DNA of 46,378 nt from assembly GCA_029259015.1 (NCBI GenBank), contig JAPDJQ010000059.1, positions 1-46,378 of the forward strand, read 5' to 3'. Every line of letters starts with the position of its first letter. Within the stretch, counting starts at the first letter, position 1. The translations under genes and the position numbers were made by a program. The stretch is from Thermoplasmatota archaeon (GTDB lineage: Archaea; Thermoplasmatota; E2; UBA202; JdFR-43). The notes beneath the pieces were generated by a model that saw only the letters and a list, made by a program, of their open reading frames with translations, ran no database searches and was not told the origin of the DNA. Below, piece after piece: positions 1 through 46,378 of the stretch.

Positions 1-585
1 GATTATTTAAAATATGCCCCAACATGGGACATGAAATGGAAACTTGTTAATAGAGAGTTAAAAAATGGTTATGTGATGCTTAGCAAAAATGAGGTGGCAA
101 GATTAATTCAGGAAGCAATAAGAAAGAAGATTTACAATGAGCTTTCATACATTTTTGCCCCCCCAGAAGTCAAAAAAGTGTTTAGAAATGAAATTATTGC
201 CATAAAAAGCAGAATTGCTTTTAAAGACAAAAGAGCAAAAATGAAAGAAGTAAATGCAGATTATTTTCCGCCCTGCATTAAAAGTCTTATTTCTGCTGCC
301 AAATCAGGCATAAATGTGCCTCATGTTGGAAGATTTACAATGGTTACTTTTTTGAATGCAATAGGAATGAGTATAGACGAAATTCTCAAAATATTTTCTT
401 CCTCTCCAGATTTCAATGAAGAGAAGACGCGCTATCAAATAGAGCATATTACTGGGAGGATATCAAGCACTGTCTATGCTCCTCCAAAATGCGATACAAT
501 AAGAACATGGGGTCTGTGTTATCCAGATGAGTATTGCAGGGGAATAAAACATCCTCTCTTTTACTACAGGAGGAGGAGAAAATGA
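1..585 (+). CDS. priL: DNA primase large subunit PriL, C-terminal part (runs off left edge)
   Basis: Frame open to base 1; PriL Fe-S domain pattern (FPPCIK, HVGRF, YQIEHI, YAPPKCDTIRTWGLCYPDEYC). Confidence 0.9.
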   Translation, partial: DYLKYAPTWDMKWKLVNRELKNGYVMLSKNEVARLIQEAIRKKIYNELSYIFAPPEVKKVFRNEIIAIKSRIAFKDKRAKMKEVNADYFPPCIKSLISAAKSGINVPHVGRFTMVTFLNAIGMSIDEILKIFSSSPDFNEEKTRYQIEHITGRISSTVYAPPKCDTIRTWGLCYPDEYCRGIKHPLFYYRRRRK

Positions 586-1718
586 ATTTTTTGAAAAGAA
601 AATTTTATTCATATTATTTACAACCTCACATTGAATTCCCAGATAGAATTGAAAGAAGAGAATATGCATTTATTTTATTTAATGAGGATAGCATGCATCG
701 CCACATTTCCTTTTCTTCAAAAGAAGCTATTCTGACATATTTAAAGGCAAATGTTCCAGCCCATGCCTACTATTCCTCCGCCTATTATCGCACCCCCTCT
801 GCCAGTACAATGAAAGAAAAGCAATGGATGGGAGCAGATTTAATTTTTGATCTGGATGCCGATCATCTGCCAAATATCGAGAATTTAACATATGAAGAAA
901 CTCTGCAAGAAGTAAAGAAAGAATTGCTGAAGCTTCTGTCATTTTTAACAGAAGATTTTGGATTTGGAAAACATGACATAAGAATTTATTTTAGCGGGGG
1001 AAGAGGCTATCATTGCCATATAAGTAATAAAAGTGTCCTGGAATTAGGAAGCCAGGAAAGGAGAGAAATCGTTGATTACATTACTGCTAGAGGGCTAGAG
1101 ATAAAAGAAATTGTTGGAGAAAGAAGCATTTATAAAGATAGATTTGTGGACAAAAGGATAGAAATTTATCCAGACCATGGAGGATGGAAGGGAAGGATAG
1201 CCAGAGGAATAATAAACTTTTTTAAGCAAATAAAAAGCATGGAAAGAGAGGATGCAATAAAAGAATTAATGAAAATAGAAGGAATTGGAAAAAAGATAGC
1301 GGAAGCGCTGTATGATGCTCTTACTGATGAAAGAATGAAAAGAATAGAGAAAGGAATGATTGATCAAGCTTCGGAATTTAGAAGAATTGTGAAGCCATTA
1401 ATAAAAAGACTTGCTGTCTCTTTACACAGCGAGGCAGACGAGCCAGTTACAGCAGATATAAAAAGACTAATAAGATTGCCTGGGAGTCTTCATGGAAAAA
1501 CGGGACTTAAAGTTACAAGAGTAGATATAGATGCAATAGAAGACTTTGATCCTTTAACACATGCAGTTGTATTTGGAGATGATATGATTAAAGTTAATGT
1601 GGAAAAGCCAATTAAAATAAAAATGAAGGAAAATGTTTTTGAACTGGAAAAGGGAGCTGCTACTGTACCAGAATATCTTGCAGTTTTTTTGGTTGCTAGG
1701 AAAATGGCTGTCGCTTAA
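582..1718 (+). CDS. priS: DNA primase small subunit PriS
   Basis: ATGA overlap with priL stop; motifs DLDADH, YFSGGRGYHCH, RLPGSLHGKTGLKV; ORF-track start at 534 is upstream of the likely ATG at 582 with GGAGGAG RBS. Confidence 0.93.
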   Translation: MNFLKRKFYSYYLQPHIEFPDRIERREYAFILFNEDSMHRHISFSSKEAILTYLKANVPAHAYYSSAYYRTPSASTMKEKQWMGADLIFDLDADHLPNIENLTYEETLQEVKKELLKLLSFLTEDFGFGKHDIRIYFSGGRGYHCHISNKSVLELGSQERREIVDYITARGLEIKEIVGERSIYKDRFVDKRIEIYPDHGGWKGRIARGIINFFKQIKSMEREDAIKELMKIEGIGKKIAEALYDALTDERMKRIEKGMIDQASEFRRIVKPLIKRLAVSLHSEADEPVTADIKRLIRLPGSLHGKTGLKVTRVDIDAIEDFDPLTHAVVFGDDMIKVNVEKPIKIKMKENVFELEKGAATVPEYLAVFLVARKMAVA

Positions 1719-4700
1719 ATTTCCTTAAATTTCTTTTTCATGTATACTGCTCCAACTACAACAGCTGCCACCAAAAATGCTATGACATATAAGCCAAAGC
1801 CCTTTTCTTTTATTTCATGTGGATATTCTGTTGCTCCAAATAATGCATGTCCATCTATGACTTCATAGCTTTCTATTGCATCTGGCTTTTCCCATGAATA
1901 TAATGGACTCCATACCTTCAGATCTGGGTCGCCGAAATAACAGACATTCTCCTTTATATCCCACCACCACTGCTTGGTTAGATATCCTATGCCTGTATGC
2001 ATTATTCCATTAGTGAATGCCTCTCCAACAGTTTTGCCTAATGCTATATCTCTGGCAAACATTTCCATGGCAAAGGCAGAATACCAGGATGTTTCCCATG
2101 GATCTATAACCTGAAATACAGAGCCATGCCTTACCAGTGTCAAATGCAAATATGTATTGGAAATTAGACATGAACCAGCATTAAAACCACATGAATGAAT
2201 GTTGCCCAAAGCTTTATCCATGTCATAGCCAGTATAATCCTTTGTTCTAAGCCTTCCAAACAGCACTGTTATAATATTTCCATCATATCCTGCTTTTTGT
2301 CCAATCCATGTATTCTTTATTATTGGTATGTCGCTCAGCCTTGCAGGAACAATATCCACACCAAGCAATTTACTCTGCGACAATACATCTGGTTCTTCAG
2401 TACTTCCATCCAGATAGCCAGGCAAGTAAATCTCATAGCCACGCCATGGATTTGGCTCGATGGTGGGCAAACTGATATTTATTCCAAAGAATCCCGGCAC
2501 TCCATATGGATCCCAGAATGACAAGCTACCAGAACCACCATGCCATCCATGCGTACATTCAAGCCACATTATGACACCGCGATTCAAATTCTCCATGGTA
2601 GCAGAAAAGTTAGTTGTAAAGGCAATGTCATAGCCTGCTTTTTCAAGATAAAATGGAACTATCTCGCTTTCTGTCAAATCTGGCCAGTATGCACCATATT
2701 TTCCATATTTGGCTAAAACATTATTATCTATTGGATTATTAGATGGCTCATAATATGGAGTCACACCACTTGCACATGTATAATTGAAGCCCCAATATTT
2801 GCTGGCTCTTTCATTAAAGCGATGACAATATGTAATCCATGAATTCAGCACTGGATAATAGAATTGTTCTTCTTGGCTCGGCTTGAGTATTTTTAAAGCG
2901 CCACTTGGCATCCTAACGCTTTTACTTCCATTGATGAGCATTATTCCCTGCTTGCTTAAAGCAGGATTTGCAAATATTACAGCAGGATAGAAAACGCTCC
3001 TGCATATCCAGTAGGATGTATCAACTGGCGAGCCCATTATTCTGCCAGAATAGGCAACGCCTACAAGCATTCTGTCCCATGGCGTACCAATATCAAATTG
3101 TCCTGCAACTGTTATAATGCTTTCTATTTCTCCTGGCTCATCTAGACCAACGCTGCCTAGAAAATCATATACTTCCTTGCCACTCAGATACATTGCTGCG
3201 ATATTTGGCTCCTCATCTCTTATAGCATGCTTCTTCCACCATTCATTATGCCATACCACCGCCTTTGATAACTGGCTATGCATATCAACAGCTATTAATG
3301 GCGCTCCATGATGAGCAGCAAGATAGGCAGCAGGCGCAACATATAATGCGCCATTTTTCTCCCCCTCTGGCTTTAATTTTTCTACAAGCCAGTAGCTCCA
3401 GGGATCGATGGTTGTGAAAACAATATCATTTTCCTGAGTTGTGTTCCTTATTTCCTTATAGAGAGGTATGAGGTCATTGAATTCTTTTTTAATGTCCACC
3501 ATTGTCCCAATTTCTTCTTTAACACTTGATTTTCCTCCTATATCTATGAAATATATGTTTCTTACTCCTAGTTTTTTCATTGTTTCTATAACAGAATCTG
3601 GCACTTCATCTGGCTTTACATATAGCAAAGGAGCATTGATTAAAGAAGCGTAAACAGCTCCTTCAGCAGCATTCATTATATAATTTGCCTGTTTCTCTGG
3701 CAGCTTGCATTCCCAAGAATATTTGAGAGTGTAGCTAATTGAGGAATTTGCCTCTGTTAACTGAATAATAACTGCCTTATATTTTCCCTCGCCTAACTGA
3801 TCTAGATGTAACTTCTGCTTTGATGTGTTTGTTTCTGTTGCTACTCCTACAGCAACATTATTTTCATCTACAATTATAAGGCCGAGTTTTCCATCTCCCT
3901 TCCAAGATAATTCAAAATCAACATTTCTTGCCATGAAAGGCGGCACATCTGGAAGCTCAATTTCCTCTCCTGGATATAGTTGCAAATCAATATAATATGT
4001 AACCTTTCCAGTAAGCATATCTTTTGCTCTCTGCCCTATTGTGCCATGCCTCTCCCCAAATATACCCTTTGTTGGAATGTCCACAATGGCTGCTTTCCAT
4101 TTTCCTGGATTATACACATATGTTTCAAGCTCTTCATATGGCCCAACTAAAATATTCCAGTTTTCTGAGGAAGCTACTTGCATTAACTCGTCTTCATAAT
4201 AACAATAAAGCTGCAAATCAGGATCTGCAGCAGGGATTGTTAAGCCTCCTTGTAACAAACCGAGGGTTGCTAAAAACATAATATTTGGCAGCCAGCTTAC
4301 AGATGGCCAGTATAAATCAGCTTTTATATATTTATATTCAGGGGGAACGTAAAAATCGCTGTATTGCGGAGCTATTGAATCCTGTTTTACTCCTGTCAGA
4401 GTTATTTCTTTTATTTCCTTTGGAGAAATTGTCCCGCTTACTTGATTTTCTGTCCTATTATAACTGCCATATAAAACATCCCCAACAACTGCAACAACAG
4501 CTTCTTTACTATAACTCCAGTCATGCAGGGCAATTTTACTTGCTATTTCATAAATATCATTGCTCTTTATTACCGTATAATTGTCTGCTTTCCAAGGTTT
4601 CTCATCCACATTTATATATTCTATCTCCTTAAACTTTCCAGAATAAATCTTCCAATCCTCCATAAAGTAGTCCAATCCTTGGCGGGCATTCAAGGAAAGC

Positions 4701-4984
4701 TCTTCTTCTTTCCCTTTCCTATAATCATCATAGAAAAGGAGAGGATATGAATATATTCTTCCAGTACTTTTATCATAAAATACGCTTGCTGGTATCGCCG
4801 CCATATAAGCAAAATCATCCACCAAGCCATTCTCATCAAATTTTACAAATGTTGCCTTTTTCACAGGCACTACTTTTGCCCAGGAAACCCCTTCGAATCC
4901 AGATGGCAATTCTTCTATATCTTCTGCTATGGTTGGTAAGATAAACATTGAAACTATGATCAAAGGAATAACCTTGCGCAGCAT
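1715..4984 (-). CDS. Secreted, C-terminally membrane-anchored peptidase C25 (gingipain)-like protein with a cell-wall-binding-repeat-2-like segment
   Basis: N-terminal signal peptide, segment ASLINAPLLYVKPDEVPDSVIETMKKLGVRNIYFIDIGG, THGWHGGSG and AGSCLISNTYLHL motifs, C25-like GDPDLKVWSP ending, C-terminal TM plus KKKFK. Confidence 0.65.
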   Translation of the reverse strand: MLRKVIPLIIVSMFILPTIAEDIEELPSGFEGVSWAKVVPVKKATFVKFDENGLVDDFAYMAAIPASVFYDKSTGRIYSYPLLFYDDYRKGKEEELSLNARQGLDYFMEDWKIYSGKFKEIEYINVDEKPWKADNYTVIKSNDIYEIASKIALHDWSYSKEAVVAVVGDVLYGSYNRTENQVSGTISPKEIKEITLTGVKQDSIAPQYSDFYVPPEYKYIKADLYWPSVSWLPNIMFLATLGLLQGGLTIPAADPDLQLYCYYEDELMQVASSENWNILVGPYEELETYVYNPGKWKAAIVDIPTKGIFGERHGTIGQRAKDMLTGKVTYYIDLQLYPGEEIELPDVPPFMARNVDFELSWKGDGKLGLIIVDENNVAVGVATETNTSKQKLHLDQLGEGKYKAVIIQLTEANSSISYTLKYSWECKLPEKQANYIMNAAEGAVYASLINAPLLYVKPDEVPDSVIETMKKLGVRNIYFIDIGGKSSVKEEIGTMVDIKKEFNDLIPLYKEIRNTTQENDIVFTTIDPWSYWLVEKLKPEGEKNGALYVAPAAYLAAHHGAPLIAVDMHSQLSKAVVWHNEWWKKHAIRDEEPNIAAMYLSGKEVYDFLGSVGLDEPGEIESIITVAGQFDIGTPWDRMLVGVAYSGRIMGSPVDTSYWICRSVFYPAVIFANPALSKQGIMLINGSKSVRMPSGALKILKPSQEEQFYYPVLNSWITYCHRFNERASKYWGFNYTCASGVTPYYEPSNNPIDNNVLAKYGKYGAYWPDLTESEIVPFYLEKAGYDIAFTTNFSATMENLNRGVIMWLECTHGWHGGSGSLSFWDPYGVPGFFGINISLPTIEPNPWRGYEIYLPGYLDGSTEEPDVLSQSKLLGVDIVPARLSDIPIIKNTWIGQKAGYDGNIITVLFGRLRTKDYTGYDMDKALGNIHSCGFNAGSCLISNTYLHLTLVRHGSVFQVIDPWETSWYSAFAMEMFARDIALGKTVGEAFTNGIMHTGIGYLTKQWWWDIKENVCYFGDPDLKVWSPLYSWEKPDAIESYEVIDGHALFGATEYPHEIKEKGFGLYVIAFLVAAVVVGAVYMKKKFKEI

Positions 4985-5032
4985 GGTAAATAAATGAGAT
5001 ATTAATATTTAAGTATTTCATGTATTATCTTT

Positions 5033-5572
5033 ATGCTAAGCTATTCAAAACTCCGTAATATTGAACAAAGAGAGAAGGCATCTCCCTTTTTAACAGACAT
5101 AGGTCCAGATTTTTATAAGCAGGCAATTCAGCATATAAAAGAACTTGAGGAAAGAGTAGAGGAGGAAAAAATAAAAAATCCTGCATCTAAAAAACTTGTT
5201 TTGCTTGCAGATGAGTTAAGAAATACCAAAAGAGTTTGGGAAAATATATTTGAAAGAAGAGAGAAAAAGATTGTACTGGCTGCTCTATCAGCAGTAAGAG
5301 GCGGCAAGGCAATACCTGAAAATTTAACAAGAGAGGAAAAGGTATTTTATGATGCGCTAGTAAGTCTATTGAAAGAGCACAGGAAAAGAATTTTTGAAAA
5401 TCAAGAAAAAGAATTTGTGATAGTTAGAATTACAGAAGACATTCCTCAATTTGTGGGAAGCGATATGAAAAAATATAGCTTAAAAAAAGAAGATGTTATT
5501 TCTCTGCCTCCAGATGTGGCAAAAGTTCTTTTAGCAAGAGGGGCGGCGGAGGAAATTAAGGCGGATTTTTGA
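5033..5572 (+). CDS. GINS complex subunit (Gins51/Gins15-like)
   Basis: 179 aa with GINS helical A-domain and C-terminal small B-domain (EFVIVRITEDIPQFVGSDMKKYSLKKEDVISLPPDVAKVLLARGAAEEI). Confidence 0.8.
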   Translation: MLSYSKLRNIEQREKASPFLTDIGPDFYKQAIQHIKELEERVEEEKIKNPASKKLVLLADELRNTKRVWENIFERREKKIVLAALSAVRGGKAIPENLTREEKVFYDALVSLLKEHRKRIFENQEKEFVIVRITEDIPQFVGSDMKKYSLKKEDVISLPPDVAKVLLARGAAEEIKADF

Positions 5573-6284
5573 TTTCTTCCAGAAGCTTTGACATTATCTC
5601 TCCTGCTTTGCCTCTCAGCTTATAATCTGCAATATGACTTATCATTGTGTCTTCTCTATTTATTTCAATAATAGTTGCTCCTTTTCTTTTTGCTATTAAA
5701 GGAAGCTCAGCAGCTGGATAAACAACACAGGATGTTCCTATTACAAGCATTAAATCACATCTATTTGCCATATCAAATGCTTTTACTAATGCATCTCTTG
5801 GAATTGCTTCACCAAAGAAAATTATATCTGGTTTGATTATTCCCTCTCATTTGCACTTTGGAGGTAATTCTTCCAGATTTATTTCATCTATGCCATATTT
5901 TGCTCCACATTTCATACATGTAAGCCTGTTAAAATTTCCATGAAATTCGATTACATTTTTACTTCCCGCTTTTTGATGCAAGTTATCTATATTCTGGGTT
6001 ATCACCGCCTTTAATATGCCTTCCTTTTCCAGTTCAGCCAGAGCATAATGGGCAGGATTTGGCTCCACATCTTTAAAAGTCAATAGCATCTCTGCCAGCA
6101 TTTTCCATACTTTGGCTGGATTTGCCATAAAATTTTCTATGTAGCCATATTCATTTATGTCGTATCTGCTCCATAATCCATTTTTGCTTCTAAAATCTGG
6201 AATGCCCGATTCTGTTGAAATTCCTGCTCCTGTCAAAGCTATTGCAAATTTTGCCTCCTTTATTTTTTCTGCGACCTCCTTCAT
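5556..6284 (-). pseudogene. Sir2-family NAD-dependent deacylase interrupted by one in-frame TGA (complement 5847-5849)
   Basis: Frame continues without indel through TGA: ...[64 protein letters not shown]...; may be a recoded gene rather than a pseudogene. Confidence 0.8.
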
Positions 6285-7531
6285 GTTCCTTCCTTCCAGC
6301 TTTTCATATACTTTATCTGCTCCCTCGTAAGCTTATCTATTTTTATGCCCATTGTCTTCAATTTTCTTTTTGCTACTTCTCTGTCTATTTCCTCCGGCAC
6401 TCCATAAACTTTGTTCTTCAATTTGCCTTTATTTTTAACAAGCCATTTTACAGCCAAAGCCTGATTAGCAAATGACATATCCATTACATCTGGAGGATGT
6501 CCTTCAGCAGCAGCCAGATTCACAAGCCTTCCTTCTGCCAGCAGATAAATTTTTCTCCCATCTTGCAGTGTGTATTGAGTTACATTTTCTCTTATTTCTT
6601 CCTTGCTAACTGCATTTTCTTCAAGCCACTTAACATTTATTTCATTATCAAAATGGCCTGAGTTGGCAAGTACAGCACCATCTTTCATTCTTTTGATTGC
6701 ATCTCCATCAATAACATGCTTATTACCTGTTACAGTAACAAAAATATCTCCTATTTTAGCTGCCTCCTTCATGGGCATCACTTGAAAACCATCCATGGCA
6801 GCTTCTAAAGCTTTAATTTCATCTATTTCGCACACTATAACCTTTGCTCCCATCCCTCTTGCTCTATTAGCCAAGCCTTTTCCACACCATCCGTAGCCAG
6901 CAACAACAAAATTTTTGCCAGCAAGTAATAAAGAAGTTGCCCTCAATATTCCGTCTATTGTTGACTGACCTGTTCCATATCTATTGTCAAAGAAATGCTT
7001 TGTCATTGCATCATTTACTGCTATGATAGGATAGTGTAATATGCCTTCTTTTTCCATCACGCGCTGCCTGTTAACGCCTGTTGTTGTTTCCTCTGTGCCG
7101 CCTATAACATATTTAAGCAAATCTTTTTGCTCTGTATGCAATGTGGTAATCAAATCTCCTCCATCATCCATTGTAACATGGGGCTTTATTTTCAGAACTT
7201 GCTCAATGCACCAGTAATATTCCTTATTATTTCCACGCCATGCATATACAGCTATACCATTTTTTGCGAGGTATGCAGCTACACTATCATTTGTTGAAAG
7301 AGGGTTAGAGCCAGCTAAAGCGACTTTAGCTCCTCCTGCCTTTAAAGTTTTTATCAGCACAGCCGTCTCTTTTGTCACATGGAGGCATGCAGCTATTCTT
7401 ACTCCTTTCAATGGCTTCTCCTTCTCAAAATCTTTTCTTATATCCATTAAAACCGGCATATGCTGCTCAGCCCATCTTACAAGTTTTTCTCCTTCATCTG
7501 CCAACTTTATGTCCTTCACTTTATATTCCAT
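6281..7531 (-). CDS. ahcY: S-adenosylhomocysteine hydrolase
   Basis: [29 protein letters not shown]-like, [24 protein letters not shown]-binding motif. Confidence 0.95.
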
Positions 7532-7685
7532 GGATGGAAAACAGAACCAAGTTTAAATTATTTTGTTGCAATTTCAACAAATTTCAGATACAAAAATACT
7601 GTATTTTTCCATATTCCAGTCATCATTTATCAAAACTTTTTAATAAACCTTTTTGTTTTACTTTAAAAGTTTGAGGGTGGTATTC

Positions 7686-8795
7686 ATGAAGAAAATTGTT
7701 GAAGAAGCTATTGCGAGAGCGGGAAATAATGAAACTGTAACATTATCTGAGGAGGATCTAAGAGAAATGGAAGAAAGAAATAAGGAGCTGGAAGAAGTTC
7801 TGGCAGGGTTAACAACAAACATAAAAGTGGTTGGCTGTGGAGGAGCTGGAACAAACACCATAGAAAGATGTTTTGAAGCAAAAATATATGGAGCAGAACT
7901 AATCGCCATAAACACCGATGCTCAACATCTTTTGCATGCAAAAGTTCCTCATAAAATTCTCATAGGCAAACACGTCACAAAAGGCTTGGGAGCTGGCTCA
8001 TTGCCAGAAAAAGGAAGAGAAGCAGCTATCGAAAGCGAGAATGAAATTAAGAAAGTGCTCGAAGGAGCTGATATTGTTTTTATCACCTGCGGACTTGGCG
8101 GCGGAACAGGCACAGGCTCAGCCCCAATAGTGGCAAGGATTTCAAAGGAAATAGGTGCCCTGACTCTTGCAATAGTAACGCTTCCTTTTAGTGTAGAAGG
8201 ACGTGTGAGAAAGGAAAATGCTGAAATGGGTCTCGCACGTCTTAAAGATATAGCCGACACTGTCATAGTCATCCCAAATGATAAATTGCTGGAAATAGCT
8301 CCTCGTTTGCCCTTGAACAAGGCATTTAAGGTGGCAGATGAGATTTTAATGAGGAGTATTAAGGGAATAACTGAAATGATTACAAAGCCTGGCTTAATTA
8401 ATCTTGATTTTGCTGACTTAAAGACAATAATGAAGCAGGGAGGAGTTGCGATGATTGGACTTGGAGAATCTGATAGCGAGAATAGAGCTGTAGATGCAGT
8501 AAATGAGGCTTTGTCATCTCCATTGCTAGATGTGGATATAAGTGAAGCTTCTGGCGCTCTAGTAAATGTGATTGGCGGAGAGGACATGACAATAAAAGAG
8601 GCAGAAGGAGTTGTGGAAGAAATTTACTCCCGCATTAATCCAGATGCAACAATAATCTGGGGAGCAGGGATTGATCCGAGCTTAAAGAGCACAATAAAAG
8701 TAATGATTGTGCTTACTGGCGTCAAATCAAAGCAGATTTTAGGACCTTCTACTGAAATAGAAGAGAAAGAATATGGAATAGATATGATAAGATAA
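7686..8795 (+). CDS. ftsZ: Cell division protein FtsZ
   Basis: Tubulin signature [28 protein letters not shown] at 7686 preceded by GAGGGTGG. Confidence 0.96.
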
Positions 8796-8797
8796 AC

Positions 8798-9037
8798 ATG
8801 AAGCTGATAGATAAAGCGTGGGAAGTACAGCGTAAAATAGAGCAGCGTTTCCAGCGAATAGGCAAAGGAAAGTATGGGCGAGTATTCAAAATGGCTCGCA
8901 ATCCTGATCCAGATGAATACACAAAAACTGCTCAGATGACTGCCATTGGAATTTTAATCATTGGAATCATTGGCTTCACAATTTTCATTCTGGCAACTGA
9001 AGTTGCGCCATGGATTGCTGAGAAAATAGGGATTTAA
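8798..9037 (+). CDS. secE: Protein translocase subunit SecE (Sec61 gamma)
   Basis: 79 aa, cationic N-terminal region plus one TM, located between ftsZ and spt5. Confidence 0.85.
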   Translation: MKLIDKAWEVQRKIEQRFQRIGKGKYGRVFKMARNPDPDEYTKTAQMTAIGILIIGIIGFTIFILATEVAPWIAEKIGI

Positions 9038-9038
9038 T

Positions 9039-9485
9039 ATGACAAAGATTTTCGTAATTAAAACACAGGTTGGTCAGGAAGAAAACGTTGCAAATTTATT
9101 TGAGAAAGCGAGTAAAAGAACTGGAAAGATTTATGCCATACTTGCTCCAAAAGAGTTAAGAGGTTACATTTTTGTTGAAGGCGAGGATATAGAAACTATA
9201 AAGAGAATAATAAGACACATGAGATATGCAAGAGATGTGCTTGATCAGGACATAAAAATAGAGGAGATAGAGCATTTTCTGTTCCCGCCTTCTGCAGTTG
9301 CGAATATAGAAGAAGGAATGATTGTCGAATTAATAAGTGGGCCATTTAAAGGTGAAAAGGCTAAAGTTACTCGCATTGATGATGCAAAAGAAGAGATTAC
9401 AGTCGAGCTATTAGATGCAATGGTTCCAATTCCCATCACAGTTAGAGGAGAACAGGTTAGAATACTGAAGAAAGAGGAGGATTAA
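9039..9485 (+). CDS. spt5: Transcription elongation factor Spt5 (NusG-like)
   Basis: NGN domain plus KOW (GMIVELISGPFKGEKAKVTRID). Confidence 0.93.
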   Translation: MTKIFVIKTQVGQEENVANLFEKASKRTGKIYAILAPKELRGYIFVEGEDIETIKRIIRHMRYARDVLDQDIKIEEIEHFLFPPSAVANIEEGMIVELISGPFKGEKAKVTRIDDAKEEITVELLDAMVPIPITVRGEQVRILKKEED

Positions 9486-9486
9486 A

Positions 9487-9966
9487 ATGGCAGAAGAAGT
9501 GGAAGTTTTAGTTGAAGGCGGAAAGGCTACAGCAGGTCCACCAATAGGCCCAGCTTTAGGCCCTCTAGGCTTAAATGTGGTAGAAGTAGTGAAGAAAATA
9601 AACGAACTTACAAAAGATTTCCAGGGAATGAAAGTACCAGTTAAAATAATCGTTGACCCAGCAACAAAAAATTATGAGCTTAAGGTGGGCACACCACCAG
9701 CATCTGCGTTGATCATGAAAAGAGCGAATATTGAAAAAGGGTCATCAGATACAACTGCACCAGTAGGCAACATAACAATGAAAGATGTCATAGATATTGC
9801 AAAGATGAAAAAGAATGATTTAATGGGCAAAGATTTGAAGGCGAAAGCAAAAGAAATCGTAGGAACATGCGTTTCCATGGGAGTAACTATAGAAGGCATG
9901 AACGCAAAAGAAGTAATTAAAAAAATAGAAGAAGGAGAGTTCGACGAACTCTTTAAAGAGGATTGA
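9487..9966 (+). CDS. rpl11: Ribosomal protein L11
   Basis: ATAGPPIGPALGPLGLNVVEVVKKIN. Confidence 0.97.
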   Translation: MAEEVEVLVEGGKATAGPPIGPALGPLGLNVVEVVKKINELTKDFQGMKVPVKIIVDPATKNYELKVGTPPASALIMKRANIEKGSSDTTAPVGNITMKDVIDIAKMKKNDLMGKDLKAKAKEIVGTCVSMGVTIEGMNAKEVIKKIEEGEFDELFKED

Positions 9967-11923
9967 TTACGAAAATCTCTACCTCTTCACTCTTTTTATT
10001 TCCTGCATTGTCATATGCAATAACTTTTACTGTATGTGTTCCAAATACTTTTTCTTCCCATGTCCATTCATATGGAGTTGTGGTATCTTCAGCCTTATAT
10101 TCTCCATCGATATAGAATTCTACTTTTGCAATACCTGCAAGTTCATCTGTTGCCTGCGCAACTATTGTTATTTTTCCAATAATTATAGCTTTCTGGCCAA
10201 GTATTGGCAACACTTCTCTATCAAAAATGTAAAGCTTGCCAGGATGTGGTTTTTCAATAGCCAAGGAAGGCTTTGAATTATCAACAGTAAATTTGGCTGA
10301 AATATCTTTGCCTGTATTTCCTACTTCATCTACAGCAGAGATTTGTATTAAATATTCATTGCCATCTTCCAAGCCAGTTGTATTCCATAAATACTCGCCA
10401 TCATTTTCTGTGTTTCTAACTATTCTATGCCATGTTAGGCCATTGTTTGGGCTGTATTTTATTGTTATACCTGTTATCTCTCCATTGTCTGTTGCTTCCC
10501 ATTTTATTAAAACTTCTCCTCCTACAACTTCTCCTCCTACAGGAAATACAACTTCAACATGTGGAGGAGATAAATCTTCGATTTCAAATTGATATACGCT
10601 GCTAACATTTGAATTGCCTGAAGTGTCGATGGCATAAATGTAGAATTCATAGGTGCCAATTAAATTGTATGACCTGCTGGAATAATATATGCTATCTGTT
10701 TTATTCTGGAAAATGCTGAAGTTTTCGTAGCTTCCATCTGGATATGTTACATTAATGCGAACATCTTCAACAGCTACATTATCTGTTACGCTGGCAGAGA
10801 TGGTTAAATTTTTACCCACATCCTGTATAGCAGGGCTTGCTGCCACATCTTCTATTGCTGGAGGGATAAAGTCTCCTTCTATTATTTCAAATTGGTATGT
10901 GGCAGAAATAGCTTCATTTCCATTTACATCTCTTGCATATATAGAGAAGTTATATATGCCAGCAAGGGAATATGCCTGGTTGAAATAATATTTGCTGTTA
11001 TGCTGCATTATAAATTCATGGAAGGTTGCATCAGGATATGTTATATTCACTTTTACTTCAGCAACACCAAAATCATCTGTTACAGTGCATGAAATGTTGA
11101 CATATTCATTAATTTGCTGAACATCTGGATTTGCATTTATGTTGCTTATAACTGGCGGAGTATTATCAACTATACTAAATGAATAATTGAGCCATCCAAT
11201 ATTGCCAGCATCATCCATTGCCCTTATTCTGAATGTATAATCTCCTGCATTTAAGTTATAATAACTCTTTTGTTTGGTATAACCCCATGCACTCCAATCT
11301 GTATCATATCCATCGAGCATATATGAAAATGTTATGTTTTCCTCTGGTGATGTATCATCTGTTGCAGTCCATTCAAAATAGATGTCTCTATAGTTTATTA
11401 TTGCAGGAGGATAATCAATTAATGTTATGTCTGGAGGAGTGAAATCTCCCTCTTCAGAGACAGTAACACTTCCATTAATTATATTAACATTTGTACTCCC
11501 CTGAATAACAGCATTTTCAATATTTATATAAGATATACCAGCTGATATTGCTTGAAAAGTAATAATTGCAAGCGTTCCCTCTGTTGTTATATCCTCACTT
11601 GATGCACCTATAATGTATGTGATTGTGCCATTAACATTATCTATTTCTGCTACTCCAGGCAAATCCCCTAGCCAAATATCAAACATTCCTCCATTTTCAA
11701 CACTTATCGCCTGGAGTATGGATGGGTCAAACATAATGTCACATGCTGCTGACGAAATGGGCTCTACAGGGGTGATATTTATTTTCAGTGTAAAAGTTTC
11801 CCCTAAGCCCACAATTTTTTCTTGAGGGACTATTGAGATGGTGTTTAAATCTTCTCCTTTTGAATACCCTGCCAGAATAGAGATGAGTAAAATCGTTATG
11901 ACTATTCCAACCTTTCCTTTCAT
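9953..11923 (-). CDS. Secreted protein with one N-terminal cohesin-like domain and multiple Ig-like/FN3-like modules
   Basis: Signal peptide; cohesin-like fold sequence (ISIVPQEKIVGLGETFTLKINITP...ACDIMFDPSILQAISVENGGMF...GTLAIITFQAISAG); VDNTPP-linked modules; no C-terminal TM. Confidence 0.75.
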   Translation of the reverse strand: MKGKVGIVITILLISILAGYSKGEDLNTISIVPQEKIVGLGETFTLKINITPVEPISSAACDIMFDPSILQAISVENGGMFDIWLGDLPGVAEIDNVNGTITYIIGASSEDITTEGTLAIITFQAISAGISYINIENAVIQGSTNVNIINGSVTVSEEGDFTPPDITLIDYPPAIINYRDIYFEWTATDDTSPEENITFSYMLDGYDTDWSAWGYTKQKSYYNLNAGDYTFRIRAMDDAGNIGWLNYSFSIVDNTPPVISNINANPDVQQINEYVNISCTVTDDFGVAEVKVNITYPDATFHEFIMQHNSKYYFNQAYSLAGIYNFSIYARDVNGNEAISATYQFEIIEGDFIPPAIEDVAASPAIQDVGKNLTISASVTDNVAVEDVRINVTYPDGSYENFSIFQNKTDSIYYSSRSYNLIGTYEFYIYAIDTSGNSNVSSVYQFEIEDLSPPHVEVVFPVGGEVVGGEVLIKWEATDNGEITGITIKYSPNNGLTWHRIVRNTENDGEYLWNTTGLEDGNEYLIQISAVDEVGNTGKDISAKFTVDNSKPSLAIEKPHPGKLYIFDREVLPILGQKAIIIGKITIVAQATDELAGIAKVEFYIDGEYKAEDTTTPYEWTWEEKVFGTHTVKVIAYDNAGNKKSEEVEIFVINPL

Positions 11924-12020
11924 TTTAATCCTCCTTAGTATGTAATATATAACTCTATTTAAATTTTCACAAATTAAAGAATAAAAAAATAATAAAAAGA
12001 GATGAAAAAAAGAAGAGAGA

Positions 12021-14603
12021 TTAGCTGCTCTTTGTTCTCTTCTTCCACACAGCCACTACTGCAACAGCTATTATTATTAGCACCACTATTATTATCAGAT
12101 AAAGCCATATGTTCACTTTTTCTTCAGTGACTTTAATCTGGAGTACTGTCTGATGTGTTGCCCCATCATTATCTATTACTGTTAGAGTTACATTGTATGT
12201 TCCTGCCTTAATATAGGCATGTGTTGGATTGATTTCATAACTTATGTTTCCATCACCGAAATTCCATGTGTAATTTACTATGTTGCCATCATCGTCAAAG
12301 GATAATGTGGCATTGAATTTTATTTCTTCTCTTATCTTTGGCTTATCTGGCTCATAAGTGAATTTTGCTACTGGCGCAACATTTGCTACTTCTATTATCT
12401 TTTGTGCTGTCTCAGTTGCTCCCTTATCATCTGTTACTGTTAACTTAACAATATATGTGCCATTATCTGCATACTTATGGGTTGGGTTCTGTTCATTGCT
12501 TGTTGTTCCATCTCCAAAGTCCCAGTGCCATGCAACAATCTCGCCATCCTCATCTGTTGATTGATCAGCAAATGTTATTGTATCCAAATCGGTTGGTTGC
12601 TGTGGAGAGAAACTGAAATCTGCTACAGGTGGTTTATTCTTTAATATTTCAAAAGTTACCTGATGTTGCACGCCTTCATTTCCTGCATTATCAACAGCAT
12701 AATATACTATGGTATGGGTTCCTTCAGAGCTTACAACATCACTTCCTGAATTTCCTGGGAATATCTGCCAGTTTCCTCCATCAAGTCTGTATCTAATTTC
12801 TTTTACTCCTGCAAGATTATCAGATGCCTGCAAAACAACTGTTACATCGCTCGTATATTTTCCATCTTCATATGTTCCTTGTAAGGTGTGCGTTGCTGTT
12901 GGCTTTGTTGTATCTACTGATACATCAAATTCATCAGATGCATTATTTCCTGCATCATCCCTTGCATAAAAGCTTATAGTATAGATTCCATCTGATAAAT
13001 TAAATGGCCCAGTATAATCCTGCCATGCTCCATTTACCTTGTACTTAAATTCTGCTAAATTGTCATCAAATGCTGATAATTCAACTGTAACTGTGCTTAC
13101 ATACCATCCGTTTTCTCCTAGGGTGCCCGTAATATTATATGAAAGAGTTGGCAATGTTTTATCTATCTTTATTGTTTCACTCTTCTCTGTCTCTGTATTT
13201 CCTAAATTATCCACTGCATAATAATAAAGAGTATGAATTCCATCTGCTGTTATATCAAATGCTCCTGTATATTCTGTCCAGTTTCCATCATCAATCTTAT
13301 AGTAGATTGCTCCTACGCCACTTCCATTTATATCAACTGCGGTTAAATTAACTGTAACTGTGCTTACATACCATCCGTTTTCTCCTAGGGTGCCAGTCAA
13401 TTCTATACTTGTTACTGGTGGAGTATTGTCGACATATACTGTTACATTATCAATTGGGCTTGTATTATTGAATTCATCTTCAGCGTAATATTCAATATAA
13501 TACATTCCTTCTTCTGGGAGATATATGATGGCGTTTGTATTTACTGCTTCACTCTGCCATCCTTGCCAGCTTCCATTCCATATGCGATAGTAAACAGTGT
13601 AATCATGGGCATCGGTTGCATTAATGTAAATAGGCGTTAAGGATGAAACCCAGTTGCTTCCATTATAATAAGGTGTACCAAACTCAAGTGTCACATCTGG
13701 AGGAGTTAAATCTGCCTCTAGAGTGGCATTTTGTAAAATTGAATAAAGATGTTCTCCATCAACATCTATAATATCCATGTTGGTAATGTTAATGTCTGTT
13801 ACTGCTGTTTGCAACGGCGTAAATTCTATTGTTGCTAAAGTGCCAGCATTTGTTACTCCTGGAGGAATTGGTGTCTGAATAGCAAATATACTCACGACAC
13901 CAGCAACATTATCTATGTTAGGAGTTAGAGTACTAAACAGCCCTCCATCAGTCACTCCAGTTACCTGGAAATAATTTGGATCAAAAGTAATGTCGAAGGT
14001 CATAATAGAGAGTTCGTTTCCATTGGGATCTACAGTAACGTCAAAGAGAGCTGTCTCATTTCCTATCAAATTATAAGCTGGCTCAATCGAAACATATACT
14101 GGATAATTTCTCACTTCAACAGTTGCATTATTTAAAGTTAAATCATATGGAGGTACCAAGCAGTCTCCGCTTGATAGATTTATGAATGCAGTTCCAACTT
14201 TTTCTTTTGCCTTAAAGGTGATTCTAGCAAAAACACCTCCTGAAACAGGTGTAATGTTTTCTCCAAGTGGAACCATTCCCCATATATCACTTATGGTACC
14301 GTTTATGTTGTCTATAGTACCGTTTGAAGCCAATGTATCAAATATATCTCCATTCTCAACCTTGATAGCCGTTAATAAAGAGGCATCAAATGTGAGCCAA
14401 CATTGCACAACGGTAATATTTTCTGCATCTACTACAATGTCCACAGTAAATGTATCATTGAAATAAACCGCCTGATGTGAAGGCAGAATACTCATTGTTG
14501 CTGTTCCATTTTCTCCATGTGAAACAGGTAAAACTAAGGAGAATAATAGAATAAAGGGAAGAGAGGCGATTATTGCTTTCCTTATGCTTTTCATTTTCAT
14601 CAT
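12021..14603 (-). CDS. Membrane-anchored surface protein with two cohesin-like domains, OmpL47/Ig-like repeats and two PKD domains
   Basis: Two cohesin-like blocks (MSILPSHQAVYFNDTFTVDIVVD...; VSIEPAYNLIGNETALFDVTVDP...); PKD motifs WHWDFGDGTTSNEQNPTHKY and YTWNFGDGNISYEINPTHAY; C-terminal TM plus KKRTK; start 14603 chosen because of GGAGGG RBS and to avoid upstream overlap. Confidence 0.8.
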   Translation of the reverse strand: MMKMKSIRKAIIASLPFILLFSLVLPVSHGENGTATMSILPSHQAVYFNDTFTVDIVVDAENITVVQCWLTFDASLLTAIKVENGDIFDTLASNGTIDNINGTISDIWGMVPLGENITPVSGGVFARITFKAKEKVGTAFINLSSGDCLVPPYDLTLNNATVEVRNYPVYVSIEPAYNLIGNETALFDVTVDPNGNELSIMTFDITFDPNYFQVTGVTDGGLFSTLTPNIDNVAGVVSIFAIQTPIPPGVTNAGTLATIEFTPLQTAVTDINITNMDIIDVDGEHLYSILQNATLEADLTPPDVTLEFGTPYYNGSNWVSSLTPIYINATDAHDYTVYYRIWNGSWQGWQSEAVNTNAIIYLPEEGMYYIEYYAEDEFNNTSPIDNVTVYVDNTPPVTSIELTGTLGENGWYVSTVTVNLTAVDINGSGVGAIYYKIDDGNWTEYTGAFDITADGIHTLYYYAVDNLGNTETEKSETIKIDKTLPTLSYNITGTLGENGWYVSTVTVELSAFDDNLAEFKYKVNGAWQDYTGPFNLSDGIYTISFYARDDAGNNASDEFDVSVDTTKPTATHTLQGTYEDGKYTSDVTVVLQASDNLAGVKEIRYRLDGGNWQIFPGNSGSDVVSSEGTHTIVYYAVDNAGNEGVQHQVTFEILKNKPPVADFSFSPQQPTDLDTITFADQSTDEDGEIVAWHWDFGDGTTSNEQNPTHKYADNGTYIVKLTVTDDKGATETAQKIIEVANVAPVAKFTYEPDKPKIREEIKFNATLSFDDDGNIVNYTWNFGDGNISYEINPTHAYIKAGTYNVTLTVIDNDGATHQTVLQIKVTEEKVNIWLYLIIIVVLIIIAVAVVAVWKKRTKSS
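13083..13127. repeat. 45-bp exact direct repeat, copy 1 (inside the two-cohesin gene)
   Basis: aactgtaactgtgcttacataccatccgttttctcctagggtgcc; identical to 13350-13394. Confidence 0.9.
13350..13394. repeat. 45-bp exact direct repeat, copy 2
   Basis: Identical to 13083-13127; 267-bp (89-codon) period. Confidence 0.9.
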
Positions 14604-14617
14604 CCCTCCTTTAATGC

Positions 14618-14794
14618 TCAACCAGTCCATTTCAGTATTAGCATGTAGATATCATCTGCATTTATTACGCCGTCTTTGTTCAAATCTTCAGGTATCCATC
14701 CTGGGGTGCCTGTTTCCTCCCAGTGTAATATTATCTGGTACAGATCCATTACGTTCACTCTGCCATCTCCATTGATGTCCTCTGGTATTGGTGG
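14618..14794 (-). other. Dockerin type I-like domain (two F-hand repeats) at C terminus of the giant protein
   Basis: Duplicated D-x-N-x-D-G-x-[VI]-N-x-x-D calcium-binding loops separated by a short linker. Confidence 0.93.
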
Positions 14795-17700
14795 TACATA
14801 GCAGCTTGCCTCAGCTGTTGGAGTTGTTGATTTGGCATTGCCTAGGTAGTCCTCTGCATATACATAGAACTCATAGTAGCCAGGCTTGTAATATGTTGGA
14901 TGTGGTGCATATATGAACTGCCATGTATAGCTGTCAACGTCTTCAACGCTTCCATATTCCATCCATGATGTCCATGTTACACCATCTTCGCTGTATCTGT
15001 AGTACAATGTCAACTTCTTCACTCCAACCACATTATCACTTGCAGTAACTGTTATGTTGAATGGCATTGTATCATTTCCTTCTATGGATATACTTGTTAC
15101 TGGAGCTGTATCATCGATTATGAACTTCTGCTTGTACTCATCTGTAATGTGTCCAAGCATGTCTGTTGCCTTGAAGAATATGTGATACAATGTTCCTTCA
15201 GCCAGTCCAAAGGCGGCAGGTGTAAATGAATGACTTGCTGTGTGTGCGCCGTCATAACTTGCTGTCTCATACCATGTTATGCCATCGAAGCTCCAGAATA
15301 TCTTGTCAATGCCTGCATCGTCTTCTTCTGGCATATCTGTTGCATTCAACCATATGAGAGTATCGCTTGTAATTGCATGTCCTATCTCTTCGCCAAGATT
15401 TATTTCAATGCATGGCTGTCCATATTCTTTGGTTATTACCGGTGGCTCAGTATCAGGTATTACCCAGCATTCTGCATCATATGTTCCGTGCTCGAATGGT
15501 GGCTGTTCTTCATTGGCGAGGCAATCATATGCAATTGACTTGAAGCGATACCATCCTGGTCCTTCTGGAGCATCAAATGAGAATGTCCAGTTCGGCACAT
15601 CATTTCTCAGATCCCATGGAACTTCATATGTTGCATATAGCTTCCAGTCTCCAAATGTTACATTGTTGGAGCTGTATGAATAATACACGTCAACCTTGCA
15701 TACACCTATTGGTCCAACTGCCTCGAATCCAAAGTCTTCAATGTCCACCACTGTTATATCAAATGGAACTTCTTCTCTCACATATGGAACTATGTCATCA
15801 ACTCTTGAAATTGGTGGCATTGCATCAACCCATAAGTGCTGCTTGCTTAGCTGGTAGTCTTCGACATGGCTTACGTTATCAACAGACCAGTGAAAGAGTT
15901 CAACTATTCCTGCATCCAAACTTGGATTGGATTCGAAGTAGTCTATGATATCATCATAGCCCATTATCTGGGCAGCCTCATCAACTGTAAACCAGTGCTT
16001 GCTTGTTGTGAATACTCCTGGATAATATGGCTGTTCAAAGGTATCGGCTCCATACTTCCAGAGGAGTATTGGATCCTCCTCCCAGAACTTGTACCATGTT
16101 TCATTCACGCCACTATCCCAGATGAAATTGTCTGTTCCATTGAGCCATATCTTTGTGCTTGGAGATACCCAGTGTATTACTTCTCCTCCCGCAATCTCCT
16201 GCTCAATAACTGGTTCGCTGAATTCTTTCTTGGTGCGTGGTGGTGTGCAGTCAATACATACATCCTGTTTCTGTTCGCCAATTGTCATGTTGTTGTAGTC
16301 ATACACCTCCCAGTGTATCTCATACTTGCCACATGGATCTCCATTAACGAGTTCTCCGAGATGTATCCATATTGCAAAGTAGTCATCCCAGTATCCTCCA
16401 TCATAGAATATTCCATCATATGGTGAGGAATCATACAATGAATATGCCCTCGTCCATGGAATTATTGGCTCCCAGTATCCAGCTCCTCCAAACACATCTC
16501 TTATCTTCAGTGTCCATACACCAGTGAAATCAATATCCTCAACATGGTACCATCCATCATCGTACATGGTGTCGTATGGAGATGTCCAATATACATACAT
16601 GTAATCAGAAACGCTCCAGTTGCCGTCTCCGTTGGTATCTATCCAGTCATAGATATAGCCAGCTTCTTCTCCTTCGATATACACTGTTGCTCCGTAATAT
16701 AGTGTTGGTAACTCATTTGTTAACAACTGTATCTCAACCTCATTTGATACCCATCTCCAGACAGTGTAATCAATATACCATATTCCAGTCTGACACTCTG
16801 TATTATTTGGCAGGTCTGTTGCATTTATTATGAACCATGTACAGTTCTGGAAGTATATTGTGTTGTCTGGGCCGTAATAAACATTACCATTACTCACTTC
16901 AAACTCTATATCTGTTACAGGTGCTTCATCATCTACGCCAACATGCCATACATTTGGCTCTTCAGTGTTGCACAAGTCATCCTTGCTGAAGTAATACAGC
17001 CAGTGCTCGCATCCTTCTGTGAAGTTGAATGGTTCTGTGTATTTCATCCACCAGTAACCATCAATTTCATCTGCATAACTCGATACGTTTATATCTCCGC
17101 CCCAGATAGCACCAGGTGTTTCAGCAGTTGGATAGTATTCATACTCTCCACTGCTCTCATTATACCATACCCATCTGTAGTATGTTGCATTGCTCCAGTT
17201 GTATGGATATATGCATGGCTCTGTGCCATAATGAATTGCTGTAAGATTGATGTAATCATTTATGCATATGACAGATGGAAGAGAACCTCTGCCATAACCA
17301 TCGTAATAGTCATTCTTCGGTATTTCTGGATGGTCCGCCCATTCAACTGTTAGCTCTGTATATGGAGCTGTTCCATCAACATACCAGCGCTCGTGGAATA
17401 TCTCTGTTCTGTGGCATACATTGTCTTTGGCAAAGTAATACAAGTCGTGTATACATTCCTCATTGAATATTATGTCTACCTCATCGTCATATACAACATA
17501 CCACCAGTAATCAGTTATATTTTCGTCGGTATATCCATATCTTTCTGCTAATTCTTTTCCATGTACAATCTCATCATATCCAGTTCCATATCCGTCTCCT
17601 TGTGGTGGATATGGATATTCCTCTCCGCCAGTCTCATATCTCCAGAATATTGCCTCAACACCTGCATCACACTCGCTATCTATTGGTTGATCTATAACTT

Positions 17701-20700
17701 CAAGATGTATTGGTGCTCCTTCTCTCAGGAAGCCTAATGATGTGATGTTGATGTTATCAACAGCCCAATACTCATTATAATAACCTGAGCCAGTGAATCC
17801 GTCTCCATAGTTTGTAGTGAATCTAAATGCTATGTAAACATCCTTACCAGCATAATCCCATAATGAGATATCTACTGTTCCTGATTCACTGTAATTACTT
17901 GCATCCCAACTCCTGAGCACGGTAAAGTCAGCTGGATCTGTTCCTGTTGTCGATATTAGCACCTCTCCTTTTCCTCTGTTGCAATACCATTCATTATAGA
18001 ATGTCAGATTGCTGAATTTCGGCAAGTTTGGAATCAATGGGCTAATGAGCCATTCATCCTGCTCGCCATGCCATGGCATAATTAAAGCAGCGCTGTAACG
18101 GAATAGATTTGAATCGGGATGTGACCATCTATCCCATGTCTGATAATCTGTATCGTTGATGGCATCATAGTCTCCATAACTCTTTTCCATCCAGCCAGCT
18201 GGTGGGAAGCTTCGTTCAAATCCATCTTCAAATGTTGTCTCTGTTATTTCTCTTATTTCAACCTTTACGTCGTCAACATACCAGCCACCGTCTTTAACAG
18301 AATTGTCACTGTAAAATCTATATCTTATATACACCGTTTGTCCAATATAGCCACTTATATCAACGAATTCCTGTACCCAATCTCTGCTTCCAGTATATGT
18401 TGCAAGTGTTGTCCATGTTGTTCCGTCTGTGCTTATCTCAACATAACCATAATCGGCATCCTCCTCCATGTCATATGTATGCCAGAACATGAGCATTGCT
18501 TTCTTGCCAGTATATGTTGCATCTGTTAAATCAATTGCTGGAGATATTAGGGCATCGTTCATGCAATTGAGGTACATACTGCTTGAGTCATCTCCACACC
18601 ACCATGAATGATTATACGAATGATAATCAGTATCCACAATATGCCATCTGCTTGTTTCAAGCATTTCTCCGACCCAATTGCTCATATCGGGACTGCCAAC
18701 AGTTCCGAAATCATCAAAGAAGAATGGAGTTGTTGAATTGGAAACATTCACACTATCGATGAATACTCCATTTGCAGGCACTGCATCATCATCGCTGACG
18801 AAACGGAATCTTATCCATACGGTATCATTTCCAATATAATCTGATAAATCAATTGATTCCCATTCCCATGACTGATCTGCTGTAAATGTTGCCAAAATAT
18901 CCCAGTTACTGCTATCATTGCTTGCCTCAACATATAGTGTATCTCCACTCACATCCATCCATAATGTAAAGTTAAGCCAGACTGTATCAGACGGATCTAA
19001 AGATGAGAGATCTATCGGATTAGCAATCGTCAATGTATCATTCCAGTTGCAACCATACTGTCCAAAGCCATTATAGTTTGGCAAACTTCCGTCATAACAG
19101 TTGACTGCTGGTGCAGGCGGAGTATCCAGATAAACAGGTACTCTATTCACTGCAGTCCAATAGCTACCAGTAACTGTCAAGTCCTCAATATCCCATGCCA
19201 TGCTATCTTCAATGTCATCCTCAAATGGTGTAGCTATGCGATGTATGCCGCCGATCCACACATCATCAATGTATATCTCTCCGCTTATAACATGGAATCC
19301 TATGTATATTTCCTGTCCAGCATATGCAGATAAATCAACCTCTACTCTTCTATACATGGAATCTGTGAATGTACCAGATGTCCATAGCTGAGTGACGAAA
19401 GCAGTTGTCTCTGTCTGATCTGGATCAGTTGATACCTTTACTTCGAATTCTCCATTACCCATATAATAGAATGTGAGGTTGCCATCTTGTGGAACTGTAA
19501 TACGTGGGCTAATAAGCCATCCATCCTCACCATAAGCACAATATCTACCAGAACGAGGCATATTATCCCAGTATGGCCACCAGTCACTTATGCGATACCA
19601 GTCTCCTACCACTGCCCAATCAGTAAATGGAACTTCGAAGTCCTCAAATAATGACTGTGTTGCATTACCAATTGCACCATGCTCCGGCAATGTTTCTTCT
19701 ATAATTGGTGGAGAAGCATCAACAAAGTATACCTGATGATGTACAGTGCTGTTATGACATGCTCTATCCTTAGCCCAGTAATACAAATCATGTCTGCATT
19801 CTTCATCAAATGATATGTTTGTCTCATTGTCATATACAACATACCACCAGTATCCTGTTATGTTCTCATCATATCCATATATGGCGAACTGGCTACCATT
19901 TATTGCTCCATATTCTCCCTCCTGTGGATATTCTGTGTCATTCCACACATATCTCCAGAATATTGCCTCTATACCAGATGGACACTCGCCTGGATCCTCT
20001 GCGGTAAGTGTAATATTTACGCCTGCCTTCAGATAATAGGTGACATTTTCAATTTCAACCCACCAGTGCCATATACCTTCTCTCAAGAATTCCCAGTTAT
20101 CATAAACATAAACATATACGTAGTGGGTACTTTGTGGAGAAACTTCTACAGTAAATGTTATCGAGTCTAAATTGGTTCCATTTTCAAGCGTTATACCGTC
20201 ATCGCCCTCTACTTCTTCTATATGGAAGGTGAGTATAGCTGCCTTGTTTGGATCGTTGTTAGTGATAGTGAATCTTGCATAAGTATACTTATCAATGTAA
20301 TTGCCCGCCTGTTGCTGCATCCATCCGCCACCATACCAGTCTGTCCATTCATCAATGACTTTGAAGAAACCTTCATACTTATTTGAGCCATCATCATGCC
20401 ATCGATCAACTTCTATTTCTACTGGTGTATAATATCCATGTTCTGGATGTTTCTTATAAACTACTGGGTTGTATTCATCAACATGATATACCTGCATATA
20501 TACTGGAGTATGATGACACACGTTATCCTTAGCCCAGTAATACAGCCAGTGTATGCATTCCTCACGGAAGTGCACACCGATGCTATCGTCATACACATAC
20601 CAGAGATAATGACCACTGAAGTTTGTCCGTATTTCTTCATCATCGTAATAATCTCTGATATCTACAACCTGTCCATATTTTGATACATTATCGCTCTCAT

Positions 20701-23700
20701 TTGCAGGATGCCATACGTCATTGTAGTAATAGCCAAAGTATATTCCTTCTATGCCAGAGGCACATGGATTGTCTGTATATGACATTATCTGGAATTTCCA
20801 GTCAAAATCTGTTTTTTCTTCTCCGCTTATCCATGCATGCCCTCTCGTATATTTATCTTCTGTTGCAAAATACCATGATGCATTTGATGGTGGATTTCCA
20901 TGTGCTTCAATATAATATGTTTCGCCTGGTGTAACTGCAATTCCTGGTTCAAACGTGAATGTTACCCAGTCCTCGCCTGTTCCGCTTAAATGCTTGCTTG
21001 CGCTTCCAATTACTGCAAAGCTTGCATCATGTATGTAAATGGTTACGTCCACATCTCCTATCCATTTCAGATACAACGCTGTTGCATTTATATAACTTGC
21101 ATTTGGCATAAATGTTTGTGCATCCCATGGCCATATTACACCTGTGGTATAATTCTGCAATGTATCCAACTCATTTCCCTCTGTCTGGGCTTGATCCACA
21201 ACAACCAGTTTTTCTGGTGTATCAACAGCAGTTAAGTTAATTCTTGCACATTTCTGTATAAATGGCACGGGATCAACAATCAAATCCCAGGTGACATTTT
21301 CAATAGTCCAGTTATGCCACTCGTTGGTTTCAGTATCATTTAGCATTATCTTTGTTCCAATATCCAATGGTGCGCTTGACCATGTGAGATTATACATATT
21401 ACTGAATGTTGGATAAACTTCATGCCATAATGAACCAAGTGGATTCGACTTGAGGATACTGAAATCGGATGTCCAGGAACCATCATAATAGCCAGTAAAC
21501 TCCACATATTTTGTCTTATTGAGTGTCTCATTATATATCTCAAGTGTTATTGTCATATTCTTTATGAGGTAAAGACGATGTACTCCATATTGAGTGTCCA
21601 CGAGTTCTATATAATCTCCATCATCTGCTATGTTGTTTCCGTTACTATCAACATAGCTATCAAATTTTGGATAATAGGTGCCCTCATATTCTCTTCCGAA
21701 TTCATCAGTTGGATAGAACTGTGTCCAGTTTAAGTAAGCAATCCACTCCTCCAATGTAGGAGTGGTCCATGGGTTAGCTTCTGCAGGCCAGTTATTAGGA
21801 TGCAGATATATTATAGGTTCATCCTTATAGCATACTGGATGTTCCTTGTAAACCTCTGGGTCATAAGCATCAACATATATGTCAACCTTCGTTATATTAT
21901 CACTTGTATTAATTGTATTATCCAGCCAGTCTGAAGCTTCATAGAAGTAATATATTGAATGCAAGCATTCCCTATTAAATCTTAACGGAACCGATGCAGT
22001 TCTTGGCACAATCTTCCACCATAACTCACCATTTATTTCAACAACCTCTCCATATTCATCATCACTGTAATTTGCTGGATGCTTTTCTTTCTCTGGAGTT
22101 GTATAATTCCAGTATTCATATCTCCAGTAGAATGTGAAATCTCTCCATCCAACTGCACATTCTGGCTCATCTGTCAAGTTAAGCCAGAATGTTTTGCCCG
22201 CCCTTACAAACTGCTTTCCTGTCTCCTCATCATAATAGAAGCCATGCACATCTGGATATTCTATATGCAATTCTGGCGGGCTATCATCTACATAATGAGT
22301 CTGATTTATAATGCGTACATTACCAAGCAAATCCTCTGCTCTTATCTGCAATATATGCTTGCATTCTTCATGGAACTGTATCTTTGTGAATTCAACTGTA
22401 TCATTAATTGCAACATACCAGTATTTGCCATCTACATAGGTTATGTTATAATTACCACAATACATGTCCTTGCCATCTACTGGATGCCATGTATCATTGA
22501 ACCATATTCTGTAAAGTAGATTCTTCACTCCTACTCCTCCCATGCACCATTCATCCCATGTACTCAGAACTAATGTTGCCTGAGTAGTAAGCCATGTTCC
22601 ATTTAAGCCATCATGCTCTTCTCCCACACTATATTCTGTATATTCCATTGGATAGAAGTATGGATATATTGGATAATACTCTATCTTGAAGGCAAAATCA
22701 CATGAATAATTAACTTCTCCATCTACAATTGCGTATCCGCCTGCATATGGATTGCTTTCGTTGTAATACCAGTGTAAATCAGCATATGATTTTACAGTAA
22801 GCCAGTATGTTGCACCATGCTCCACATATAGACGCTCTGTCAAATGGAACTGTATCCATCCATCTACCTCGTCATCTATTTGTTTAACTTCTGAAGATGC
22901 CAACAGATTTCCTTCGTCATCCCATATCTCCACCCATGTATCATTTGTCTCAAACACTACATCTCCTGAACCAACTAACTTAACGCTTACAGCATCAATA
23001 TAACTCCATGGAGCAGCGAAACTCTGATTATCATCCCACATTGACCCTCCTTCTCTAAGATTTCTTATAGAAACAAATTTTCCATCTAGGGTTTGTTCTA
23101 GCGCTACTATCTTCTCAATATCTTTTCTTATGGCTGGTGGTGTATTATCTACCCAGTGCTTCTGCTTAGTAGACATATTGTTGCCAACATAATCCATTGC
23201 CCAGTAGTGTATCTCATGGCAGCAATCATATTCCAAGAATGTAACATTTGAGATATAACCTACTCTTGGATCCAAATCTCCTTTTTCATTATCAATAATA
23301 ACTACCTTCTCATATCTTGTTGTATTCCATTGCTCGCTTTCATTAGTACAATTTTCCTTCCACCATATCTCATAGCCAAACTTCCATACTCCTGCTCCGC
23401 CTCCGCAGCCAACATCACTTATATTGAACCAGATTGGTGTGCGATTTGTTACCCAAGTTGCATTTCCATAAATGCCTGGCTGCTTTGGTTCTCCAATCTC
23501 TTTAACTATTACAGGTGGTGAACAATCAACGGCGATATCAATATCAAATGGTCCATTGTGATTGCCTAGATAATCATCCATCTCCCATATTATTTCATGG
23601 AAGCATTCCTCTCCAATAAACTGATTTATATCCACAGATATCCTGCCAACTGTCTCGTCCAAATCGTATACGCCATTATCCATTACACTAACTTCAGTAA

Positions 23701-24604
23701 TCAAATCAAAAGGTCCAGGCTGATCTGGATTCCACCATATTGAGAAGTTAAGCCAAGCTGCACCGCTTGCATCATCTGTTACATTAATCCACATTGGTGT
23801 GGTACAATTTATTGCAGGGAATCCCTGAATTGTGTAATTCGGCTCACCAAATACTGGTGCCGTATATGGAGGAGGTGTTGTATCATATCCTGCACCCGCA
23901 TCTGCAGTCGAAGGAGCGGCTTCAGTATTACCTGCTGTATCATTTGCTATACTATAAAACTCATAAAATCCTTCTCCATCTGGAAAATCAAACGAGAATG
24001 ACCATCCATCACTTCCATCGGTGTCTTTTGCAAAGAATGCCCATGCACCCCATGTTGCATTATCTGTTGAATATCTATACCACAGAGAAACATTTGCCAA
24101 AGCATAATTATCACTTGCTGTAACTGTTATTGTAATAGGTGCATTATTAGTCCAATATGGTACAATAGGATCAACAGTCGATGTTGGAGGTGTGGTGTCT
24201 TGTACTACAAAGGTACCTGATGACGAGCTCCATCCTGTACCATCATATGTATTTACAGTATAGGAATATGTTCCTAATGGGTCTGGATATTGATAAGTTC
24301 TATTATAATACCATATAGTGTAATATGTATTAATGGGTATAGGATTCATTGAAAAATTACCCAATAAGGTTCCATCTGGATAATAAATTTCAACCCATGC
24401 TTCAGTAGCATCGCTTATATTCGCAGTTATGTTATTATATCCTGGAACTTCTACTGGATCTGGTGCATCATCTACCGAATTTATTGTAGGTTGTGCCATT
24501 ACATAAATTACAAACGCTACTATTACAGCAACAGCTATTGCCATTATCCCCATTACCAGCTTCTTATTTCTAATACCCTTATCCTTCATACTTATTCTAC
24601 TCAT
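14618..24604 (-). CDS. Giant (3328 aa) secreted/surface protein with Cys-containing Ig-like modules, MAM/choice-of-anchor-J-like domains and C-terminal dockerin
   Basis: Uninterrupted 9987-bp ORF; N-terminal hydrophobic signal; repeated E-C-x-H modules; C-terminal DINGDGRVNVMDLYQIILHW...DLNKDGVINADDIYMLILKWTG. Confidence 0.9.
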   Translation of the reverse strand: MSRISMKDKGIRNKKLVMGIMAIAVAVIVAFVIYVMAQPTINSVDDAPDPVEVPGYNNITANISDATEAWVEIYYPDGTLLGNFSMNPIPINTYYTIWYYNRTYQYPDPLGTYSYTVNTYDGTGWSSSSGTFVVQDTTPPTSTVDPIVPYWTNNAPITITVTASDNYALANVSLWYRYSTDNATWGAWAFFAKDTDGSDGWSFSFDFPDGEGFYEFYSIANDTAGNTEAAPSTADAGAGYDTTPPPYTAPVFGEPNYTIQGFPAINCTTPMWINVTDDASGAAWLNFSIWWNPDQPGPFDLITEVSVMDNGVYDLDETVGRISVDINQFIGEECFHEIIWEMDDYLGNHNGPFDIDIAVDCSPPVIVKEIGEPKQPGIYGNATWVTNRTPIWFNISDVGCGGGAGVWKFGYEIWWKENCTNESEQWNTTRYEKVVIIDNEKGDLDPRVGYISNVTFLEYDCCHEIHYWAMDYVGNNMSTKQKHWVDNTPPAIRKDIEKIVALEQTLDGKFVSIRNLREGGSMWDDNQSFAAPWSYIDAVSVKLVGSGDVVFETNDTWVEIWDDEGNLLASSEVKQIDDEVDGWIQFHLTERLYVEHGATYWLTVKSYADLHWYYNESNPYAGGYAIVDGEVNYSCDFAFKIEYYPIYPYFYPMEYTEYSVGEEHDGLNGTWLTTQATLVLSTWDEWCMGGVGVKNLLYRIWFNDTWHPVDGKDMYCGNYNITYVDGKYWYVAINDTVEFTKIQFHEECKHILQIRAEDLLGNVRIINQTHYVDDSPPELHIEYPDVHGFYYDEETGKQFVRAGKTFWLNLTDEPECAVGWRDFTFYWRYEYWNYTTPEKEKHPANYSDDEYGEVVEINGELWWKIVPRTASVPLRFNRECLHSIYYFYEASDWLDNTINTSDNITKVDIYVDAYDPEVYKEHPVCYKDEPIIYLHPNNWPAEANPWTTPTLEEWIAYLNWTQFYPTDEFGREYEGTYYPKFDSYVDSNGNNIADDGDYIELVDTQYGVHRLYLIKNMTITLEIYNETLNKTKYVEFTGYYDGSWTSDFSILKSNPLGSLWHEVYPTFSNMYNLTWSSAPLDIGTKIMLNDTETNEWHNWTIENVTWDLIVDPVPFIQKCARINLTAVDTPEKLVVVDQAQTEGNELDTLQNYTTGVIWPWDAQTFMPNASYINATALYLKWIGDVDVTIYIHDASFAVIGSASKHLSGTGEDWVTFTFEPGIAVTPGETYYIEAHGNPPSNASWYFATEDKYTRGHAWISGEEKTDFDWKFQIMSYTDNPCASGIEGIYFGYYYNDVWHPANESDNVSKYGQVVDIRDYYDDEEIRTNFSGHYLWYVYDDSIGVHFREECIHWLYYWAKDNVCHHTPVYMQVYHVDEYNPVVYKKHPEHGYYTPVEIEVDRWHDDGSNKYEGFFKVIDEWTDWYGGGWMQQQAGNYIDKYTYARFTITNNDPNKAAILTFHIEEVEGDDGITLENGTNLDSITFTVEVSPQSTHYVYVYVYDNWEFLREGIWHWWVEIENVTYYLKAGVNITLTAEDPGECPSGIEAIFWRYVWNDTEYPQEGEYGAINGSQFAIYGYDENITGYWWYVVYDNETNISFDEECRHDLYYWAKDRACHNSTVHHQVYFVDASPPIIEETLPEHGAIGNATQSLFEDFEVPFTDWAVVGDWYRISDWWPYWDNMPRSGRYCAYGEDGWLISPRITVPQDGNLTFYYMGNGEFEVKVSTDPDQTETTAFVTQLWTSGTFTDSMYRRVEVDLSAYAGQEIYIGFHVISGEIYIDDVWIGGIHRIATPFEDDIEDSMAWDIEDLTVTGSYWTAVNRVPVYLDTPPAPAVNCYDGSLPNYNGFGQYGCNWNDTLTIANPIDLSSLDPSDTVWLNFTLWMDVSGDTLYVEASNDSSNWDILATFTADQSWEWESIDLSDYIGNDTVWIRFRFVSDDDAVPANGVFIDSVNVSNSTTPFFFDDFGTVGSPDMSNWVGEMLETSRWHIVDTDYHSYNHSWWCGDDSSSMYLNCMNDALISPAIDLTDATYTGKKAMLMFWHTYDMEEDADYGYVEISTDGTTWTTLATYTGSRDWVQEFVDISGYIGQTVYIRYRFYSDNSVKDGGWYVDDVKVEIREITETTFEDGFERSFPPAGWMEKSYGDYDAINDTDYQTWDRWSHPDSNLFRYSAALIMPWHGEQDEWLISPLIPNLPKFSNLTFYNEWYCNRGKGEVLISTTGTDPADFTVLRSWDASNYSESGTVDISLWDYAGKDVYIAFRFTTNYGDGFTGSGYYNEYWAVDNINITSLGFLREGAPIHLEVIDQPIDSECDAGVEAIFWRYETGGEEYPYPPQGDGYGTGYDEIVHGKELAERYGYTDENITDYWWYVVYDDEVDIIFNEECIHDLYYFAKDNVCHRTEIFHERWYVDGTAPYTELTVEWADHPEIPKNDYYDGYGRGSLPSVICINDYINLTAIHYGTEPCIYPYNWSNATYYRWVWYNESSGEYEYYPTAETPGAIWGGDINVSSYADEIDGYWWMKYTEPFNFTEGCEHWLYYFSKDDLCNTEEPNVWHVGVDDEAPVTDIEFEVSNGNVYYGPDNTIYFQNCTWFIINATDLPNNTECQTGIWYIDYTVWRWVSNEVEIQLLTNELPTLYYGATVYIEGEEAGYIYDWIDTNGDGNWSVSDYMYVYWTSPYDTMYDDGWYHVEDIDFTGVWTLKIRDVFGGAGYWEPIIPWTRAYSLYDSSPYDGIFYDGGYWDDYFAIWIHLGELVNGDPCGKYEIHWEVYDYNNMTIGEQKQDVCIDCTPPRTKKEFSEPVIEQEIAGGEVIHWVSPSTKIWLNGTDNFIWDSGVNETWYKFWEEDPILLWKYGADTFEQPYYPGVFTTSKHWFTVDEAAQIMGYDDIIDYFESNPSLDAGIVELFHWSVDNVSHVEDYQLSKQHLWVDAMPPISRVDDIVPYVREEVPFDITVVDIEDFGFEAVGPIGVCKVDVYYSYSSNNVTFGDWKLYATYEVPWDLRNDVPNWTFSFDAPEGPGWYRFKSIAYDCLANEEQPPFEHGTYDAECWVIPDTEPPVITKEYGQPCIEINLGEEIGHAITSDTLIWLNATDMPEEDDAGIDKIFWSFDGITWYETASYDGAHTASHSFTPAAFGLAEGTLYHIFFKATDMLGHITDEYKQKFIIDDTAPVTSISIEGNDTMPFNITVTASDNVVGVKKLTLYYRYSEDGVTWTSWMEYGSVEDVDSYTWQFIYAPHPTYYKPGYYEFYVYAEDYLGNAKSTTPTAEASCYVPPIPEDINGDGRVNVMDLYQIILHWEETGTPGWIPEDLNKDGVINADDIYMLILKWTG
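17740..19655 (-). other. Four tandem MAM/choice-of-anchor-J (cleaved-adhesin-like) domains inside the giant protein (approximate limits)
   Basis: Four blocks with FEDFE.../W...WLISP.../LTFYY.../VEISTDGTTW.../VDISGYIGQTVYIRYRF.../WYVDDVKV patterns. Confidence 0.65.
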
Positions 24605-24654
24605 TTTTTTCCCCCCTTATTTTGCCTAAACATGCTATTAGGTTAGGAATATTG

Positions 24655-24672
24655 TGGCTCTTTATATAAATT
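24655..24672 (-). promoter_or_regulatory. Putative TATA box region for the giant surface gene
   Basis: Minus strand TTTATATAAAG upstream of AAGGGGGGAAAAAAATG. Confidence 0.4.
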
Positions 24673-24774
24673 TCTATTTTTTTCAGGATTTTCTATCTGT
24701 TAGCCCCCTATAAAAATCTTACAAAAAATAATGATAAATTAAGTTTGGGAGCTTTTTACTTGATGAATGATTCC

Positions 24775-25317
24775 TTACCCTTCTTTAACTATCTTCAAAA
24801 TTTCCTTAAATTCTTTTGTATCTGCCGATTCAAGCATTTCATATATTGCTATTTCAGCAGTTGTTGGGATGATGCCACCTTGTATCATCTTTTCTATTGC
24901 AACTTCTTTATCTTTTTCCTTTCTTGAACCAATGCAATCTAACGCAACATGCACCTCATATCCATCTTCCAGTAAATCTAAAGCTGTTTGCAAAACACAT
25001 ATGTGAGCTTCTATTCCGATAATGATGCATTTCTTCCTATTCGCTTCCTCTAACTTTTCAACGAAACTTTCGTTTCTGAAACAGCTGAATGTGATTTTTT
25101 CTATTACCTCTATACCTTCTATTTCTCGCTTTATTTCCTCAACAATATCTCCAAGTTTTTTCTGCTTTGTTATTAAAATAGGGATGCCAAAAACTTTTGC
25201 TGCTTTTATGAGTTTGCAAGCATTTTTCAAAATTTGCTCTTTCCCTTCGATATGGGGTAGCATTCTTTCCTGAAAATCAATTAAGATTAACAATGCATTG
25301 TGTTTATCAAGCATCAT
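24775..25317 (-). CDS. Isochorismatase-family cysteine hydrolase
   Basis: ALLILIDFQERMLPHI, GIEAHICVLQTALDLLEDGYEVHVALDCIGSR. Confidence 0.88.
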   Translation of the reverse strand: MMLDKHNALLILIDFQERMLPHIEGKEQILKNACKLIKAAKVFGIPILITKQKKLGDIVEEIKREIEGIEVIEKITFSCFRNESFVEKLEEANRKKCIIIGIEAHICVLQTALDLLEDGYEVHVALDCIGSRKEKDKEVAIEKMIQGGIIPTTAEIAIYEMLESADTKEFKEILKIVKEG

Positions 25318-25916
25318 AATTCTGCTTCAAAGTCTTCCACACTATACTGGAATTGCTCATCGCTTTTTATCTGCCCTCTCGCCTTCAGAATCTCCCTAGT
25401 CAGCAACCAGTAAGTCAATGCCAGAGATTTTCTACCTTTATTATTTACAGGTATTATCAAATCAACATATCTTGTCTCATTATTTGTATCACATAAGGCG
25501 ACGATGGGTATTCCAATTTTTATTGCTTCTGCCATTGCCTGCTTATCTCCTATTGGATCATTAACAAGTAAAATATCCACCTCATGATAATTACCGCACA
25601 ATGGATTTGTTAAAGTGCCGGGCAAAAATCTTCCAGGCTGTGCAATAAATCCACAAATTTCAGCCATCTTCGTTATGGGTTTCCTTGCATAATGTCGGAC
25701 TGCTGCCACCATCACTTTTTCTGGTTCATATCTGGCAAGTAATTTTGCAGCCTGCCTTATTCTTTTATCTGTCTCCTCAATATTTATCAGATACAAACCA
25801 TCATTTCTCACTTTTGCAATAAATGGTTTCATGTGTGCTGTCTTCTGCTGAGTACCTATTTCAGCGCCGCACGATATATACATTTCCTCTGGAACCAACA
25901 GTTTCTTTTCTTCCAT
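25314..25916 (-). CDS. rps2: Ribosomal protein S2
   Basis: YISCGAEIGTQQKTAHMKPFI, FLPGTLTNP, VDLIIPVNNKGRKSLALTYWLLTRE. Confidence 0.95.
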   Translation of the reverse strand: MEEKKLLVPEEMYISCGAEIGTQQKTAHMKPFIAKVRNDGLYLINIEETDKRIRQAAKLLARYEPEKVMVAAVRHYARKPITKMAEICGFIAQPGRFLPGTLTNPLCGNYHEVDILLVNDPIGDKQAMAEAIKIGIPIVALCDTNNETRYVDLIIPVNNKGRKSLALTYWLLTREILKARGQIKSDEQFQYSVEDFEAEL

Positions 25917-25925
25917 TATGCCACC

Positions 25926-26123
25926 TTATACAACAGGCCCTTTTATATATTTTCCTCTCCTCCTCACTGTTATTGGTATACGTCCTTTCTCAAATTCAAG
26001 CAGGGCAATTTCTAAAGGATCTATTAACCCTGAAGGCGGTTTTACAAGTAATGGTGCACCCATTGCAATTTGCAATGCCCTTGCCCCTATGATTCTTGCT
26101 TTTTCAAACCTTGTATACTTCAA
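25926..26123 (-). CDS. rpoK: RNA polymerase subunit RpoK (Rpb6-like)
   Basis: [23 protein letters not shown]. Confidence 0.93.
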
Positions 26124-26173
26124 ATTATCCCCTTAAAACTTGCAAATTGGTATATAAATTGTATTTAAAAAAT

Positions 26174-26836
26174 TTACCTTTTGTCACTTTTTTCTCCTAG
26201 AGCTTTCTTTATTTCTTCCAGAAACATTTCCTCTGGAATTGCTCCAACTATTTCTCTTTCATCATTTATTATTGTTTTGGGCACGCCCATAACATTGTAT
26301 TTCTGGGCTAGGTGAGGAAACTCAATTGCCTCTATCATATCAGCCCTTATATTTTCGTTTTCCACTGCCATCTGATGAGCTATATGCACCATTGTGGGAC
26401 AGTAGGGGCATGTTGGAGTGACAAAAACTTGTATATGTAATGGTTGTTCTATCTTCTTTATCTCTTCTCTAACCTCTTCCTTAAGGTTTGTTTTTCCTGT
26501 CGAAGCATGTATTATATCCTCTATCAACGTTGAAAATTCATAGCCAGAAGGGATGCCAAAGAAACGAATGCCATATTCCTTTTTCCCAAAAATTAAAGTT
26601 GCAGGAATTTTATCTACGCCATATTTTTCTGCAACTTCCTTCTCCTTATCAAACTCGTGCACTTCCAGTCGTATCTTATCACTTAAAGCAGTAATTTCTT
26701 CAAGAATTTGTCTAGTTTCTTTACAAAACTGGCATTCAAAATCCTGTGTGAAATAAATTATTTTTACTTCTCCTTCCATTTCTTTTTCAAATCTATCCCG
26801 TATGTATTTTTTATCCTCGTCGCTTATAAACGGCAT
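26174..26836 (-). CDS. Protein disulfide oxidoreductase/glutaredoxin-like protein (two thioredoxin folds)
   Basis: Two CxxC active sites, CQFC and CPYC, in 220 aa. Confidence 0.88.
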   Translation of the reverse strand: MPFISDEDKKYIRDRFEKEMEGEVKIIYFTQDFECQFCKETRQILEEITALSDKIRLEVHEFDKEKEVAEKYGVDKIPATLIFGKKEYGIRFFGIPSGYEFSTLIEDIIHASTGKTNLKEEVREEIKKIEQPLHIQVFVTPTCPYCPTMVHIAHQMAVENENIRADMIEAIEFPHLAQKYNVMGVPKTIINDEREIVGAIPEEMFLEEIKKALGEKSDKR

Positions 26837-26973
26837 GCAATGAGAAAGAGCATATAATATAAAAAGGTTTTTTTAAAAAATTAAAGAGAAGCATGAATTG
26901 GATGAATAGTATCGGGTATTTTGCATGATGATAAAAAAGATAAAAATGCTAATATCCATGTTCGATCACTCAC

Positions 26974-27000
26974 TTCTAGAAATAAAATCTAGAATTTTTT
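26974..27000 (+). terminator. Perfect 7-bp hairpin followed by T6 (terminator-like)
   Basis: TTCTAGA-aataaaa-TCTAGAA followed by TTTTTT. Confidence 0.35.
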
Positions 27001-27107
27001 ACTGAATTCATGCTGCAACAATATCATCATTCATTTTTATCCTACAATTTTTAGCATTCCTTTATAATAGAAAAATATTTTTATCACTCACCAATTCAGG
27101 AGCATAA

Positions 27108-27416
27108 ATGATAGAAGAATTGAAGAAGATTAAAGAGGAGGAGGAAAAAGCTCTAGAAAACATTGAAAAAGCTAAGAAAGAGGCAGACTGGATAGTCAAG
27201 AAGGCAATGGAAAAAGCTGAAAAGGAGAGAAAGGCAATTATTGAAGAGGCTAAAAAAGAGGCAGAGTCTATAGTTGAGGAGGCAAAAAAGGAGGCAGAGA
27301 AAGAAGCTAGAAAAATAATTGAAAAAGCTAAGAAAGAGGCAGAGATACTCAAAGAAAAATTGAAGGATAAAATAGATGGACTGGCAGATGAAATAATAGA
27401 AGAAATAATAATGTGA
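27108..27416 (+). CDS. atpH: A-type ATP synthase subunit H (coiled coil)
   Basis: Charged coiled-coil protein immediately upstream of subunit I. Confidence 0.8.
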   Translation: MIEELKKIKEEEEKALENIEKAKKEADWIVKKAMEKAEKERKAIIEEAKKEAESIVEEAKKEAEKEARKIIEKAKKEAEILKEKLKDKIDGLADEIIEEIIM

Positions 27417-27420
27417 TAAA

Positions 27421-29379
27421 ATGCTCCTCCCAAGCGAGATGTCAAAGATTACAATTCTTGCTCATAAAAGTAATGGTGATAAGCTTGTTGAAGCCCTTCA
27501 TGAAAGCGGGCTTATGGAAATAGAAAGAGTTTCTGTGGAAGGAATAGAAGAAGGGAAAATACATCCTGATGCTGGCATTTTAGCTGGTTATGATTTAAGG
27601 CTTGGAAGAATTTTAGAAATATTAAAAGGTTATGCTCCGAGGAAGAAGGGTATAAAAAATTTATTAAAGAAGAAAGTTGAAAAGAAAAGGGTTAGAAAGA
27701 GGAGCATGGAAGAAAAAATAAGGGAAGCAGAAAAATTACTGGAAGAAATAGAGCAGACTGTTCTGGAAAATGAAAGGAGAATAAATGAGATAGAAGAAGA
27801 AATAGAATTTTTGAGAGCTGAAGAAAAAAAGCTGGAATATCTGGCGTTATTTGATATAAATGTGGAATGGCTCGGGAAAAGCAAATATTTGATAATAAAA
27901 TTTGGAATTTCCACAGATTTATCCTCTCTTGAAGAAAAGAATATAGATTTTTATTACAGAAAAATTGGTGAAAAGAAAGAGAATAAATGGGCTGTTTTGA
28001 TTGTAGCTCATTCTTCAATGGAGGAGGAAGTAAGCAAAATAAAAAATTTTGAGGAAATAAAAATAGAAGGTGAGGGCAAAGCTAGAGAATTGCTCAAGGA
28101 AATAAGGAAAAAAATAAAGGATGCTATAAAGGAGAAAGAGGAGATAAAGAAAAGATTGGCAAAAATTTACAGGCAGAGAAGATTGGAGTTACTGGCAATA
28201 AAAGAAGAGATAGAAATTGAAAAGGAAAGGAAAGAAGTGTATAGGAATTTTGGCGAAACACTCTATACTTTCCTGATAGAAGGATGGTGCCTGGCGGAGA
28301 ATGCGGAAAAGGTTAGGCAAATTGTTGAGGAGGCAACAGAAGGAAATAATGCCATATTCATTAAAAAAGCAAAAAGAAACCCCGATGAGCCACCTATTCA
28401 TTTAGAAAATCCGAAATGGGCTAAGCCATTTGAAACTTTTCTGGAATTGTTTGCCTTACCAAAATATAATGAAATAAATCCGACTGTATTTCTTGGCATA
28501 GCATTTGTGATTTTCTTTTCCATGATGCTTGGCGATGCGGGCTACGGCATGGTGATTTTTCTCCTTTCATTAGCTGCCTACATTAAATTTAAAGAAAGCG
28601 AATTTATAAGGAGCTGGTCCTTTGTTGGGATTTGGCTTGGGGTGGGCAATATAATTACTGGTTTCCTATTTAATAGCTTTTTCGGAGATTTTATTCCTCG
28701 CTTCATTTATGGCGATGCTGAAAAGATGCTTTATAATGCTGAAATTTTTGGAATGACTTTGCCGATAGATGCAATTCACAAGCCCGTTCTGATTCTTTCC
28801 ATCGCACTAATATTAGGATTGGCTCATTTGAACTTGGGCTTTATACTGGCTGTATATAAAAATCTGAAAAGAGGACATGTGAAGGACATATTTATAGAGC
28901 AAATTCCATGGTTTATGCTTGAAATTGGAGGAGGAATGCTAATTGGCGAGACTTTACTCGAACTATGGCAACTTAGCAGCATTGCCAAAATAATTGCCAT
29001 AATATTCACAGTAATTGGCTTAATTTCATTGTTCAAAAGAAACGGGGCATTGGGCTTTTTTGAAATCACCGGCTTTTTGGGAGACTGGCTCTCATATGCT
29101 CGTTTATTGGCTTTAGGTTTAGCAACGGCGGGCATGGCTCTGGCATTTAATGTTATTGCTGAATTGCTTCCAGATATCGTTCCATATGTTGGTATAGTAT
29201 TGGTGCCTATTCTGCTTGTTGTTGCTCACTTTGCGAATCTGCTTATTCAATCCTTGGGAGCTGCTATTCATTCATTGCGTCTTCAGTATGTTGAATTCTT
29301 CAACAGGTTTTATGAAGGAGGGGGAAAGAAATTTATGCCATTCCAGATTAGGAGAAAATATACGGAGGAAATAAAATGA
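27421..29379 (+). CDS. atpI: A-type ATP synthase subunit I (a)
   Basis: 652 aa; long coiled-coil N-terminus, C-terminal multi-TM with GDWLSYARLLALGLATAGMA. Confidence 0.95.
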   Translation: MLLPSEMSKITILAHKSNGDKLVEALHESGLMEIERVSVEGIEEGKIHPDAGILAGYDLRLGRILEILKGYAPRKKGIKNLLKKKVEKKRVRKRSMEEKIREAEKLLEEIEQTVLENERRINEIEEEIEFLRAEEKKLEYLALFDINVEWLGKSKYLIIKFGISTDLSSLEEKNIDFYYRKIGEKKENKWAVLIVAHSSMEEEVSKIKNFEEIKIEGEGKARELLKEIRKKIKDAIKEKEEIKKRLAKIYRQRRLELLAIKEEIEIEKERKEVYRNFGETLYTFLIEGWCLAENAEKVRQIVEEATEGNNAIFIKKAKRNPDEPPIHLENPKWAKPFETFLELFALPKYNEINPTVFLGIAFVIFFSMMLGDAGYGMVIFLLSLAAYIKFKESEFIRSWSFVGIWLGVGNIITGFLFNSFFGDFIPRFIYGDAEKMLYNAEIFGMTLPIDAIHKPVLILSIALILGLAHLNLGFILAVYKNLKRGHVKDIFIEQIPWFMLEIGGGMLIGETLLELWQLSSIAKIIAIIFTVIGLISLFKRNGALGFFEITGFLGDWLSYARLLALGLATAGMALAFNVIAELLPDIVPYVGIVLVPILLVVAHFANLLIQSLGAAIHSLRLQYVEFFNRFYEGGGKKFMPFQIRRKYTEEIK

Positions 29380-29936
29380 AAGCGAAATGGAGAATATTAG
29401 TTGTAGGGGCGATGTTGCTGTTTGCCATGCCGTTTGTCATGGCAGAGAACGGAGGCGAAGAAGCAAAGCTGAATATAATAATGGGGTGCTTGATAGCAGT
29501 GGCTATAGCAGGAGTTGCATCTGCAATTGGTTTAACGCTGGCGGGAACTTCAGCTGTTGCAGTAACTGCAGAGAAGCCAGAGTTATTTGGTAGACTGCTC
29601 GTTTTACAGGTATTGCCAATGACACAATCTGTGTACGGATTGCTTACAGCTATACTGCTTATGATGGGTGCTGGCCTGCTTGGAGGAGCTGCAAAAGTGG
29701 ATTTCGCAGCCCAGCCATGGATTGGAACGGCAGCCATATGGATCGGCACCATCGTGGGCTTAACAGGCTTGTCAGCGATAAATCAGGGAATGGTAGCATC
29801 AGCCAGCATAGCATCTGTAGGCAGAAATCCTGAAGTGGCAGCAAGAGGTATAATATTTACTGTGATGCCAGAAACAATAGCCATCTTTGGATTGCTTGTA
29901 GCCATACTTCTGATGACTGGCCTCGGCTTGCTATGA
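29376..29936 (+). CDS. atpK: A-type ATP synthase subunit K (c/proteolipid), duplicated hairpin
   Basis: Signal-like N-terminus plus four TMs; LPMTQSVYGLL and MPETIAIFGLL. Confidence 0.95.
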   Translation: MKAKWRILVVGAMLLFAMPFVMAENGGEEAKLNIIMGCLIAVAIAGVASAIGLTLAGTSAVAVTAEKPELFGRLLVLQVLPMTQSVYGLLTAILLMMGAGLLGGAAKVDFAAQPWIGTAAIWIGTIVGLTGLSAINQGMVASASIASVGRNPEVAARGIIFTVMPETIAIFGLLVAILLMTGLGLL

Positions 29937-29940
29937 GAGC

Positions 29941-30510
29941 ATGGCCCTAGAAAATTTACTGCAAAAAATAAAAGAGGAAGCAAAAGAAGAGATAGATGAA
30001 ATCATAAGCAGGGCTGAGAAAGAAGCAGCAGAGATCATCGAAGAGGCAAAGGAAAAGGGCAAAAAAGAAGCAGAGAAGATAAAGACGCAGGGCGAGAAAG
30101 AGGCAAAGCGAGTTAAAGAAAAAATCTTGGCGGCAGCCAGAAGAAAAGCTAGGATGGAAATAACCAATGCAAAGGAGGAACTGATACAGTTATGCATGGA
30201 AGCAATAAAGGAAAAATTAAGTAAGCTGGACAGCAAAAAATATCAGAAAATAGTTAAGAGCATGATAAAAGATGCAATGAAAGAGTTAAAAGATTTCTAC
30301 ATAATTGCTACGAGAAAAGAAGATAAAAAGATTGCAGAGAAACTGGGCATCGAAGTTAAGGGAGAGAAAAAGGGGATTGGAGGAGTAATAATAAAAACAA
30401 AGGATGGAAGCAAAGAAATGGATTTAACATTTGATTTTCTGCTTGAAAGAAAGGAAGAGGAAATAAGAATAATGATTGCAAAGAAGCTATTTGGAGAAAA
30501 TGTTGATTGA
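29941..30510 (+). CDS. atpE: A-type ATP synthase subunit E
   Basis: Coiled-coil N-terminus and stalk C-domain; operon position. Confidence 0.92.
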   Translation: MALENLLQKIKEEAKEEIDEIISRAEKEAAEIIEEAKEKGKKEAEKIKTQGEKEAKRVKEKILAAARRKARMEITNAKEELIQLCMEAIKEKLSKLDSKKYQKIVKSMIKDAMKELKDFYIIATRKEDKKIAEKLGIEVKGEKKGIGGVIIKTKDGSKEMDLTFDFLLERKEEEIRIMIAKKLFGENVD

Positions 30511-31540
30511 ATTGATCGTAACAATAGCTACAATAGCAATTGTGGCAAAATTCCTGCCTTCTTTTATTTTATTATCCAAATTTGCCTATCCAAATGCAAA
30601 ATTCAGTGCAATACCATATCCCTATATTAAAGAAAGGGAATTATCAAGGCTTCTCGAATTGAAAAATCTCGAAGAATTTAAGAATAATGTAGTGAGCAGA
30701 GATTTCATAATTGAAGGAGAAGATGCAAATGAAGTTCAAAAAAGCATAGATAAAGCTCTGGCAAAAATAATAACAATGGCAAAAAGTGATTCTCCACGGA
30801 AAGTCAGAAAGTTTTATGATGTATATCTGGAGAAACTGGATGTAGATTCAATTAAAAAGGCAGTGAGGAATATTATCGAAGAAAAAGAACTTGAGGAATA
30901 TGTTGCCTTCAGCGAAGAAGGAAAGAAATTGTTGCAGGATTTAAAAGGAGTAGAGAAGGAAGAGGCAGAAAAAATTCTGCAGCAGTATGGCTATGAAATA
31001 AACTTTGAAATGCCAATTGAAGAGATTGAGAAGGAAATAGACAGAAAAATGATGGAAAAATTGTTTGAAGTTAAATTGCCCAACTCCTGCAAAAAAGCGA
31101 GGGATAAATTTGTCAAAATATTGATTGATGTCATGAACATCAAGACCATACTAAGGGGAAAATATTATGGTCTGAAAAATATAGAAAGGAGTTTAATCTA
31201 CAATGGATGGGAAATATCAGAATGGCAGATGAAAGAATTGCTGAAAATAGATTCCATTGCAGAAATAATTTCAATGCTTGAAGGTACATCTTACATGCCT
31301 TTCTTAAGGCAAGCTATAGTCGATTTTGAGAAGGAAGGAGTTGTTGCTCTAGAAAGAGCTCTGGATAAATACATTATAAAAGCTGCCAGAGAAATTGCAA
31401 ATGAAAATCCTCTCGGCTTAGGACCAGGGATAAGATTTATAGTAGAAAAGGAATATGAAGCAAGAAACTTAAAGGCAATTGCAAAAGCAATTGCCGAAGG
31501 AATGCAGAAAGAAGCATGGAAAGTGCTGGTGGTTGAATGA
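30500..31540 (+). CDS. atpC: A-type ATP synthase subunit C
   Basis: Operon position and subunit C/d-like sequence; likely start at 30500 (MLIELIVT) overlapping atpE end. Confidence 0.88.
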   Translation: MLIELIVTIATIAIVAKFLPSFILLSKFAYPNAKFSAIPYPYIKERELSRLLELKNLEEFKNNVVSRDFIIEGEDANEVQKSIDKALAKIITMAKSDSPRKVRKFYDVYLEKLDVDSIKKAVRNIIEEKELEEYVAFSEEGKKLLQDLKGVEKEEAEKILQQYGYEINFEMPIEEIEKEIDRKMMEKLFEVKLPNSCKKARDKFVKILIDVMNIKTILRGKYYGLKNIERSLIYNGWEISEWQMKELLKIDSIAEIISMLEGTSYMPFLRQAIVDFEKEGVVALERALDKYIIKAAREIANENPLGLGPGIRFIVEKEYEARNLKAIAKAIAEGMQKEAWKVLVVE

Positions 31541-31827
31541 AAATAGCTTTAATAGGAGATGAGGATACAATTGCATTGTTTAAATTAGCTGGCGTTAACA
31601 TATGCTATGGTAATGAGGAAAAATTTAGCGAGATTGTAAATGATGAAAGCATTGCCATCTTGCTTATAACAGATGAATATGCTGAAAAGTTGAGAAATAA
31701 AATAATCCAGCATCGTTTATTGAAAGAGATGCCTATTATTATTGAAATTCCCGGCAAAAAGAAAATGGAAAGAGAGGATACAATTAAAAAGCTTATTGTG
31801 AGGGCAATAGGAGTTGAGGTGGAATAA
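31537..31827 (+). CDS. atpF: A-type ATP synthase subunit F
   Basis: MKIALIGDEDTIALFKLAGV; ATGA coupling. Confidence 0.93.
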   Translation: MKIALIGDEDTIALFKLAGVNICYGNEEKFSEIVNDESIAILLITDEYAEKLRNKIIQHRLLKEMPIIIEIPGKKKMEREDTIKKLIVRAIGVEVE

Positions 31828-33585
31828 ATGAAAGGAAAAATAGTTAGTGTGGCTGGGCCTGTTGTTAAGGCAAAGGGAATGAAAGGAGCAAAGATGTACG
31901 ATTTGGTTAAAGTGGGCGAGGAAGAGCTTATTGGAGAAATTATAGAATTGAAAGAAGATGTGGCAACTATTCAGGTATATGAGGATACCACCGGCTTAAA
32001 GCCGGGAGAGCCAGTTATCAATACTGGTATGCCTCTTGCCGTTGAATTGGGGCCCGGATTACTTGCTTCCATTTATGATGGGATACAGAGGCCCTTGCCA
32101 AAAATTATGGAAAAAGCAGGAGAATTTATAACTAGAGGAATGGAAGTTGAAGCTGTAAATAGAAGGAAAAAGTGGGAGTTTGTTCCAGTTGTTAAAGAAA
32201 AGGAAAAAGTGAAGGGAGGAGATGTTATTGGCGTAGTTAAAGAAACTCCCATCATTGAGCATCGCATAATGGTTCCTCCTGATATTGAAGAAGGCGTTGT
32301 TGAAAGTATAGAAGAAGGGAAGTTTAAGGTTGAAGATGTTATTGCAACCATAAAAACAAAAGACGGAAAGAAGGAACTTACAATGCTACAGAAATGGCCG
32401 GTTAGAAAGCAACGCCCCTTTAAGGAAAAGTTACCGCCAACAGTTCCATTGATAACTGGGCAGCGTGTCTTCGATACCTTCTTCCCAATGGCCAAAGGCG
32501 GCACAGGCGCCATACCAGGGGGCTTTGGAACAGGGAAAACTGTATCGCAACACCAGCTGGCAAGATGGAGTGATGCAGATATTGTTGTTTATATTGGTTG
32601 TGGTGAGAGAGGCAATGAAATGACGGAAGTGCTAAGAGACTTTCCAAAGTTGAAAGATCCGAAGACTGGCCACCCATTGATGGAAAGAACGATACTCATC
32701 GCCAATACATCAAACATGCCTGTTGCTGCAAGAGAAGCTTCAATATACACTGGTATTACATTGGCAGAATATTATAGAGATATGGGATATGATGTCGCTT
32801 TAATGGCAGATTCAACAAGCAGATGGGCTGAAGCTTTAAGAGAAATATCTGGAAGACTTGAAGAAATGCCAGGCGAAGAAGGATATCCCGCTTATTTAGC
32901 TTCGCGTCTCGCAGAATTTTATGAGAGAGCTGGAAGAGTAAAGGTATTGGGAAGCAAAGATAAGGAAGGTTCAATTTCAATAGTTGGAGCAGTCTCACCT
33001 CCTGGAGGAGATTTCTCTGAGCCAGTAACACAAAATACGTTAAGAATAGTAAAAGTATTCTGGGCTTTAGATTCTGATCTGGCAGACCGTCGTCATTTTC
33101 CGGCGGTAAACTGGCTCCGTTCCTATTCTTTATATCTGGATAGAGTTAAGGAGTGGTGGGAAAAGAATGTTGGCAAAGACTGGCTTGAATTGCGCAATGA
33201 AGCGATGGCTTTATTGCAGAAAGAAGATGAGTTGCAAGAGATTATAAGGCTTGTCGGTCCAGATGCTTTGCCGCCTTTGGATAGAGTTGTTTTAGAAGGA
33301 GCTCGCATCATAAGAGAAGATTTTCTGCAGCAGAATGCATATCATGAAGTCGATACATATTGCCCGCACAAAAAGCAGTATGAAATGTTGCGAATAATGC
33401 TCAAATTCTATCATTTGATGAGAGAGGCAGTTGAAAAAGGAGTTGATTTTGAAAAGTTAAAAGAATTGAAAAGCAAGGAAGCAATAGCAAGAATGGCTAC
33501 CACGCCCAATGAAGAATGGGAGGAAAGATTTAAGCAAATAGAAAAGGAAATGGAGGAGGAAATAAAGAGGTTAATGAGGGGATAA
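31828..33585 (+). CDS. atpA: A-type ATP synthase catalytic subunit A (no intein)
   Basis: P-loop [17 protein letters not shown]; 585 aa contiguous. Confidence 0.98.
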
Positions 33586-33587
33586 AA

Positions 33588-34958
33588 ATGGAAGGGATAA
33601 AATACTCTACGGTATCTGAAATTGCTGGCCCACTTATTATTGTTGAAGGAATAAGGGAAGTAGGTTATGGAGAAATTGTTAAAATTGAATCACATGGCGA
33701 GGAAAGAATGGGGCAAGTTCTGGAGGCAGCTGAAGGAAAAGCTGTCATACAAGTTTTTGAGGGTACACGCGGCCTTGACACAAAAGCTACGAGCGTTGTT
33801 TTCACTGGCAAACCAATGGAAATAGGCGTTTCAACAGAAATGCTTGGCAGAGTTTTTGACGGAAAAGGAATGCCCATCGATGGAGCCCCTTCACCTATCC
33901 CAGAGGATATAAGAAATGTCAATGGCTTTCCAATGAATCCATCTGCCAGAGAATATCCACGCGACCCCATACAGACAGGCATCTCAACTATAGATGGAAT
34001 GAATACTCTAGTTAGAGGACAAAAATTGCCAATTTTCAGCGGTGCTGGTCTGCCGCACAATGAATTAGCTGCTCAAATAGCAAGGCAGGCGAAGGTGACG
34101 GGGCAAGAAGAAGAATTTGCTGTCATATTTTGCGCAATGGGAATTACAGCTGAAGAAGCAGATTTCTTCATGAAAGATTTTGAGGAAACAGGAGCAATAG
34201 AGAGGAGTGTGTTATTTTTAAATCTGGCAAACAGCCCTGTTATTGAGCGCCTTATAGCGCCTAAGGTTGCCTTAACAACCGCAGAGTATCTCGCCTTTGA
34301 TAAAGGAATGCATGTTTTAGTCATTCTTACAGATATGACTAACTATGCTGAAGCATTGAGAGAAATTTCAGCAGCTCGTGAAGAAGTGCCTGGCAGGCGT
34401 GGCTATCCTGGATACATGTATACTGATTTGGCTCAAATTTATGAAAGGGCGGGAAGAATACAGGGTAAGAAAGGAACAATAACACAGATCCCAATACTCA
34501 CAATGCCAGATGATGATATCACTCATCCAATTCCAGATTTAACTGGCTATATTACTGAAGGACAGATTGTTTTGTCCAGGGAATTGCATCACAAAGGTAT
34601 ATATCCTCCTGTAGCAGTTCTTCCTTCATTATCGAGATTAATGGCGGAGGGAATAGGAGAAGGGAGGACAAGAGAAGATCATCATCAGCTTTCCAACCAG
34701 TTGTATGCTGCATATGCAGAAGGATGTGATTTGCGTGATTTGGTAGCTGTTGTTGGCGAGGAGGCTTTGACAGAGAGGGATAAAAAATTCCTGGAGTTTG
34801 CAGATGAGTTTGAGCAGCGCTTTGTCAAGCAGGGCAAGGATGAAGACAGAACATTTGAAGAAACTCTGAACTTGGGATGGGAGCTTCTTTCAATGCTTCC
34901 GAAGGCTGAGTTGAAAAAGATTGATGATAAGTATATAGCTAAATATTATCGAGGCTAA
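33588..34958 (+). CDS. atpB: A-type ATP synthase subunit B
   Basis: [40 protein letters not shown]. Confidence 0.98.
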
Positions 34959-34959
34959 A

Positions 34960-35595
34960 ATGGCAAAGGAGATAATAGAAGGAGTTACTCCAACAAGAAT
35001 GGAACTGTTGCAAATAAGGAAAAGGAAAGCATTAGCTGTAAAAGGGCATCAGTTGCTTTCTGAAAAAAGAGATGCCCTCGTTTCTTCTTTCTTTGAATTG
35101 ATAAAGAAAAGGAAGGAAAAGAGAAAAGAAATGGAGGAAAAGTTACAGGAAGCATACAAATCATTGATTATGGCAGAGATGATAATGGGGGAGGAGAGAC
35201 TTCGTTACATAGCAGATAAAATGGCAAGAGAAAGAGAAGTTAATGTGAGTAAGAAAAATATAATGGGTGTAGCAATCCCAAAATTTGAGATCGAAAAAGC
35301 AGAGATGCCAGAATATAGCATTTTTTCAACATGTGCGGAGTTTGACGAAGCAGTGAAAAAAGCTAATGAAGCACTAGAAAAATTGATAGAAGTGGCTGAG
35401 ATTGAAGGCAGTGTGCAAATGTTGGCAAAAGAAATAGAAAAAACAAAGAGGAGAGTTAATGCACTAGAATACATTTTCATTCCCCGCCTTCTTAATACAA
35501 TCACATATATAGAAAGACAGCTTGAAGAAAGAGAAAGAGAGGATTTCTTCAGAAGGAAAAGAATAAAGGCATTGCTTGAGAGACATGAAGATTGA
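34960..35595 (+). CDS. atpD: A-type ATP synthase subunit D
   Basis: GVTPTRMELLQIRKRKALAVKGHQLLSEKRDAL. Confidence 0.95.
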   Translation: MAKEIIEGVTPTRMELLQIRKRKALAVKGHQLLSEKRDALVSSFFELIKKRKEKRKEMEEKLQEAYKSLIMAEMIMGEERLRYIADKMAREREVNVSKKNIMGVAIPKFEIEKAEMPEYSIFSTCAEFDEAVKKANEALEKLIEVAEIEGSVQMLAKEIEKTKRRVNALEYIFIPRLLNTITYIERQLEEREREDFFRRKRIKALLERHED

Positions 35596-35740
35596 AGAAG
35601 ATGCAATATTGGGCGAGTTTTTCGACACTCCAGAAAAGAAAGCAAAATGGATGAGGAGAATAGTCTACATCTATTTACTGTGGATCATATTTTTAATCAT
35701 AGGAGTTGCAATGATGCTTATTTTTTATATTGGTAGATAA
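35585..35740 (+). CDS. 51-aa single-TM protein overlapping the atpD end (not in supplied ORF track)
   Basis: Own translation: MKIEEDAILGEFFDTPEKKAKWMRRIVYIYLLWIIFLIIGVAMMLIFYIGR; start overlaps atpD stop by 11 nt. Confidence 0.65.
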   Translation: MKIEEDAILGEFFDTPEKKAKWMRRIVYIYLLWIIFLIIGVAMMLIFYIGR

Positions 35741-35819
35741 GAGGGCTAGCGTTATTAGTGTTAAGTTTTTAAAAATAAAAAAATCGCAAGATTAATTATC
35801 TATCTCAATTTATAAAACA

Positions 35820-36485
35820 ATGGATTTAAAGGATGATAAAAAATCTAGATTGAGATGCTTTACAGATATTTTTGTTTCTAAATGGCTTGCTTACCTTAAT
35901 TTTCTGGTTGGTATAGCTTCTCTTTTGTTATATTTAAATTTTAAAATACCCATAAATGTTCCTGTTTATACTTTATATGCAGTTTTCTTTGCGCTCTCGG
36001 TTATTCTTATAACATATGCGATGAATTTCAAACGAGACTGGGAAATTATATGGATACTGGTTTCACTGATTTTCTACGTATTCATTATTTTCTATTTTGT
36101 TGAGGATCAAGTTAATTTGTTTACAAAATTTAAACTCGATGAAAATATTTCGTACTGGTTCCAAAGCGGTATATTACAAGGTTTTTCCGCACTCTTAGGC
36201 ATTATTGTTGGTTTTTTGGTTGCAAGCTCAGTAAATCATAAAACTACAGAAATATTAGGGGTTTTGAATCTTTTTTATCCTGCACTCATATGCATCAGCA
36301 TTTCTCTCCTCTTGTCAATAACGCTTCTTCCTTTATCACCTGTTTTGAGTTGCACAAAATATAAATCATTTTTAGTCCCAACAATTTTAACAGTCTGGCT
36401 TATAGCTACCTTGGGCATTTTTTGGTTATGCTATGCAATATACTTATTTTATAAAAATAAAACTAAAACACAAGAACAAAGATAG
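35820..36485 (+). CDS. Uncharacterised multi-TM membrane protein
   Basis: 221 aa, several hydrophobic segments, no family recognised. Confidence 0.65.
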   Translation: MDLKDDKKSRLRCFTDIFVSKWLAYLNFLVGIASLLLYLNFKIPINVPVYTLYAVFFALSVILITYAMNFKRDWEIIWILVSLIFYVFIIFYFVEDQVNLFTKFKLDENISYWFQSGILQGFSALLGIIVGFLVASSVNHKTTEILGVLNLFYPALICISISLLLSITLLPLSPVLSCTKYKSFLVPTILTVWLIATLGIFWLCYAIYLFYKNKTKTQEQR

Positions 36486-36489
36486 GGCA

Positions 36490-37845
36490 TCAATGCTCCA
36501 TTTTCCTTACATACATTTTAGCCCATGAGAATGCAATAAATGCTGCAATAGTATTGCCAACAACTATTCCCATCCATACACCTTTTAGGCCGAGATGGAT
36601 GCTAAATGCAAAAATATATGCCATTGGCACCGTCAATATTATGGTTCTCAGAATTGTGACAGCCAGCGAATTCATTCCTTTTCCAATTCCCTGAAACATT
36701 GCTGATGAAAACATACCAAATGTTGCAAAAGGATAGAAGAGAGTGATTATTTTAAGAAAAGTGGTTAAATCATTGGCTATACGAGCCGAATTTTGAGAAT
36801 GAGTGAATAACAGGGTAATCCAAGGGGCAAAAACATATGTAAATATTGCTACTGTTGTTCCTATCACAAATCCGAGTTTAATTGCATACATGTAAGAGGT
36901 ATTTAATTTTTCAACATCCCTTGCTCCATATGCAGCTCCTGTAACAGCTGTCACAGCAGTTGCAATACCAAGTAAAGGAATCATTCCAATCATTACAACC
37001 CTCCATCCTGTGGTGAAAACAGCTACACCATCTGTGCCTCCTGCTCTTACCACAAGAATGTTAAGAACAAGAATTGAAAAAGACATTGAAAGTTGAATAA
37101 TAGAAGCAGGTATTCCCACTTTAAGAATTTCCTTTACTATTTGCCAGTTAAAAGAAAATTCGTTGAAATGAATAGAAACATAAGTAGTCCTTTTGAAAAA
37201 TAACCAGTAAGAAAGGAGGATAGACGAAGTGATAATTGAAATAAGAGTTGCCCATGCTGCCCCAGCCACCCCTAAGCGAAAAGTGTAAATGAAAATTGGA
37301 TCCAGTACAATATTTAGGATTGAGCCCAGAAGTAATGCATACATGGCTCGTTTTGTATCTCCTTCTCCTCTTAAAATTCCATTGGCTATGCTTGAGAAGA
37401 AAATGAAGATTGAACCAGCAAACAGTATTCTTGCATATGCTGTTGCCATTTTTGTAACCTCTCCTGCACCCATTACAGCAAAGAGCTTATCAATAAATAT
37501 GAGGAAGGGCAAACTAACAGCTATAGCTACAATACCCCCAATAATTAAAGAGTGAATTGCCACGCTATCTGCATCTCTTTTATTTCTGCTGCCAATTTTC
37601 CTTGAAATTGCAGAACTTGCTCCAACACTTATACCAGTTGCAAGAGCCATTAAAAGAAAGAAGAAAGGAAAGAAGAAACCAACTGCAGCAAGAGCATCTG
37701 CTCCTAAACCAGAAACCCATATTGCATCTACAATATTATACACCATTTGTGCTGACAAGCCAACAATCATTGGCAGAGCCAGCTTCCTTATTGCTTTTTT
37801 TGGATTACCTAAAAGAATTTTCACTCCTTCCGTTACATGCTCCAT
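36490..37845 (-). CDS. MATE-family efflux transporter
   Basis: 451 aa, 12-TM pattern, LALPMIVGLSAQMVYNIVDAIWVSGLGADALAAVG. Confidence 0.93.
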   Translation of the reverse strand: MEHVTEGVKILLGNPKKAIRKLALPMIVGLSAQMVYNIVDAIWVSGLGADALAAVGFFFPFFFLLMALATGISVGASSAISRKIGSRNKRDADSVAIHSLIIGGIVAIAVSLPFLIFIDKLFAVMGAGEVTKMATAYARILFAGSIFIFFSSIANGILRGEGDTKRAMYALLLGSILNIVLDPIFIYTFRLGVAGAAWATLISIITSSILLSYWLFFKRTTYVSIHFNEFSFNWQIVKEILKVGIPASIIQLSMSFSILVLNILVVRAGGTDGVAVFTTGWRVVMIGMIPLLGIATAVTAVTGAAYGARDVEKLNTSYMYAIKLGFVIGTTVAIFTYVFAPWITLLFTHSQNSARIANDLTTFLKIITLFYPFATFGMFSSAMFQGIGKGMNSLAVTILRTIILTVPMAYIFAFSIHLGLKGVWMGIVVGNTIAAFIAFSWAKMYVRKMEH

Positions 37846-37883
37846 TTCATCGCTCCTTTATGAAAAAGTATCATTAAAATGTT

Positions 37884-38024
37884 ATGGATATAGCTATACC
37901 ATCAGAAATTTTAGAATTTGAAATAATGAAAAGATATTTTTGTCAGATGGAAACAGGTAGAAATGTAGCAGCATGCAATGAGTTAATAACTGACAGAAAC
38001 TTTTTCTTTTTGAAATTTAGATAA
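37884..38024 (+). CDS. Possible 46-aa small ORF
   Basis: MDIAIPSEILEFEIMKRYFCQMETGRNVAACNELITDRNFFFLKFR; fills an otherwise empty gap. Confidence 0.15.
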   Translation: MDIAIPSEILEFEIMKRYFCQMETGRNVAACNELITDRNFFFLKFR

Positions 38025-38053
38025 AGATATAAGGTGTGCCTCGTTGTATCAAA

Positions 38054-38479
38054 ATGAAAGTTTGTATTGTATATGAATCAAAATATGGAAATGGAAAAAA
38101 ATGTGCAGAATATTTGCAGAGCATAATAAAAGCAAAAGGATATGATGTGGATTCTTTTTCCATTCGCGAAATAAAGCCAAATTTATTGCCGGAAGCAGAT
38201 TTTTATATTTTCAGCTCTCCGACACATATAGGAAGCATTCCATGGAAAATGAGGAGATTTTTGAAGAAAATAAAACCAAAGAGCGAAGCAAAATATGCTC
38301 TCATGACAACTTGCATAAGCCTCGATACAAAAGTTATTCAAAAAATGGAAGAAATTCTCAATAAAAAGGGCATGATAAAGATTTCAGAAATTAAAATTAA
38401 AGTAAAGGGCATGAAGGGGCCCCTAGAAGAAAAATACAAAGAAAAGCTTGATGCATTTGTTGAGGAAATTTTTATATAA
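38054..38479 (+). CDS. Flavodoxin-domain protein
   Basis: MKVCIVYESKYGNGKKCAEYL FMN-binding loop; FIFSSPTHIGSIPWKMRRFL. Confidence 0.85.
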   Translation: MKVCIVYESKYGNGKKCAEYLQSIIKAKGYDVDSFSIREIKPNLLPEADFYIFSSPTHIGSIPWKMRRFLKKIKPKSEAKYALMTTCISLDTKVIQKMEEILNKKGMIKISEIKIKVKGMKGPLEEKYKEKLDAFVEEIFI

Positions 38480-38484
38480 AAATA

Positions 38485-38557
38485 TGGGCTCGGGGAGATT
38501 TGAACTCCCGACCTTCGCCTCGTCAAGGCGACGTCATAACCCCTAGACCACGAGCCC
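38485..38557 (-). tRNA. tRNA-Val (anticodon GAC)
   Basis: Minus strand GGGCTCG-TG-GTCTAGGGGTTATGAC-G-TCGCC-TTGACGA-GGCGA-AGGTC-GGGAGTTCAAATCTCCC-CGAGCCC-A cloverleaf; no encoded CCA, no intron. Confidence 0.95.
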
Positions 38558-38720
38558 TGAGTTAATATGCAAAACGATATTTTAAAATTATTCCTTCCTT
38601 TCAGCAAAAGAATAACAATTGTTGCAGCAATATGCCCACTCCATTAAATAACGAACTCATGCAGCCACCAACCAATTCATTTCCATTTTTCTTCATCAAG
38701 TTTAAAAATAGGCATGATAT

Positions 38721-41030
38721 ATGGAAAAGGAGATGGAGGCGTTAGAACATATTCAGAAATTGGCAGCGGAGGCAAAGAAATATAATGAAAGGCGTATGGT
38801 AGTTTTAGCTGGCAGTAGGGAAAAAAGTTTTCATATTCTCTTTTCTTTTCTTGCAGATTATAATGGCAAGATTGCTCTCCTTTCTTCATTAGAGATGAAA
38901 TTTAATGGAATAGATTGTTTCCATTTAAAGGATTCAAGCAAACTGCTTGGCACCACTTATGACATTCTAATTTTGGACATATATCATTCCCTGCAGCCAT
39001 CTGATGTTGGCAAGTTATATGGCATAGTAAAAGGAGGAGGATTAATTTTTCTCATAACCCCAAAGCTTGAGGAATGGAAGGAAATGGTTAATAGATATCA
39101 TCTTCGCCTGCTTACGCCCCCTTATAAGGAGAAGGATATAAGGAAGAATTTTATTCCGTGGTTTGTTGAGAAGTTAAAGCAGCATAATGGTATAGCAATA
39201 ATTGAGGATGGCATTGTAATAAAAAGTGGCTTATATAAGAGCAAGAAGGAAAAAAGGAAAAAGCCTGTTCTGCCAGAAAAAAGAGAGTTTAATGACATTG
39301 CTTACAAAGTTGCCATAACTCAAGATCAGGTGGATTTCATAAAATGCTTGGAAGAAATGATAGAAAAGCCAAATCCAACGACTGCAGTGGTTTTGAAAGC
39401 TAACAGGGGCAGAGGAAAATCAAGCGCCATTGGCATTGCATTGCCTGCTTTAATAGAAAAGCTTCTTGAATATAAGAAGAGCATGTATGTCATGCTTGTA
39501 GCTCCTGATATAAAAAATGTTCAGGAAATTTTCAAGTTTGCAGAGTTAGTATGGAAAAAAATGGGACAGAAGCCAAATAAAAGAAAGGCAGGAGGAGATG
39601 CTGTTGCTCTACATTTAAACAATGTAACTATCGAATATTTCAAACCGTTGAATGCAATAGAAAAATATGCTGATTTAATTGTTGTGGACGAAGCAGCTTC
39701 CATCCCACCTAATATATTGCTCAACTTCACCAAAAACTCCAACAGGATAATTTATTCTTCAACAGTGCATGGCTATGAAGGAGCAGGCAGAAGTTTTTCA
39801 ATAAGATTTTTGAAACGCCTCAAATCAATGAATATAAAGCTGATAGAATTTGAAATGGAAGAGCCGATTCGCTATAGCAAATATGACCCTATAGAAAAAT
39901 GGGCTTTTGATACCTTGCTTTTGGATGCGGAAGCAGCAGAAGTTAAAGAAGTTGATTTGAGTAAAGTCGTATATGAAAAAATTCAGATGGAAAATATTTT
40001 GCAACAGGAGGAAAAACTTCGTCAGTTCTTCGGCATTCTCATTTTAGCTCATTACAAAAACAACCCCAATGATTTGGCAATATTATGTGATGCCCCCAAT
40101 CAGATGGCTCGCGCTTTAAGTTATGAAGGCAAAATAATTTGTTCCATGCAGCTTGCTCTGGAAGGAAATATGAGCAAAGAGGACTGCCATCGCCTCTATT
40201 ATGAAAGCTCAATGATTCCAGGCAATGTTCTCCCGCAAATAATGATAAGACATTATCGCAAGAAAAAGCTTGGACAATACAAAGGAATGAGAGTTGTTAG
40301 AATAGCAGTTCATCCTGATTTATTTAGGCATGGAATAGGCTCAAAGGCATTGGAAAATGTTATAGAGGAAGCAAGAGGAATGCAGCTTGATTATGTGGGG
40401 GCAAGCTTCGGCGCCACAGTCTCATTACTCAAATTCTGGATGAAAAATGGGTTTTTGCCGATGCATATGACAACAAGCATGAATGAAGTCAGTGCAGAAT
40501 ATTCTGTTGCTGTCATAAAGCCATTAAATGAAAAATTTGAAAAAGAATTGAGAGAGATGAGGAAAGAATTCATGAAAAGGTTCATGTACTGGCTTATTGA
40601 GCCTTTGCGTGATTTAAACAGCAGGGTTGCTTTAATGATTTTAGATTCATATGAAGGAGAGGAAATTGATTTAGGCATAGATGAAAAAGAGTTGAGTAGG
40701 CTGCTGGCATATATATGGAAGGCTGGCCTGACTTACAAAACAGTAAAAGATTGCTTATTCAAGTTATCATATAATTTCTTCCTCAGCAACAGGAAAAAAA
40801 TTTTAAATGAGGAAGAGAGATTACTCCTGCTTACAAAGAATCTGCAGTGCAAAAGCTGGGATAGGGTTGCCAATATAATGGGCAAAAATGAAGAGAAATG
40901 TAAGGAAATGCTGATTGAAGTTGTCAAAAAAATTGTAAATGAATTTTATGGTGATAAAGATGAAGTGCTTGAATTTCAAAAAGAAGTACAAAAGTTTGCT
41001 GAAAGAAGGGAAGAAAGTAGCAACGCTTAG
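38721..41030 (+). CDS. tmcA: tRNA(Met) cytidine acetyltransferase TmcA (Kre33/NAT10 family)
   Basis: RNA-helicase-like P-loop ANRGRGKSSAIGI, IVVDEAASIPP, GNAT motif VHPDLFRHGIGSKALE. Confidence 0.95.
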   Translation: MEKEMEALEHIQKLAAEAKKYNERRMVVLAGSREKSFHILFSFLADYNGKIALLSSLEMKFNGIDCFHLKDSSKLLGTTYDILILDIYHSLQPSDVGKLYGIVKGGGLIFLITPKLEEWKEMVNRYHLRLLTPPYKEKDIRKNFIPWFVEKLKQHNGIAIIEDGIVIKSGLYKSKKEKRKKPVLPEKREFNDIAYKVAITQDQVDFIKCLEEMIEKPNPTTAVVLKANRGRGKSSAIGIALPALIEKLLEYKKSMYVMLVAPDIKNVQEIFKFAELVWKKMGQKPNKRKAGGDAVALHLNNVTIEYFKPLNAIEKYADLIVVDEAASIPPNILLNFTKNSNRIIYSSTVHGYEGAGRSFSIRFLKRLKSMNIKLIEFEMEEPIRYSKYDPIEKWAFDTLLLDAEAAEVKEVDLSKVVYEKIQMENILQQEEKLRQFFGILILAHYKNNPNDLAILCDAPNQMARALSYEGKIICSMQLALEGNMSKEDCHRLYYESSMIPGNVLPQIMIRHYRKKKLGQYKGMRVVRIAVHPDLFRHGIGSKALENVIEEARGMQLDYVGASFGATVSLLKFWMKNGFLPMHMTTSMNEVSAEYSVAVIKPLNEKFEKELREMRKEFMKRFMYWLIEPLRDLNSRVALMILDSYEGEEIDLGIDEKELSRLLAYIWKAGLTYKTVKDCLFKLSYNFFLSNRKKILNEEERLLLLTKNLQCKSWDRVANIMGKNEEKCKEMLIEVVKKIVNEFYGDKDEVLEFQKEVQKFAERREESSNA

Positions 41031-41295
41031 AATGGGGACAAAAAATTATAAAAAGGATGAAATAGTGAAGATAATAGCGGGAGGAGAATATATAGGCAAA
41101 GCTCGAATTGTTGAAGTGAGGCAGATTCCCTGGAAAGAAATTAACAGAAAAGATGTCCTTATGGAAGGAATGAAAAGGAAAAAAGATTTGGAAAAAGAGC
41201 TTAAAGCCATATATGGAAAATTTGGAAAAAATAGAGTATTTACACAAATAGTGTTTGAGATAATAGGTGATGAAAATGGAGGAGGCAAAGTTTGA
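40960..41295 (+). CDS. ASCH/PUA-like domain protein
   Basis: MKCLNFKKKYKSLLKEGKKVATLRMGTKNYKKDEIVKIIAGGEYIGKARIVEV; overlaps tmcA 3' end by about 71 nt. Confidence 0.75.
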   Translation: MKCLNFKKKYKSLLKEGKKVATLRMGTKNYKKDEIVKIIAGGEYIGKARIVEVRQIPWKEINRKDVLMEGMKRKKDLEKELKAIYGKFGKNRVFTQIVFEIIGDENGGGKV

Positions 41296-42607
41296 AAGAA
41301 TAGGAAGCCACTCTCATATTACCGGCTTAGGTTTGGAAGGAAGAAAAGCAAAATTTGTTGGCGATGGCCTAGTAGGGCAAACAGAGGCGAGGGAGGCAGC
41401 TGGCATAATTGTTGATATGGTGAAAAAGGGCAGATTTGCAGGAAGAGCTATTTTACTTGCTGGTCCACCTGGAACAGGCAAAACAGCAATAGCAGTGGGC
41501 ATAGCCAAAGAACTTGGCAGGGATGTCCCTTTTGTTTCTATCTCTGGCTCAGAAATTTATTCTGCAGAAATGAAGAAGACAGAATTTTTAATGCAGGCAT
41601 TGAGAAAAGCTATAGGAGTAAGAATACATGAAATGCGAAAAATTTACGAAGGAGAGGTAACAACTCTTGATATCCAAACAGTGCCACATCCATACAATCC
41701 ATATCAGCAAGTGCCCAAATCAGCTACACTTGGCTTAAAAACAAAGGATGAGGAAAAGCAATTTAAGGTGGATGAAACTTTTGCTCAATATTTAATTCAG
41801 CAGAATGTAGAAGTAGGTGATGTTATCCAAATAGATGCTGATTCTGGGAGAATAGTTAAGCTTGGAAAAACAAAAGAAGCTTTGAAAAAGGAAAGTATGG
41901 ATTTGCATGTTAAAGATGCAGTTGAATTGCCAGAGGGAAGCATTGTCAAGGAAAAAGAATTTGTCTATGTTCTTTCATTGCATGATTTGGATGCAGCGAC
42001 ATCAAGGAGAGGAAGTTTCTTTAGCTTATTCTTTGGTGGAAAAGAAGAAATAACAAATGAAACGAGGCAGGAAGTTGATGAAATGGTCAAGAAATGGGTT
42101 GATGAGGGAAGAGCAGAGATTATACCAGGTGTTTTATTTATTGATGAGGTACATATGTTGGATATAGAAGCATTTGCATTTTTAAACAGAGCAATGGAAT
42201 CTGATCTGGCACCAATTATTATTCTTGCTTCCAACAGAGGAATGGCAAGGATAAGAGGAACGGATATAAATTCTCCTCATGGTGTTCCTTTGGATTTCAT
42301 TGACAGGCTGCTCATAATAACAACTAAACCATATAACAGGGATGAAATTAAGAAAATTCTGGAAATACGCTTGAAAGAAGAAAAAGTGCAAATGGAAAAG
42401 GATGCTCTGGAATACTTAACAGAGATAGGAGTGAAAGCATCGTTGCGATATGCTGTCCAGCTAATAGCGCCTGCATCAAACATTGCCTCATATCATAAAA
42501 GGGAAAAGATAACAAGGGAAGACATTGAAGAAGCTGAAAAGCTATTTGTTGATGTCAAAAAATCAATGAAATATCTGAAAGAATATGAGGAAATGATGCT
42601 GGGTTGA
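41270..42607 (+). CDS. TIP49/RuvB-like AAA+ ATPase (RuvBL family)
   Basis: SHSHITGLGL, LLAGPPGTGKTAIAVGIAKELG, VLFIDEVHMLDIEAFAFLNRAMES, SPHGVPLDFIDRLLII. Confidence 0.95.
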   Translation: MKMEEAKFERIGSHSHITGLGLEGRKAKFVGDGLVGQTEAREAAGIIVDMVKKGRFAGRAILLAGPPGTGKTAIAVGIAKELGRDVPFVSISGSEIYSAEMKKTEFLMQALRKAIGVRIHEMRKIYEGEVTTLDIQTVPHPYNPYQQVPKSATLGLKTKDEEKQFKVDETFAQYLIQQNVEVGDVIQIDADSGRIVKLGKTKEALKKESMDLHVKDAVELPEGSIVKEKEFVYVLSLHDLDAATSRRGSFFSLFFGGKEEITNETRQEVDEMVKKWVDEGRAEIIPGVLFIDEVHMLDIEAFAFLNRAMESDLAPIIILASNRGMARIRGTDINSPHGVPLDFIDRLLIITTKPYNRDEIKKILEIRLKEEKVQMEKDALEYLTEIGVKASLRYAVQLIAPASNIASYHKREKITREDIEEAEKLFVDVKKSMKYLKEYEEMMLG

Positions 42608-42610
42608 ACA

Positions 42611-43153
42611 ATGAAAAATGAAGAAAAGATTAAGCTCAGTAAACTCATGTGTTATATTTTACGGCATGCTCCATGGGAATTTGGTATAAAGCCAGATAAA
42701 ACTGGCTTCGTTGAGCTGCATTCGCTCCTTTCCGCCGTTAAGGAAGTTTATCCATGGGTTACAGAGAAAGATGTGAGGATAGTAGCTGAAAGCGATGAAA
42801 AAGACAGATATGAAATTAAAGGTAATAAAATAAGGGCTCGTTATGGCCATAGCTACAGCGTTATCCTTGATCATAAGGAAGATAAAGACAGCAAAATTCT
42901 CTATCACGGCACTGCATATAAAAATCTGGAAGGCATTCTGAAGGAGGGTATTAAGCCCATGAAAAGACAATTTGTGCATTTAACAATAAACAAGGAAGAT
43001 GCTCATAGAACGGCTCTAAGACATGATAAAAAAGTAGTTATTCTTTTGATAGATGCTGATTGTCTGAGGAAGAAAGACCTCAAGATTTACAGGGCTGGGA
43101 GAATAGTTAGGCTAGTAAAGTATGTTCCTCCAGATTGCATTAAATACCCATAA
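42611..43153 (+). CDS. kptA: RNA 2'-phosphotransferase Tpt1/KptA
   Basis: [43 protein letters not shown]. Confidence 0.95.
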
Positions 43154-43161
43154 TCTTTTTA

Positions 43162-43176
43162 TATTACACTGTAATA
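43162..43176. promoter_or_regulatory. 15-bp palindrome TATTAC-ACT-GTAATA, putative operator
   Basis: Perfect inverted repeat 5 nt before ATG at 43182; matches a second copy at 45484. Confidence 0.7.
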
Positions 43177-43181
43177 CCATC

Positions 43182-44330
43182 ATGGAAGCTTTGGGAGATA
43201 AAAAGGGTGTGTTGAAGAGCATAATAAAACAGTTGCATCAGGGTGCAAGTATTGAAGAAGTCAGAGAAAAAGCAAAAGAAATTTTAAAGGACTTAACACC
43301 TGCAGAAATAGCAGAAGTAGAACAGGAACTGGTTAAAGAAGGCATATCAAGAGAAGAAATTCAAAAACTATGTGACATTCATTTAGAGATTTTTAAAGAG
43401 GCAGTTGAGAAAAAAGCAATTTCATTGCCAGAATGGCATCCCTTGTATATATTAATGGAGGAACATAAAATTTTGCTTGAATTTGCTGAAAAGTTGAATA
43501 AAGCAGCAAACGAAAATGATGCTGAGAGGGTTGACAAAATAGTGCACCATTTGAAAGAGGCTGAAAAGCATTATCTGAGGGAGGAGAATGTTTTATTTCC
43601 TTACATAGAAAAGCACGGCATAACGGAGCCTCCTGCCATTATGTGGATGGAACACGATAAAATAAGAGAGATGAAAAAGAAAATTTATGAATTTGCAGAA
43701 AAGAAAGATTTTGAAAGGTTGAAGGAAATGGCTATTGCTCTGCAAAAAATGCTATCTAGCCATTTCTATAAGGAAAATAATGTGCTTTTCCCAACAGCTT
43801 TAAAGGTAATGGATGAAGAAGAATGGAAAGATATTAGGCAGCAATTTGATGAAATTGGATATTGTTGCTTCACACCTCCAGTGAAAAAGATTGAATATGA
43901 GGAAAAACCATGTGAGGAAAAAGAAGGTGTGATTAATTTTGAAACAGGAAGTTTATCAAAAGAAGAACTTGAGGCTATGCTGAATACACTGCCAGTTGAT
44001 ATTACTTTCGTGGATAAAGATGATACTGTCAGATATTTCAGTCAGTCAAAGGATAGAATTTTTGTGAGGACAAAAGCCATAATAGGCAGGAAAGTGCAGA
44101 ATTGTCATCCAGGCAAAAGCGTTCATATTGTAAACAAAATATTAGAGGAATTTAAAAAAGGAAATAGAGATAAAGCAGAATTTTGGCTCGATATGAATGG
44201 AAGAAAAATATACATAAGATATTTTGCAGTCAGGAAAAATGGCGAGTATATTGGCATAATAGAAGTTACGCAGGATATAACAGATATAAAGAAGATAGAG
44301 GGAGAAAAGAGATTGCTTGACTGGGAATGA
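43182..44330 (+). CDS. DUF438-like protein with hemerythrin HHE and C-terminal PAS domain
   Basis: HPLYILMEEHKILLEF, HHLKEAEKHYLREENVLFPYIEKHG, EHDKIREMKKKI, PAS LPVDITFVDKDDTVRYFSQSKDRIF; start 43182 rather than track start 43122. Confidence 0.9.
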   Translation: MEALGDKKGVLKSIIKQLHQGASIEEVREKAKEILKDLTPAEIAEVEQELVKEGISREEIQKLCDIHLEIFKEAVEKKAISLPEWHPLYILMEEHKILLEFAEKLNKAANENDAERVDKIVHHLKEAEKHYLREENVLFPYIEKHGITEPPAIMWMEHDKIREMKKKIYEFAEKKDFERLKEMAIALQKMLSSHFYKENNVLFPTALKVMDEEEWKDIRQQFDEIGYCCFTPPVKKIEYEEKPCEEKEGVINFETGSLSKEELEAMLNTLPVDITFVDKDDTVRYFSQSKDRIFVRTKAIIGRKVQNCHPGKSVHIVNKILEEFKKGNRDKAEFWLDMNGRKIYIRYFAVRKNGEYIGIIEVTQDITDIKKIEGEKRLLDWE

Positions 44331-45475
44331 TTGAAGAAATAGTTGAACTATGGCTAGATATATCGCCCTATCTTTTATTGGGTATGTTCATAGCAGGATT
44401 GCTTCATATTTATCTGGGCAGTCCATTTATTAAAAAACATCTGGGTGGAGGTAAAAAGAGTATATTTAAAGCCAGCCTGCTTGGTGTTCCATTGCCTGTA
44501 TGTTCATGCGGAGTAATACCAATAGCAACATCCTTGCATGAAGAAGGAGCAAGTAAAAGCGCCACACTCTCGTTTCTTGTTTCAACACCTACAACAGGCG
44601 TTGATTCAATTCTTGCCACATACTCTCTACTTGGCCCTTTATTTGCTATTTTTCGCCCTTTTTTTGCATTCTTTGCAGGCATTTTTACTGGCTTTGTGAA
44701 TTACATGATTGAAGGAGATGGAAAAGAGATAAAAGAACATAAACATGAGGAGGAAAGAAAGAGCTTTTTAGATGGGCTAAAATATGCTTTTCTTGAATTG
44801 CCTGAAGATATGGGAAAATGGCTTGTGATAGGTGTTATCGCAGGAGGAATAATAGCCTCTATACCTTTTCAGATAAAAGCTTCATATCCATATGACATGT
44901 TTGCAGCTCTCGCCATTTCATTGCCTCTCTATGTGTGTGCTACAGGCTCCATTCCAATAGCAACAGCCCTCATTACAAAAGGATTCTCTCCTGGATCTGC
45001 TCTCGTTTTTTTAATAGCTGGTCCTGCAACCAATACAATAACTTTATCTTTTGTTAGATATAAGCTTGGCAGGAGAAGTTTCTTTATATATTTGTTTTCC
45101 ATTATAACACTTTCTTTATTTGCTGGCATAACATTCAATTTTATATGGGATTACTGGCAAAACATAGCCACACTCACCTTCATGCCACCGTACTGGATTA
45201 AACTATTATCTGGCATTATACTTGCAGCATTGATTGGCAGGGCTTTAATAGCTCCTTTCTTAGAAAAGAAAATGGAAATGACAGAGATTCTATTTGTGCC
45301 AGATATGCATTGTCGAAACTGTAAAGCAACAATAGAAAAAGAATTGAGAAAGAAAGGCATAAAAAATTTTTATGTCTCCCTGGAGAAAAAATCTGTTGGC
45401 TTGCTAAATCCGGAAGACAGAGAAAAAGCAATTGATGCAATAAAAAGAGCAGGATATAAAATAGAGAAGCCGTAA
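44327..45475 (+). CDS. Permease (SO_0444/DUF318-like metal efflux family) with C-terminal HMA domain
   Basis: PVCSCGVIPIATSLHEEGASKSATLSFLVSTPTTGVDS; C-terminal DMHCRNCKATIEKELRKKGIKNFYVSLEKK; ATGA overlap with upstream gene. Confidence 0.88.
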   Translation: MIEEIVELWLDISPYLLLGMFIAGLLHIYLGSPFIKKHLGGGKKSIFKASLLGVPLPVCSCGVIPIATSLHEEGASKSATLSFLVSTPTTGVDSILATYSLLGPLFAIFRPFFAFFAGIFTGFVNYMIEGDGKEIKEHKHEEERKSFLDGLKYAFLELPEDMGKWLVIGVIAGGIIASIPFQIKASYPYDMFAALAISLPLYVCATGSIPIATALITKGFSPGSALVFLIAGPATNTITLSFVRYKLGRRSFFIYLFSIITLSLFAGITFNFIWDYWQNIATLTFMPPYWIKLLSGIILAALIGRALIAPFLEKKMEMTEILFVPDMHCRNCKATIEKELRKKGIKNFYVSLEKKSVGLLNPEDREKAIDAIKRAGYKIEKP

Positions 45476-45483
45476 AGCATATA

Positions 45484-45498
45484 TATTACGCCGTAATA
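45484..45498. promoter_or_regulatory. 15-bp palindrome TATTAC-GCC-GTAATA, putative operator
   Basis: Same half-sites and same 5-nt distance to ATG (45504) as the 43162 copy. Confidence 0.7.
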
Positions 45499-45503
45499 AT
45501 ACT

Positions 45504-45701
45504 ATGAAAGGTATTGCCATTTTTGTTGCTATTGCTATGCTAGCCATACCTTTTGGCAGCATAATAGAAGCTGGAGAAGAAAAAGCTGTTGTCGCCATAA
45601 CCTATTATGGCATCAATGGAATCAGCAAAATAAGGAAGGAGATGAGTATCAATGAAGCGAAAAAATTAATGAAAGAGAGAAAAATAACGCTTTTAATATA
45701 A
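45504..45701 (+). CDS. Small secreted protein (65 aa) or truncated gene, under the second palindrome
   Basis: Signal peptide MKGIAIFVAIAMLAIPFGSIIEA followed by KAVVAITYYGINGISKIRKEMSINEAKKLMKE. Confidence 0.6.
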   Translation: MKGIAIFVAIAMLAIPFGSIIEAGEEKAVVAITYYGINGISKIRKEMSINEAKKLMKERKITLLI

Positions 45702-45889
45702 CTAGGTATCTCTTCTTTAATGCACTTTAGTATAAGTTTGAATCTAAATTTATATTTCGAAGATTTAATCTCACGTAACTGTTTCTTTCGTTCCTCTAAC
45801 TCTTTGTTTCGTTTTTTTAACAAACTGTCAAGCTTATTTAACGAATTATCGAGTTCCTCTAATTCGGTTTCCAGTCTTTGCAAACTCAT
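45605..45889 (-). CDS. Coiled-coil protein with C-terminal TM (function unknown)
   Basis: ETELEELDNSLNKLDSLLKKRNKELEERKKQLREI heptad-like, then hydrophobic tail; tail overlaps the 45504 ORF on the opposite strand. Confidence 0.45.
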   Translation of the reverse strand: MSLQRLETELEELDNSLNKLDSLLKKRNKELEERKKQLREIKSSKYKFRFKLILKCIKEEIPSYIKSVIFLSFINFFASLILISFLILLIPLMP

Positions 45890-45941
45890 TACCCATTACC
45901 AGCTTCTCAAATTATCTAACAAAATTGAACATTTTAAGGAT

Positions 45942-46378
45942 TTAGTTATAATAATACGTGTGTAACTGTTGCAACACATTCGTATTTAAATGAGCTATCC
46001 TCTGTGTAGAAATGCAGACTCTTAATCCGTATTTTCTCCCATGTCTTGTAGATCTTCTATAGCTTCGGAGCATTCCAATTCTTCAGTTTTTCTTCTGGCT
46101 TTGATGAATTCTTGTGCTCATCGAAAACAAATAGGATAAATGGACTTATTTTGAATTTTCTTTTTCTTCGATCTAAAATTTCCCTTGTGATTATGATGGC
46201 TAAATCTCTTATCCTATCAGGATCCGGAATGTTCAATACAATCAATTCTTTTTCGTCAGACTCTAAGCTTTCAAGCAACTCATCAATGGTGATTTCATTT
46301 TTCGCTTTTTCCTTTTCTACAGTTAAAACTTCCATCCAAGACCTTAATGCCTTCGGGATGTCATCCGGTTTATATCTC
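45942..46378 (-). pseudogene. HerA-like (DUF87) ATPase remnant, two frameshifts, continues past right edge
   Basis: Three-frame reading: ...RYKPDDIPKALRSWMEVLTVEKEKA...FILFVFDE / [23 protein letters not shown] / [31 protein letters not shown]. Confidence 0.75.

Follow-up and report, generated by a model that had tools for sequence, protein, structure and literature searches.

The minus-strand open reading frame at 14618-24604 of the window, the 46,378-nucleotide stretch analyzed here, encodes a giant secreted dockerin protein of 3328 residues. Judged by profile alignment, its ECxH modules are diverged, Cys-bearing relatives of the OmpL47-type VDxTPP Ig-like repeat, and the neighboring genes encode cohesins. 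The domains, the operon, its conservation and the covariation of the module cysteines are read from the sequences. We consider it rather probable that the protein forms a docked surface stalk of OmpL47-type Ig modules, whose junctions would be stapled by Cys, or Cys and His, through a disulfide or a metal site.

The giant gene and its cohesin-encoding neighbors

The frame starts with ATG, contains zero internal stops, and has counterparts of 3033-3833 residues in four other genomes of the family. Asp, Tyr, Thr and Trp are abundant in the product, which includes 44 Cys residues and 91 N-glycosylation-type sequons. Its only hydrophobic segment is an N-terminal signal or signal-anchor helix (residues 13-41, 24482-24568 on the minus strand, as for all parts of the three genes below; hydropathy 2.91). 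The C-terminus is a type I dockerin (14627-14782) with two intact F-hand Ca loops of the form DxNxDGxxNxxD, DINGDGRVNVMD and DLNKDGVINADD, which were read from the translation. Residues 3275-3323 match PF00404 with 33.6 bits against a gathering score of 22.9 (E 4.5e-8), and PDB cellulosomal dockerins are matched at E 6e-6. Neither this C-terminal dockerin nor the cohesin operon appears in an earlier note on this DNA.

The gene directly downstream (12021-14630) overlaps the giant gene by 13 nt and encodes a membrane-anchored partner of 869 residues. It contains two cohesins (14178-14471, PF00963 E 2.8e-9, PDB scaffoldin cohesins E 5.6e-5; and 13776-14036, PF00963 E 4.9e-9), four OmpL47-type modules, two PKD domains, and a C-terminal transmembrane helix (residues 836-866, 12033-12125, hydropathy 3.56). 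The third gene (9953-11923) combines one cohesin (11456-11803, PF00963 E 2.2e-12) with Ig-like modules; a transmembrane helix was looked for in its product and none was found. In total, PF00963 identifies three stretches in the window, the neighboring-gene cohesins scoring 51.8 and 42.5 bits against a gathering score of 24.1. The whole genome encodes two dockerins and six cohesins, including another two-cohesin protein (C49) and a further cohesin gene (C85). Pfam and NCBIfam recognize no hydrolase or other enzyme domain in the giant protein or its two neighbors, and a cellulosome is ruled out by the lack of glycoside hydrolases in the three genes.

The order giant dockerin, two-cohesin and one-cohesin gene recurs in four other genomes, partly cut by contig ends, which represent three other genera (g6, g3, and g2) of the same Thermoplasmatota family. 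Their giant dockerin proteins comprise 3033 (G008), 3268 (G012), 3671 (G011), and 3833 residues (G005), with 8-11 C-x-H motifs each. The G008 contig ends within the second gene. The first two operon genes also adjoin in L048, a Thermoplasmata MAG, and a very close relative (L037, contig JAJRYN010000030) encodes a giant protein that is 90% identical over the first 668 residues. Among 100 relatives, which are MAG sequences gathered by a search with the ECxH module, dockerins are found in 39, cohesins in 42, and ECxH modules in 26. The named matches are Thermoplasmatota or Euryarchaeota MAGs.

The ECxH module as a relative of the OmpL47-type repeat

The C-x-H motifs are located at residues 334, 461/462, 748, 880, 1350, 1603, 2384, and 2532. 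The earlier note quoted eight such motifs and all of them are found in the frame. The pattern [EGDR]C.H.[ILV].[YFWI] occurs 8 times; 2000 shuffles gave a mean of 0.013 (about 0.01 expected by chance) and never more than 1, which rules out a chance origin of the repeat. The motif had been described as ending each module; it is indeed present, but it lies ~25-40 residues ahead of the VD-x-x-P boundary. A ninth C-x-H, at position 1363, falls at a different site.

The motif-bearing modules follow one another along the chain. Module 3 (residues 247-363, 23516-23866, EECFH) has Cys267 before strand B and Cys361 in the linker, and module 4 (residues 364-489, 23138-23515, YDCCH) has Cys400 in the B-C loop; both were folded with AlphaFold2. 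Module 5 (residues 490-776, 22277-23137, EECKH) holds an inserted domain at about residues 500-655, and is followed by module 6 (residues 777-915, 21860-22276, RECLH). Strands B and C of module 7 (residues 916-1379, 20468-21859, EECIH) are separated by an inserted domain at about residues 1130-1275; next comes module 8 (residues 1380-1631, 19712-20467, EECRH). Module 9 (residues 1632-2413, 17366-19711, EECIH) is split by ~640 residues of inserted domains, with choice-of-anchor J/MAM-type domains at about residues 1650-2290 (17735-19657; NF038128 E 9e-32 in four stretches, PF20773 E 7.4e-12). Module 10 (residues 2414-2560, 16925-17365, EGCEH) has four Cys residues and includes the best NF047446 (barrel_OmpL47) stretch, residues 2514-2554. 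Modules 11-15 (14789-16924) are devoid of ECxH, module 11 featuring a CGKY variant and a linker Cys. The earlier reading of large insertions is supported, several modules being interrupted by whole domains; the ~150-residue inserts of modules 5 and 7 look alike by eye.

Scanned singly, none of the eight ECxH modules gives a meaningful Pfam match, which agrees with the earlier reading. The further idea that they are unrelated to any named family is not supported, as they align to the OmpL47-type modules of the adjoining gene. The latter gene belongs clearly to NF047446, an NCBIfam OmpL47-type model named after Leptospira OmpL47, with 168 bits and four clear modules. The whole giant protein attains 42.7 bits against the cut-off of 40, whereas single ECxH modules fall far below it (15.7 bits for the first, best E 8.6e-4, 4 of 8 listed). 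Comparison of the ECxH modules with the four OmpL47-type modules of the 12021-14630 gene by hhalign yields a probability of 96.1% (E 3.7e-9), compared with 0.1% for the reversed-alignment control. The two types share the [GC]-x-H-x-[IL]-x-[YF]-x-x-x-D motif, the SG-V-x-x-I-x-Y strand, and the VD-x-T-P-P boundary; they differ in that ECxH modules have Cys in place of the EGxH Gly, a B-C loop Cys, and long insertions. The hhalign alignment sets EECxHxLYYWAKDxxGN on EGxHTLYYYAVDxxGN, and both motif forms stand side by side in a single protein of L031 (3362-7384), DDEGTHTIEYYAVDYLGN followed by DEECTHWINITSIDDLGN. By these two observations, E-C-x-H is the OmpL47-type E-G-x-H with Cys substituted for Gly. 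The idea of ECxH as a ligand-binding motif peculiar to the giant protein is correspondingly weakened, since the motif falls on a family-wide position.

The suggestion that the modules are Ig-like is borne out by structure prediction. AlphaFold2 models modules 3-4 with a pLDDT of 89.6, and four tandem modules of the relative L039 with 82.4. The best Foldseek matches are tandem Ig/FN3-like domains, including those of SiiE, RbmA, and CbhA (E 1.6e-7 to 4.8e-6); the two-domain TM-scores are only 0.24-0.47, probably because of domain orientation. Together with the OmpL47-type alignment, these matches rule out a new fold.

Positions and covariation of the cysteines

The earlier note placed a second Cys upstream of the motif, in a C-x-x-G context, in most modules. 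Six of the eight modules have such a C-x-x-G-[IVAW]-type Cys (residues 400, 687, 816, 1281, 1541, and 2312). Module 3 lacks it and has its extra Cys267 just ahead of strand B, while module 10 departs from the context and reads PCIYPYNW. In the AlphaFold2 strand assignments for six modules, built on shallow alignments, this first Cys, where present, resides in the B-C loop ~5 residues before strand C, and the ECxH Cys coincides with, or immediately precedes, the residue that opens strand F in 6/6. In an Ig fold, the B-C and F-G loops lie together at one pole, opposite the start of strand F. The two cysteines of one module are therefore probably far apart, at opposite poles, and by the same predicted topology the B-C and F-G loops of a module should face the ECxH Cys of the preceding one.

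Covariation was analyzed at profile-mapped positions in ~400 modules, with 391 distinct motifs and 268 distinct adjacent insertion-free pairs; the modules are related by descent, and P values and counts show direction rather than probability. Over the 268 pairs, the ECxH Cys of module n-1 and the B-C Cys of module n are associated with an odds ratio of 61 ([[216,11],[10,31]]); for the ECxH and B-C Cys of the same module, the same pairs give 37. The B-C Cys is found in 268/317 modules with an ECxH Cys, compared with 22/78 without. Where neighbors are discordant, it tracks the previous module in 21/35 cases and its own module in 14/35. Six of the cases contrary to the previous-module link belong to a separate CGxY class, and a linker Cys (VDC) accompanies 5/5 distinct CGxY motifs vs 15/313 elsewhere. 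With all pairs kept, logistic weights do not separate the two relationships (3.08 between modules, 3.04 within); for non-redundant pairs, with CGxY left out post hoc, the previous module outweighs the module itself (4.16 vs 1.80, bootstrap P 0.006). Covariation is thus compatible with a link between the ECxH Cys of one module and the first Cys of the next, and favors it only after this one post hoc exclusion.

About a third of modules have an additional Cys in the F-G loop, which is present in 87/268 modules that follow an ECxH Cys and in 0/55 otherwise. In chains, the opening module often has ECxH without the first Cys, and the closing one often has the first Cys without ECxH. An isolated ECxH module of L031 (residues 847-948) has both cysteines between Cys-free neighbors, and an isolated module of L033 has the ECxH Cys only. 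Several modules in the window keep odd cysteines left over.

A seed-profile bias toward C-x-H was checked with a profile made from G-type modules only, and the result was unchanged. Where the motif residue is Cys, position +2 is His in 312/313 cases (191/191 with the G-type-only profile); where it is Gly, the same profile finds 33 His and 35 Tyr among 72. Both a packed disulfide and a metal site would be consistent with this co-occurrence of Cys and His. His (35) and Asn (20) are the commonest residues directly after the F-G Cys. VKOR was not found in the genome itself (86% complete) or in 22 relatives, and Thioredoxin_4, the DsbA-like thioredoxin, was not found in the same 86% complete genome; these absences do not favor dedicated extracellular disulfide formation. 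A protein disulfide oxidoreductase (PDO) is encoded in the window at 26174-26836, above the curated cut-off. PDO-type proteins are generally thought to be intracellular.

Proposed docking and stapling, and related surface proteins

The combination of a dockerin, neighboring cohesins, and a C-terminal membrane anchor makes a docked surface stalk probable. A giant Ig-like chain would be secreted from a vent-type archaeon, its dockerin most likely plugging into a cohesin of the membrane-anchored downstream partner, so that the stalk would be held non-covalently on the cell surface. The choice-of-anchor J/MAM and jelly-roll-like inserts resemble ligand-binding domains and may project from it. Along the chain, the ECxH Cys at the lower pole of module n would face cysteines at the upper pole of the next module, namely that of the B-C loop and sometimes that of the F-G loop, and the resulting staples could make the chain stiff in the way that linker Ca2+ does for SiiE and RTX adhesins. 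We infer the docking, stapling, stiffness, and adhesive role alike from these arrangements.

Disulfides are the most likely staple chemistry, with a Cys/His metal site as the main alternative. A more specific idea, put forward only tentatively, is that successive Ig modules are joined by a modular thiol-His clip, which might be a metal site, formed by the C-x-H of strand F in one and the Cys, with a further Cys or His, in the B-C and F-G loops of the next. If metal is bound, the ligands would be the ECxH Cys and His of module n and the B-C Cys of module n+1, often with its F-G Cys or the His that follows. A disulfide has no need of a His that is invariant with Cys at +2, and junctions with three cysteines, which are common, would be odd for disulfides; the frequent His or Asn after the F-G Cys and the negative searches for VKOR and Thioredoxin_4 point the same way. 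The third Cys is, however, missing from two thirds of junctions, and the His occurs in half of the G-type modules as well and may be structural, which leaves the metal clip a possibility of fairly low probability. A bond between the C-x-x-G and ECxH cysteines of one module, as the earlier note proposed, is less probable still, and we regard it as the least likely of these arrangements. The strong within-module covariation is real and the isolated L031 module contains exactly this pair, but in the predicted strand order they lie at opposite poles, the distant placement that the note itself had named as evidence against pairing, and chains often start without the first Cys and end without ECxH. 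The within-module signal is probably part of the between-module link.

Attachment could also differ from that in the docked stalk. The dockerin might bind a cohesin encoded elsewhere, or none, with the giant protein released or anchored by its N-terminal helix and the operon reflecting co-expression only. The C49 and C85 cohesins and the strong hydrophobicity of that helix are consistent with such an arrangement; we nevertheless find it unlikely, as adjacency and gene order are kept across several genera.

The docking principle is known, because dockerin-cohesin sets that include multi-cohesin proteins have been described in ANME archaea (PMC9012536). Like the cellulosomal and non-cellulosomal systems of Clostridium, Archaeoglobus, and ANME archaea (PMC9012536), the present one has a type I dockerin with two Ca loops and a two-cohesin partner; here, the docked protein is a giant Ig-repeat chain, and the anchor is a C-terminal transmembrane helix on a protein with Ig and PKD modules. 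This archaeal cohesin-dockerin operon is conserved, lies outside cellulose degradation, and places two cohesins on a single anchored protein. The literature searched yielded no such operon with a giant ECxH protein, and nothing specific on interdomain disulfides in Ig adhesins or on Thermoplasmatota dockerins. The VARTIG proteins of Thermococcales (PMC8416519) are likewise large archaeal Ig-domain surface proteins with conserved cysteines; the text of that paper makes no mention of cohesin or dockerin, and their gene context differs from the giant operon. The giant adhesin of Mobiluncus, another surface protein of Ig repeats, is covalently cross-linked, in part by disulfides; its cross-links are reported inside single domains (PMC10619420), whereas the link proposed here is between domains.

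By analogy, the giant protein may work like SiiE and the RTX adhesins, whose linkers are stiffened by Ca2+ (PMC5466336, PMC7493085). Both are long tandem Ig-like chains, SiiE is among the best fold matches, and junction stiffening would be common to them; those adhesins use linker Ca2+, in place of which the present protein has junction Cys, with His, and attachment by a dockerin. The ECxH module is a Cys-rich Ig module outside Pfam's models, and its signature, C-x-H together with the B-C Cys of the next module, suggests covalent or metal stapling of neighboring Ig modules. If this is true, the thiol-His clip would stiffen tandem Ig chains in place of the linker Ca2+ found in cadherin-like and RTX adhesins. 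If the overall reading is right, an uncultured Thermoplasmatota lineage would offer a directly testable natural design for stiff stalks and a defined docking pair.

Cysteine-rich modules and dockerin proteins outside the window

About nine ECxH modules, Ig-like OmpL47-type units of the kind seen in the window's giant dockerin protein, stand in tandem at locus L040 (7883-15286). Each is a three-Cys module carrying the B-C, F and F-G cysteines, without large insertions; the array offers a cleaner structural target. One ECYH module also lies within the second dockerin protein of the source genome (1242 aa; L035, G000:C33, 4687-8415, minus strand), together with FG-GAP/beta-propeller and DUF11 domains. 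The next gene at L035 encodes a papain-family peptidase with PKD domains (2645-4627, minus strand; PF00112, E = 5.5e-36).

Among the relatives, a second recurrent gene pair consists of a dockerin protein of ~840 aa, which contains FN3/PKD-like modules, and a two-cohesin protein directly after it. The pair is found at L011 (G002:C101) and in similar places in genomes G001, G010, G004, G011 and G005.

Redox and metal genes in the window

A protein disulfide oxidoreductase (26174-26836, minus strand; TIGR02187, 297.8 bits versus 185) is encoded upstream of the gene for the Cys-rich giant protein, with a few genes lying between the two. An SO_0444-type Cu/Zn efflux permease (44327-45475, plus strand; NF033936, 328.7 bits) appears by eye to end its frame in a heavy-metal-associated-like domain.

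Other window genes

The 1089-aa protein at 1715-4984 (minus strand) has an N-terminal signal-like helix and a C-terminal transmembrane helix. It gave no solid match to any family or PDB entry, CW_binding_2 being weak; by eye, it recalls C25-type peptidases. The Sir2-type deacetylase ORF (5847-6284, minus strand), with adenosylhomocysteinase immediately before it, matches its 242-position profile over positions 1-147 only and looks truncated or frameshifted.
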